A stretch of 45,141 nucleotides of DNA. It comes from a virus. The stretch spans positions 1 to 45,141 of the IMG/VR virus record IMGVR_UViG_3300031673_000116. One strand, given 5' to 3'. Shown piece after piece: positions 1-45,141 of this stretch. The notes under the pieces were generated by a model. It had not been told where the DNA came from, did not search any database, and saw nothing but the letters and a program-made list of their open reading frames with translations. The position numbers were made by a program, and so were the translations under genes. The first letter of the stretch is position 1, and every line of letters starts with the position of its first letter.

Positions 1-1
1 C

Positions 2-256
2 TCAAACAAGAAGCAACGTTCTAAGTCTGAACGACAAATTGTCAAGAGAGAGATCGGACAATTTGATCCGTTTGATTTATACTGCGAATACTGTGGCCGA
101 AGGCTATGTAATTATGATTGTGACATGCATCTAGATGAAGACATGTATCTAGATGAAAGTGCATGGGACGATATGTGCCTTGAAATGCTGATAGACAATC
201 CACAAAGCCATAAAGTAGTAGAACAATACTTAATAGTTGACGAAACGGAGAATTAG
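2..256 (+). CDS. 5'-truncated small zinc-ribbon-like protein
   Basis: The reading frame is open from the left edge of the window to the TAG at 254-256, so this is the last 84 residues of a gene that starts outside. It carries a cysteine cluster CEYCGRRLCNYDC near residue 29, which looks like a small zinc-binding knuckle, followed by an acidic tail rich in Asp and Glu. No family was recognised. The downstream gene has its own promoter, whose -35 box lies inside the last codons of this frame. It is one of at least four small Cys-pair proteins in the window. The frame is short enough that chance openness is possible, but the composition looks coding. Confidence 0.55.
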   Translation, partial: SNKKQRSKSERQIVKREIGQFDPFDLYCEYCGRRLCNYDCDMHLDEDMYLDESAWDDMCLEMLIDNPQSHKVVEQYLIVDETEN

Positions 257-265
257 TAGTAAAAT
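237..265 (+). promoter_or_regulatory. Sigma70-like promoter
   Basis: TTGACG at 237-242, a 17-nt spacer, then TAAAAT at 260-265. Each box matches the bacterial consensus at five of six positions. It lies about 50 nt upstream of the TTG start at 315, and transcription would begin near 272. The -35 box overlaps the end of the preceding gene. It would drive the 315-2413 group. Confidence 0.6.
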
Positions 266-314
266 TCAGCTTATTAGTATCCGTATGTTTTGTCCTATTT
301 AGGAGGCTTCAATT

Positions 315-779
315 TTGGCTATTGAGAACGATACAGACTATCTTCAAAAATCGGGCAAGGAAGAAGCACTCAACTTGCTTGTTGGGTCTAATTCTGCCGT
401 AACGGCTCTTAGGTTTTCTATCGATGACACATATGCCCCCCCGGTAGGCGCCCTGTTCACGTATACGGTTGATCTGGCCTCGTCTCAGATTCCCGCACCT
501 GAACGGCTCAATGGTCCATATAGATACTGGACATTTACCACAGAAGATTTTGGTGGTGGAAGCGCAAACCTTTTAGTGGTTTTTGGCTCGGCAGATAACG
601 CCGCTGCTTCTGCCGCAGCGGCAGATATTGGGGGGGTTGCTGGAACTACACATCTGGAGGTTGATCTTGGGTTTGTCCCCGATGGAATCCCAAGAACATT
701 CTTCTTTAGAGATGGAATTACCAGATGTGACATGTTCACCGTCACCGGGCCCACTGGCGTTATTGTAGAGATCCATTAA
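315..779 (+). CDS. Hypothetical protein, possibly virion-associated
   Basis: A 154-residue protein with a TTG start, chosen because AGGAGG lies at 301-306, eight bases before it. The sequence is rich in Ala, Gly, Thr and Val and in short beta-type stretches, with no signal peptide, membrane segment or catalytic motif. An Ala-rich patch lies near residues 93-100. It is followed after 2 nt by a 411-residue beta-rich protein, so the two probably form one operon from the promoter at 237. The composition resembles minor virion or fibre-tip components, but no family was recognised and the role is unknown. Confidence 0.7.
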   Translation: MAIENDTDYLQKSGKEEALNLLVGSNSAVTALRFSIDDTYAPPVGALFTYTVDLASSQIPAPERLNGPYRYWTFTTEDFGGGSANLLVVFGSADNAAASAAAADIGGVAGTTHLEVDLGFVPDGIPRTFFFRDGITRCDMFTVTGPTGVIVEIH

Positions 780-781
780 CA

Positions 782-2017
782 ATGGGACATCATCCTTGGC
801 GCAACACCATGCACCCAGGTCCAATCTGGTATACCAATGCGGGGATGGGACACTGGTCGCAATACACTGCTCCCGTCGCATTTGTAGCTGGAACATGGGT
901 TGAGCAAATTGCAGCAGGATCAGTAACACCTATCTCTGGTTCTTTTGCTAGCTTCCCCCATGACGGGGCAGGTGGCAACAAGAATTGGTATTCATTGTCT
1001 CACACCGCTGGGTTCGGTGGTGATGAATTCCTACAGTTGCTCAGGGTGCCCAGTGATTATTCCGTAATTGAAGAGATCGACGCTCCATTTGCTGCATTTG
1101 ACAGTTTGGCACTTTATCGTGGGTTAATGGTCAATGCCGGTATCACAGCGGAACTTATGATCACTGGACTTGCCGCTGATACTGTTTCTGTGAACGCCCA
1201 CCTTGCGTATACGGCAACACCGTTGACAACAACCTCTCCGACATGGACATCGGTGAATAAGTTTTCGGGAACCACAACGCCAACTGGATTCGTGATTCTT
1301 TCACCAATGCTCCCCCTTGTTGGGCATCATCTCGGACAGTCACATATGGCCCTTGCGCAGTCCGAAGTGAGTGGAGACATTGGTATTTACACATGGGACT
1401 CTCTCAGCGGAACATCTGAGGTTTTAGAGAACACAATATTAGCTTCCGCTTCTCTCCTGAACCAAGTCTCTGGTGGTGGACTGATTGTAAACGATAGTTT
1501 CCTTGCTTTCTCTTTCTACGACAATGATGCTCAAGAATTCGTTGTAGTTGGGAAAGATCCCTCAACCTCGACCGTCCTTTTTGAGAGTCGCTCGGCACAG
1601 GCAGGTGGGACTACGGCAAACGGAGTCACCAGGGGATCCGCCAGGGCAAACATTACCGCTACAGTGGCGGCAGAGTGTGAGTTCTACGTTGAGCCCATTG
1701 TGTTCCCTGCTGCGCCCAAGACAATGATTGTGACTACAGCCGGTGTCACATCAGAACCCACGCTACCGTCTTTGCCAAAAGGAAGCGGTGATCTTTCAAA
1801 CAAACAATATGCCATTGTTGATGGTGGTTTGATCTACAGACGAGACACACCCGGGTTCACATATGCACTACAGACTAACGTAGTGGACTCTCCTGTTTTC
1901 ACTGGTGGTGGTGCAGTTTCCCCAATGGTGGCTGATCGTTCTCTTGACCAATCTGATGGCTCTGCCATTCAGGTTCTCTTGGATGATGGAAGTGTCTGGA
2001 CCTTTCATCCTTCCTAG
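782..2017 (+). CDS. Hypothetical beta-rich protein, possibly a virion or receptor-binding component
   Basis: A 411-residue protein starting with ATG two bases after the previous stop; the RBS is weak, which suggests translational coupling. The N-terminal 40 residues are rich in His, Trp, Gly and Tyr. The rest consists of Thr/Ser/Gly/Val-rich segments of the kind seen in beta-propeller, fibre or adhesin-like phage proteins. No enzymatic motif, signal peptide or transmembrane segment is visible. It sits between the 154-residue beta-rich protein and a membrane-anchored coiled-coil protein. The structural guess comes from composition and length only. Confidence 0.7.
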   Translation: MGHHPWRNTMHPGPIWYTNAGMGHWSQYTAPVAFVAGTWVEQIAAGSVTPISGSFASFPHDGAGGNKNWYSLSHTAGFGGDEFLQLLRVPSDYSVIEEIDAPFAAFDSLALYRGLMVNAGITAELMITGLAADTVSVNAHLAYTATPLTTTSPTWTSVNKFSGTTTPTGFVILSPMLPLVGHHLGQSHMALAQSEVSGDIGIYTWDSLSGTSEVLENTILASASLLNQVSGGGLIVNDSFLAFSFYDNDAQEFVVVGKDPSTSTVLFESRSAQAGGTTANGVTRGSARANITATVAAECEFYVEPIVFPAAPKTMIVTTAGVTSEPTLPSLPKGSGDLSNKQYAIVDGGLIYRRDTPGFTYALQTNVVDSPVFTGGGAVSPMVADRSLDQSDGSAIQVLLDDGSVWTFHPS

Positions 2018-2029
2018 TGAGGAGGCATC

Positions 2030-2413
2030 ATGGATCCGCTTTCTCAACTAGGTGTCGGTGGAGTTTTCGCTGTCTTTATCATCAGGGAAGTGTTTAATCT
2101 CCTAGATAAACGCAAGACCGCTAATGGTTCTATAGAACCAGATGATTCTATCAAGAAGACTATCTATCAGATATCCAAACAGATAGATGACCTACATGAC
2201 TGGCACAAGGTTACGGATGAGGATGGAGTCAAGGTGTGGTATGTCAGGCGAAGCCTGGAGACCTCCCTCAAAGATCTGTCTGATAATATTAGAATTCAGA
2301 CTGAGGTTCTACAGAAGATTCTCCAGACACAAACCAATATGGAGAACAATATGAACAAACTAGAGGCTGATCTGGCTAAACAGGCTGACAACAAATCTGT
2401 AAGTTCTGTCTAA
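2030..2413 (+). CDS. Small N-terminally anchored coiled-coil protein
   Basis: A 127-residue protein with GAGGAGG (about 2018-2024) before the ATG. Residues about 5-22 form one hydrophobic segment, followed by a positive DKRK stretch, so the long C-terminal part would lie in the cytoplasm. That part is heptad-rich (about residues 75-120, with repeated Leu, Ile, Asn and Lys) and probably a coiled coil. The layout recalls small phage membrane proteins of lysis cassettes or superinfection systems, but no family was recognised. It is the last gene of the 315-2413 run, and a TTGACA promoter begins about 30 nt after its stop. Confidence 0.7.
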   Translation: MDPLSQLGVGGVFAVFIIREVFNLLDKRKTANGSIEPDDSIKKTIYQISKQIDDLHDWHKVTDEDGVKVWYVRRSLETSLKDLSDNIRIQTEVLQKILQTQTNMENNMNKLEADLAKQADNKSVSSV

Positions 2414-2441
2414 GTGTTGGTTATCGTTGGTGATCTTTTCC

Positions 2442-2472
2442 CTTGACAGAGACTAGACTGACCTGCTAGGGT
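2442..2472 (+). promoter_or_regulatory. Putative promoter upstream of the AT-rich repeat cluster
   Basis: TTGACA at 2442-2447, followed about 18 nt later by TAGGGT. The -10 box is poor but resembles TAGGAT and TAGGTT at two other TTGACA sites in the window. It would transcribe through the AT-rich repeats toward the small membrane ORF at 2579. Confidence 0.4.
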
Positions 2473-2505
2473 GGAGGGTGGTAGCGGGGGGATAATAAAA
2501 ACACA

Positions 2506-2563
2506 TTAACTAAAGATAACTAATAAATAAAGATAACTAAGATTAGTTAAATTAGTTAACTAA
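2506..2563 (+). repeat. AT-rich cluster of direct and inverted short repeats
   Basis: About 58 bases of very AT-rich DNA. TAAAGATAACTAA occurs twice (2511-2523 and 2528-2540). ATTAGTTAA occurs twice in tandem (2542-2550 and 2551-2559). The palindromic partners TTAACTAA (2506-2513, 2556-2563) and TTAGTTAA (2543-2550, 2552-2559) appear in both orientations. Such an array could be a multi-site operator, an iteron-type origin element or a DNA-unwinding region. It is non-coding and lies between a TTGACA promoter and a small membrane ORF. Confidence 0.6.
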
Positions 2564-2578
2564 GGGGATACAAATTTC

Positions 2579-2698
2579 GTGCCAATTTCAATATTTGAAT
2601 ACGAACAGAATATATACAATGCTGGTGTCCGTGGATGGTGGATTGGATTCTCTGTTGGTATTATCACAGGATTATTGCTCTCTGTTGTTCTTATGTGA
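2579..2698 (+). CDS. Small single-pass membrane protein (39 aa)
   Basis: A short frame with a GTG start at 2579 and a weak purine-rich AAGGGGA site about 12 bases upstream. The product has a polar N-terminus of about 18 residues, then one continuous hydrophobic segment (about residues 20-38, IGFSVGIITGLLLSVVLM) running to the C-terminus, which is a tail-anchored layout. It is too short for family recognition. It would be the only coding gene between 2414 and 2768 and would be read from the promoter near 2442. The clean membrane segment favours a real gene; the spaced RBS and GTG start count against it. Confidence 0.4.
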   Translation: MPISIFEYEQNIYNAGVRGWWIGFSVGIITGLLLSVVLM

Positions 2699-2714
2699 CA
2701 CCTTATGTGACACC
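2691..2714 (+). repeat. 12-bp tandem direct repeat before a promoter
   Basis: TTATGTGACACC occurs twice back to back (2691-2702, 2703-2714), ending two bases before the -35 box at 2717. The first copy includes the stop codon of the small membrane ORF. The position fits an activator or repressor binding site for the next promoter. Confidence 0.55.
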
Positions 2715-2716
2715 AC

Positions 2717-2745
2717 TTGACAAGATAAGATCCAGGTGGTAGGAT
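2717..2745 (+). promoter_or_regulatory. Promoter driving the non-coding/tRNA-like region
   Basis: A perfect TTGACA (2717-2722), a 17-nt spacer, then TAGGAT (2740-2745). Transcription would start near 2752 and run through about 290 bases with no convincing gene into the first tRNA-like element. The tandem repeat directly upstream suggests regulation. Confidence 0.55.
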
Positions 2746-3045
2746 TCATTCAGTGATTAGCGAGGTATTTGAAAAACAAAGTTGCGGTTGTCACGGCAAG
2801 GTTTTTGGGTATAACCTACTGTGAGGGAAGAGTTCCCGTGTGTGTGTGGTTTCTCCTTCCGTTGTTGGTCATGGTGTTTCCTTCGTCGCTTCTCTCCTCG
2901 CTCTTTCTGTTTCTCTCACGAATGAACTCACAAAAACCCAACTCTTTTAGCCTAATGACTGCACGAAGTTGTTATATTTCATCCGTCAAAATCCTTGTCC
3001 CAAAGGGTCGTGCCCCGCTATACGGCTCGGAATCAGGATGAAACA
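2746..3045 (+). other. ORF-poor stretch between promoter and tRNA-like element
   Basis: Three hundred bases with no convincing gene. The only frame (TTG at 2769 to the stop at 3039-3041, 90 residues) has a marginal RBS, and its product shows a low-complexity Leu/Ser/Phe stretch followed by sequence that does not look like protein. A small hairpin (GGAA-GAG-TTCC) lies near 2827-2837. It may be a leader or non-coding RNA transcribed with the tRNA-like elements. I cannot name one. Confidence 0.4.
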
Positions 3046-3117
3046 CGGGGGTTCGTCTAATGGTAAGACCGTGGGAAACAACCCATGTTGCAGGTTCGAG
3101 TCCTGCACCCCAGACCA
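3046..3117 (+). tRNA. tRNA-like element with abnormal anticodon arm
   Basis: The element is 72 nt long. The acceptor strands 3046-3052 and 3107-3113 pair at six of seven positions (one G-A mismatch), followed by discriminator A and an encoded CCA (3115-3117). The D arm is GTCT/AGAC (3055-3058, 3066-3069) with GG in its loop. The T arm is perfect: GCAGG/CCTGC around TTCGAGT (3095-3101). The anticodon arm is wrong: stem GTGGG/CCCAT closes a six-base AAACAA loop, with no U33 and a three-base variable region. No amino-acid identity can be assigned. It could be a degenerate tRNA, a tRNA with a one-base deletion, or a dedicated tRNA-like RNA. Confidence 0.55.
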
Positions 3118-3339
3118 TTGCCCTCATGGATTATTCGGTGTGTAAACCATGAGTATTTCACATTCAAGTAAGATCTTGCAGGGTCGAGCCTCTGGGTGTG
3201 GTGTCGGTCAGCACCGGCCCAATCTTTTTAGTGGCTGCAATCACAATGATAGAAGGTTGGGCATTGTAGGGTAGTGTGGAGGGGGGTCCAGTAAATGAGA
3301 CTGGATCACGCCAGGGGCGAGGATTGGGCCGCCTGGTTG
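3118..3339 (+). other. Spacer between tRNA-like elements with hairpins
   Basis: No gene is visible. A 7-bp inverted repeat CTCATGG/CCATGAG lies at 3123-3129 and 3147-3153. About 40 bases later comes a T-arm-like string GCAGGGTCGAGCCTCTG (near 3178-3194), which could be the remains of a third tRNA. A short GGTG/CACC hairpin near 3201-3216 is followed by a T-rich run, AATCTTTTTAG, which could be a weak terminator. Confidence 0.3.
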
Positions 3340-3406
3340 ACCCCTGTAGCTCAGTCGGGAGAGCCGTCAGTTCTGGGTCGGAGGTTCGAGTCCTCCCAGG
3401 GGGCCA
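3340..3406 (+). tRNA. tRNA-like element lacking a normal anticodon arm
   Basis: Acceptor strands CCCCTG (3341-3346) and CAGGGG (3397-3402) pair perfectly for six pairs. The D arm is GCTC/GAGC (3349-3352, 3361-3364). The T arm is GGAGG/CCTCC around TTCGAGT (3385-3391), and CCA is encoded at 3404-3406. Only about 14 bases separate the D arm from the T arm, where about 22 are normal, and no 5-bp anticodon stem with a 7-base loop can form. The 3' acceptor strand AGGGGG lies five bases before the ATG at 3409 and may serve as that gene's ribosome site. It is a tRNA remnant or a tRNA mimic. Confidence 0.5.
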
Positions 3407-3408
3407 TT

Positions 3409-3594
3409 ATGAATATAAAACAAGAACTCAGAAGAGTAGTTGAAAGAATGTTGAATACCCCCAGTTGGGAATCAGATGATTTCAATACTGGGTGGGTTGC
3501 GGCTTGTGAAGAATTACTCATAGCTATGGACGGCGAAGGGGATTTTGTAGACATTAATCAGATGATCGCAGACAAAGAAAGCGATGGCGTATGA
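3409..3594 (+). CDS. Small hypothetical soluble protein (61 aa)
   Basis: The frame is open further upstream (to 3295), but that extension would translate the tRNA-like element, so the ATG at 3409 is taken as the start; AGGGGG at 3398-3403 is a fitting ribosome site. The product is a small acidic, helical protein with no recognised domain. Its helix near residues 20-40 is rich in Trp, Glu and Asp. Its stop overlaps the next ATG (ATGA), which indicates translational coupling to a run of tiny genes. Confidence 0.55.
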   Translation: MNIKQELRRVVERMLNTPSWESDDFNTGWVAACEELLIAMDGEGDFVDINQMIADKESDGV

Positions 3595-3680
3595 TTCTTG
3601 CGTTAATCGCAATCGCTGATGTATACGTGATTGTATGGATGGTCCACGAGTTGAGATATTGTTGGAGGGGGAATGACTAA
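3591..3680 (+). CDS. Tiny single-pass membrane protein (29 aa)
   Basis: The ATG at 3591 overlaps the previous TGA in the ATGA arrangement typical of coupled phage genes. The product begins with a hydrophobic segment (residues 1-18, ILALIAIADVYVIVWMV) and ends in a short charged tail with one Cys and two Arg. No family can be assigned at this length. The neighbouring genes on the right also encode small membrane proteins. Confidence 0.45.
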   Translation: MILALIAIADVYVIVWMVHELRYCWRGND

Positions 3681-3852
3681 CTTTATTATTGGCCTTGTGG
3701 TTCTGGCCGTGTGGGGCCCGTTCTGTCACTATTTCGTCTTTGATTGGGGCCACAAGAAACGGAGTATGAAGTATGATTGGTATTCCGAAGATGAAGATAG
3801 TCAACATGTATTCTGTGGGGGAGACAAAGTACCTGATCATAAGATGCCCTAA
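3673..3852 (+). CDS. Small membrane protein (59 aa)
   Basis: The ATG at 3673 has GGAGG at 3664-3668 and overlaps the previous stop by eight bases. Residues 4-20 form a hydrophobic segment (FIIGLVVLAVWG), followed by a His-, Trp- and Lys-containing stretch and an acidic tail. The last 80 bases overlap, in another frame, the start of the zinc-ribbon gene at 3773. Both genes have plausible ribosome sites, so the overlap may be real. No family was recognised. Confidence 0.45.
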   Translation: MTNFIIGLVVLAVWGPFCHYFVFDWGHKKRSMKYDWYSEDEDSQHVFCGGDKVPDHKMP

Positions 3853-4051
3853 GTGTGGCATGAGGTTTGGACACCCCGAGAACAGATTTAGTGTTGAATG
3901 CCCCAGGGTGGGTTGCATAAATGTTGATGGCCTGGTAAACATCAGAGATCGTTTTAGGGTTGCTGATCTTGAATCTACATGCAGAACGATAATTGGTTCT
4001 TCAAACTTCGCTAATAAATGGAGTCAGATAAAATGGACACCGCAGGGCTAG
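3773..4051 (+). CDS. Small zinc-ribbon protein
   Basis: A 92-residue protein with ATG at 3773 and GGAG at 3762-3765. It contains CPKCGMRFGHPENRF and, about 15 residues after the first pair, a second pair in ECPRVGC (residues about 25-48). Two cysteine pairs in this spacing make a typical zinc ribbon. The remaining C-terminal 40 residues are helical and charged. Many phages carry such proteins as nucleic-acid-binding accessory factors, but no specific function is visible. Its 3' end overlaps the next gene by a few codons. Confidence 0.6.
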   Translation: MIGIPKMKIVNMYSVGETKYLIIRCPKCGMRFGHPENRFSVECPRVGCINVDGLVNIRDRFRVADLESTCRTIIGSSNFANKWSQIKWTPQG

Positions 4052-4422
4052 CCGTTGAGATGATGGAGTCAGGTAAATTTGATAGACCTGAGATTTATGT
4101 TGCCAAGTTCCAGGCAGCCATTGATACAATCCAGCAACAGACCGCTAAGGCTGTAGCCAATAAGTACAATGGTCAGGTCATGGCATTAGATGAGAAGATC
4201 AAGAAACTTTGTGTGGCCTCTAAGAATGTGTGCATTCATTATATCAATGATGGCACCCGCAATGATGATGCTGGGTATAACGATGGTGGATGTTCTGGCC
4301 CTTGTGTGAGTTTTGGCTCTGACACTCAGTTGCAGGAATTTGAAGACAAGATTGAGAAGATCGTAGGCGTGCTGGAACAGGAGTTTGGCATCACATTTCC
4401 TGAGATTTACGCCGGGGATTAA
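4033..4422 (+). CDS. Hypothetical alpha-helical protein
   Basis: About 129 residues. Two in-frame ATGs exist (4018 and 4033); the second is preferred because GGAG at 4020-4023 precedes it by nine bases. The N-terminal half is helical (residues about 10-55, rich in Gln, Ala and Lys). A central Asn/Asp/Gly-rich segment with Cys residues follows (near residues 60-85), then a charged helix to the C-terminus. No domain was recognised. It overlaps the zinc-ribbon gene and is followed by the leaderless-type promoter of the 4441 gene. Confidence 0.6.
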   Translation: MDTAGLAVEMMESGKFDRPEIYVAKFQAAIDTIQQQTAKAVANKYNGQVMALDEKIKKLCVASKNVCIHYINDGTRNDDAGYNDGGCSGPCVSFGSDTQLQEFEDKIEKIVGVLEQEFGITFPEIYAGD

Positions 4423-4434
4423 TTTTGTTATACT
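4406..4434 (+). promoter_or_regulatory. Promoter placed for a leaderless transcript
   Basis: TTTACG (4406-4411), a 17-nt spacer, then TATACT (4429-4434, five of six matches to consensus). Six bases later comes the ATG at 4441, which is where transcription would start. No Shine-Dalgarno sequence lies before that ATG. Confidence 0.5.
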
Positions 4435-4440
4435 GCCCAT

Positions 4441-4644
4441 ATGGGTGCAATTACTTTCTTCCTCTATTTGAACATTTTTGCTATGGTCTTCGGTCTTGGC
4501 TGTGGCCTGTTGGAGTTCAAACAAAGGTTGGCCTATCGTGAGGATAACGCATTTATAAAGTCACTTGGGCTGTCATGTGCATACATGATGTCGTCAATGG
4601 TCATTATCAATGCAATCAGAATTGTTATAGCGTTGATGTTTTAG
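4441..4644 (+). CDS. Small two-pass membrane protein
   Basis: A 67-residue protein with two predicted membrane helices, about residues 3-24 (ITFFLYLNIFAMVFGLGCGL) and 43-66 (SCAYMMSSMVIINAIRIVIALM), joined by a charged loop with Lys, Arg and Glu. The size and two-helix shape fit a holin-like or other small inner-membrane protein, but it lies far from the endolysin. There is no ribosome site before the ATG and a -10 box ends seven bases upstream, so a leaderless mRNA is likely. The next gene (GT2) starts one base after its stop, so this gene may lead the glycan operon. Confidence 0.6.
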   Translation: MGAITFFLYLNIFAMVFGLGCGLLEFKQRLAYREDNAFIKSLGLSCAYMMSSMVIINAIRIVIALMF

Positions 4645-4645
4645 T

Positions 4646-5389
4646 ATGAAACGCTCTACTGTATTATTCCTGGCAAAGAACAGGTTTGCATTTACACAGG
4701 CATCTCTGCTATCCGTGCTGAGATACACCAATCCAGAATTGACAGAGAGAGTTGTCTTGGTCGATGGTGGATCCGAAGATGGGACAAAGGAATTCTTGCG
4801 TGATATTTGTACTATATATGACGGGCCACACATCCTTGAGTTTGTCGCGGGTCAGGTCGGGCATGTCTGCGATTGTTTCAAATACGTTGTCCCTAGTTGT
4901 GGCACCGATTTCCTGGCTAAGATTGACAACGATGTCGTTGTGCCACCTTATTGGATGGATCATTGTGTTGAGATTCTCGATGGCAATCCAAAGATTTCAT
5001 TTCTTGGGACTGTTGCTAGGGACTCCAAGCCGTTTGATGCCTCAGATGAGGCAGAGAGGTCTACTATTGGGGTCAAGAATATTGGAGGAGTTGGATTATT
5101 CAGAACCAAACCATTTAAGAGGACCATGCCGAAGGGAGCAAACAAATACTTTGGGTTCCAGGGGTTCCAGTCTCAATCAGGTGGCGGGTGCGCATGGGTC
5201 CACCCAAACATGAGGTGCTTTTTGCTGGACAAGGTTCCTGTTGAGCCATGGAGGGGGCTGACTAAGAATTACATTAGCAAGGGGTATCAACGGAGTTGGC
5301 AGCCATACAAGAAGGATCCCGATTTTTGGTCATGGTTCCTTGATGATAATTTTGTTGATGATTATATCTCAGAAGAGGCAATGGAATAA
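4646..5389 (+). CDS. Family 2 (GT-A fold) glycosyltransferase
   Basis: A 247-residue protein with the GT2 N-terminal beta-alpha pattern (residues 1-50), including VVLVDGGSEDGT, the usual nucleotide-sugar-binding opening. LAKIDNDVVVP at about residues 88-98 holds the DxD-type metal site. GT2 enzymes move a sugar from a nucleotide sugar to an acceptor. No membrane helix is present, so it is soluble and cytoplasmic. It follows the small membrane protein by one base and overlaps the methyltransferase by one base, giving an operon with two methyltransferases. Donor and acceptor are unknown. This is a confident superfamily call. Confidence 0.85.
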   Translation: MKRSTVLFLAKNRFAFTQASLLSVLRYTNPELTERVVLVDGGSEDGTKEFLRDICTIYDGPHILEFVAGQVGHVCDCFKYVVPSCGTDFLAKIDNDVVVPPYWMDHCVEILDGNPKISFLGTVARDSKPFDASDEAERSTIGVKNIGGVGLFRTKPFKRTMPKGANKYFGFQGFQSQSGGGCAWVHPNMRCFLLDKVPVEPWRGLTKNYISKGYQRSWQPYKKDPDFWSWFLDDNFVDDYISEEAME

Positions 5390-5907
5390 TGAGCAAAATC
5401 CAAGTGGCAGATGAGCCTTGGTGGACTCCCGGGGCTATTAAGCTGATTGAGGATCATTTGTGTAATGTTCCCGATCCTGGCGCTGACATCCTTGAGTTTG
5501 GTTGTGGCGGTTCTACGGTTTGGCTCTCTCGTCTTTGTGCGTCGTTGATCTCTGTAGACCACAACCAAGAGTGGGTGGATGCAGTCAACCAAAAGATCGG
5601 AGACCTTGAGCCACTGATTGATGTGTACAAGAGAGATAGGCCGTATCACACGGTGTGCGACAAGATGAAGGGTGATTTTGATCTGGTCTGCGTGGACGGG
5701 AGAGACCGGATACAATGTGTTCAAGCGTCTAAGGCGCTGGTTCGGCCTGGTGGGATTCTTCTCTTGGACAACTCAGAACGAGAGAAGTACAAGCCTATTT
5801 TCAGTATGTTAAAAACATGGCATAGAATTGAAACTAGCTGGAATTACTTCCATCATCTCAAACAGAAAAGGATTGGATGGTCAACAACAATGTGGATGAA
5901 ACCATGA
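5389..5907 (+). CDS. Class I SAM-dependent methyltransferase
   Basis: A 172-residue protein. Motif I is DILEFGCGGSTVWLSR at about residues 29-44, the glycine-rich SAM-binding loop. SVDHNQ follows as the acidic end of strand 2. DLVCVDGRDR (near residues 99-108) is the motif IV region, and RPGGILLLDN closes the Rossmann core. The substrate cannot be read from the sequence. Its one-base overlap with the GT2 gene and its overlap with the FkbM gene suggest that it methylates the same sugar or peptide product. It is short but complete for a minimal core. Confidence 0.8.
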   Translation: MSKIQVADEPWWTPGAIKLIEDHLCNVPDPGADILEFGCGGSTVWLSRLCASLISVDHNQEWVDAVNQKIGDLEPLIDVYKRDRPYHTVCDKMKGDFDLVCVDGRDRIQCVQASKALVRPGGILLLDNSEREKYKPIFSMLKTWHRIETSWNYFHHLKQKRIGWSTTMWMKP

Positions 5908-6611
5908 ATATTGTACCAGGCGAGGAAATTCGTGAGGTGGATGTTTACGGAAAGACATTCACTGTCTTGGCTAAAAATAAGTGGTTCTGGGATCGTGTAG
6001 AGAAACGAGTATGGGAACCAGAGACGTTCAAGATTCTCGACCAGTATCTTACCAGAGAGGTTTACTATCTTGATGTTGGTGCCTGGATTGGTCCCACTGC
6101 CATGTTCGCGGCAACATTGGCCGGTCATGTTTGTTGTGTTGAACCTGATCCGGTAGCAAGGGCAATCCTGACTAAGAACATGTATATGAACGGGCGCCGT
6201 CATAAATTTGATTATGACATCATCCATGGGGCCATTTGCCCTAATAGAGCAACTGTAGTGGTCAAAGCCAGGGGTGCTCTTGGCAACAGTATGACTTCGA
6301 TATATGGATCTGGCGAAGGCAGAGTAGTCGATGCATACACAATCCAAAGATTAGGCACCGGACCCGACAATCTATTTGTTAAGATGGACACAGAGGGGGC
6401 AGAAGCAGAGATTATCCCCGGGGAAATTCAGTTTCTTTGTGACAATAAAGTTACCGTATACTTGTCTCTGCACTGGGACGTGATCCCCGCTGCCAAGCAC
6501 AAAGGGCTGATTGAGGCCATGTACAAGATGCGAGTGGAGGATGTTCACGGAAACAATATCCCTGTGAAAGATATCTTGAATTATCGAACCGTAATGCTAC
6601 TTCCTGGTTGA
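5877..6611 (+). CDS. FkbM-family methyltransferase
   Basis: A 244-residue protein. YLDVGAWIGPTAMFAA (about residues 62-77) is the FkbM-type SAM-binding motif, and CCVEPDPVA follows. LFVKMDTEGAEAEII near residue 165 matches the characteristic KxDxEGxE block. The family O-methylates sugars and natural products and is common in surface-polysaccharide clusters. The start at 5877 has AAGGA four bases upstream; a second ATG at 5904 overlaps the previous stop (ATGA) and is an alternative. It ends just before a TTGACA promoter and closes the glycan block. Confidence 0.85.
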   Translation: MVNNNVDETMNIVPGEEIREVDVYGKTFTVLAKNKWFWDRVEKRVWEPETFKILDQYLTREVYYLDVGAWIGPTAMFAATLAGHVCCVEPDPVARAILTKNMYMNGRRHKFDYDIIHGAICPNRATVVVKARGALGNSMTSIYGSGEGRVVDAYTIQRLGTGPDNLFVKMDTEGAEAEIIPGEIQFLCDNKVTVYLSLHWDVIPAAKHKGLIEAMYKMRVEDVHGNNIPVKDILNYRTVMLLPG

Positions 6612-6637
6612 CAAATAATTACGTTCTGTGATAGGAG
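6608..6637 (+). promoter_or_regulatory. Promoter with overlapping ribosome site
   Basis: TTGACA (6608-6613), beginning in the last codon of the FkbM gene, then TAGGAG about 18 nt downstream, which also contains the AGGAG ribosome site of the 6644 gene. The -35 box is perfect but the -10 is weak, so this may be only a ribosome site next to a chance -35. Confidence 0.3.
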
Positions 6638-6643
6638 TACACC

Positions 6644-6781
6644 ATGAACATAAAGACCCCCAAGAGGTATTTCATTAACATTGACGGTGATCTTGTCCAG
6701 GTCCCGCGCTCTGAATACTACCTTAGTCTGTTGAGCTTCAAGAAGAAGAAACGTAAGAAGAACAACAAGGAGGACCAATAA
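6644..6781 (+). CDS. Small basic protein (45 aa)
   Basis: The ATG at 6644 has AGGAG about seven bases upstream. The product begins with a short beta-type stretch (YFINIDGDLVQVP) and ends with a strongly basic tail (FKKKKRKKNN), which suggests nucleic-acid or acidic-partner binding. AGGAGG inside its last codons serves the next gene, whose TTG follows after one base. No family was recognised. Confidence 0.55.
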   Translation: MNIKTPKRYFINIDGDLVQVPRSEYYLSLLSFKKKKRKKNNKEDQ

Positions 6782-6782
6782 C

Positions 6783-7490
6783 TTGGCTACCTACCACACT
6801 ATGATTCAGGTCATGAAAACTCTTGAGCTTTTTGGTAAGTGTCAGATTATTGAGCCTGGTGTAATCGAGGTTCGCGACATTGACAGAATTGCAATTGTAC
6901 CAAAATACAGATTGGCTATTGGCGAGATCGAGGAATGCGCACCACATTTGCTTGGTGACACGATTAATGGAGCGCACGAGGAAGACCCAACCCAACTTCT
7001 TTCGGATCTTGCGCAGAACAACAAGAACTTTATTGAGAATACCAAACCATTTTCTCACGCTATTTCCATGTCCCTCCTGTGGGTGCTGTGGTTCTATGAT
7101 CATCTCACGATGGACAACAGACAATACGGATCCACACCTGTTGTCTATTCTAGGCCAAGATGGACAAAGATAGCCCACGATCATGAAGATTCAGATGTAC
7201 TGACTCCGACCGATGTTTACGATTCTGATTGTGGGTTGGATATATCTGATACGAAAAATCTTCCAATCTATGCATCGCACAGGGATATATTAACCCTGTC
7301 TTGTGCAAACTTGGCACACCTCAAGGTTCAAAGAAATGAAGAGGGTTTAAGTGGAACAACCAGTCTTGATGAAATGTTTGCGTATGGATTTTGTCTTGCA
7401 AACAACATGGATGCGATATTAGAGTGTAGAGAAATTGTCTGTCACACAGATGGACTGGATATTGTTTTTAGGGGAACTGTATTTCATTAA
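6783..7490 (+). CDS. Hypothetical protein
   Basis: A 235-residue protein with a TTG start and AGGAGG eight bases upstream. It is mixed alpha/beta with several Cys and His residues (for example near residues 150-155 and 180-190) but no motif that I recognise, no signal peptide and no clear membrane segment. It lies between the small basic protein and the DUF3310 protein, in a run that looks like early or middle metabolic genes. Confidence 0.65.
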   Translation: MATYHTMIQVMKTLELFGKCQIIEPGVIEVRDIDRIAIVPKYRLAIGEIEECAPHLLGDTINGAHEEDPTQLLSDLAQNNKNFIENTKPFSHAISMSLLWVLWFYDHLTMDNRQYGSTPVVYSRPRWTKIAHDHEDSDVLTPTDVYDSDCGLDISDTKNLPIYASHRDILTLSCANLAHLKVQRNEEGLSGTTSLDEMFAYGFCLANNMDAILECREIVCHTDGLDIVFRGTVFH

Positions 7491-7504
7491 ACAAGAGAGG
7501 GAGT

Positions 7505-8053
7505 ATGAGCGGAAATTATCACGATCCAGTCAATCATCCGTCACATTACTGTGATCATCCATCTGGTGTGGAGTGTATTGAGATTACCGAACACATGAGC
7601 TTTAATCTAGGAAACGCAGTTAAGTACCTATGGAGGGCGGGGAACAAAGATCCTGGCAAGAAAGAACAGGATCTCAAGAAGGCCATGTGGTATATTGATC
7701 GCGAGATCGGTAGAGAAGGAACCGTGAACGACCTAGCAATTGATATTGAAACAGTCATGGAGATGTTCCCTAGCATTGTCGAAGATATTGATGAGTGTGA
7801 TGTTCCACCTGAATGGCTCGATCCAGACGCTGGGAAGATTAAACCATCAAGTTACACACAGGTGTCGATGGTCAAAGACCCACCGAATGATTGTAAAAAG
7901 AAAGATACTGATGTCCCGGTAACGTGTTTGTATGACGACTATATCCCGACTAGTGAGACTGTTGGATCAACCACCAAGAAATATAATCAGATGAGAGCAT
8001 CTGATCTTTTACCCAGCCAGGCACGTAAAAACGTGACACTTGCAGGAGCCTAA
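7505..8053 (+). CDS. DUF3310-domain protein
   Basis: A 182-residue protein. The N-terminal 70 residues carry the DUF3310 signature: VNHPSHY, then GVECIEITEHMSFNLGNAVK (about residues 20-39), then YLWRAGNKD, and LKKAMWYIDREI. The domain is widespread in phages, and in T7 it forms part of the gp1.7 nucleotide kinase. The C-terminal 100 residues are unrelated, acidic and probably partly disordered. A ribosome site, GAGAGGGAG, precedes the ATG. With the HD phosphohydrolase two genes downstream it suggests control of nucleotide pools during infection, which is inference. Confidence 0.85.
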   Translation: MSGNYHDPVNHPSHYCDHPSGVECIEITEHMSFNLGNAVKYLWRAGNKDPGKKEQDLKKAMWYIDREIGREGTVNDLAIDIETVMEMFPSIVEDIDECDVPPEWLDPDAGKIKPSSYTQVSMVKDPPNDCKKKDTDVPVTCLYDDYIPTSETVGSTTKKYNQMRASDLLPSQARKNVTLAGA

Positions 8054-8054
8054 T

Positions 8055-9434
8055 TTGAATTATTCTAGACTAGACAATGTTGTACGGTTGTTTGTCCATT
8101 ACCTTAATAGATTCCCTAATAAGTTTGCTATTGAGAATTACGTCTACAAGACAGACAAGTCAATTGGACAGATCGAGCAAGAAATCAAGAACTCCTCAGA
8201 GAGGAAGGAGATCATCAAGGGCTGGTATGTTGAATTTCTTGGAAGGAACAACAAGCCAACCGACAAGGGGATTTATTCACACATACAATCCGGTGCTTCT
8301 TATTCGGAACACAAGATAAGTTTTATTAATGCGGCGGAAAGAAGCAAAAGGATAGTGATTCCGGCACTCAATGATTTGTTTGATGCATATGATTATAGCA
8401 ACGATCTTGTGCTAGCGTGTACTTCTTCGGAGATCGATGCCGCTGAACTTAGGCAGGGCATCGACTCTGTAACCAAGATTGTTGACGATACTAACGCGGG
8501 CGCACCAACCCTGCCTCCCACTCCGAGTCCAGACAGTCCAATGAAATTGGGGATTCGCGGTGAAGGGATCCTGAATGGTACAGATTTGATTAATGGACTC
8601 CTGGTTGGGATCGGGCATTATACATTTTTGTCCAATCCACAGAATCACGTTAAGTCCGTTAATGATATTGCTAGTTATGGATTCAATCTATTGAGGGTGT
8701 TTTCTAGCCTCCCAAGGAACCCCGAATATTTACCCGGGGCTTGGTGGATTTCTCCATGGGAAGATCCAGATAGATATTTTAGGATTCTCAATGAGACACT
8801 ATCAGAGTGCAAGAAAAACAGGATTCGACTCCTGTACTGTTTCTTTGATGAAGTTACCAGGACAGATAATGTGAACTTTGACAGGGCCGAAAATACATGG
8901 AACGGCAACTCACCATCAAGATCGGAAGCGGTGTCAATTATTGATTATCTTGCTGAATCTTTCCCGGCATCTAATGCAGATGCTTTTTTGCCGGAACTGA
9001 TGAACGAGCCCCCAGGAGATATGAATACTTGGGACTCTAGTTGGAATTCGTTTCTTGTGAATCATTTGTCCAAGGTTACAAGCAACCCAGTTAGTATTGA
9101 TTACGAAAACCCAGGAGTGGGAACGGTTCTATGGGAGCACGTCCATCCCGGGTATCATAGTAATGGCGGGCTTACCAGAAACGGCACCAAAGATGTTCTT
9201 GATACGCTGAATCGTTGGAGATATCGCTATGCAGAACGCAATTCAGCAGTCCATGTTGGCATCAGCACAGATGGCGTACGAGAAGATCGCATATGGGACA
9301 CAGAAGAGTTCGCCAGGATGATTACTGGTGAAGGGTTTTCTTGTGAATTGATGATGTCATATCGAGCACCAGAGCGATGGAACGATAACGACAAGAGGAT
9401 TGTTGAGAGATTTGCAAGGGGGGCGGGACTCTAA
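8055..9434 (+). CDS. DUF4214-like plus clan GH-A-like glycoside hydrolase fusion
   Basis: About 459 residues. The TTG at 8055 is chosen over an upstream frame extension because AGGAG lies at 8044-8048. Residues about 50-100 contain WYVEFLGRNNKPTDKG, then SGASYSEHK, the pattern of DUF4214/phycobilisome-linker-like modules found with carbohydrate enzymes. After a Pro/Thr linker (near residues 150-165) comes a TIM-barrel-like region with GFNLLRVFSS and LPELMNEPPGD; the Glu of NEP (residue 318) matches the acid/base of clan GH-A enzymes. A nucleophile Glu is not certain. There is no signal peptide. The domain pairing is unusual for a phage. Confidence 0.65.
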   Translation: MNYSRLDNVVRLFVHYLNRFPNKFAIENYVYKTDKSIGQIEQEIKNSSERKEIIKGWYVEFLGRNNKPTDKGIYSHIQSGASYSEHKISFINAAERSKRIVIPALNDLFDAYDYSNDLVLACTSSEIDAAELRQGIDSVTKIVDDTNAGAPTLPPTPSPDSPMKLGIRGEGILNGTDLINGLLVGIGHYTFLSNPQNHVKSVNDIASYGFNLLRVFSSLPRNPEYLPGAWWISPWEDPDRYFRILNETLSECKKNRIRLLYCFFDEVTRTDNVNFDRAENTWNGNSPSRSEAVSIIDYLAESFPASNADAFLPELMNEPPGDMNTWDSSWNSFLVNHLSKVTSNPVSIDYENPGVGTVLWEHVHPGYHSNGGLTRNGTKDVLDTLNRWRYRYAERNSAVHVGISTDGVREDRIWDTEEFARMITGEGFSCELMMSYRAPERWNDNDKRIVERFARGAGL

Positions 9435-9435
9435 G

Positions 9436-10086
9436 ATGAGTGACTTCTGGATTCAAACGATGTCGGGCCGCAAGGTGTGCCTGGACAATATTGATCCATC
9501 AACCATTGACGAGATGGATATAGCTCATTCGTTAAGTATGCAGTCTAGGTTCAACGGCCACTGTTTGCGGCAGTACAACATTGCACAGCACAGTCTGTTG
9601 GTGTATGAGCTAGTCAAGAAGGCCATCGACTACCCCAAGAGGTTCCCACCTCTTACTGGGGCAGACATTGCCCATGAGATTACCGAACTACAGATCATGC
9701 TAGGGGCGCTGCTTCATGACAGTTCAGAGGCATATACTGGGGATATTGTTAATCCATTAAAGAGATTCATCAGAAGCAAAACAACTGCATTTGATGACCT
9801 AGAAGAAGACATCACCAAAGTAATCTTTACGAAGTATGATTGTGTAACGACATATTCTCTGGGCCTAATCCATCCTTTGATAAAAGACTGCGACAGAGAG
9901 GCCCTAGCTATTGAGAAGAAGTATCTAATGATCCCGATTGCTGACATTTGGGGTAAGTTGCCGAACGTAGACTCCCATCCTCCCATTGATTGCCTATCTC
10001 CTGAGAGCGCCAAACACGAGTTTATAAAGGTGTTCAGCCATCTTAGGTCACAAATTAAACTAATGAGAACCATTGATGCCCGTTAA
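9436..10086 (+). CDS. HD-domain phosphohydrolase (YfbR-like)
   Basis: A 216-residue protein starting at the ATG at 9436, two bases after the previous stop. The opening DIAHSLSMQSRFNGH and YNIAQHS with His52, HDSSEAYTGD with His94-Asp95, and an Asp near 150 form the H...HD...D metal site of HD hydrolases. Bacterial YfbR dephosphorylates deoxynucleoside monophosphates, and phage members probably reshape nucleotide pools. It is soluble and cytoplasmic. Its 3' end overlaps the HTH gene by 11 bases. The specific substrate is inferred from family resemblance. Confidence 0.85.
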   Translation: MSDFWIQTMSGRKVCLDNIDPSTIDEMDIAHSLSMQSRFNGHCLRQYNIAQHSLLVYELVKKAIDYPKRFPPLTGADIAHEITELQIMLGALLHDSSEAYTGDIVNPLKRFIRSKTTAFDDLEEDITKVIFTKYDCVTTYSLGLIHPLIKDCDREALAIEKKYLMIPIADIWGKLPNVDSHPPIDCLSPESAKHEFIKVFSHLRSQIKLMRTIDAR

Positions 10087-10582
10087 CTCGCTCCCATATC
10101 CAGAAGAATTTGAGAGAATGGTATACGCCAGAGAGGTGGAACCATCCTACTCTGCCATCGCCAGAAGGTTTGGGGTGAGTCGGGCGTGGGCCAGTAAGTA
10201 TTACAACAAACAGGGTGTAGACATCCAGACACTCAAGAGGTCTAGGCAGATCACCATCAGCAGATGCGATTGTATTTCTGTCATATCTTCGGGTAAGACG
10301 ATTAAAGCTGGGGCCGAAACATTTGGGCTGAGTCCATCTCAATATAAGCGCTCCCTAAGAGAACATGGATTGACACAAAGGAAGAGGTTAGATATTCTCA
10401 GAGAGATCCACAAGAGACAGGCCAACGAGGAATATCTTTATTTGTGCGACAAGGCCGGTAGGAATCTGTCCTCTCATGACCTAAAATCCCAGAAGAAGCA
10501 TAAACTATATGGCAGGATTTATAGATTATTTGGTTCGTTTGTGGAGTTCCGCAACCAAGTGGGTGAGGGCAAAAGTGGCTAA
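10076..10582 (+). CDS. Helix-turn-helix DNA-binding protein
   Basis: A 168-residue basic protein starting at the ATG at 10076, inside the end of the HD gene. Two helix-turn-helix-like segments are visible: SYSAIARRFGVSRAWASKYY (about residues 24-43) and TIKAGAETFGLSPSQYKRSL (about residues 76-95). The protein is rich in Lys and Arg throughout. This layout suits a phage transcription regulator, a homing-type DNA-binding module, or a terminase-like accessory protein. No nuclease motif (HNH or GIY-YIG) was found. It overlaps the next gene by eight bases if that gene begins at 10575. Confidence 0.65.
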   Translation: MPVNSLPYPEEFERMVYAREVEPSYSAIARRFGVSRAWASKYYNKQGVDIQTLKRSRQITISRCDCISVISSGKTIKAGAETFGLSPSQYKRSLREHGLTQRKRLDILREIHKRQANEEYLYLCDKAGRNLSSHDLKSQKKHKLYGRIYRLFGSFVEFRNQVGEGKSG

Positions 10583-10850
10583 GAAAAAACAAGCAGAAGA
10601 AAGAAACGTACAGATTGTAATCTTTGGTATTATGCCATCTGGCGAGAGAGTTGATATTATTTCTGCTGGGCAGAACATTATTCTTCCATTTTCTGAAGCG
10701 GACACTGTGAGAAAATACATTACAGCCACATTGACCAAGGGGGAAAATATTGGATTTTCCTTTGACGTAGACGATCGTGAGATCGAGAAATTGAGTGTCT
10801 TTATTTCTTCAAGTATAACAAGCGTTACAATTGGGATTATGAAGATATAG
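10575..10850 (+). CDS. Small hypothetical protein
   Basis: About 91 residues from the GTG at 10575, which overlaps the previous stop. AGGG about six bases upstream supports this start; in-frame alternatives lie further up, at 10509 and 10563. After a Lys-rich N-terminus the sequence alternates beta strands (VQIVIFGIMPSG, VDIISAGQNIILPF) and looks like a compact beta domain. No family was recognised. It ends just before a strong promoter. Confidence 0.5.
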   Translation: MAKKKQAEERNVQIVIFGIMPSGERVDIISAGQNIILPFSEADTVRKYITATLTKGENIGFSFDVDDREIEKLSVFISSSITSVTIGIMKI

Positions 10851-10852
10851 TG

Positions 10853-10881
10853 TTGACATTGGTTGTTCTGTGTGATACAAA
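10853..10881 (+). promoter_or_regulatory. Promoter for the 10904 gene
   Basis: TTGACA (10853-10858), a 17-nt spacer, then TACAAA (10876-10881), with GTGTGA just before the -10. Transcription would start near 10888, right before AGGAGG at 10892-10897 and the GTG at 10904. This supports 10904, not the upstream in-frame GTG at 10850, as the true start. Confidence 0.55.
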
Positions 10882-10903
10882 GGCCGCTAACAGGAGGATT
10901 GTC

Positions 10904-11242
10904 GTGGACAAATTGGAACGTAGAGATAGAATTCGTAATCTGATTAAGTCTCGTGGGAAGCTAGGAGCATTCGTTAGCTCTTGGAATGTCAGCAGATACA
11001 GACTAGCTAAACTGACTGATGACCTGCCCGATGGCGAGGTGTTTGATAAGTTCGTTAAAACGTTCTCTGTTGACCCTGGTGAATTTTGGGACGGTGATGA
11101 TCTCGATAAGATTAGAGCCAGGACAGGGAACCGGGGCCGCCCCGTTGGGGCCAAGGTGCGCAAGACAAAGCTAGTTGAGATTATGCTTTCGTCTAACGAC
11201 GATGACGACGACTACATTGATGACCTGGATCATTTCTTTTAG
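10904..11242 (+). CDS. Hypothetical basic protein with acidic tail
   Basis: 112 residues from the GTG at 10904, with a perfect AGGAGG six bases upstream. The N-terminal 75 residues are basic and helical, with a possible helix-turn-helix (SSWNVSRYRLAKLTDDLPDG). A Gly/Arg-rich linker (ARTGNRGRPVGAKVRKTK) follows, then a strongly acidic C-terminus (DDDDDYIDDLDHFF). The pattern suggests a DNA-binding protein with an acidic interaction tail, for example a regulator or terminase accessory factor. It has its own promoter and terminator, so it is expressed as a single-gene unit. Confidence 0.6.
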   Translation: MDKLERRDRIRNLIKSRGKLGAFVSSWNVSRYRLAKLTDDLPDGEVFDKFVKTFSVDPGEFWDGDDLDKIRARTGNRGRPVGAKVRKTKLVEIMLSSNDDDDDYIDDLDHFF

Positions 11243-11268
11243 ATTAAAGATCACGCAATCTAGATATT

Positions 11269-11312
11269 AGACCTCCTGCCGGGTGTTCCTTCCTGGTTGG
11301 GGGTCTTTTTTT
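11269..11312 (+). terminator. Rho-independent terminator
   Basis: AGACCTCC (11269-11276) pairs with GGGGGTCT (11299-11306) with one wobble, around a loop of about 22 bases, followed by seven Ts. It ends the early or middle unit and separates it from the packaging genes. Confidence 0.75.
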
Positions 11313-11318
11313 GTGCTC

Positions 11319-11347
11319 TTGACTGTTTAACATTAATAATGTATGGT
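11319..11347 (+). promoter_or_regulatory. Promoter of the packaging/head operon
   Basis: TTGACT (11319-11324), a 17-nt spacer, then TATGGT (11342-11347), directly after the terminator. The ten bases GTATGGTAAT (11341-11350) recur exactly at 17811-17820, upstream of the neck genes. The ribosome site CGGAGG follows. Confidence 0.55.
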
Positions 11348-11366
11348 AATTTCGGAGGTTTAGGTA

Positions 11367-11876
11367 ATGGCGAGTTCCACTGCGGACAAGAAAATTACTG
11401 AATTCATTAAAGACTTAAATTCTACAACTCCAAGAAAAAGAGCAAAAAGGGAAGATGGCGTAATCGCCATGTTGGAGTTGTTGGACCCACTTGAGCTAAA
11501 TAACTTATGTGGGAACGACAAAGAATTCAGGTTAACCGTAGATGCAGAGAACCGCCGTGCCGTTCTCAAGGCACAACATCTTCTTCATCTTGTACTAGAA
11601 GAGATGATGTCAGAGGAAAGACTTGAATGCACGAATCTTGATGACCTGAGAAAGACAGCAGATGCTGCTGCAAAGATTTCCCAGCTTCTCAATAACAGGC
11701 CCACTGCCATTGCAGGGAAGCCTGACTTAGATGAATCAAGTGATGACGACATTACCAAGAAACCACATTCTTCACTTACCGATGATGAATTGGCAGTGAT
11801 GATGAAGAGAGCCCAGGACAACAAGCAGAGGCTAGAAAAGAATATTGGTCCTGTTAGGTTACATAAGGATAAGTAG
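11367..11876 (+). CDS. terS: Probable small terminase subunit
   Basis: A 169-residue protein whose GTG-overlapping stop joins it directly to the large terminase. CGGAGG lies about ten bases before the ATG. The N-terminal part is helical and could hold a DNA-binding segment. The central helices (about residues 50-110, rich in Leu, Ala and Glu) could drive oligomerisation, and the C-terminal 40 residues are charged. Small terminases recognise the packaging site and activate the large subunit, and they vary greatly in sequence. The call rests mainly on position and size. Confidence 0.6.
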   Translation: MASSTADKKITEFIKDLNSTTPRKRAKREDGVIAMLELLDPLELNNLCGNDKEFRLTVDAENRRAVLKAQHLLHLVLEEMMSEERLECTNLDDLRKTADAAAKISQLLNNRPTAIAGKPDLDESSDDDITKKPHSSLTDDELAVMMKRAQDNKQRLEKNIGPVRLHKDK

Positions 11877-13543
11877 TGGCAGAGAAGAAAGTATTCAAAC
11901 GCAAGGGTAGTTCTAGTTGGCTAAAAGATAGCCAATACTACAATCCTGCCAGGCTCAAGTTCGCCAACAAGAAGGAGCGCGAAGAGTTTATCGGACAAAT
12001 GCTTCTTGAGGAATCCCTCATGGAGGAGAGTATGATCCGCCAGGCCAGGGTGGATCCCTGTGTATTCATTGAATACGTGATGAAGGACGATAGCCCTGAT
12101 AGTGGGAACAGGAAGATTGAATTAGCCAAGTTCCAGAGGGATCAACTTATCCCACATTTTATGGACAATCCGAATGCCATTGCCGTGATCCCAAGAGAAC
12201 ACGGCAAGACCACAATCCTGATTGGTTTGATCCTGTGGTTGATCGGCAATAATCCAAACATTCGTGTGAAGCTGGTCTGTAACTCAGATGACAACGCAAA
12301 GAAGCGATTAGGTAAGATTGTTACCTACATGATGCACGATCCTGATTTTAAGAAAGTGTTTCCTGACATTAAGCCAGATCCCCGTGCCTCATGGACCAAA
12401 ACAGCTATTACGGTGAAGCGTGACACAATTGCTGTAGACCCAACCATTGAGGCGTGTGCAGTTCTTTCTACGGCTACCGGTGGACGCGCTGACGTTCTGC
12501 TTGTAGACGATCCGGTTGATGCTAGAAATACCATCCAAAACCCAGCACTCCAGAAAACAGTTAAGTCTGTGTTCAAGAGTGTGTGGATGAATATTCTAGT
12601 GCCCAATGGAAAGATTTGGTATATTGCTACTCTTTGGAGCAAGGCAGATCTCACTCATGAACTGATGAAGAACAAGAGGTTCAAGACCCTCAAGATTGAG
12701 GTTGGGCCTGACTACCAGACAATTTGGGAAGATCGTTGGCCCAGAGAACGACTTGTTGAAAAGAGGGAGTCTATTGGCTCCGTTGAGTATGACAGAAACT
12801 TTAGACACCTTGTTGTATCAGATGAGGACAGAATTTTCTCTGACTATGTGTTGTCCAGACTTCCCAACGACAGACTTGGGATCGAGGATATACCAGATAG
12901 CTGGAGTAAGTTTGGGGGTATCGACCTCGCCATATCAAAGAGACTAGATTCAGCATACACAGTAATGTTTACAATTGCAGTAAACCCAGAGAATAATCAC
13001 AGAGTTGTGTGTGAGATTGCTAGGGGGAGATACTCGTCCCCAGAGACAGCACAGATGATTGCTCGTCAATTCGACAAGTGGAAACACCAGATGATTTATC
13101 TTGAAACAAATGGTTACCAAAGAGCAATCAAAGAATGGATGGAAGTAGCTGGTTATAGTATTATCCCAATGAGGTCATTTTTCACTGGTGCCACCAGCAA
13201 AATGGACATTGCAACAGGTGTTAGCTCTATTGGTGTAGAGATGGAAAATGGCAATTGGGAAATACCTATGAAAAACCATGAAGAATCTGGTATGATAGGT
13301 GGAGATCAATGTCGATGTTCTTTCCATAAATATCTGACTGAATTGAGACATTATCCACTTTCTGAAACTACTGATATTGTTATGGCTTCTTGGCTTGCCC
13401 GGGAGGCAGCTAGGCGTTACCGGGGGGGATCATTCATTAGGGTTATAGGTGAGAGCGATCCAGAAGAGGATCATGTACCTGCGCCTAGACTGATTGACAG
13501 CATTGACAGCCACGGCCCGCTAGAGCGGTTAGGAATTTTTTAA
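11876..13543 (+). CDS. terL: Large terminase subunit (packaging ATPase and nuclease)
   Basis: A 555-residue protein with a GTG start that shares a base with the previous stop. The ATPase domain holds a Walker-A-like PREHGKTT (residues 106-113), Walker B VLLVDDPVD (207-215) and the coupling motif IATLWS (about 250-255). The nuclease domain opens with GGIDLAIS (Asp350), with a further acid in YLETNG (near 408) and DIVMASWLA (near 510), as in RNase H-like terminase nucleases. It moves DNA into the prohead at the portal and cuts it. It has normal length and all key motifs. It overlaps the portal gene by one base. Confidence 0.93.
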   Translation: MAEKKVFKRKGSSSWLKDSQYYNPARLKFANKKEREEFIGQMLLEESLMEESMIRQARVDPCVFIEYVMKDDSPDSGNRKIELAKFQRDQLIPHFMDNPNAIAVIPREHGKTTILIGLILWLIGNNPNIRVKLVCNSDDNAKKRLGKIVTYMMHDPDFKKVFPDIKPDPRASWTKTAITVKRDTIAVDPTIEACAVLSTATGGRADVLLVDDPVDARNTIQNPALQKTVKSVFKSVWMNILVPNGKIWYIATLWSKADLTHELMKNKRFKTLKIEVGPDYQTIWEDRWPRERLVEKRESIGSVEYDRNFRHLVVSDEDRIFSDYVLSRLPNDRLGIEDIPDSWSKFGGIDLAISKRLDSAYTVMFTIAVNPENNHRVVCEIARGRYSSPETAQMIARQFDKWKHQMIYLETNGYQRAIKEWMEVAGYSIIPMRSFFTGATSKMDIATGVSSIGVEMENGNWEIPMKNHEESGMIGGDQCRCSFHKYLTELRHYPLSETTDIVMASWLAREAARRYRGGSFIRVIGESDPEEDHVPAPRLIDSIDSHGPLERLGIF

Positions 13544-14982
13544 TGGGTTTTTTTGATAGAACCAATAAGCCATTGTCGGTTACTGCAAAGATCCTTCACA
13601 AAGAAGAGAAGGCTTCTGCGCAAACACCACTGGTGTCAACTAGTGCAGTAGATGTTAGCAGCTCCAGTGTTGACATTGATTTCCAATCTCTTCCCGACTT
13701 TTATTCAACATCTTGGGTTTATGTATCCGTTAGCAAAACTGCAAATTCATGCTCTTGTATCCCAATTAAGGTTTTCAACAAAGAGATCATCACGAGAGAG
13801 ACTGAAACCAAGGATGCACAAGGGAATGTTGAAACAGTAAAGTTCGAAGAGGAAAGGATAAGCAGGGTCCACGGGGCAAGACTAGAGCGACTATGGAAAA
13901 AGGCCAACCCCAACATGAACGGCACAGACCTCATACGGGATCTTGTGTCCTACATGTTCTTGACCGGACAAGGGATGCTTGAGGTTGTCAGAGACGGGAA
14001 CGATTCTCCATCTGAGCTATACATTATTGACCCCAGAAGAATGGAGCCGATTCCAGATCCCAAGACCAAGATCAAGGGGTGGAAATATACAGTCAACAAT
14101 AAAACGATATTTCTTGATAAGAGGGACGTAATCCATATCCCATTTTTCCATCCAAGTAATAATTTCTGGGGGTACCCCACGTCTAAGACCGCCAAGCGCA
14201 GGGTACTGACAGATGAGAAGGCCCTTTTGTTTAGGGAGAGATTCTTTGACAATAACGCCCTTGTCACCGGAGTCCTTGAGACCGATCAGGAATTGACCGA
14301 TCCTCAATACAAGCGAGTAGATAAGTTCTGGTCACAAACATATGCTGGTGTCCGTAATTCACATAAAGTAGCTATTCTTGAGGGGGGCTTAAAGTTCAAA
14401 GCCATCTCACACAAAGCTCAAGAGATGGAATACAATGCCGGTAGGGAGTTTCTCAGGGATGAGATTTTTGCCATTTACGGCATGTACCCTGCGGTTGTGG
14501 GGATGAGTAAGGGCTTGAGTTCTGGTGAGATCGAGCAGCAGTACAAGATGTATTACCAGGAAACAATTATGCCCATCATGAAGCTGATTGTATCCAAGAT
14601 TAATGAGTTCTTCTTTGGTGATGCGCGATTTAACAATAGGCGGCAACAGCAGTTTGCTATGTTTGACTTTTCTGAGGTGCCCGCAATGCGCGGTGACATT
14701 GAGGCTGAGTCTCGCATGGCTGCTCGTTATGTGGATCGTGGAATTATGAAGATCAATGAAGCCAGGGCTTCGTTCCTGCATATGCCATCTGTTGAGTGGG
14801 GAGAGCATTTCTTCAAACCAATGAATCAGGAGCTTTGGGTCCCCGGTCAGACTCCCGTACAGGAAGGCGAGAACCCCAGTGGTGGACCGGGAACGTCCCC
14901 TGGCAACGATGGAACACAACCGGGGACAGAACCAGATCGAGGCCCCGGGGAAGACCCTGAAATTGATGTTGGTCAAACTTAA
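13543..14982 (+). CDS. HK97-type portal protein
   Basis: A 479-residue protein with the family pattern: an N-terminal region leading into STSWVYVSVSKTANSCSCIP (about residues 54-73), the central stem and wing segments, and EFLRDEIFAIYGMYPAVVGM near residue 304. Portals form the dodecameric ring at one capsid vertex through which the terminase pumps DNA. The C-terminal 40 residues are Gly/Pro/Glu-rich and probably disordered. Its position right after terL confirms the call. A leftover intergenic space with a promoter follows. Confidence 0.9.
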   Translation: MGFFDRTNKPLSVTAKILHKEEKASAQTPLVSTSAVDVSSSSVDIDFQSLPDFYSTSWVYVSVSKTANSCSCIPIKVFNKEIITRETETKDAQGNVETVKFEEERISRVHGARLERLWKKANPNMNGTDLIRDLVSYMFLTGQGMLEVVRDGNDSPSELYIIDPRRMEPIPDPKTKIKGWKYTVNNKTIFLDKRDVIHIPFFHPSNNFWGYPTSKTAKRRVLTDEKALLFRERFFDNNALVTGVLETDQELTDPQYKRVDKFWSQTYAGVRNSHKVAILEGGLKFKAISHKAQEMEYNAGREFLRDEIFAIYGMYPAVVGMSKGLSSGEIEQQYKMYYQETIMPIMKLIVSKINEFFFGDARFNNRRQQQFAMFDFSEVPAMRGDIEAESRMAARYVDRGIMKINEARASFLHMPSVEWGEHFFKPMNQELWVPGQTPVQEGENPSGGPGTSPGNDGTQPGTEPDRGPGEDPEIDVGQT

Positions 14983-14992
14983 TGATATTATG

Positions 14993-15021
14993 TGGACTTT
15001 TATGTATTGTCGTGATATATT
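14993..15021 (+). promoter_or_regulatory. Putative promoter before the protease/capsid pair
   Basis: TGGACT (14993-14998), a 17-nt spacer, then TATATT (15016-15021) with an extended TGA in front. AAGGAGG follows before the TTG start at 15050. The -35 is weak and the -10 good. It could boost capsid gene expression. Confidence 0.4.
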
Positions 15022-15049
15022 CTTTTTAGACTTTTAAGGAGGGTGGGTT

Positions 15050-16411
15050 TTGGATATTACTATTCCCTTTAGTACAGAAACTCTAGGTAAGGACATTCTA
15101 GGTGATTTTAATATTGATGGGAAAGGTATGTTCTTTGCTCCCATCCAGAAAGCACTAGGAGATAACAGTACCGGCACGGTAGTTAGGGGCATGGCCTCTA
15201 CGTCAGATGAAGATAGGACTGGAGATATTGTCCTACCGGATGCGTTCCGGTCTTCCATTGAATTCTTCATGAGCAACAATCCCCTGATGTTTCTTAACCA
15301 TAATTGGGACGCACCAATTGGTAGAGTTACGTCGGCAGAGATTACCTCGTCTGGGTTGGCAATTGTAGGTAAGTTGGACGATGCCGCTGACAATCCAGAG
15401 GCAAAGCGTGCGGCAGGGTATGTGGACCGTAACCTGTTGAATGCGTTTAGTATTGGGTTCAGGATTCTGGATTTTGATTTCCGTATGGATCCACATGACG
15501 AGTTTTCGATTGTGGGCATGATCATCAAGGATCTTGAGTTGCTTGAGGTTTCTCTTGTAACCATCCCTGCTAACCGCAATGCGACGACAAACTCTTTCAA
15601 GATGTTTGGGCAGGTTGGTAGCGACCTCCAAGCCAGGAAGATGGCAGAGCACAAGAAGAATCTTGAACACAACGAGACCAAGAATCTAGTTGTAGAGATT
15701 GAGGAGATCCAAAATATTACTACAGAGACTAAAGAGATCGAGGAAAATTCCCCCAGGGGGGTTGCCGAGATCAAATCTGATTTGTATGGCATTCTTTGTG
15801 ATGATGACTTTGGGACGCTTGAGGAAGACGAGGAGCTTTCGCGGGCAGTAAAGTATTCAGAGCTGGCCCTTGAGCTAGACAGTTCCGGTCTGCATTGCCC
15901 CCACTACAGGAAACATACGAAGATGGAGATCAAGGAGATTCTTGACGGTAAGCGCTATGAGTTCCAACTCTTTTTCGCAGATGACGAAGAGGTTATGGTT
16001 TGGGAGAATACTTCCAATGAGATTCATAAGCTCAATGAAATGCCGAGAATGATCAAGAATCACATCAAGTCTACGGATACCTACAACAAGCTATCCGAGA
16101 TTAATACACTAGTTAAATGGTTTAATAATTGTAATGCACTTGACAATACCGAAATTGAAGTGCATAATGTTGATAATTCTTTGGAAGACGAAACTACCGA
16201 GAACGTAGTCAAGTCGCCTGAAACCGAGAAGGTTGAAGTTCCATCCAAGAATACCGGTGGTGAAAGTGCGAAACTGGAACTGGCCGTAGCAATCAAGGGT
16301 GTGCTGGACAAGCTAGATAGCATTGAGAAGGCACAAAAGGGACGAGATACCCAGGTAAACGTGCTGATTGAAAGAGCAATCAGCCAAGCTAAACTTTCAG
16401 GAGATTTGTAA
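15050..16411 (+). CDS. HK97-type prohead protease with long C-terminal extension
   Basis: A 453-residue protein with a TTG start after AAGGAGGGTGGG. Residues about 40-185 are the serine protease: TVVRGMASTSDEDRTGD, then the catalytic-type His in MFLNHNWDAPIG, FSIGF with the nucleophile Ser, and ELLEVSLVTIPANRNA. It would cut scaffold and capsid N-termini during maturation. The remaining 250 residues include a charged region, a small Cys/His-containing segment (about 285-320), an acidic stretch and a terminal coiled coil (about 405-450). That tail probably serves as the scaffold, since no separate scaffold gene is present. The stop is adjacent to the capsid ATG. Confidence 0.88.
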   Translation: MDITIPFSTETLGKDILGDFNIDGKGMFFAPIQKALGDNSTGTVVRGMASTSDEDRTGDIVLPDAFRSSIEFFMSNNPLMFLNHNWDAPIGRVTSAEITSSGLAIVGKLDDAADNPEAKRAAGYVDRNLLNAFSIGFRILDFDFRMDPHDEFSIVGMIIKDLELLEVSLVTIPANRNATTNSFKMFGQVGSDLQARKMAEHKKNLEHNETKNLVVEIEEIQNITTETKEIEENSPRGVAEIKSDLYGILCDDDFGTLEEDEELSRAVKYSELALELDSSGLHCPHYRKHTKMEIKEILDGKRYEFQLFFADDEEVMVWENTSNEIHKLNEMPRMIKNHIKSTDTYNKLSEINTLVKWFNNCNALDNTEIEVHNVDNSLEDETTENVVKSPETEKVEVPSKNTGGESAKLELAVAIKGVLDKLDSIEKAQKGRDTQVNVLIERAISQAKLSGDL

Positions 16412-17749
16412 ATGTCTGACGAGAATGTTGTCACTATTGATGACCAGCTTGTCGAGGCCGTTAAGGACATTAATGCTAGGTTGAAGGGACTTGAGACCGG
16501 TGCGGTTGAGAGTCGAGAAGCTGAGATTAATGCTGCTGTGCAGAAGGCTATTGCCGATCATGCAGAGCGGACCACTGCGACCCGCAAGACTGAGGATGAG
16601 GTTGAGTTTCAGGCCACTCAGGCCAAGGCTAGTTACAAGAGCTTTGTTAATTCGAGAACTGCTAAGGGATCTGACAACGAAGAGGCGCAGCGTCTTAATG
16701 ATGAGCTGCTTCTTATGTCCAAGATCACCCAGCGTCCGGTCCAGTCCCTCAAGGGATTCGGTGAGTTTAATGCTCTAATGAAGACCTTGTATACGTCCAA
16801 CACGGGCGGCGGCGAAGAGTATATTCCTACCCTTCTGTCCAACCGTCTTGCTGAGAAAGTGCGTCTTGAGCTGCGGGTTGCCGCGCTTTTTGATGACTTT
16901 GTTATGCCTTCGCAGCCCTTCGATTGGCCGCTGGAAGGTTCCGATTCTTCGGCGTACCTCGTCGGTGAGTCTACCAGCGTAATTGTTGGTGCTACTGTTA
17001 TTGCTAATTCGGATCCTGGCACCGCCAAGGTCCAGTTCTCTGCTGTGAAGCTCGGTTCCAAGACAATCTTCTCTGCCGAGGTTGATGAGGATTCTTTGAT
17101 CCCCATTATGCCGTATGTTGAGAAGAAGATTGCTCAGGCCATGGCTAACGCCGTGGAAGATGCGATTATCAACGGTGATACTGCTGGCACACATCAGGAC
17201 TCTGATGTTCTGTCTGCTGCCGATCATCGGAAGGCTTGGGATGGTTTGCGCAAGCTGACCAACGCTGGTGCGAAGGTGGCTCTTACTACTTTCAGTGAGA
17301 CCAACCTCCGAAGCATCCGTGGCAAGATGGGCAAGTACGGCGTCAATCCCCGTGATCTTGTGTACATTGTGTCGCCTGCTGGATACAACAAGTTCCTTGA
17401 TCTGGATGACGTGACTACTCTGGATAAGTATGGTCCCCAGGCGGTTGTGATTACTGGCGAGCTTGCTAAGTTTGACGGTATTCCTATCATGATCTCTGAG
17501 TTTGTGCGCGAGAACCTCAATGTGACTGGCGTGTATGACGGTATTACCGTTAACAATACTCAGGCGATTCTGGCCCGACCCGATCAGTTCCTTATTGGAC
17601 GGAGGCGTCAGCTTACCGTTCAGTCCGAGAAGCTGATTGAGGAGGATCAGGTCAAGGTTGTGGCTCATGATCGGCTGCACTTCCGCCATATCAACGAGAC
17701 GCCTACTGCGTCTAACTTCGTTGGTTTGGGCAATGACGTGGCTGTCTAA
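16412..17749 (+). CDS. Major capsid protein, HK97 fold
   Basis: A 445-residue protein. The first 115 residues are charged and helical (delta-domain type) and are probably removed by the protease just upstream. The mature part starts near the STG-GGEEYIPTLLS segment (about residue 130) and has the HK97-family run YIPTLLSNRLAEKVR, PLEGSDSSAYLVGE and DAIINGD (near 250). The C-terminal part holds the P-domain, with VVKVVAHDRLHFRH-type sequence near the end. Codon choice appears more uniform than in neighbouring genes, as expected for a highly expressed protein. A strong terminator follows. Confidence 0.92.
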   Translation: MSDENVVTIDDQLVEAVKDINARLKGLETGAVESREAEINAAVQKAIADHAERTTATRKTEDEVEFQATQAKASYKSFVNSRTAKGSDNEEAQRLNDELLLMSKITQRPVQSLKGFGEFNALMKTLYTSNTGGGEEYIPTLLSNRLAEKVRLELRVAALFDDFVMPSQPFDWPLEGSDSSAYLVGESTSVIVGATVIANSDPGTAKVQFSAVKLGSKTIFSAEVDEDSLIPIMPYVEKKIAQAMANAVEDAIINGDTAGTHQDSDVLSAADHRKAWDGLRKLTNAGAKVALTTFSETNLRSIRGKMGKYGVNPRDLVYIVSPAGYNKFLDLDDVTTLDKYGPQAVVITGELAKFDGIPIMISEFVRENLNVTGVYDGITVNNTQAILARPDQFLIGRRRQLTVQSEKLIEEDQVKVVAHDRLHFRHINETPTASNFVGLGNDVAV

Positions 17750-17774
17750 GTAGTCTAGGTTTTACTCTAACAGG

Positions 17775-17807
17775 AAGGCGGGGTGTTATTGCCCCGCCTT
17801 TCTTTTT
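17775..17807 (+). terminator. Strong terminator after the capsid gene
   Basis: AAGGCGGGG (17775-17783) pairs perfectly with CCCCGCCTT (17792-17800) around an eight-base loop and is followed by TCTTTTT. The right arm overlaps the -35 region of the next promoter. Confidence 0.88.
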
Positions 17808-17817
17808 GTGGTATGGT
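17789..17817 (+). promoter_or_regulatory. Promoter overlapping the capsid terminator
   Basis: TTGCCC (17789-17794), inside the terminator, a 17-nt spacer, then TATGGT (17812-17817) with an extended TGG in front. The ten-base GTATGGTAAT matches the promoter at 11341-11350. AGGAGG at about 17832 and the ATG at 17847 follow. The -35 is weak, but the extended -10 helps. Confidence 0.5.
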
Positions 17818-17846
17818 AATCTTGATTATTTAGGAGGTAATCCGTA

Positions 17847-18209
17847 ATGCCGAAATATGGACATTTGGTTCGCTGTACTGCTGATTGTGAGAATTACGTT
17901 AAGGATGCCGATTACACTGTGGGGTTGAACATTACAGAGCATGAGGCAAATCGAGTCTTTTCTGAACACCCTAAGTGCTGGACGGTGTTGAGGTTTAATT
18001 CTAAATTTAAGGATAAGAACCCAAAGCCAAAGTCCAAGGCAAGCAAAGAGAAAGTTGAGGATACCGTGGACGAGCCCGTGCAGTCTGATGTTGCCGATGT
18101 AACGGAGCAGATTGAGATTCCAGAGGTAAAGACTACTGGCCTGAAAAGCCCCGGTAAGACGTATAAGCCAGCGTGGTCAAGCCACAATCTATCTGACAAG
18201 GACGATTAA
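17847..18209 (+). CDS. Hypothetical head-region protein
   Basis: A 120-residue protein with AGGAGG nine bases before the ATG. The N-terminal 50 residues are compact, with Cys residues (RCTADCENYV and PKCW) and a short beta pattern. The middle is a Lys/Pro/Glu-rich low-complexity linker, and the end is short (KPAWSSHNLSDKDD). Its place right after the capsid gene fits a small decoration or head-to-connector factor, but no family was recognised. Its TAA shares the A with the next gene's ATG. Confidence 0.6.
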   Translation: MPKYGHLVRCTADCENYVKDADYTVGLNITEHEANRVFSEHPKCWTVLRFNSKFKDKNPKPKSKASKEKVEDTVDEPVQSDVADVTEQIEIPEVKTTGLKSPGKTYKPAWSSHNLSDKDD

Positions 18210-18883
18210 TGTCTCTTACCTTTGTAACCATTCAGGATTTAAGGCTCCATTCTGGGCTGACCGTTGGTGATTCCAGCAATGACACATTGCTGACGGACTA
18301 TGCAGAATCATCTGAGGCTGAAATCCTCAATATGGTCCCAAGGTTCAAGGGCAGGATCTGGAATCAGCCGCTGTTTGTTGCGGCAGAGACACATGATCAC
18401 CAGCCCAATGATATGTCGCCGGATGATTCTATTGTCCTGAAACATTATCCCGTGGCTTCTGTGGCGGGTGTCACCGATCTGAGCACTAACCTGCCCGTGA
18501 ACACTGGTAGCTATTTTGTTAGGCCAGATGAAGGCATGGTGACATTCTTTCCCACTGACATTGATGTTGTGCTGGATACTATTTCTCCGGGGTTGAACAC
18601 ATCTCGTTTCCGCCCTGGCCTGGCGAGGGGCAAGCGTAAGTATACGATTTCATACACTGTTCCTGCCATGGAGACACCGGCAGACCTAAAAGGACTTGTG
18701 CTTAGGAATGCCAGGAATGAGTTTTTAGCTAAGGGTATTCCTGCCAATGTTCGATCCATCAAGGTTGGTGACATGGAGGTTGAGAACGAGCCCTCTGGCC
18801 GTAGGCAGGCGTATTTTACTGATTCTGAATTCAATGTGATCAGAAGGTATATGGACTTTTATAGACATTCTACTGCGTTGTAA
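18209..18883 (+). CDS. Head-tail connector protein (gp6-like)
   Basis: A 224-residue protein beginning VTIQDLRLHSGLTVGDSSND, with an early run of helices (about residues 5-45) as in gp6/gp15-like adaptor proteins that bind under the portal. A beta-rich middle contains PVASVAGVTDL. The C-terminal helix includes a basic stretch. The position, second after the capsid gene, matches the adaptor slot of HK97-type siphoviruses. The family is assigned from the N-terminal pattern and gene order, not from a search. Confidence 0.7.
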   Translation: MSLTFVTIQDLRLHSGLTVGDSSNDTLLTDYAESSEAEILNMVPRFKGRIWNQPLFVAAETHDHQPNDMSPDDSIVLKHYPVASVAGVTDLSTNLPVNTGSYFVRPDEGMVTFFPTDIDVVLDTISPGLNTSRFRPGLARGKRKYTISYTVPAMETPADLKGLVLRNARNEFLAKGIPANVRSIKVGDMEVENEPSGRRQAYFTDSEFNVIRRYMDFYRHSTAL

Positions 18884-18885
18884 CC

Positions 18886-19515
18886 ATGTTAGAACTTCCA
18901 ATCCCAGATTTTTTCCGAGTGAGTATACCCTTTACGGTATATAGGAAAACCGACTTCACATTGGATAGTGGAGGAGGCATTGCCGTTATTGGCGCTGGCC
19001 TGACCAGGCAACCGGATTCTCCGGCAAAGCAGTTGACCATTATGACGGGTGGTGGCGTGGGTGATTTCCCTGTTGATCTAACGTTTACTGGCACAGACGA
19101 AGACAATGTAGGTATCGTAGAAACGGTTACGTTTACGGACAATGGATTCAAGATTACCAGCAAGGTATTTAAGACAGTAACATCTATTGGCACAGTGGTG
19201 CCTGGTGGGTATTCGGATTCGGCTACGTTTACGATCCAGGCAAGAGCCAGAGGGAATGAGCCAATCTTTTCAAAGGTTGCAGTAAAGGCTGGGTTTAATC
19301 CAAGTTTCCAGCCAACTACAAATTTGATTGACAAGATTAGATATCCCACTTCCGGCATGGAAGAAGAAGCGCACTCTGAGATCTACTTTAATAGAGATGA
19401 GTTCACTCCTATTTTGAGGGATATTTTTTCTAGTTCAGATTTGGGTGATTGGGAGGTTATTCATATTGCAACTTGGTTGCAAAGCCATTATAAACTTAGA
19501 GCAAAGAGGTTGTAA
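18886..19515 (+). CDS. Neck/head-completion candidate
   Basis: A 209-residue protein whose ATG at 18886 comes two bases after the previous stop. The first 150 residues are Gly/Thr/Val-rich and beta-type. The last 60 are helical and charged (EEEAHSEIYFNRDEFTPILR). In siphoviruses this slot normally holds a head-closure (stopper) protein, but I do not recognise the fold and the beta part is longer than usual. A virion role is likely. Confidence 0.55.
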   Translation: MLELPIPDFFRVSIPFTVYRKTDFTLDSGGGIAVIGAGLTRQPDSPAKQLTIMTGGGVGDFPVDLTFTGTDEDNVGIVETVTFTDNGFKITSKVFKTVTSIGTVVPGGYSDSATFTIQARARGNEPIFSKVAVKAGFNPSFQPTTNLIDKIRYPTSGMEEEAHSEIYFNRDEFTPILRDIFSSSDLGDWEVIHIATWLQSHYKLRAKRL

Positions 19516-19535
19516 AAATCCCGCTCGGAGGATAG

Positions 19536-20039
19536 ATGTCAAGAAACGTCGATAAATATCTCAAGAGAGTCAAGAACAATAACGACAGAGAGAAGTTGCT
19601 CAGAGAGTCGATCTTGTTGTCTGGTTATTTCAATGTTAATGATCTTGAGATTGACGATCATTTGAATTTCTGTATTGATATGACGTTCAATCCAAAATCC
19701 ACAAGCTATGCAGAAGCGTTGATCACATCAGACATTGATACTGTAATTGGCAAGATCGTGTGTCAGATTCTTGACATCATGATTGTTTCGTCAAGGCTAT
19801 TCCCAAAACTCAAGTACAGGTACGAAGCCTTCAAGGTGGCTGTAAACTACCACTCAGACGCCCCCGGTGAGTCGTGGCAGCTAGGCTTCTGGACACACAG
19901 GGATGCAATCTTGAAGATCAAGTTATCGAGGGAGTTCAAGGAACACGGGATCAAGAACAAAGAGGTTATCACCTCCTGGCTAAAACAGACCAACATGAGT
20001 ACATACAAAGAACCTGTAGCACAGGAAATGTTGGCATGA
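19536..20039 (+). CDS. Hypothetical protein in the neck region
   Basis: A 167-residue helical protein with GGAGG about five bases before the ATG. It contains conserved-looking aromatic segments (LFPKLKYRYEAFKVAVNYHS, near residue 90) but no known motif. Its TGA overlaps the ATG of the sulfatase-superfamily gene (ATGA), so the two are translated together. It may be a virion neck protein or may belong functionally to the carbohydrate genes that follow. Confidence 0.6.
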   Translation: MSRNVDKYLKRVKNNNDREKLLRESILLSGYFNVNDLEIDDHLNFCIDMTFNPKSTSYAEALITSDIDTVIGKIVCQILDIMIVSSRLFPKLKYRYEAFKVAVNYHSDAPGESWQLGFWTHRDAILKIKLSREFKEHGIKNKEVITSWLKQTNMSTYKEPVAQEMLA

Positions 20040-21157
20040 ATGTAATTTGTATTCTTTATGATTCTCTCAGACAAGATTGTGTACAAAGATGCCCATCTTT
20101 TGTGGAACTAAAGTCAAGAAGCCTGTATGTCTCAGACATTATGGCTGCATCTACTTGGACCAAGACATCCATAGCATCAATTTTCGCGGCAGCATATCCG
20201 GTAGAACACGGTGTGTATTATGAGAATAGCGTGTTCCCCGATCAGGAGACATGGCTTCATAAGCTCAAATACTCACTGAGTACGAAAACTACTGGTATTA
20301 GCTCTAACCCGTGGATCATGGAAAAGTTTGGATTCAGCAAGTTATTTGATAATTTCAAGTATGTGAACTGGGATCCTCACAGTCCAACGATTGGTTCAGA
20401 GAAATGCTGTGATACAAAAATATACAGCATGCTGAAAAAGATGTTCAGTGAGCACACATCTAACAACTTTGTATATACTCATATGATGAGGACGCACCAG
20501 CCATATCATGCCAATTCTTATTGGGCGGGAGTTCAGGCTTGTGGTCAGCAAGTCCTTGATTTCATTGACTTTATTGACAATGGCCCCAATGCGGACAACA
20601 CAGTTGTCATGGTCGTGTCTGACCATGGTGAATCACTAGGTGAGAACGGGTTCAATTTTCATTCAGATAGTGTACAGCACGTAGAGGCGAAGGTTCCCAT
20701 GTTCCTGTACAGCAAGGGATCCGCCCAAAGTATGGGGACAGTGATGGATGAGTTTGTTGGGTCCAATGTTGATATTGGTCCTACCATTCTTGACATCTTT
20801 GGCCTGGGCGAAGACGTATTAGAGTCCTTTCTTCCTGGTATCAGTGTATTTGACAATCCAGATCCAAATAGAATCAGGATCATTGAGTCACATGCGAGAG
20901 GCAAGACGGGCATGGGGAGGAAAACCGCCATTGTCCAGGGGAATAAAAAGACAGTATTTCACGGCGACAAGCTAGAGTATGTTTGTGACCCACACACAGA
21001 AGCCAGGATAAAATCAATAGGATCAACTAGTGCTATTGCAACTGAGATCTTTATGGGGTATAAGGATCATGAAGTAGATGTTTTCAACTCGCTTCCGCAA
21101 GAAGATGTGGACCAGATTAAAGTTGAAAACAGCATGAAAGAATTAGGATATCTGTAA
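20036..21157 (+). CDS. Sulfatase / alkaline-phosphatase superfamily enzyme
   Basis: 373 residues from the ATG at 20036, which overlaps the previous TGA; an upstream extension of the frame is rejected. MNVICILYDSLRQD carries the first metal-ligand Asp (residue 9). ASTWTKTSIASIFAAAYPVE (about 38-57) is the nucleophile region, with Thr42 in place of the Cys or Ser of true sulfatases. VVSDHGESLGENGF (near 200) supplies two more metal ligands, Asp and His. A Thr nucleophile is usual in phosphoethanolamine-type transferases and some phosphodiesterases. There is no signal peptide or membrane helix, so it acts in the cytoplasm. It is an unusual gene among neck genes. Confidence 0.8.
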   Translation: MNVICILYDSLRQDCVQRCPSFVELKSRSLYVSDIMAASTWTKTSIASIFAAAYPVEHGVYYENSVFPDQETWLHKLKYSLSTKTTGISSNPWIMEKFGFSKLFDNFKYVNWDPHSPTIGSEKCCDTKIYSMLKKMFSEHTSNNFVYTHMMRTHQPYHANSYWAGVQACGQQVLDFIDFIDNGPNADNTVVMVVSDHGESLGENGFNFHSDSVQHVEAKVPMFLYSKGSAQSMGTVMDEFVGSNVDIGPTILDIFGLGEDVLESFLPGISVFDNPDPNRIRIIESHARGKTGMGRKTAIVQGNKKTVFHGDKLEYVCDPHTEARIKSIGSTSAIATEIFMGYKDHEVDVFNSLPQEDVDQIKVENSMKELGYL

Positions 21158-21189
21158 TTCTCAATGAGGCCGTCAGGTCCGAGGACGCA

Positions 21190-23664
21190 ATGAAAGAAAC
21201 TACTGTTAGCGTAATTATCCCCACATATAATCTGATTTCTTGTTTGTCCGACTGTGTTGAATCAGTTAGGGCACTTTCTGATTGCAAGATCCAGCTCATT
21301 GTAGTGGACAATGCACCCGATGACGAGGGAACAAAGGCATGGTGTGAGTCGTTTGGTGACATTGAATATTACAGGAACACAGTCAATAATTTTCCGTCCG
21401 CGATCAATCTTGGGATGGAACATGCTGTTGGTGATTACATTGTCTGGCTGAATAATGACACTATCGTTTGTCCTCATTGGGACTCTCGTTTGATTGAAGC
21501 CTTCGCAGGGGGAGAGGCCGCATATCAGATTGAGGTAGGTGCCGTGGGTCCTATTTCAACCACAGTTGGCGGGCCACAAAGAGAAGAGAATCTTGCCTAT
21601 ACAGCAGATGGATATGAGAAGTTTACAGAGGAAATCTATCAAGCACGCAAGGGTGCATATGAGATGAGTGGATTCCTCACAGGGTTTTGTCTCATGGTCA
21701 AGGCATCTGCCGCCAAGAAAGTAGGGAAGCTAGATGAAGATTTTGGCATTGATGCACACGGTGGTTTTGAGGACAATGATTATATCACCAGACTTATTCA
21801 TTCTGGCTACACAGCTATTATTCATCGAGGGGTATTCATCCATCACCAGATGAGTAGAACATTCCGCAAGTTCTTTCCAGAGGACAAAGTGGGGATGGTT
21901 AATAAGTCCAGGTTCTACAGAAAATGGAAGGAGATCAATAAGCAGCACAATAAGCTAGCTGTTTGCTATCGTGTTCGTATCCCCAATGACAGACACATGG
22001 ATTACTTTGAGAGATCTCTTAGTAAGTGTGCATCATTCGCTGATGGTATCGCAATCTTCAACGATCACTCTACTGTAGATAATTTTCACGACAAGGTGAA
22101 AGCTGCATGTGGTCCGTGTGAAGTTGTGATCCACGACAAAGAAGGTGATCTATTCAATGAACGTGATGATAGGAATCAGAACATTGATTTGGCTAAGTCT
22201 GCGTTCAATCCTGATTGGTTGATTACCCTGGATCATGATGAGATTTTCGAGGATGCCGTAACCCGTCAGTCCTTGGAGAAGCTCATGAACTTCCCTGATC
22301 CTGTCATTAAGTCTTATGGATTTCATTTCTGTACTTTCCATAATGATGAAAATAAGTTCCGTAAAGATGGTACTATGGGGAACATGGCTGGGTACAGGAT
22401 GTGGAGGAACGTACCAGGCAGGAAGATCATTCGTGGGAACAAGATTGGCTTGCACTGCGGCAATCATCCTGAATTCTCTAACCTTGAGAGATCATTCACT
22501 AATTTCAGAATCAAGCACTTGGGATACGTTGACAAGGTACAGGACAGAGAGAGGAAGAAAGATTACTACAATAGTCTTGACACAGACAAGAAGGTCAATC
22601 TGATTGGCGCTGACAATTATGACCATGTGGCAGATGAGAGCACTCTGAGATTGTACACCTACAAAGAGAACAACGGCGCTGCGCTTGTCCTGATGGTAAA
22701 GAACGAGGAGGACTATATTTCTGAGCTGCTAAATCGGCACGGCGCCATGTTCCCAGAGATCATTGTTGTTGATACTGGATCCACCGATCACACTGTTGAA
22801 CTTTGTAAGTATTTCACAGACAAAGTATATCTATTCAACAAAGAGACCAGGCCGCAGTATTTTGACGAAGATGGAACATTGATGGACCTCTCTGCCCCCA
22901 GGAATTTCGGATTAGATCAGGTCACAGAGGAATGGGCCGTAATTCTTGATGCAGATGAATATATCCATAACCCATTGGTAGTTCGTCACATGATGGATGA
23001 GAACACAATTGATGCCTATCAGCACCAGATTAAGAACCTCCAGAGGAACGGTCACTATACCATCTCAGAGTCCATCAGGACCGTCAGGATGAGTTCCAAG
23101 CTGCGTTGGACGGGTAGGGTACACGAGACAATCGACAAGAAGACAAGCCCCAATTCTGTTGTCACCATCCCCCATGGGCTTGATCATATTCATACTGGAT
23201 TCCTCAAGTCACAAGAGAAGGTCCATGCCAAACTTGAACATTACTCAAAGTTGCTACGGGCCGACCTACAGGACAACGCAAACAATGCCAAGGCTCACTA
23301 CGCCATAGGCGCACACTTCATGAACAAAGATAGATGGATTGAGTGTGAGGCTGCGTTCACAATTGCCTGCAATCTAGAGAAGACTTTTTACCCACCTCGT
23401 AGGGATCTTTGTTATTACTACATGAGGAAGGGCGCGACACTAATGCAGCAGACACTTGAGTTCCTCCCACAAGACCATACGTTCCGCCCACATGCACAGA
23501 AAGTTCTAGATTTTGTTAGAGAGAACTGTGGTGTGTTAAAGGTTGGGAATCCTGATTTGAGCGACAATACGGATGTTTTGGAATACCACAAGATTATGAA
23601 CAAAATGTTTGCTGATGACAACTACAAGGATATTGTGAAATCTACAGGATTGACAGACCTGTAA
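21190..23664 (+). CDS. Three-domain GT2 glycosyltransferase
   Basis: An 824-residue protein. Domain 1 (about residues 1-255) is a rhamnosyltransferase-like GT2: VSVIIPTYN, QLIVVDNAPDDEGT, WLNNDTIV. Domain 2 (about 255-495) is a divergent GT-A: GIAIFNDHSTVDN and WLITLDHDEIFED. Domain 3 (about 500-690) is another GT2: ALVLMVKNEEDY, IIVVDTGSTDHT, VILDADEYI. A C-terminal helical tail (about 700-824) looks TPR-like. Each domain keeps a DxD-type acidic site, so up to three sugar transfers may be coded in one chain. There is no membrane segment. GAGG precedes the ATG. It lies between neck genes, downstream of the phosphatase-like enzyme. Confidence 0.85.
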   Translation: MKETTVSVIIPTYNLISCLSDCVESVRALSDCKIQLIVVDNAPDDEGTKAWCESFGDIEYYRNTVNNFPSAINLGMEHAVGDYIVWLNNDTIVCPHWDSRLIEAFAGGEAAYQIEVGAVGPISTTVGGPQREENLAYTADGYEKFTEEIYQARKGAYEMSGFLTGFCLMVKASAAKKVGKLDEDFGIDAHGGFEDNDYITRLIHSGYTAIIHRGVFIHHQMSRTFRKFFPEDKVGMVNKSRFYRKWKEINKQHNKLAVCYRVRIPNDRHMDYFERSLSKCASFADGIAIFNDHSTVDNFHDKVKAACGPCEVVIHDKEGDLFNERDDRNQNIDLAKSAFNPDWLITLDHDEIFEDAVTRQSLEKLMNFPDPVIKSYGFHFCTFHNDENKFRKDGTMGNMAGYRMWRNVPGRKIIRGNKIGLHCGNHPEFSNLERSFTNFRIKHLGYVDKVQDRERKKDYYNSLDTDKKVNLIGADNYDHVADESTLRLYTYKENNGAALVLMVKNEEDYISELLNRHGAMFPEIIVVDTGSTDHTVELCKYFTDKVYLFNKETRPQYFDEDGTLMDLSAPRNFGLDQVTEEWAVILDADEYIHNPLVVRHMMDENTIDAYQHQIKNLQRNGHYTISESIRTVRMSSKLRWTGRVHETIDKKTSPNSVVTIPHGLDHIHTGFLKSQEKVHAKLEHYSKLLRADLQDNANNAKAHYAIGAHFMNKDRWIECEAAFTIACNLEKTFYPPRRDLCYYYMRKGATLMQQTLEFLPQDHTFRPHAQKVLDFVRENCGVLKVGNPDLSDNTDVLEYHKIMNKMFADDNYKDIVKSTGLTDL

Positions 23665-23684
23665 GGATAATGTAGAGTTTAATC

Positions 23685-24422
23685 ATGGCAGATATATTTG
23701 GATTCAGCAATGTTAAGGGGACAAGCAATAAGAACATTATTACTGCCGGTGACAGTAATTCGGTAATGCAGATACAGGTAGACTTTAGCGAGATTACACA
23801 GCTCTTTGCTATCTATAATGAGAATGGAACAATTGCCAGAGGAGCCAGGGCGGCAATTAATCGAGCATTCAAAAAGATGGCAACCACTACACGTACAAGA
23901 TTGAAGGCAAATACCAACAAGAATAAGTTTGACAACAGGAGAAGTGGACGAAATCTTACATTTAGGCGCAAGGTGATTGTCCCCTATGCAGCAAGGACCG
24001 CCAAGGATAGGTCTCACATTACCAGCGGGAATCCACAACTGATAAATAGATTCAATAGTGACATGACTAAGGGCGTTGATATCACCCAACCAACCGATCC
24101 AGACAAGAACAAGATTACGGTTCAGATTGGATGGGATCCAAAAGCGACGAGAGTGGGGAATAATCGAGTAGATCTTCGCCATATCCCGGGGGTCATTACC
24201 GGTAAACGATTCTCTGTTCCTCGTGACGTATTGACTCTTACTTTGAACGAGGTTGAAAAGAACTTTGATGATATACTCAACAAAGAGATGAATAATTTTA
24301 TTAGTTCAGATTCGATCAGCCCATTCTCTGCCACAGGCAAGGGGGCCTCTTTGTCTGTTGGCCTCAATGATCTTGGATTCCAGGCAGCCCAGGGAATTGG
24401 TGACTTTATTTCGGGTGTGTAA
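23685..24422 (+). CDS. Head-tail joining protein (HK97 gp10-like candidate)
   Basis: A 245-residue basic protein. The region around residues 55-115 (ARAAINRAFKKMATTTRTRL followed by a basic linker) matches the helix-plus-basic pattern of gp10-like minor tail/neck proteins that seal the head-tail joint. The next gene looks like a tail terminator, which is the expected partner. A weak ribosome site precedes the ATG. This places the glycosyltransferase pair inside the neck module. Confidence 0.6.
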   Translation: MADIFGFSNVKGTSNKNIITAGDSNSVMQIQVDFSEITQLFAIYNENGTIARGARAAINRAFKKMATTTRTRLKANTNKNKFDNRRSGRNLTFRRKVIVPYAARTAKDRSHITSGNPQLINRFNSDMTKGVDITQPTDPDKNKITVQIGWDPKATRVGNNRVDLRHIPGVITGKRFSVPRDVLTLTLNEVEKNFDDILNKEMNNFISSDSISPFSATGKGASLSVGLNDLGFQAAQGIGDFISGV

Positions 24423-24424
24423 TT

Positions 24425-24835
24425 ATGGATAGAGTATTTGATGTAGTCACGACTTCCTTGATGAACGATACATCTGTTACGGATATCGTTGGCTCTAGGA
24501 TCAGCATGGGACATATTGCAACATTGTCTGAACCTCAGTTCCCATTGGTCACACTTGAGTTTGAGGTACGCGGTGATGTGTTGGTCCCTGGTGCCGTGGT
24601 CAGGCCACCCATCCAGATTTCGTCCTGGTCCCTCCGCAGCTTTACGGAAGCGGCAAAGATACTGAGACTGATTGAGAAGAACTTTATTGACAATATGCCC
24701 ATCCAGAATGATGACTTGAACATTACTCTGTCGGTATTGGGCACACCCACATTCGCTGCATTTTCGGAGGGCGAGAGCGAACCTAGATCATACAGTGGTA
24801 TCCAGTCTTATGACTTGAGTGTTTGTTTCAAGTAA
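24425..24835 (+). CDS. Tail terminator / tail completion protein
   Basis: A 136-residue protein starting two bases after the previous stop. MDRVFDVVTTSLMNDTSVTD and the following strand FPLVTLEF, then ISSWSLRSFTEAAKILRLIE, resemble DUF3168/gpU-type tail completion proteins that cap the tube before it joins the head. The size and position directly before the tail tube gene fit. The superfamily assignment rests on pattern and order. Confidence 0.65.
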   Translation: MDRVFDVVTTSLMNDTSVTDIVGSRISMGHIATLSEPQFPLVTLEFEVRGDVLVPGAVVRPPIQISSWSLRSFTEAAKILRLIEKNFIDNMPIQNDDLNITLSVLGTPTFAAFSEGESEPRSYSGIQSYDLSVCFK

Positions 24836-24846
24836 GAGAGGACTTT

Positions 24847-25221
24847 ATGTCTGAGAACAGTAGCAAGAACAATAGAGGCAAACCCAGGCAAGAAGAGATT
24901 GCCAGTATGCCATTTGACAAGCGATGGGAGTGTACTAGGTGCAGTAAACTTCTTGCGTTTGTTGGGTCTGAGGATGAGAATTATCTTAGGATCAAGTACA
25001 AGGATCTTTATGTCCACACCTACAAGCCTCACCATATTGGGGTGAACTGTGTGCAATGTGGGCATTATAACGAGATTTCTCAAGAGAATTTTGGGGAGAG
25101 ATATTCTTTCGACATTAAAGATGATGGTGTCCATTTCTTTGATTCCAAGTGTGAATTTGACAAGCAGGTCTTCACCCAGGAAAACATTGATGATTTTTAT
25201 ATCTTGCTTCAACAGCTATAA
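24847..25221 (+). CDS. Com-like zinc-ribbon protein
   Basis: 124 residues from the ATG at 24847, with a GAGAGGA site before it. CTRCSKLLAF (residues about 28-37) and CVQCGHYNEI (about 69-78) form a two-pair zinc ribbon that resembles the Com family, whose Mu member binds mRNA and activates translation of the DNA-modification gene mom. Here the loop between pairs is longer, and no mom-like gene was seen. The gene sits just upstream of the tail tube promoter. A regulatory RNA-binding role is possible but unproven. Confidence 0.6.
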   Translation: MSENSSKNNRGKPRQEEIASMPFDKRWECTRCSKLLAFVGSEDENYLRIKYKDLYVHTYKPHHIGVNCVQCGHYNEISQENFGERYSFDIKDDGVHFFDSKCEFDKQVFTQENIDDFYILLQQL

Positions 25222-25232
25222 GATGCTATATT
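25204..25232 (+). promoter_or_regulatory. Promoter of the tail operon
   Basis: TTGCTT (25204-25209), a 17-nt spacer, then TATATT (25227-25232). AAGGGGGTGAT at 25254-25264 and the TTG start at 25268 follow. It is placed to give extra transcript to the tail tube gene. Confidence 0.5.
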
Positions 25233-25267
25233 ATTTCTGATTGTGCTTACTTTAAGGGGGTGATTTC

Positions 25268-25798
25268 TTGGCACTTAATGTTCCTAGTGGAAATGTAAAA
25301 AATGTTTCCTTCGGTCCTGGCGTTCTGTTTATTGGCGCTCCTGGTTCTACGCCTACTACAGACGTTGGGTATGTTCGTGGGTCGCAGCTTTCGTTTGCCC
25401 GAACTCCTCTTGATCTGAATCAGGGTATGCCTGATACGCTTATCAAGCGCTGGATTACGGCTGAACAGGCTACTCTTACCTTTACTGGTCTTGAGTTGAC
25501 TCTTGCTAACCTCAAAGACGCCCTTGGCGCTGGCGAGATTAGTGGAACTAACCTTGGACTCGGTGGAGATCTGAATACTGAGGAAAGAGCGGTTATGCTT
25601 CGGCATAGCACTCAGGCAGGTTATACTATTTTCGTAGACTTCTACTTTGCCACTCGCGAGGGTGACTTTAGTATGTCTTTCGAGAATGACTTCCTTGAGC
25701 TTCCTTTTGGCTTCCGGGCGCTGGAGACAGCAACCGATTGGGCCGGGGCTGCGCTTTCTGAGCAACAGAGGCTGTTCCGCATTCGTCGTTTGGTCTAA
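25268..25798 (+). CDS. Major tail tube protein
   Basis: A 176-residue protein with a TTG start after a strong AAGGGGGTGAT. It is beta-rich with Gly/Thr content and ends with LEQQRLF-type basic sequence, as in siphovirus tube proteins that stack as hexamers around the tape measure. Codon choice resembles that of the capsid gene, which fits high expression. The chaperone pair and the tape measure follow in the classic order. The name rests on order, size and composition. Confidence 0.75.
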   Translation: MALNVPSGNVKNVSFGPGVLFIGAPGSTPTTDVGYVRGSQLSFARTPLDLNQGMPDTLIKRWITAEQATLTFTGLELTLANLKDALGAGEISGTNLGLGGDLNTEERAVMLRHSTQAGYTIFVDFYFATREGDFSMSFENDFLELPFGFRALETATDWAGAALSEQQRLFRIRRLV

Positions 25799-25829
25799 TT
25801 TCTATTCACTCTGAGGAGGGATAACTCCC

Positions 25830-26288
25830 GTGGATAACACTATCGTCACAGAAGAAGATGTCGTTAAAGATAACCCTCTTGCCAAGGAGCAGGAGATTTA
25901 TTTTAGTATTCCTGAAACCATCAAGACAATTGATGGCGACCCCAAGAAGGTCAAATATCCTATCTCTTGGAGGAAACAAGAGAACATTGTAAAGATCTTT
26001 GCTAGTGCGGTTCAGAAGAACCCATTCCCTAGCAACATGACAAACATTGGTGAGGTTGTAAACTTTGCCGTCAAAACCCTTGGAGATGTCAGTGGCGACG
26101 TTACTGCCATTTGCGCCATTATCCTTGACGAGTCTGAGGATTGGGTAATGGACAAGCTGGAGTTCGAGACAGTGATGGAGGTAGTCGTCCCTTTTGTCGT
26201 AAAAATATTCTCGACCGTGAACAAGACAGTTCTGAGCGGGACGAAGCAGAAGACAGGATCAAAGCTAGTGAACGCCATGCGCAAGTAA
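25830..26288 (+). CDS. Tail assembly chaperone, short form (G-like)
   Basis: A 152-residue protein with GAGGAGGG before its GTG start. It lies between tube and tape measure, the position of lambda G. It is a soluble, mostly helical protein that would bind the tape measure during tail assembly. Its frame contains CCCTTTT at 26189-26195, read as C-CCT-TTT, where a -1 slip enters the downstream frame. The last 30 residues are therefore present only in the unshifted product. Confidence 0.75.
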   Translation: MDNTIVTEEDVVKDNPLAKEQEIYFSIPETIKTIDGDPKKVKYPISWRKQENIVKIFASAVQKNPFPSNMTNIGEVVNFAVKTLGDVSGDVTAICAIILDESEDWVMDKLEFETVMEVVVPFVVKIFSTVNKTVLSGTKQKTGSKLVNAMRK

Positions 26289-26641
26289 GTCAATATGCTA
26301 TCACTAGATTTATTCACACTTTCATGTATAATTACAAGGGGTGGACTGTAGATACTGTACTGGACACACCCAAGGAGGTTTTGGATAGATTGTATATTTC
26401 CATTGCTAGATCGAACTTTGAAGAATCGTATGAACGGGCCTCTATGGCAGGTGCCAAGCAGGACTCCCTTAGTAATATGAGAAGGAAGTTTGATAATGCC
26501 ATCTATAAATTGGAGGGCAAATCCGGGGATCAGGTAGAATCACAGATTGACCCAATGAAGCAGATTGATCAAATGAATGCACAAATGGCAATGCTTGGAG
26601 GAGGACAATTTATTCCCGTAGTGGATGTTAAATCTGAATAG
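25830..26641 (+). CDS. Tail assembly chaperone, frameshifted long form (GT-like)
   Basis: A -1 slip at CCCTTTT (26189-26195) joins the first 122 codons of the short form to the overlapping frame, which continues CRKNILDREQ and stays open to 26641, giving about 270 residues. The T part is charged and helical and contains a conserved-looking segment (FIHTFMYNYKGWTVDTV). The shift direction, the position before the tape measure and the lack of a ribosome site for the second frame match lambda-type G/GT expression. No other canonical slippery heptamer was seen in the overlap. Confidence 0.75.
26189..26195 (+). promoter_or_regulatory. Slippery heptamer for -1 frameshifting
   Basis: C-CCT-TTT fits X-XXY-YYZ, with codons starting at 26190 and 26193 in the upstream frame. 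Slippage by -1 re-pairs as CCC-TTT and continues with TGT at 26195. No clear stimulatory hairpin lies right after it. Confidence 0.7.
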
Positions 26642-26653
26642 GGGATGAGTTAA

Positions 26654-29600
26654 GTGCCAGGACTTAGAGAATTTGCAATTACGCTGACTGCCGATGTCGG
26701 CGGGATGGTTCGCGGGATCAAGAGGGGGACTGAGGCATTTGATGCCTTTGGCTTTGAAACTCGCCTTGTTTTAAGGACCATCGGGACAGCAATTACGGCT
26801 CTTGGCGCTGGTATCTCTACATTTGTTGCATTTGGTGTTAATGAGTTTAAGAAGTTCGAGAAAGAACTCAATAACTTTACTACTCTTCTTTTTGACGATG
26901 CCTCTACAGCAACAAATGAGATTACTCAACTAACAGAAGAGTACACAAAAGCAATTCTCGATCTTTCTGTCGCATCTGGAAAGACTGCCGTAGACCTCGC
27001 AAGAGGTTTGTATGATGTTATTTCTGCTGGTTCACAAAGCATTACAGATTCGTCACAAGCAATTGAAGTTCTTACGGTTGCCACACAGTTGTCGGTTGCT
27101 GGTCTTTCTAGTGTAGAAACTGCCGCAGATGGTGTAACCACAATCATGAATGCCTACGCTACCTCTAATGTTAGCGCAGCGGAGGCAGCGGATTTCCTGT
27201 CAAATACGGTAATTCGTGGAAAGACACGCCTGGACGAATTGAATGGGAGTATGGGTCGCCTAGCGCCTCTCGCATCACAGGTCGGTATTTCCCTCAGAGA
27301 CCTTTCTATTATTTTAGCCCAGACAACTCGCTCGGGACTCAAGACAGACGAAGCTATCACTTCAATCCGTGGCATTATGCGCTCCTTTATTAAGCCAACG
27401 GCTCAAGTTAGAGAAGCAGCAAAACTTCTAGCCATACAGTTGGACGATAGTTCATTTTCCATTGACGTTAATGCCATTAGAACAAAGGGCCTTGTTGGCA
27501 TTCTTGGTCAGTTGGCTACTCGGTATCGTAGTCTTACGGGCAAGGACCAGGCTGATTTTGTTAATCAGTTGGGTGAGATTTTCCCTCGTATCCGTGGTCT
27601 TTCTGGAGGTATCGCATCTCTTACTCAGTTTCTTACTGGTTTTGGTACTGAGCTTGAGCTTGATATTGAGGCCGCAGAAAGAACCGGTACTGCGCTCAAG
27701 CAGTTTGAGGACCAGACAGATACACTTGCCTTTGCTACGGATAGACTAAGTAGCTCCATTGCCGCTCTTGCTATTCAATCTGTAGATGGCGCCCTTACTC
27801 CAGCTCTCAAGCTTATTACAAATTCATTCACATTTCTCCTTGAGGTTCTGAGAGACATCCCTATTTTGGGAGACTTGATTGCTTTGTTTGCTGGCATTAT
27901 TGGCCCCATTGTTACAGCAACTGGTGCTATTATCCTTTTTGCTGCCGAAATAGCAATCTTGGATAAGTTTATTCTCCCACTTTTTATTGCACAGATGACA
28001 AGGATGGGGATTTCTGTTGGATTGCTCACTCTCGCCACCAATGCTTCCACCTTGGCGCTCAGTCTTTTTGCCGGGGCAGTGAAGACTGGCATCCTTCGTC
28101 TCTTTGGGACGCTCCCCACATTCGCGGCCTTTGCTGCTGCTGCGTTCCTTGGCGTAAAGGCCCTCGGCGCCTTGTTGGATGTATTTGTTGAGTCGAAGGA
28201 CGTTCTCACCGAAGAAGAGAAGTCTGTTATTTCGATTTCAGAAAATATCAGAGACAATGTCCAGAGGATCAAGGACTTAGAGGAGGCGAAGAAATCGGCC
28301 CTGCTTTCATCCGAAGAGAAGATAAACCTTGATACTAGAATTAAAAATCTAACCGAAGGAATAACAAAGGCTCAGTTGGATCTAAACGAGGCAATTGAGG
28401 CGACTCCGGCAGCCAAAGCCAAACAGCTATTTGAGGATCTTACTGAGACTTTTAATCTAATTAACAATCTTGGAGAAACCAAAGGCGATGGGTTCTTCGC
28501 CCAACTAAAAGATGCCTTTACTGGCTTCCCCGAACAGCTCAAAGGTTTGTTTGAGCTATTCAAGATTTCTGGAGTTACGCTTGACGTGACCGAGGCTCTT
28601 GCAAAGGTTGAGGCAGACAGAGCCGCTGCTAGAAAGAAATTCAATGAACTGGAAGCTATTGCGTTTGTTGAGTCCGCAACCTTTAGAGAGGAGGAACTTG
28701 AAGACATAACAAACGCCCTGAGACTTGATGCTGAAAAACTTGAGGCACAGAAAGACGCGCTAGGTGCATCCGATCTAAGACTTGAGGCTCTTAACAAAGA
28801 AATTGATTTGGCTAAGGCTCTTGCGAAGGATAAGAAGAAGTCAGAATTTGATCTTGCAAAGCTCGAACAGGATAGGGCAAAGGAGGAAACCAAACGAGCT
28901 GAGATAGTACGCAAACTAAATTCTGAGATTGCTCAATCCAATGCCGCCATTCTTGCATCAAAGGCAGAGGAGTTTGCGATCAATGTTGGCATCCTCCAGC
29001 AGCAGGCAGAGAAGACACTCTCGCTTGAGGATGACCGGATTGCCCAAATTGGTTTGGTTCTTTCTATCGATGCCGAGATTGATGCGAGAGAGGCCGCGCT
29101 TGTTGCTCTTAGGGCATCTGTTAAGGAAGAGAGGGCGCTTGCCCAAGACGCAAAACTAACAGAACAGGCGACACAGGCTAGAGTTGGCGCCATCCAGGCA
29201 AATATTAATAAATCAAAAGCAGAAATCGAAGCCCTAAAAGAGAAGAAGAGACTAGAACTAGAAACACTAGAGATTCTGAGGGATAGAAACAGAGAGCTAG
29301 AGCTTTCCAGAGAAAAACGCCTTGCAGAGATCGATGTTGACAGGATCAGGTTAGATATTGCCTCTAAGATTACAGGCGTAGAGGAAGAACAAAAACAAAT
29401 TGAGATTGAGTTAACAAAACTAGTTGCCGAAGAGTTACGACTCAGGAATGATCTTCTGGATTCAGAGTTTACTGACGTAAAAGGGAACGAAGTAAAGACC
29501 AGAGAACTACAGTTCCAAAGAGATGCTCTTATCGCACAAGCAGAAGCAGCCGATAAGTTAGTTGGACTCCTTACTCGATCTTCTTTCCAGCGTGGGTTGC

Positions 29601-32600
29601 AGAACATCTCTGATGCGATCAAGAATGCTAAGTTTGATTTTGAGGATCTTGCAGATCTTGTCATTGGCTTTGCTGGTGACATCAAGGGTGAGTTGACTAG
29701 CTCTCTTGAGGGCTTAATATCTGATGCTATTTTTAGTCCAGAGGCCAGACGCGCAATTAAGTCTGAGTTTGACCAGACCATGCGTGATCTCAGGACTAGT
29801 CATGCCGAAACACTGACTGAGATTGCCAAGCAAAGAGCCGCCGATCTTGCAAACCTCCAAGAGGTAGAAGCCGCAAAGCGGCTTGAGATTGGACAGACCC
29901 TTGGCCTTCAAAGAGAGGAACTTCGCAAGGAACTCCTTGGTGAAAGAGGAGAACGCATTGAGGCATTCCGCGATGAGAAGGACGACCTCAAAGATGCACT
30001 AAATGACGGGATCGAAGAGAGAAGAGAAGCGTTTAACAGAGAGATTACAGAACTCAATCGACAGCTTGCCGAAAAGGAGATCAAAGAGGAGGATTTCAAC
30101 AAGAAGGTTGCAGAACAGAAACGAGAACTGGCACAGGACATTCTCGATATTGAGTCTGATAATGCAAAAGATTTACTTGACGCCAGAGAGACATTCAATA
30201 ACGATATTGTTTCTTTGGACGAGGATAGAGAACAACAGCTTGCCGCCCAGCGAGCAGAGTTTGCAGCCGAACTTGAAACACAGTTTTCGGAGTTCGTTGG
30301 GGCAAGGGCAGATATTGAAGATACGTTCAGGTCTGATCTTCTGACTTCTCAGGAACAATTCCGCACAGATGTTGCACAAGCAATGATGGATCTACAATCC
30401 GCTCTTGAGGAGCAGGGAGACCCCATTGCTAATTTCTTTGATAATTTGTTTGCTGGCATCATTGGTAATTTTACTAGCCTACTTGCCCAGATTGGGGGCG
30501 GTCTTATTACTCAGGGGTTTGGTGCTCTTGCTAGTGCCATCGCCCCGGGCGCAGTCAGCGCCTTTACCACGGCTGTTGAGGGGACCGCGATTGGCGATGC
30601 GCTAGTTACTGGGGCAGGAGCCGCCGCAGCGACTACACTCTCTACTACAACTGCGGCAGGAGCCGCCGCAGCGGGCGGGGGTGGACTGGCGGCATTTGAT
30701 GTGGCTGCCCCCGCCAGCTTAGGTGCCCTGGGGACAGCCGCCATTGCAGCTATCCCCTTTGTCGTTGCCATTGTTGGCCCTATCATTGCAGAGGCTCTTG
30801 GTTTTGGTGTCCCAACAAGAGAAGAAGAGATTGAGGCTCAAGTTGCTGCTGGTTCTAAGGTTGTTATTGGTCAGTTTTTCGACCTGTTCTCTGACGCATT
30901 TGAATCACAAGATCTTAGTTTGTTTGACTTTGGTGAGGGGTTTGGGCCTACCGCTGCACCCACCTCCACTAACAACAGGACTGGACAAACATTCGATATT
31001 GGTCCCAGTATTGATAATCCACTAGATATTCTTATCAATTCCATTTCCCCCAGCTCTGCTGGTGCGGGTGGCCTGCGTGGCTCCGAGCAGGCCATTCAGG
31101 AATTGTTCTTTGGACCCAACTTTGAGAAAGGCCTAGAGCTTTCAATCGGTGTACCTATTAATAATATCGCTGGTGATATTTCAAGAACACTTGAAGCTAT
31201 CGGACTCAAGTTTGCAGGGTTCCTTGGGCTTGCGGGGGAAGAGGCCAGACAGTTTGCGGGCAACTTTGGCGCTTCGTTTGCCGAGTCCGTTGCGGCTGCT
31301 GGTGGTGGCATTGAGGAATTGCTCGGCGCTATCAGCGTGCTCGAACAAGAGTTGGGGGTTGATGGCGCAACTCTGAGAAACATTAACAGGATTCAGGATA
31401 GACTTGTAGACCAACTTGACCCCGGTGTATTCCAGGGATTTAGAAACAATATCATTACAGAACTCAAGGCACTTGGAGTTGACGTTGACGAATTTGCGTC
31501 TACCGAATTTGACCTGAATTTTATTGCCTCGGCACTTGAGGGGACAAGCGTTAGTGTCGAAACATTTCTGGATCTTATCATTGGTCAGATCGACCGCCTT
31601 GGCCCAGAGTTTGTTGATCTGTCTGGTATTGCTTTTGAAACTGGTCAGGCAATGCAGCTTGCGGTTCGTGATGGGTTTGGTGACATTGCCAGCATCACAG
31701 GGGAACTAACACCAGAACTACAGGCCAATCTACAGAGCAATATCGGTATCATTCAGGACATTGCAGAAGAGTCTGGGGCAGCCGCATTGGGTGTTGTCAA
31801 TGCTATCTTCATTAAGATCACTGAGATTAGAGATAAAGCACAAGCTGTGTTAGACGAACCAACGTCAACCCCAGAAGATATTGCTGCGGCCACTCAGGCA
31901 ATCATGGACGCCGACGTTGCCCTTACTGAGCTACAGGCACAGGCAGAATCTGGTGAGTTTGATTTTGCTGCTATCTTTGGGGATCTAGGATTACAAGGTG
32001 AAGAACTTCGCAAGTTCATCGTTGGCATAAGCAAGGAGTTACAGACAGCATTTACTGACCTCACCACGTTGAGCGAGGAACAGCTTGATATCCTCATCAA
32101 GAGGGGTGTCATTACAATTGAGACAAAGACTCTTGAGTTGCAGAGAAGATTGTTAGAAGCTGTTATAGATATCGATACAGTTGTTGTCGGGGTAACCAGT
32201 GATGTTGTTGCTCTCAACGGAGGTACCCTCAATGAGCTTGAGAGTGCTGTTACAACCACACAGCAGAACATTGCCACCGAAACCGTGAACGCACAGGCTC
32301 AAATTACAGCGTCAGCCGACATCATCACAGAGCGGTTTGCGCCTGACGGGGACCTTGTGGGACACATTGTCGAGATGGGCCAAGTGGGAGTACAGGCCGG
32401 TGAGGACATCGAAGAGGCATTCATCGGAACAGATGGTGTCATTTTCGCAGGCATTGAGGCGTGGGACGGTATAAAAGAAGCCGCCAAAGAAGCTATCGAG
32501 GGCCCCGGGGGGATGATTGAATCTGTTAATAATCTTGCGCTGGCTATCTCTTCCTTGCCTACAATTGATTTGAGTACAGAGTTCGATGCTGCCAAGGTTT

Positions 32601-32824
32601 TGCCTGGCGGTGGGGCCCCCGTTTTCAATCCATTTGCCAATACATTCACCCCAATCAGCGATGACGAGCAGAATGAGACCGACAACACATCTAAGAGCAA
32701 GACTATCAACATTAATCTGAACGCCCCCAAGGCCAGGGTTGTCGATAGAGCATCCTTCAATGAATTTGCCAGAGACATCAAGGATGAGATTGAAAGAATT
32801 GACAACAGAAGAAGAAGTGTCTAA
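26654..32824 (+). CDS. Tape measure protein
   Basis: A 2056-residue protein with a GTG start after AGGGGATGAG. The N-terminal domain (about residues 40-370) is of TP901-1 tape-measure type, with VETAADGVTTIMNAYA and LNGSMGRLAPLASQVG. Hydrophobic segments follow (about 400-440 and 470-510). A very long charged coiled coil covers about 520-1240. An Ala/Gly-rich hydrophobic region lies at about 1265-1385, then helical and Gly-rich sequence to the end. It sets tail length; with the usual rule of about 0.15 nm per residue the tail would be near 300 nm. No lysozyme or peptidase domain was noticed. Confidence 0.93.
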   Translation: MPGLREFAITLTADVGGMVRGIKRGTEAFDAFGFETRLVLRTIGTAITALGAGISTFVAFGVNEFKKFEKELNNFTTLLFDDASTATNEITQLTEEYTKAILDLSVASGKTAVDLARGLYDVISAGSQSITDSSQAIEVLTVATQLSVAGLSSVETAADGVTTIMNAYATSNVSAAEAADFLSNTVIRGKTRLDELNGSMGRLAPLASQVGISLRDLSIILAQTTRSGLKTDEAITSIRGIMRSFIKPTAQVREAAKLLAIQLDDSSFSIDVNAIRTKGLVGILGQLATRYRSLTGKDQADFVNQLGEIFPRIRGLSGGIASLTQFLTGFGTELELDIEAAERTGTALKQFEDQTDTLAFATDRLSSSIAALAIQSVDGALTPALKLITNSFTFLLEVLRDIPILGDLIALFAGIIGPIVTATGAIILFAAEIAILDKFILPLFIAQMTRMGISVGLLTLATNASTLALSLFAGAVKTGILRLFGTLPTFAAFAAAAFLGVKALGALLDVFVESKDVLTEEEKSVISISENIRDNVQRIKDLEEAKKSALLSSEEKINLDTRIKNLTEGITKAQLDLNEAIEATPAAKAKQLFEDLTETFNLINNLGETKGDGFFAQLKDAFTGFPEQLKGLFELFKISGVTLDVTEALAKVEADRAAARKKFNELEAIAFVESATFREEELEDITNALRLDAEKLEAQKDALGASDLRLEALNKEIDLAKALAKDKKKSEFDLAKLEQDRAKEETKRAEIVRKLNSEIAQSNAAILASKAEEFAINVGILQQQAEKTLSLEDDRIAQIGLVLSIDAEIDAREAALVALRASVKEERALAQDAKLTEQATQARVGAIQANINKSKAEIEALKEKKRLELETLEILRDRNRELELSREKRLAEIDVDRIRLDIASKITGVEEEQKQIEIELTKLVAEELRLRNDLLDSEFTDVKGNEVKTRELQFQRDALIAQAEAADKLVGLLTRSSFQRGLQNISDAIKNAKFDFEDLADLVIGFAGDIKGELTSSLEGLISDAIFSPEARRAIKSEFDQTMRDLRTSHAETLTEIAKQRAADLANLQEVEAAKRLEIGQTLGLQREELRKELLGERGERIEAFRDEKDDLKDALNDGIEERREAFNREITELNRQLAEKEIKEEDFNKKVAEQKRELAQDILDIESDNAKDLLDARETFNNDIVSLDEDREQQLAAQRAEFAAELETQFSEFVGARADIEDTFRSDLLTSQEQFRTDVAQAMMDLQSALEEQGDPIANFFDNLFAGIIGNFTSLLAQIGGGLITQGFGALASAIAPGAVSAFTTAVEGTAIGDALVTGAGAAAATTLSTTTAAGAAAAGGGGLAAFDVAAPASLGALGTAAIAAIPFVVAIVGPIIAEALGFGVPTREEEIEAQVAAGSKVVIGQFFDLFSDAFESQDLSLFDFGEGFGPTAAPTSTNNRTGQTFDIGPSIDNPLDILINSISPSSAGAGGLRGSEQAIQELFFGPNFEKGLELSIGVPINNIAGDISRTLEAIGLKFAGFLGLAGEEARQFAGNFGASFAESVAAAGGGIEELLGAISVLEQELGVDGATLRNINRIQDRLVDQLDPGVFQGFRNNIITELKALGVDVDEFASTEFDLNFIASALEGTSVSVETFLDLIIGQIDRLGPEFVDLSGIAFETGQAMQLAVRDGFGDIASITGELTPELQANLQSNIGIIQDIAEESGAAALGVVNAIFIKITEIRDKAQAVLDEPTSTPEDIAAATQAIMDADVALTELQAQAESGEFDFAAIFGDLGLQGEELRKFIVGISKELQTAFTDLTTLSEEQLDILIKRGVITIETKTLELQRRLLEAVIDIDTVVVGVTSDVVALNGGTLNELESAVTTTQQNIATETVNAQAQITASADIITERFAPDGDLVGHIVEMGQVGVQAGEDIEEAFIGTDGVIFAGIEAWDGIKEAAKEAIEGPGGMIESVNNLALAISSLPTIDLSTEFDAAKVLPGGGAPVFNPFANTFTPISDDEQNETDNTSKSKTININLNAPKARVVDRASFNEFARDIKDEIERIDNRRRSV
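30614..30674 (+). repeat. Direct repeat in the Ala-rich part of the tape measure
   Basis: GGCAGGAGCCGCCGCAGCG (19 bases) occurs near 30615 and again about 41 bases later, near 30656, in the same frame. Both copies encode an AGAAAA-type string. It is probably a recent small internal duplication within low-complexity sequence. Confidence 0.6.
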
Positions 32825-33984
32825 TGGCTATTTCCGCTGGTACCCCACCGTTCTCTCTAAAGAACAGATCGCCAAGGTTCATGAAAAAGAACAAGGCGAA
32901 TTCTGGCAACATAACTGTTGACAACAATCTATGGGGGCACCTAAGCACAGCACAGAAGTTTGGTTCCGGTTGGGCAGAGATGAATGTCCGCACCCCCATG
33001 TGGGGGAGTGCCGCAGGCGTTACTGAGGCAGACTATGTTGTTCAGATTAATGATAGTCTCCCTGGTGCCACGCTCGGAACCGCTGCATTCAGATGGGGGA
33101 AGGAGTATAAAGATCGTTCTGGATTCGCGTGGATGAGTGCAGGAGAAACGATTGTAGAACAAACTGTTTACAACCTTGAGAACGGTGTTCAGATCGTATT
33201 TACTGCCGGAGCAACTACACCAGATTTTGTCGCCAAGGACCGATGGCACTTTCAGGCACTTAGGCCATTCGGACCAGAGAAGATGCTGGACTTTGATCGC
33301 AGTAAGTGCTGGAGAAGCAGGCCAATAGATACTACTACTCAGATTGTGATTGACCTGAGCAATGAAGACGATAAGCAGACAAATTGTCTGATACTATATG
33401 ATCACAACTTTGGTGCTGGCACTACGATTACATATAGTTTTGGTGCAGGCTCTGTTTCTATCAATGGCGACTCTGTTAACAAAAGAAATGTAATATATTT
33501 TGACACAACACAGCCACTGCATACAATCAACATTGATTCCGGTGGTGACAGTATTCCTTTCCACCAGATTGGGTATCTATATCTGGGTGCTGCATTTGAG
33601 CTATTCAGACACAGAGATATCCAGTACACGAGAGTTGACGCCAAAGATGGCGACCGGGGAGAACACAATATCAAGAAGATTGATTACAAGAAAGATGTAA
33701 TCAGGATGTCTTTCACACTCATGGAAGAAGGGTTCGTCTCTAATCGGACCCAGCTGGTCCCTAGTGGCAAGGGTGATTTTGAAATAATGGTTGACTATAT
33801 CGAACAGATTATTGAACCCAACACATTTGAGGAGCCTGCATTCATCCACTTCAATCCCAGTGTCCCTTGGGACTTCAACATGTATTTCCTTGAGAATCCA
33901 AGCATCACTTCTACTTCCAACTTCAAGGATCTATTTGACTTCTCGTTCGATCTTGAGGAAGTCAGAAGGCAGAGGTTGAAGTAA
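32824..33984 (+). CDS. Tail-tip protein, paralog A
   Basis: A 386-residue protein; its ATG shares a base with the tape-measure stop, the normal place for a distal tail protein. It is beta-rich and shares with the next gene the strings PRFMKKNK, DHNFG-GTTITY, TQPLHTI and IGYLYLG in the same order. The C-terminal half ends with FKDLFDFSFDLEEV. It probably forms a ring at the tail end. The family is not named, because no distal-tail signature is clear beyond position. Confidence 0.65.
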   Translation: MAISAGTPPFSLKNRSPRFMKKNKANSGNITVDNNLWGHLSTAQKFGSGWAEMNVRTPMWGSAAGVTEADYVVQINDSLPGATLGTAAFRWGKEYKDRSGFAWMSAGETIVEQTVYNLENGVQIVFTAGATTPDFVAKDRWHFQALRPFGPEKMLDFDRSKCWRSRPIDTTTQIVIDLSNEDDKQTNCLILYDHNFGAGTTITYSFGAGSVSINGDSVNKRNVIYFDTTQPLHTINIDSGGDSIPFHQIGYLYLGAAFELFRHRDIQYTRVDAKDGDRGEHNIKKIDYKKDVIRMSFTLMEEGFVSNRTQLVPSGKGDFEIMVDYIEQIIEPNTFEEPAFIHFNPSVPWDFNMYFLENPSITSTSNFKDLFDFSFDLEEVRRQRLK

Positions 33985-35111
33985 TGCCAGCTCTAGTTGT
34001 AGAAACATTGACACTAGACAACAGGAATCTACGACCCAGGTTCATGAAGAAGAACAAGGTTAATAGGTTCAATATTACAGCAGATTCCGCAGATGGGTTT
34101 TGCACTAAGCCAACAGCCAATAAGGTGGGCTTGGCCGATCTATATGTTTCGCAAACTTTGTCTGGGGTGCTTGGGACAACAGAGGCAGAATACACAATCA
34201 GCATAGACAGCACTACGGCGGGGACCTCTGTTGGTGCCGCCACCTATCGTGTGGGCATGCAATATTCCGACGTTAGCGGTATGACTTATACGGCTTTCAG
34301 TGTGCCCACCACAACCAATTCAACTACATTGAATGGTGATGTAAGGTTTGTATGGGCCGCTGGTTCTACGAATCCTGATTTTATTGTTGGAGACCGTTGG
34401 ACGTTCCAGTCAAGATTCCCCAATGGACCTGCCGCAGCCTCTATTTATCATCGAGATATGAAGTTCTATGGACCCCCGGGCCAGACGGTCAACACCATTG
34501 TAGTGGATCTGAGTGCCTCTCAGGACAACACAGTGAACACCCTAGCCATTCTGGATCATAACTTTGGGCCTGGCACTACCATAACCTACACCGTAGGGGA
34601 CAAGACACATTCAGTAGAGGGGGATTCTGGTGGTAAGAACATTTTGTACTTTGAGAACACCACTCAGCCGCTGCACACAATTACCATTGACGCCACTGGC
34701 GACAGCATCAGTCAGCATGAGATTGGTTATCTATATCTTGGTGAGAAATTTGAGTTTTCCGATAGGCGCAGAGATGTAAAGTATACTTTACTGTTTGATG
34801 CGCTTGGAGACTACGGGCAGACACTTGCAAGGTTTACGGATTACACCAAAAAGGTTTACTCTCTCACGTTCCCATTGGTTGAGGGGGTATCGTCTAACAC
34901 TGATGCTGAGAACTACATGGCTTTCAGGGACGAACTGGTGAAGTCTCAGAGCTACGAGGAACCACTGCTGTTCCATCCCAACCCTACCGATACCAGAGAG
35001 TTTGGTTTGTACTTCTTTGACGATGATGGATTTGTGAGAGATAATATATACTTGAATTTGTTTAATTTGACATTGGACTTTCACGAAGTGCCCAAAGAGG
35101 TACATAGCTAA
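33984..35111 (+). CDS. Tail-tip protein, paralog B
   Basis: A 375-residue protein that overlaps the previous stop by one base and is homologous to it over most of its length (shared PRFMKKNK near residue 18, ILDHNFGPGTTITYT near 191, TTQPLHTITID near 225, EIGYLYLGEKFE near 247). The two genes arose by tandem duplication and have diverged strongly. They may form two stacked rings or a hetero-oligomeric tip. Confidence 0.65.
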   Translation: MPALVVETLTLDNRNLRPRFMKKNKVNRFNITADSADGFCTKPTANKVGLADLYVSQTLSGVLGTTEAEYTISIDSTTAGTSVGAATYRVGMQYSDVSGMTYTAFSVPTTTNSTTLNGDVRFVWAAGSTNPDFIVGDRWTFQSRFPNGPAAASIYHRDMKFYGPPGQTVNTIVVDLSASQDNTVNTLAILDHNFGPGTTITYTVGDKTHSVEGDSGGKNILYFENTTQPLHTITIDATGDSISQHEIGYLYLGEKFEFSDRRRDVKYTLLFDALGDYGQTLARFTDYTKKVYSLTFPLVEGVSSNTDAENYMAFRDELVKSQSYEEPLLFHPNPTDTREFGLYFFDDDGFVRDNIYLNLFNLTLDFHEVPKEVHS

Positions 35112-36058
35112 TGGCCCTCAATACTCTATCTATCCCCAATGGCTCTCTTGTTTTCGGGAGAGAAAGCCGTGCTAGGCCATATGTTAACTTTTGGTTTGGG
35201 ACCGACTTAGGGTTCCGTGTGTTTGGACCATACTCCACGGACAGTATTCTTGAGAATCCCAGAGGATCCAGTAGGGCCTTGATGTCTCAGTTCAATAACC
35301 TCATATCAGATGGGGACATGCAGGACCCAGGCGTGACTAACTGGACTAGCTTTAGTGGGGGTACGCGGACCAAGGAGATTGACGGGACGAATGGCAATGT
35401 TCAGGTGATGAAAGTGACTGATGTTTCTGGTGTCTTTGGTGTTGAGCAAACATTCACACCCACAGAATCACTGGTTGGTAAGAAAATCATTGTCTTTGTC
35501 GAGGGGAAAAGCGCAGGGGATGCGCGTATTTTCGTCAGTTTGAGATACAATGGTGAGGATATTTATGACGTAGATGAGTCTATTTCTGAGTTTGATACAG
35601 AATACCAGACAGGAGTGACTAGGTTTGTGGTTCCCCTTGAGGCAGAGGGTGAAGACATTACTGTCAGAATCTTTTCAAATCCACTAGGTACATTTTACGT
35701 CAGAAACATCCTGGTTGCAGTTGACCCATCGAACATGTCCAATCCCCTGATAGATAGTCGGTCTTCTTTGGTGAGTGGGCCACAGGTCACTATTGGCGCA
35801 ACACCCATCAACACTAATGTGTTTTCTGCTGTTAGCTCCCTGGAGGAGCGAGAGATCAATGTTGGTCTATCAAACATAGATAGGTATTTTTCGGATATTG
35901 TTCGACCAGGATATTTCAGAGAGAGATTGATCGGCAGAGTGTCGTTTGTGGAACAAGGTTTTCTGGACAGTGACGTGAAAAGAATTGCATTTGTTGGAAG
36001 ATGTGTGAGATATTCCCTTTCTAGGGACAGTGCCAACATTGTCTTGAGGGGGACGTAA
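35111..36058 (+). CDS. Tail-tip/baseplate protein with carbohydrate-binding-like segment
   Basis: A 315-residue protein coupled to its neighbours by single-base overlaps. The N-terminal 60 residues are tail-protein-like. Residues about 75-200 (DGDMQDPGVTNWTSFSGGTR through the IFVSLRYNGEDIYDV region) resemble a beta-sandwich carbohydrate-binding module. The C-terminal part is short and charged. Such a domain in the tip could hold sugars on the host surface. The domain call is from pattern only. Confidence 0.55.
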   Translation: MALNTLSIPNGSLVFGRESRARPYVNFWFGTDLGFRVFGPYSTDSILENPRGSSRALMSQFNNLISDGDMQDPGVTNWTSFSGGTRTKEIDGTNGNVQVMKVTDVSGVFGVEQTFTPTESLVGKKIIVFVEGKSAGDARIFVSLRYNGEDIYDVDESISEFDTEYQTGVTRFVVPLEAEGEDITVRIFSNPLGTFYVRNILVAVDPSNMSNPLIDSRSSLVSGPQVTIGATPINTNVFSAVSSLEEREINVGLSNIDRYFSDIVRPGYFRERLIGRVSFVEQGFLDSDVKRIAFVGRCVRYSLSRDSANIVLRGT

Positions 36059-37284
36059 TGGCTAAGTTCGATCAGATAATTGAACTTGACAGAAGTGATG
36101 TATTTTCTGCACCACGGGAGCAGGACGATGTATTGCAGGTTGTGTACGGGGATCACACACTCAAGGCAGAGAACAAGGGGCTCGTCCGGTGTGTTGAGAT
36201 TTCACTTGGGGATATCTTTCTGATTTCAGACAGCCCTATCTTCTCCGTTAACGACGTGTACGACGGTGATGGAAAAATCATCGAGGATACCGAATACAGT
36301 ATCGTACTAGACGGATCATTTCAGGGCAGAGACAACATTGCTTACCTCGATTTTGTATTCACTGACAGTGGGGACCCAGAAGACTTTGATATTAAAACAC
36401 CCATCACGGTGCAATGTGTAGGCAAAGTGGATGATACTGGTGCCGTTATCGAGAACCCTGTTGAGGTTATTAAGGATTTCTTGATCAGCAAGGGTGGGTG
36501 GGCAGAGGATGATTTCAGCACTACTTCGATCTCTGATGCCATCAATCGTGCAAATAATCTAGGTCAAACAATTAGATGGTGCTTTGACCAAGACAACGTG
36601 GCCTCTGCCTGGATCCTCGAAATAATGTTTCAGGTATTGGGCAGTGCATTTGTTGGGCCCGATGCCCGTGTTGTTTTGGCAATTTCTTCTTCTGTTGATC
36701 ACATGGTTGAACAAGATATTGTAGCCCATATTGTTGCCAAGAGAGACTGTGTTGGAGGCAACGATGGACCACAGGTTGATTTCGATGAGCAGAACGTGAT
36801 TACAAGGGTTGTAATTAACTACAGCCATAGTTGGGCAGAGGGCAACAATCTTTCGATCCTTGATTCGACCAACGACGAGGTTGACGCCAACTATGGTATT
36901 GGACTCACTAAAGAGATCACACTCAGAGGGATCCACAGCGACGCCACGGCATATCTGATTGCCCAGGACATTCTCGAAGACTTTAATCTGACCAGAAGCG
37001 AGTACGGCATTTTCAGATTTACAGTTAAGGGGATGAAGGCCGCTGGTGCCAGATTTGGGCAGCTACTGGGGTTCACCTGGCCCTGGGGACCAGGCGGGGC
37101 AGAGTTTATCAATAGGTTTGTGAAGATCTTTGATGTGACAGATGAACATCTTGATGGGTCTCAGACTATTCTGGCAAGAGAGACAGGGTTGGCAATTATT
37201 GACAATATTGTGGCTGATGGTACAATCATAGCTGATGGATCCGAAACCGCAGATCCACCCATTAGCCAGGTAATTAGACCGTAG
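36058..37284 (+). CDS. Baseplate/tail-hub-like protein
   Basis: A 408-residue protein directly after the previous gene, in the usual position of the hub or Tal-type protein. It is mixed alpha/beta with an Asp-rich character. The C-terminal region contains GQLLGFTWPWGPGGAEF, then a repeated DGTIIADGSE-like tail that may adapt to fibre proteins. No enzymatic motif was found. The function is inferred from order. Confidence 0.5.
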   Translation: MAKFDQIIELDRSDVFSAPREQDDVLQVVYGDHTLKAENKGLVRCVEISLGDIFLISDSPIFSVNDVYDGDGKIIEDTEYSIVLDGSFQGRDNIAYLDFVFTDSGDPEDFDIKTPITVQCVGKVDDTGAVIENPVEVIKDFLISKGGWAEDDFSTTSISDAINRANNLGQTIRWCFDQDNVASAWILEIMFQVLGSAFVGPDARVVLAISSSVDHMVEQDIVAHIVAKRDCVGGNDGPQVDFDEQNVITRVVINYSHSWAEGNNLSILDSTNDEVDANYGIGLTKEITLRGIHSDATAYLIAQDILEDFNLTRSEYGIFRFTVKGMKAAGARFGQLLGFTWPWGPGGAEFINRFVKIFDVTDEHLDGSQTILARETGLAIIDNIVADGTIIADGSETADPPISQVIRP

Positions 37285-37292
37285 AGGTAGAT

Positions 37293-37871
37293 ATGGCACT
37301 AGATACTGAAATTAATGATTACAAGATCCAAGCCGATGAAGGTATGACTGGCGCCAATCACCCGTCCGGCCTTGAGGATACACTCAATCGAGAGGCCAAC
37401 AGGATCTATAATCTGCTTCGTATTGAGAATATGTTTGCGAACGGAGCCAATAAGATTCGTGCATTCAGCGAGAAGATTGCAGATGCGGGGTCGTTTATTA
37501 CTGGAGGGGCCACTGCCCTTTTGGGCGATTTTGAATTCACCATCACAGACCCACAGGCTGTTGTATTCGGTGTTCTGTTGACAAACATGGGACTGGAGGG
37601 ACTCCAGGGCAATAATGCAAATATTACTGTAGAAGTATTTATCGACGGAGTTCAGTCACAGGGAACAAGCGAGCTGTTTTTCGATACGCATAATTTTGGT
37701 ACAATTGCTCATGAACGTACTCTCGCCAAGAGTTACGCAGGGACACTAACCGGATCGGGTTCTCACAAGATAGAGGTTGTATGGCAAGGCAGTGGAGGAG
37801 CTGATCAATTTGACATTGAGAACGGCACCTTCCTCCAGGGTGTCGTTATGGAAAATCAATCTTTGATATAG
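37293..37871 (+). CDS. Hypothetical virion/fibre-associated protein
   Basis: A 192-residue protein, with GTAGAGGTAG before the ATG. It has an N-terminal helical part (about 20-60) and a beta-rich C-terminal part (about 70-190) with LLTNMGLEGLQG and SGSHKIEVVWQG, which resembles trimeric fibre or TNF/C1q-like jelly-roll sequence. It probably belongs to the tail tip or fibre complex. No family was recognised. Confidence 0.6.
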   Translation: MALDTEINDYKIQADEGMTGANHPSGLEDTLNREANRIYNLLRIENMFANGANKIRAFSEKIADAGSFITGGATALLGDFEFTITDPQAVVFGVLLTNMGLEGLQGNNANITVEVFIDGVQSQGTSELFFDTHNFGTIAHERTLAKSYAGTLTGSGSHKIEVVWQGSGGADQFDIENGTFLQGVVMENQSLI

Positions 37872-37878
37872 GTAGAAT

Positions 37879-38307
37879 ATGGCATTTAATATTTATACAT
37901 TTACGTTCAACAAAGAAATCAACAATACACAGTTGATTTCTGAGATCAACGCAGCCGTTGCCAAGACTATGCTGTTTGGTATGAGATACATACCAACTGA
38001 TTTACCTGCTGATTTCCCCCGTATATTGACGATTAAGACAGAGGATCCTGTTGTCTTGACGGCAGGTGAACAAACAACTGTTGATACTACGATTACTAAT
38101 CATGTTCCCACTCAATCAAACCAACAAGACAAGCAAGATGCAATTGATAATTGGGACACGAAGGTTGCAGCATTTCAACAATTGGTAACCGATTTTCAGG
38201 CAGACTTTAACAATACGCCAACGACAACACAGGACTTGATCGACAATCAGCTTTTGATTAAGGATTTTGTACTTGAGATGGCAGATATTACTACGAGCAT
38301 TACCTAA
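37879..38307 (+). CDS. Hypothetical tail-region protein
   Basis: A 142-residue protein, Thr/Gln/Asn/Asp-rich and acidic, with a helical C-terminal half (about residues 78-140) and no catalytic motif. It starts eight bases after the previous stop and its stop overlaps the next ATG. It may be a fibre chaperone or small tip component. The assignment is by place only. Confidence 0.6.
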   Translation: MAFNIYTFTFNKEINNTQLISEINAAVAKTMLFGMRYIPTDLPADFPRILTIKTEDPVVLTAGEQTTVDTTITNHVPTQSNQQDKQDAIDNWDTKVAAFQQLVTDFQADFNNTPTTTQDLIDNQLLIKDFVLEMADITTSIT

Positions 38308-38711
38308 TGGCTGAGTTCTTTGGTGGAATCCCCTTCTTCAATCATCAACCAGTATTGGTTGAGACGGATTCCGCTTACCCATATTTGGTTAAGCATAATC
38401 AATTGAACATATCGGGCCAACGGCCAGGGAAATACCTCATAGCTTGGGCGTATACTTGGTCACACTCTAGTATATCCAGTCAGTTCATTTCTCGTATTAG
38501 ACTTGGGAATCAATACCTAATTAATCCAGAAACAGATGGAGCACACAAGCAAAAACCAAGAAGTACAGGGGATGTCATACCTGCATTTGGATTCGCTGTT
38601 ACGGACATAGGGGCTGGGGCACAGAAGATTGTTCTTGAGTTTACCACTAGTGTTACTGGAAGTGTATCTAGGATCCATTCCTCTACTATTGTTGTGTGGA
38701 GGGTTGGATAA
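38307..38711 (+). CDS. Hypothetical fibre-type protein
   Basis: A 134-residue protein coupled on both sides by one-base overlaps. The sequence is beta-rich with aromatic residues (AWAYTWSHSSISSQFISRIR) and ends VVWRVG. This is the pattern of a C1q/TNF-like or collar beta-sandwich found in fibre tips. No specific receptor can be inferred. Confidence 0.6.
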   Translation: MAEFFGGIPFFNHQPVLVETDSAYPYLVKHNQLNISGQRPGKYLIAWAYTWSHSSISSQFISRIRLGNQYLINPETDGAHKQKPRSTGDVIPAFGFAVTDIGAGAQKIVLEFTTSVTGSVSRIHSSTIVVWRVG

Positions 38712-39676
38712 TGCCCAACAAGGTTCAGTATTTTAAGTCTGTTGATTTTCTAAATGGATTCAGCAAACCATTGTTCCGACAGGAGATTGAAGCAGAACCT
38801 ACACTTTCGCCTATCTTCATAGGGATTGCCGATGGCAAGGGTACGCTGACAGATATTGATGCAAATAATATTGATGGGGTCCAGGTATGGGTCAAGCGTG
38901 CGTTAACTGGAGGAGAACAAACCGATTTAGATGATGTAGTTCAGAATCATGATCCTATCTCTAATCCTCCCCCTGCTCCTAATCCAGACGATCAGGACGC
39001 AGGTTCACATGCTCCCACTCATTTATCTACCGGGTCTGATTCTATCCCAATCTTCCAGGGGGCCACAGCAGGAACAACTGGCCTTGACGGGCTTGTCCCT
39101 GTTCCTAGTGCTGGTCAAGAGAATTTTATTCTTCACGGAGATGGCACGTTCAGGAATCCTAGTGGCGTAACCATACAGAGAGCATCTCAGATTGTTTTTA
39201 GTGGACACCCAACAGGCGGTGTTAATGTTGCATCTATTGATGACATACCTGGATTCAAGATCAATGACGCGGGAGGAGACAAGGGTGTGAAATTTGCCTT
39301 TAGGTTGACTCCGAGAATCAATCTTTCTACCAATCCAAGGGTGCTTTTTAGTGGCTATCAGTTTGCAAAATCAAGTAATGTGGCAAACGATAGTATCGTT
39401 TTTGGCATGGAGGCTAGATACATTGCAGACGGAGAACTCGCCGGTCAGGCAATTGCAGAAACAGCGACTCTAACTAAGACATTCCCACTGGACCCAAGCG
39501 ACGCAGCAAATGATGGGCAACAGATATCTGGCGAGTTCCTGTTGAATAATGCCCTAATGATAAATTCAGACATGATACTTGTTGTCATCAAGAGAATCGC
39601 CACAGATCCTGCCGACACATTCAATAGCATCCTTCTGTTTGGACAATATGGTACAATAGAATTTGGGGTTCCGTAA
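38711..39676 (+). CDS. Tail fibre-like protein
   Basis: 321 residues from the ATG at 38711, which overlaps the previous TAA by one base; a GTG five codons upstream is rejected. The N-terminal 60 residues may attach to the virion. A Pro/Asp-rich linker follows (about 90-110), then THLSTGSDSIPIFQGATAGT (about 110-130), typical of phage fibre shafts. The C-terminal 150 residues are beta-rich and may form the receptor-binding knob. Confidence 0.65.
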   Translation: MPNKVQYFKSVDFLNGFSKPLFRQEIEAEPTLSPIFIGIADGKGTLTDIDANNIDGVQVWVKRALTGGEQTDLDDVVQNHDPISNPPPAPNPDDQDAGSHAPTHLSTGSDSIPIFQGATAGTTGLDGLVPVPSAGQENFILHGDGTFRNPSGVTIQRASQIVFSGHPTGGVNVASIDDIPGFKINDAGGDKGVKFAFRLTPRINLSTNPRVLFSGYQFAKSSNVANDSIVFGMEARYIADGELAGQAIAETATLTKTFPLDPSDAANDGQQISGEFLLNNALMINSDMILVVIKRIATDPADTFNSILLFGQYGTIEFGVP

Positions 39677-40191
39677 TGGCAGTTAAGATTGAAATACCAA
39701 TACAGAAGGAAGTTTTGTTCGGTGCAATTTCTAGCTATACCGAATCTGCATTCACCAGTGCTGGTGAGGTTCAATATATAAGGATAGAGTTGTCGCACGG
39801 TGCATCTATTACAAAACTCAGAACTTATATCCATTCTGGTGGACTAGCAGGAAGAGATATCAATCTTGGTGTTTATGATCAGCTTGTCCCATCAGACCCC
39901 AATGGGACACCAGTTAACCGACTAAGGGAAATTGGCTCTACGTCTACTGCGGGACTGTCTGGGTTTGTAGATATTCCAATTGCAAGATATGAGCCCCCTG
40001 TCCCGGGGTTTTATTGGATGGCATTTATTACGAATTCTAATTTAATTGAGCTGGCCTGTACTCAAGCTCTTGCTCAATCGTTTGCCCCACTAGGGAGAGA
40101 AACCAGTACGGGTGTTGTGCTGCCCCCTACCGTGGGAACTTTGTCCAACCCCACAAGTGCCGTTATTTACGTAGCAGCGGTGGAGATGTAA
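39676..40191 (+). CDS. Hypothetical fibre-associated protein
   Basis: A 171-residue beta-rich protein overlapping both neighbours by one base. YIRIELSHGASITKLRTYIH and SGFVDIPIARYEP give a jelly-roll impression. It probably adds to the fibre or receptor-binding complex. No family was recognised. Confidence 0.6.
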   Translation: MAVKIEIPIQKEVLFGAISSYTESAFTSAGEVQYIRIELSHGASITKLRTYIHSGGLAGRDINLGVYDQLVPSDPNGTPVNRLREIGSTSTAGLSGFVDIPIARYEPPVPGFYWMAFITNSNLIELACTQALAQSFAPLGRETSTGVVLPPTVGTLSNPTSAVIYVAAVEM

Positions 40192-40499
40192 TGCCCCCCA
40201 TTATCACGCCAAAATCAGTTCGCAAGCAGCGGTATCTTATTGTCGCCGGAGAATGCTGGTTTCCCGTTAAGATTACAGCCACCGCTGGTGGTACGGATGT
40301 AGACATAGATGCAGAAATTGCAGGAGAACCAGTGACCAGGACAGGGGCTGCCACTGGTGTGGTCATGGGACAAGGGACAGGAGCAAGGATCACGCATACA
40401 ATTTCGGGAGGCATTGTGAGCTTTACTGGTGGTGGTGGTGGCCCAGCGGCAGTAGAGGTAACTGCTATTATTATGTTCCCTGCGGAGGAGTCGAGTTAA
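40191..40499 (+). CDS. Small hypothetical virion protein
   Basis: A 102-residue protein, Gly/Thr/Ala/Val-rich, with SFTGGGGGPAAVEV near the C-terminus and KITATAGGTDVDIDAEIAG in the middle. It is the last gene before the lysis genes and is coupled to the endolysin by a one-base overlap. No motif was recognised; it is probably a small fibre-tip or decoration protein. Confidence 0.55.
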   Translation: MPPIITPKSVRKQRYLIVAGECWFPVKITATAGGTDVDIDAEIAGEPVTRTGAATGVVMGQGTGARITHTISGGIVSFTGGGGGPAAVEVTAIIMFPAEESS

Positions 40500-40993
40500 T
40501 GAAAAGATACAATCATAAACCCGATGTGAAAACAGTTATTTCACCTAATCATCGCCAATCCAGGCGTGATCCAATTACTGCAATTATCATTCACCACACT
40601 GGGGCCATGAGTGATCCAATTAGTTGGTTGATGGATCCAGTATCTCAGGTTTCCTATCACTATATCATTGATAGGGCTGGGAATATTGTTCAGCTTGTGT
40701 GTGATGGATCCGAGGCATGGCATGCCGGACATGGCACACTTCATGGCAAGGAAAACTGCAATAAGTATTCTATTGGTATTGGGCTGGTTGGCAATGGCAA
40801 TATGGATCAATACACAACTGGACAGATGGATTCATTGTGTGATTTGTGTGCATTTCTTTGCTATATTTATCCCGTTGACTTTAATTGCATTGTCGGGCAT
40901 AGTCATGTAGACCCAGGCAGAAAAGTAGATCCCGGTCAGTATTTTTATTGGGATAAATTGTTTGACGGACTTTCTAGGAGATTGTACAAATGA
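40499..40993 (+). CDS. N-acetylmuramoyl-L-alanine amidase endolysin
   Basis: A 164-residue Amidase_2/PGRP-type enzyme that would cut the bond between MurNAc and the stem peptide. IIIHHTGAM gives the first zinc His (residue 32 or 33). VGHSHVDPGRKVDPG supplies His134 and Asp144 as the other ligands, with the Lys142 typical of AmiD-like enzymes. YHYIIDRAG (53-61) is the usual central strand. The whole protein is the catalytic domain, with no signal peptide and no wall-binding repeats, which favours a Gram-negative host. Its stop overlaps the next lipoprotein gene. Confidence 0.9.
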   Translation: MKRYNHKPDVKTVISPNHRQSRRDPITAIIIHHTGAMSDPISWLMDPVSQVSYHYIIDRAGNIVQLVCDGSEAWHAGHGTLHGKENCNKYSIGIGLVGNGNMDQYTTGQMDSLCDLCAFLCYIYPVDFNCIVGHSHVDPGRKVDPGQYFYWDKLFDGLSRRLYK

Positions 40994-41394
40994 AGCTAAT
41001 CGCTATTCTGTCTATGGTCTTGTGCCTGTTTGGGTGCTCTGCATCTAATGTTACTAGCTCTGATGTGAATGCTTTTTCACGGTCGATCATTGCCACAAGC
41101 AATTATGCCAACATTGAGCTGGCAGACGATAAGAAGATTGATTGCCGTAGATTGTCTGCTTATCTTGAACTTGGAGTAGATGCTGATTATTGTGCAGCAG
41201 TTGCTGCCGATCTTGGCATACCCCAGGAATATGTCATTACGGATACAAACTATAAAGAGCTACTCAAGGCTCTTGATCTTCACCGACAGGAAGCAGAGAA
41301 GATGCAGCTTCTGGCCCAGAAAGAGGATGAGGGAAGTTCTATCTTCTCTGGCATGTTCGATGGATTTTCGGATTGGCTCCAGAATATCTTCTAA
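40990..41394 (+). CDS. Lipoprotein next to the endolysin (possible spanin part)
   Basis: A 134-residue protein with a lipoprotein signal: MKLIAILSMVLCLFGC, lipobox LFGC, lipidated Cys16. The mature part has two more Cys (RRLS and DADYCA region) and a helical charged C-terminus. Its place right after the amidase gene fits an outer-membrane spanin or other lysis lipoprotein, although it is larger than typical Rz1. It overlaps the endolysin stop (ATGA). Confidence 0.75.
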   Translation: MKLIAILSMVLCLFGCSASNVTSSDVNAFSRSIIATSNYANIELADDKKIDCRRLSAYLELGVDADYCAAVAADLGIPQEYVITDTNYKELLKALDLHRQEAEKMQLLAQKEDEGSSIFSGMFDGFSDWLQNIF

Positions 41395-41406
41395 TCGGGA
41401 CATTAT

Positions 41407-41811
41407 ATGAAGTTTAATCTAGAGGTTTTCAAGGATCGGTTAATCGATGAACTCAAGAACTCTGATGTTGTTGCGGGGATCGTGGAACAGTTCAAGAACG
41501 ATGATGAATTGAGATCGGCAATTTTTCGTGAATATTTTTTGGTCAAATTTAATGCCAAGAATCTTGACGAGCTTGCGGACAAACTAGAGGACATGACACA
41601 GGACGAAAGGAATGCGTTTCAGGAAGTAAGGATCGGGGAGTATGATCAGAGACTTAAAGACATTGCTAGCTCTGATGCTTTCAAACGTCGCGTGGGCTAC
41701 CTCCTATCCACTACTGTACTTGTGGCGCTGGCTGCGGCTATTTCTGCTGCGGCTTCGGGCCTGGTTGATAACGCAGAGATACTTGGATCCAGAGGATCAG
41801 ATCCCTCCTGA
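41407..41811 (+). CDS. Membrane protein with C-terminal helix (lysis candidate)
   Basis: A 134-residue protein. The first 95 residues are charged and helical, and residues about 98-121 form one hydrophobic helix (GYLLSTTVLVALAAAISAAA), so most of the protein is on one side of the membrane. Located after the endolysin and lipoprotein, it may be a holin-associated or inner-membrane lysis protein. It overlaps a second hydrophobic frame (41642-41887). No family was recognised. Confidence 0.65.
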   Translation: MKFNLEVFKDRLIDELKNSDVVAGIVEQFKNDDELRSAIFREYFLVKFNAKNLDELADKLEDMTQDERNAFQEVRIGEYDQRLKDIASSDAFKRRVGYLLSTTVLVALAAAISAAASGLVDNAEILGSRGSDPS

Positions 41812-41887
41812 CTTAATGGCCGTTATCGCTTATATAATTGTTATGGCGTTGTTTTCTGGCATGCTAATTGTTATCTTTAACATCTAG
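41642..41887 (+). CDS. Possible overlapping hydrophobic ORF (holin-like), uncertain
   Basis: An 81-residue frame inside and beyond the previous gene. The C-terminal 23 residues (MAVIAYIIVMALFSGMLIVI from about 41816) form a clean membrane helix in DNA that is otherwise non-coding, whereas the N-terminal part may only be a shadow of the overlapping gene. GGGGAG lies one base before the ATG at 41642, too close for a normal ribosome site. The true product may start later or by coupling. Confidence 0.3.
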   Translation: MIRDLKTLLALMLSNVAWATSYPLLYLWRWLRLFLLRLRAWLITQRYLDPEDQIPPDLMAVIAYIIVMALFSGMLIVIFNI

Positions 41888-41892
41888 CACGC

Positions 41893-42081
41893 ATGATGGA
41901 CATAGAAGCTATCTACAATAAGTTTTCTTCTACGCACATGAACTGCAAGGTGTGCTGTATGAGGGTGCCAGTAAACATCCTTGTATTCCCGTTTGGTTGT
42001 GAAAATACACATATTGTTGTTCTAAGATCTTGCATTAAGTGTGACTCTCCTGTATCATTCAGAACCATTAGGGTGCCTTAG
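41893..42081 (+). CDS. Small Cys-rich zinc-ribbon protein
   Basis: A 62-residue protein with CKVCCMRVPVN near residue 18 and CIKCDS near residue 47, two knuckles with spacing typical of a zinc ribbon. No clear ribosome site lies before either ATG (41893 or 41896). It is one of four small Cys-pair proteins in the window. Function unknown. Confidence 0.5.
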   Translation: MMDIEAIYNKFSSTHMNCKVCCMRVPVNILVFPFGCENTHIVVLRSCIKCDSPVSFRTIRVP

Positions 42082-42126
42082 AGGTTGGGCACCCCGATTT
42101 GTCTTTGGCCCACGTTTATCCAACCT
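42082..42126 (+). promoter_or_regulatory. Inverted repeat upstream of the 42138 gene
   Basis: AGGTTGG (42082-42088) and CCAACCT (42120-42126) are perfect complements, with an inner GGGC/GCCC pair that extends the stem. The hairpin ends about a dozen bases before the ATG at 42138, right at the ribosome site. It could regulate translation or mark the end of the previous transcript. There is no T-run. Confidence 0.4.
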
Positions 42127-42137
42127 ACGGGAGAGCT

Positions 42138-42533
42138 ATGTCTTGTCATACGATTCATCCAGATCCAGATAGGCTTTACAACATCGTTAATGTTCATGAG
42201 ATACTAGATCCTGCTACTTGTCTAAAAGTCACAATGAAGCATCCGCAAGATGATCATGAAATGACTTGTATTATAGCGTTGTATGGGGTAAGATGCGATT
42301 ACGACTATGACGAGGTTGTCAACAATTCCATGTATGTCAACTCCACTCAGGGCATTGCAAACGCATTGTTGGACAGTGAAGAAATCTTCTATCTACAGTT
42401 TGGCTCTGTGCATAGAGATGGCACACAAGAAGGAATCATGTATGGCATGGTCAATGGGGATATGGTGAACATAAATAGCCGAATGATCAAGGAAGGGTAT
42501 TTCGAAGAGACATTTGGTGAGAGTATCCGCTAG
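42138..42533 (+). CDS. Hypothetical protein with weak nuclease (SNase-like) resemblance
   Basis: 131 residues from the ATG at 42138, with GGGAGAG just upstream. The order IVNVHEILDPATCLKV, then CIIALYGVRCDYDYDEV and later GTQEGIMYGMVNGDMVNINS loosely follows the strands of staphylococcal-nuclease-fold proteins. The catalytic Arg/Glu/Asp set is not evident, so if the resemblance is real the protein is probably a binding domain. The gene ends just before a TTGACT promoter. Confidence 0.45.
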   Translation: MSCHTIHPDPDRLYNIVNVHEILDPATCLKVTMKHPQDDHEMTCIIALYGVRCDYDYDEVVNNSMYVNSTQGIANALLDSEEIFYLQFGSVHRDGTQEGIMYGMVNGDMVNINSRMIKEGYFEETFGESIR

Positions 42534-42562
42534 TTGACTTTTGATTCACTTCGTCATATCGT
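42534..42562 (+). promoter_or_regulatory. Promoter for the metallophosphoesterase/lipoprotein pair
   Basis: TTGACT (42534-42539), overlapping the previous stop, a 17-nt spacer, then TATCGT (42557-42562). An unused-looking GGAGGAAAG follows near 42599 and GGAG lies at 42625-42628, before the TTG start at 42639. The transcript leader of about 70 nt contains GTAACCAC twice. Confidence 0.5.
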
Positions 42563-42638
42563 GTAACCACAGTCACCATCGCGTTACAAATTTCCCCCGG
42601 AGGAAAGAACACGCGGTTGTTCGCGGAGTAACCACGGT

Positions 42639-43697
42639 TTGTCAACAATCAAGGATAAAGCGAAGACAAAGGATGAATTGCTTGATGAGCTTGATTACTG
42701 GAAGTCTCGTGCTAGGACGGCAGAGAGAAAAGTAGTACGGCATCCCAATAATCTAGCATCTCTTGTAGAAAGTGCAGAAGAAATATACAAGAGCCCATAT
42801 AGTGTTTCTCCTCCTAGATTCTCTGGCAATGCTGGAACCGGAGAACTTGAGATTCCTATCTTTCATTTGACGGATACACAAATCGGTAAGATTACAAATA
42901 GCTATAACTTTGATATCGCAGATGAGAGGATCACGGAGTTCTTTCGTAGGGGAGTTCGGATAACAAACTTACGGAGAAACATGTCCAAGATCAAAGAGGC
43001 CAGGGTGTATCTTGGGGGAGACATGATCGAAGGGGAATCAATATTCCCCCATCAACCCCACACCATCGAACCGGGGGGGGTGTTCACCCAGGCGATTAAA
43101 ATAGGCCCAGCTATTGTCACAAAGAATATTCTGTATTTGATGAAACACTTTGAGACAATCAAGATCATTGCCCAGCCCGGGAACCACGGTAGAAACGGCT
43201 CTAAGTCTCATGGTGCTCACCCACTGACGAACTGGGATAGAGTGTTCTATGAATACCTAAAGCTCCAGATCAGTGATCAGATGGGGAATGAGAAAGATCG
43301 TGTCAAGTTTATTGTTTGTGACAAACCCGAGTATGTTGACTACGTGTTTGATTGGGGCAATCTACTGATTCATGGTGATCAGATCGGGGGCGGTGCCAAA
43401 CCATTTCCTGTTGCTTCTGTTGCCAGGGCAATGCTGGGTTGGGCGACAGACGCAGGTATCCCACATTGGGACAATATGTTCATGGGACACTTCCACACGA
43501 ACTGCACATTCCCAGTTAACAATAAGTTCTGTTATGGGACAGGCTCTACTGAGAGCGGCTCAGACTGGGTGAGGTCTGTGTTGAAGGCCAGTGGATACCC
43601 AACACAAAGAGTTGTATTTATGAACCGATCCAAGGGTGTGATCTCAGATGATGTCATCTACCTTGGGGATCGAGTACCGGCCAAGCTGAGTAGATGA
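42639..43697 (+). CDS. Calcineurin-like metallophosphoesterase
   Basis: A 352-residue protein with a TTG start and GGAG ten bases upstream. The core motifs run in order: FHLTDTQIGK (modified DxH), YLGGDMIEGES (GD), QPGNHGRNGS (GNH), LLIHGDQIGG (H and D), and MGHFHTNCTF (GHxH). The N-terminal 60 residues are a charged helix. Phage members are often SbcD/Mre11-like nucleases or nucleotide-processing enzymes, and no Rad50-like partner is present here. It is translationally coupled to the lipoprotein gene (ATGA). Confidence 0.85.
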   Translation: MSTIKDKAKTKDELLDELDYWKSRARTAERKVVRHPNNLASLVESAEEIYKSPYSVSPPRFSGNAGTGELEIPIFHLTDTQIGKITNSYNFDIADERITEFFRRGVRITNLRRNMSKIKEARVYLGGDMIEGESIFPHQPHTIEPGGVFTQAIKIGPAIVTKNILYLMKHFETIKIIAQPGNHGRNGSKSHGAHPLTNWDRVFYEYLKLQISDQMGNEKDRVKFIVCDKPEYVDYVFDWGNLLIHGDQIGGGAKPFPVASVARAMLGWATDAGIPHWDNMFMGHFHTNCTFPVNNKFCYGTGSTESGSDWVRSVLKASGYPTQRVVFMNRSKGVISDDVIYLGDRVPAKLSR

Positions 43698-44689
43698 GAT
43701 TTAGAAATATTGTACTATTTCTTCTAATCTTTCTCGTGTCCTGTGGCCCCAGCTTGCCTCCAGGGTTTGTGTTCCCAAGTAACCCGGAGTTGCTTGCGCG
43801 TACAAGCCTGGGCATCCACGTCCACCCCGAGACACCCAACTTGATTGCTTCGGTTGAGGACGCCATGTCGGTTGTGGATACCATCAGGATCCAGGTAGAC
43901 TTTGATGGTGTTGATTCGCTCGTCCCACAGTACGTCATTGACGTAGCTAAGGCCGTAAGTGCCCAAGATAAAACACTAATTGTCATATTGGGTGTCTCTC
44001 CGAATCCTGCAATCAATAATCCTGAAACGTGGGAATCTGAGGCCGGGGTGTTTTTTAGTAAGCTGATAACCTTACTAAAAAACACCCCGAGTTTGGGCGA
44101 TATTGTATTCGAGATTGGCAATGAGCCAGACTATTTCTGCGCTGGCAACCAACAATTCTCCTTCTCTGATTTCGTGTTCCCTAACTGTTCCATGACCGAA
44201 TATCTTGAATACTTGCGGGTAGTTAGGGCACACATTGAGCCCATCATCACGATTCATAATCTCATTGGTGATGGTGAATGGCAAATGATGGTCGCAGCTA
44301 CAATTCCCTGGCATCAAAGTGGCAGAATTGAGATGAACAGGGAGCTTCTTGCCTCTGAGCACACAAAAGGAATGATCTTTAATCTGCATATTTATGACCC
44401 TCAGTATCCACTCCTTGTACCTCTCATGGACGTTTATCAGACAGCCAGAGAGCAAGGTCGAGAGGTTTGGGTTACCGAGACGGGTAGTAAATTTCGACAA
44501 TTAAACTTCATCAGAGATACTTACTCGATTCTCAGTGCGAACGGTCTTGAGTTTGGCCGCGTGATTATTTACGCATACAATGATGACACACTTGGGTTCT
44601 CCTTGGTGAGGTTGGACACCGATACACCCCAGGACTCCGACTTGATGTACTTCATGAGATCGCGTGAGGCTTCACCAGATGCCCTGTAG
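43694..44689 (+). CDS. Secreted glycoside-hydrolase-like lipoprotein (clan GH-A)
   Basis: A 331-residue protein. The signal NIVLFLLIFLVSC ends in a lipobox with Cys17. The mature part looks like a TIM barrel: DIVFEIGNEPD gives the acid/base Glu144 after strand 4 and EVWVTETGS gives the candidate nucleophile Glu262 after strand 7, the two-glutamate layout of retaining clan GH-A enzymes. It would sit on the host membrane facing the periplasm or exterior. Possible roles are superinfection exclusion by trimming a receptor glycan, or release. The gene contains a perfect 19-bp inverted repeat (44044-44089). Confidence 0.75.
   Translation: MRFRNIVLFLLIFLVSCGPSLPPGFVFPSNPELLARTSLGIHVHPETPNLIASVEDAMSVVDTIRIQVDFDGVDSLVPQYVIDVAKAVSAQDKTLIVILGVSPNPAINNPETWESEAGVFFSKLITLLKNTPSLGDIVFEIGNEPDYFCAGNQQFSFSDFVFPNCSMTEYLEYLRVVRAHIEPIITIHNLIGDGEWQMMVAATIPWHQSGRIEMNRELLASEHTKGMIFNLHIYDPQYPLLVPLMDVYQTAREQGREVWVTETGSKFRQLNFIRDTYSILSANGLEFGRVIIYAYNDDTLGFSLVRLDTDTPQDSDLMYFMRSREASPDAL
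44044..44089 (+). repeat. Perfect 19-bp inverted repeat inside a coding sequence
   Basis: The left arm (44044-44062) and right arm (44071-44089) are perfect reverse complements around an eight-base loop CTGATAAC. The arms begin CGGGG and contain T6 and A6 runs. In frame they encode AGVFFSKLITLLKNTPS. No T-run follows, so it is not a standard terminator. Confidence 0.9.
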
Positions 44690-44785
44690 TGGGTTCTGTG
44701 AGGGTTCGGGCCACCCCCCTACATGGACGAGACAAAACGCACCACATGAGCCCTGAGTGGCCTGTGTTTAATTTGCACTTTGGAG
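44690..44785 (+). other. Intergenic stretch after the lipoprotein gene
   Basis: No gene or clear terminator is visible between the lipoprotein stop and the TTGACA at 44786. The stretch contains runs of C and G (CCACCCCCC near 44713) without a convincing hairpin. The small minus-strand frame here looks like chance. Confidence 0.4.
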
Positions 44786-44814
44786 TTGACATGCCAGCCC
44801 CGTGGTGGTAGGTT
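44786..44814 (+). promoter_or_regulatory. Promoter in the 3' intergenic region
   Basis: A perfect TTGACA (44786-44791), a 17-nt spacer, then TAGGTT (44809-44814). No ORF longer than about ten codons lies between it and the terminator at 44961-45000. It points to a transcribed non-coding RNA. Confidence 0.5.
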
Positions 44815-44820
44815 GTGCCT

Positions 44821-45000
44821 GTGTGTAGCGCAATAGCGTCGAAAGGATGCAGTCCATGAACGGACTCGATAGGGGTTAACTACAAGATGTGGGGACGTGT
44901 TGTTCTTAGCCACTAATCACCAATAATGTTCTAATTTAACCTAGCTACGCACATAAACTAAACCCCCGGGAGGCATACCGCTTCTCGGGGGTTCTTTTTT
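44821..45000 (+). ncRNA. Candidate small non-coding RNA
   Basis: About 180 bases between a promoter (44786-44814) and a strong terminator (44961-45000), with no real ORF. The only frame with a start is a 10-codon MQSMNGLDRG string with AAAGG directly in front. A hairpin AGTCC-ATGAAC-GGACT lies near 44851-44866. It could equally be a long 3' leader or an unexpressed spacer. Confidence 0.35.
44961..45000 (+). terminator. Terminator between convergent units
   Basis: AACCCCCGGGAGG pairs with CTTCTCGGGGGTT, with two or three G-U wobbles, around a short loop, followed by CTTTTTT. The opposite strand also has a T-containing run (TTTAGTTTA) after the stem, so it may act weakly in both directions. 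Confidence 0.85.
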
Positions 45001-45011
45001 GGGATTTGGGT

Positions 45012-45140
45012 TTAGTCCGCTGAGTTGTGTGGGATCGCTTCCGTCAGCTCCACGCCTCTATATACCGCTTTATCAACATCCTGTCCCCTCCACAAGAGTT
45101 CCAGAAAAGCCCAAGCGATCTTCTCTCGGTTCTCTAGATC
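45012..45140 (-). CDS. C-terminal end of a gene on the opposite strand
   Basis: Read from the right edge on the minus strand, the frame is open for 42 codons and stops with TAA at 45012-45014, twelve bases after the convergent terminator. The visible part begins DLENREKIAWAFLELLWRGQ and ends AIPHNSAD. It has a balanced, helical composition. No family was recognised. If real, it is the only minus-strand gene in the window and marks the edge of the late module. The open length alone could be chance. Confidence 0.5.
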   Translation of the reverse strand, partial: DLENREKIAWAFLELLWRGQDVDKAVYRGVELTEAIPHNSAD

Positions 45141-45141
45141 C

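Follow-up and report, generated by a model that had tools for sequence, protein, structure and literature searches.

Mycobacteriophages are an established case of phages that glycosylate their own virions, a modification reported to change antibody recognition. In Wildflower, a mycobacteriophage of cluster-O type, an O-methyltransferase and three glycosyltransferases are inserted between portal and protease. Cluster-O-type enzymes of this kind modify the capsid and the tail tube, according to PMC11600133, which cites Freeman 2023, and Che8 gp110 and Corndog gp38 are essential for capsid glycosylation (PMC12363180). EptC and PptA are examples of phospho-transfer chemistry that acts on appendage proteins and protein-linked glycans.

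Inspection of a 45,141-nucleotide stretch of viral DNA (IMGVR_UViG_3300031673_000116, hereafter the window) revealed two candidate decoration genes within the interval from the major capsid protein (MCP) gene to the tail genes, on the same strand as the head-tail genes, so that by gene position this phage, like Wildflower, encodes glycosyltransferases with its structural module (Table 1). A sequence-only reading had placed a phosphatase/sulfatase-superfamily enzyme and an 824-residue glycosyltransferase here, and both open reading frames exist and match PF00884 and PF00535, respectively. Its view that this block is normally purely structural is not absolute, given the insertion in cluster-O mycobacteriophages. 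On the connector/neck side its description of the flanks is borne out by a head-tail adaptor (phrog_442), but its downstream names "gp10-like" and "tail terminator" lack a confident Pfam or PHROG match. The two genes overlap or abut head-tail genes with no terminator between, and no site comparable to the strong terminator-like site 3' of the MCP gene occurs from 17803 to 25268. The ATG of the sulfatase-like gene overlaps the stop codon of the preceding 167-aa gene (ATGA), likely coupling their translation; the product of that gene has no family match in Pfam or PHROG. Both candidate decoration genes would thus be transcribed together as one late unit. In an independent, near-identical contig (IMGVR_UViG_3300031578_000158, L022; five differences across window positions 1-31201) the two genes are present without change, so an assembly chimera is less likely. 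This sister contig also runs 6281 bp upstream of the window without a match to the window end; a circular genome was therefore rejected and the window is a partial genome.

Table 1. Features of the late block, of other putative decoration genes and of a second phage lineage (window coordinates unless stated)
Feature	Position	Strand	Basis or remark
Second glycosyltransferase, single GT2 domain, 247 aa	4646..5389	+	PF00535 3.8e-10
Methyltransf_24 methyltransferase	5389..5907	+	PF13578 1.4e-6
FkbM-type methyltransferase	5877..6611	+	PF05050 6e-5, barely over cut-off
HD-type dNMP phosphatase	9400-10086		
TerL, portal, S78 protease, HK97 MCP	upstream of both genes		
HK97-type MCP, candidate acceptor	16412..17749	+	PF05065 5.9e-12, phrog_10 1.7e-19
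Intrinsic terminator-like site, strong	17772..17803	+	3' of MCP; 14 bp stem, T-run
Head-tail adaptor	18209..18883	+	phrog_442 5.1e-10
167-aa ORF, upstream neighbour of sulfatase-like gene	19536..20039	+	ORF table
Alkaline-phosphatase/sulfatase-superfamily enzyme, 373 aa, predicted cytosolic	20036..21157	+	PF00884, PF01663
Triple GT2 glycosyltransferase, 824 aa	21190..23664	+	PF00535 8.9e-40, PF13704 2.1e-11
GT domain 1	residues ~1-250		NNDT at 88-91, GFEDND
GT domain 2	residues ~255-490		DHDE
GT domain 3	residues ~498-720		VDTGSTD, DADE, W-x-G-x-VHE; helical C-terminus follows
Late gene, "gp10-like"	23685..24422	+	position and size only
"Tail terminator"	24425-24835		position and size only
TMP	26654-32824		downstream of both genes
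Sulfotransfer_2 gene	L022 5360-6106	-	~175 bp upstream of window start
MCP, 90-kb phage contig L039	L039 4265-5965		
Sulfatase-like gene	L039 9419-10669		
Head-tail adaptor	L039 11009-11902		
GT2-TPR gene	L039 12303-13451		ahead of major tail protein

The 373-aa protein, whose start matches that of its relatives (MN[VI]), scores above the cut-offs of PF00884 (E=1e-19, 71.4 bits against 25) and PF01663 (E=1.3e-5, 25.4 bits against 23). When the protein is aligned with haloarchaeal and phage proteins and with EptA-like ones, D9, T42, H154, D196, H197 and H209 emerge as predicted metal or nucleophile residues, and the aligned D9, D196, H197 and H209 together with the Pfam core place the protein in the alkaline-phosphatase superfamily. 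Structure prediction, proposed earlier as a check on both proteins, was informative here to the level of fold: with a low-confidence AlphaFold2 model built from three sequences (mean pLDDT 46; fold assignment only), the top Foldseek matches were all of this superfamily, including YejM/PbgA- and LtaP-type structures. The nucleophile position is occupied by Thr42 and the sulfatase arginine is absent. A search for the formylglycine sulfatase motif, [CS]-x-[PA]-x-R (PMC5066984), was negative in the 373-aa protein (T42-K-T-S-I46) and positive in a control relative, L027 (PVCAPSR).

The protein instead has the Zn/Thr ligands that characterize phosphoethanolamine and phosphoglycerol transferases. By sequence alignment, D9/T42/D196/H197/H154/H209 match the MCR-1 residues Glu246/Thr285/Asp465/His466 with His395/His478 (PMC5175174), with Asp for Glu and the same +12 DH-to-H spacing. 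The threonine nucleophile, the Glu/Asp, the Asp-His pair and two further histidines of the EptA/LtaS/MCR enzymes are thus present, but their N-terminal transmembrane domain is not (maximum 19-residue hydropathy 1.17, against 2.43 in the EptA-like L018), and NCBIfam phospho-transferase scores fall far under the cut-offs, so that the protein may be said to work like these enzymes rather than to be one of them. With Thr42, EptA/MCR-type ligands and no formylglycine motif, the sequence favors phospho-transfer or phosphodiester chemistry; removal of a sulfo-group, which the sequence-only reading had allowed, is unlikely.

The 824-aa protein gave a PF00535 match of 136.8 bits, domains 1 and 3 each containing a stretch above threshold, and PF13704 passes on domain 3 and falls below threshold on domain 2 (E=3.6e-4, window 22039-22248), together supporting the proposed three-domain architecture, with domain 2 the weakest. 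Each domain combines the GT2 profile evidence with a D-x-D type metal motif (NND, DHD and DAD in domains 1-3). The closest PDB relatives of domain 3 are GmaR (5.9e-11), a flagellin GlcNAc transferase, and SunS (3e-6), a peptide S-glycosyltransferase; its resemblance to teichoic-acid and exopolysaccharide GT2s counts against a virion target. PHROG matches include GtrB-like O-antigen conversion proteins. No transmembrane segment was found (maximum 19-residue hydropathy 1.32), and the AlphaFold2 prediction, made from a single sequence, was uninformative (mean pLDDT 33).

A tblastn search of the 373-aa protein against 50,697 phage records returned no match at 1e-5 (weak matches only, with E up to 10), and a second phage lineage (L039, L035) was therefore found only through a profile built on archaeal relatives. 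In this lineage the sulfatase-like gene again lies inside the MCP-to-tail block, at matching places in L035 and L039, whose tail proteins are 43% identical, and the catalytic ligands are retained in all three phage copies, all of which match phrog_19870, a family without described function. The search of related phages suggested earlier thus recovered the sulfatase-like insertion in both and the accompanying GT2, fused to TPR, in L039, but no GT2 anywhere within the 32-kb L035 fragment, so that the enzyme may also function independently of a glycosyltransferase. This recurrence in a second, unrelated lineage is the strongest new evidence obtained. Outside phages, the closest relatives found were "sulfatase-like" enzymes of haloarchaea, encoded in surface-polysaccharide clusters with glycosyltransferases and flippases as gene neighbors. 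A degenerate motif scan of viral contigs matched solely the near-identical sister contig. Scanning for DHGE.LGE recovered an EptA-type gene beside prophage genes in L018, and L019 looks alike; a match in L021 was false. A separate hit, in L036, adjoins a prophage and is probably in host DNA.

The common strand, the overlapping genes, the mycobacteriophage precedent, the GmaR/SunS-like domain 3 and the second lineage make virion glycosylation, as first proposed, the best supported reading, and we tentatively suggest, at a little under an even chance, a late, co-expressed virion-decoration system in which the triple GT2 protein and the phospho-transfer-type enzyme act on a predicted virion protein. 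The glycosyltransferase would build a short glycan in the cytoplasm on a phage structural protein by at most three transfers, one per domain; domain 3 is the likeliest to link the first sugar to the protein, after which domains 1 and 2 would lengthen the chain. The 373-aa enzyme would then transfer or trim a phospho-substituent on that glycan via a covalent phospho-Thr42 intermediate at a metal site of D9, T42, D196 and H197, while H154 and H209 would bind either the substrate or a second metal. Further decorations may come from the GT2 and methyltransferase genes at 4646-6611 and from the upstream sulfotransferase. In this scheme transcription as one unit, the virion-protein acceptor, the order of transfer, the phospho-donor and the direction of the phospho reaction are inferences.

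Alternatively, both enzymes might remodel a glycan on the host surface, perhaps as a barrier to superinfection, their late position being incidental. Surface polysaccharides are common GT2 targets, and the archaeal polysaccharide clusters and the GtrB-like matches are consistent with such a role, but neither protein has a transmembrane segment, a flippase or GtrA/GtrC-type membrane partner was not seen in the window, and a place in the late block fits poorly with exclusion or lysogenic conversion; we consider it unlikely. The presence of the sulfatase-like gene at the neck of L035 and L039, in the former without a GT2 in the fragment, could instead mean that its product acts independently as a neck enzyme associated with the virion, or is the fold put to structural use, with the glycosyltransferase a neighbor by chance. 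Conservation of the ligands in all three phage copies points to an enzyme, and the GT2 in the same block of L039 and the glycosyltransferases beside the archaeal relatives speak against chance, making this explanation similarly unlikely.

Phage glycosyltransferases are often proposed to protect DNA (PMC10202952), and the HD-type dNMP phosphatase gene would fit GT2 domains that glycosylate a hypermodified base while the superfamily enzyme handles a phosphodiester on it. That is improbable for genes placed among late structural genes and apart from those of DNA metabolism, and a thymidylate-synthase-type hydroxymethylase (PF00303) was not found in either contig of this incomplete genome. Lastly, the PF00884 match and the nearby Sulfotransfer_2 gene might suggest a true sulfatase acting on a phage- or host-made sulfated glycan; with a Thr42 that cannot become formylglycine and a motif missing here yet seen in the control, a formylglycine sulfatase (S1) was rejected and this reading is very improbable.

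If the virion-decoration reading is correct, virion glycosylation would extend to an uncultivated, unrelated phage in which a single protein combines three sugar-transfer activities and a phospho-transfer-type enzyme is added. That a second, unrelated lineage also carries the sulfatase-like gene among its head-tail genes suggests that phrog_19870 proteins have a late function not yet described. It is conceivable, though doubtful, that a soluble Ser/Thr-nucleophile phosphotransferase of the superfamily is a late neck-block gene in a class of tailed phages and modifies virion proteins or their glycans with phospho-substituents or phosphodiester-linked groups, as a phage counterpart of the EptC/PptA modification of flagella and pili.

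Compared with known enzymes, the 373-aa protein resembles EptA/EptC/MCR, LtaS and OpgB (MdoB) in its threonine nucleophile, its metal ligands and the DHGE...H spacing, but lacks the membrane domain, has D9 for Glu and is only ~20% identical. Characterized phosphoethanolamine transferases are membrane enzymes with lipid donors, and the solubility of the phage protein counts against our preferred reading. Haloarchaeal "sulfatase-like hydrolase/transferase" proteins are likewise soluble, with a threonine nucleophile in most copies, a C-terminal LGY tail and glycosyltransferase neighbors, but are 20-28% identical and themselves without assigned function. Domain 3 of the 824-aa protein aligns with GmaR and SunS across ~200 residues including D-x-D, and VHE in SunS, each of these having one catalytic domain instead of three. 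Direct comparison with Che8 gp109/gp110 gave no significant similarity, so the proteins are not clear homologs. The mycobacteriophage systems (Corndog/Wildflower, Che8) and this phage nonetheless have in common phage glycosyltransferases with a methyltransferase, Methyltransf_24 (PF13578) being shared by the 5389..5907 product and the cluster-O O-methyltransferase (Wildflower gp33, 1.8e-9). In the window phage the methyltransferases are located elsewhere, a superfamily enzyme is added, the insertion follows the head-tail adaptor instead of separating portal and protease, and three GT2 domains are fused in one protein, against three glycosyltransferases in a row within the Wildflower head block.

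The window is a 45,141-bp IMG/VR virus record. The late module on its + strand is of siphovirus type, and the amidase-type endolysin within it suggests a bacterial host. The first 4 bases of the gene for the 373-residue sulfatase-like protein lie within the preceding gene, the triple-glycosyltransferase (triple-GT) gene begins 32 bases 3' of the sulfatase-like gene, and the next late gene follows 20 bases further on; given this spacing, and since no terminator-like site comparable in strength to the one behind the capsid gene precedes the tail genes, both are likely co-transcribed with the neck and tail genes. That site may set neck and glycan gene expression below that of the capsid. The sister contig IMGVR_UViG_3300031578_000158 differs from window positions 1-31201 at five bases, none in either gene, so neither is an assembly artefact; it reaches 6281 bp upstream beyond the window start, so the window covers only part of a genome.

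Features of the window, its sister contig (L022) and contig pieces of a second phage lineage (L035, L039)
Feature	Source	Positions	Strand	Evidence or remark
GT2	window	4646-5389		profile match
Methyltransf_24	window	5389-5907		profile match
FkbM-type methyltransferase	window	5877-6611		profile match
DUF3310 protein	window	7505-8053		upstream module; possible nucleotide-pool gene
dNMP phosphatase-type	window	9400-10086		upstream module; possible nucleotide-pool gene
TerL	window	11876-13543	+	family profile
Portal	window	13543-14982	+	family profile
S78 prohead protease	window	15050-16411	+	family profile
HK97-type major capsid protein (MCP)	window	16412-17749	+	family profile
Strong intrinsic terminator-like site	window	17772-17803		14-pair stem + T-run; directly 3' of MCP gene
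Head-tail adaptor	window	18209-18883	+	phrog_442
Sulfatase-like protein	window	20036-21157		PF00884 1e-19; PF01663 1.3e-5
Triple GT, 824 aa	window	21190-23664		PF00535 8.9e-40
Tape measure	window	26654-32824	+	
Amidase-type endolysin	window	40499-40993	+	
331-aa protein	window	43694-44689		cellulase (GH5) PF00150, sub-threshold, E=0.0034; adjoins phage exonuclease gene
Sulfotransfer_2-type	L022	5360-6106	-	PF03567, barely over cut-off; just upstream of window position 1
Sulfatase-like	L035	10001-11224		phrog_19870; between MCP and neck genes
Sulfatase-like	L039	9419-10669		phrog_19870
Head-tail adaptor	L039	11009-11902		phrog_442 2.3e-15
GT2-TPR	L039	12303-13451		before major tail protein

The sequence-only reading described both genes correctly, as an alkaline phosphatase (AP)/sulfatase-superfamily enzyme and a protein of three GT2 domains. 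The first domain carries NNDT and GFEDND, the second, which is the weakest (PF13704 3.6e-4), DHDE, and the third VDTGSTD, DADE and VHE, with a helical tail after it. In the PDB the third domain is closest to GmaR (5.9e-11) and SunS (3e-6), both known as protein or peptide glycosyltransferases, with other GT2s weaker; DNA decoration is a rival reading. Among 50,697 phage records, none holds a counterpart covering 80% of the 824-residue architecture. The overlapping genes for the GT2 and the two methyltransferases form a second sugar cluster upstream of the packaging genes, and the sulfotransferase-type product of the sister contig has a P-loop-like VPKTGGT motif.

In the sulfatase-like protein, alignment with its nearest relatives places Thr42 at the sulfatase Cys/Ser position and Ile46 at that of the invariant Arg, and the formylglycine pattern (PMC5066984), present in a control relative of choline-sulfatase type (L027), is absent from it and its tested close relatives. 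D9, T42, D196 and H197 align with the MCR-1 Zn1 ligands Glu246, Thr285, Asp465 and His466, and H154 and H209 correspond to the Zn2 ligands His395 and His478 (PMC5175174); the spacing from DHGESLGENG to the next His equals that of an EptA-like protein. All 50 Foldseek matches listed for a low-confidence model belong to the AP superfamily, including YejM/PbgA, a Vibrio AP-superfamily protein, sulfatases and LtaP. Taken together, the missing pattern, the ligand set and these matches point to phospho-transfer or to cleavage of a phosphodiester, by way of a phosphorylated Thr, as the most likely predicted chemistry. A true sulfatase is the least likely alternative. The protein thus resembles EptA/LtaS enzymes in active-site ligands but falls outside those families, having no membrane domain and too low family scores; neither a transmembrane segment nor a signal peptide is evident.

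Its best matches in plasmid records are haloarchaeal genes annotated 'sulfatase' or 'sulfatase-like hydrolase/transferase'. Those examined share its C-terminal LGY tail, and most of them lie in surface-polysaccharide clusters that also encode flippases, glycosyltransferases and a pyruvyl transferase; a cluster often has two or three sulfatase-like genes. Modification of the host envelope is a competing explanation. Several such genes per cluster on the plasmids L024-L028 are of non-formylglycine type, a group for which we know of no described chemistry. A profile built from these relatives located a second phage lineage, in pieces of a 90,407-bp (L039) and a 32,046-bp contig (L035), where the nucleophile position is Ser (HCSDPN), likewise without the Arg. 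The order in L039 is MCP, further genes, sulfatase-like gene, small gene, head-tail adaptor, 152-aa gene, GT2-TPR, major tail protein and tape measure. As the capsid-to-tail-protein interval spans only ~8% of that contig, both gene types falling there by accident is unlikely (by our rough estimate <1% under uniform placement). No GT2 was found in the L035 contig, and the sulfatase-like protein might instead be an independent neck enzyme. The L035 tail protein is 43% identical to that of L039, and BLASTP found no similarity between the L035 and window TerL, so we count two lineages, not three independent cases.

For the triple GT alone, virion glycosylation is the best reading and a reasonably probable one; the two-enzyme system, with the sulfatase-like protein as a phospho-transfer-type partner, is a close call that we hold tentatively. 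The general idea of the sequence-only reading stands, while alteration of a sulfo-group is disfavoured by Thr42, Ile46 and the missing formylglycine pattern.

There is already a tested precedent for glycosyltransferases within a structural block: cluster-O mycobacteriophages encode an O-methyltransferase and three tandem glycosyltransferases (PMC11600133), a description that Wildflower gp33-36, between portal and capsid protease, fit, and glycosylation in Che8, Corndog and Myrna is credited to Freeman 2023 in PMC12363180. The Wildflower O-methyltransferase belongs to the same Pfam family as the window's Methyltransf_24 product. Cyanophage S-SRM01 clusters a sulfotransferase, a glycosyltransferase and an epimerase, and another cyanophage, ACG-2014f, has a GT2 and an epimerase close to its tail genes. 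Three features are new here and set this phage apart from cluster O: three GT2 domains fused into one protein, the insertion 3' of the head-tail adaptor and the added AP-superfamily enzyme. The last has analogues in PptA, which acts on pilin, and in EptC, which acts on N-glycans and a flagellar rod protein.
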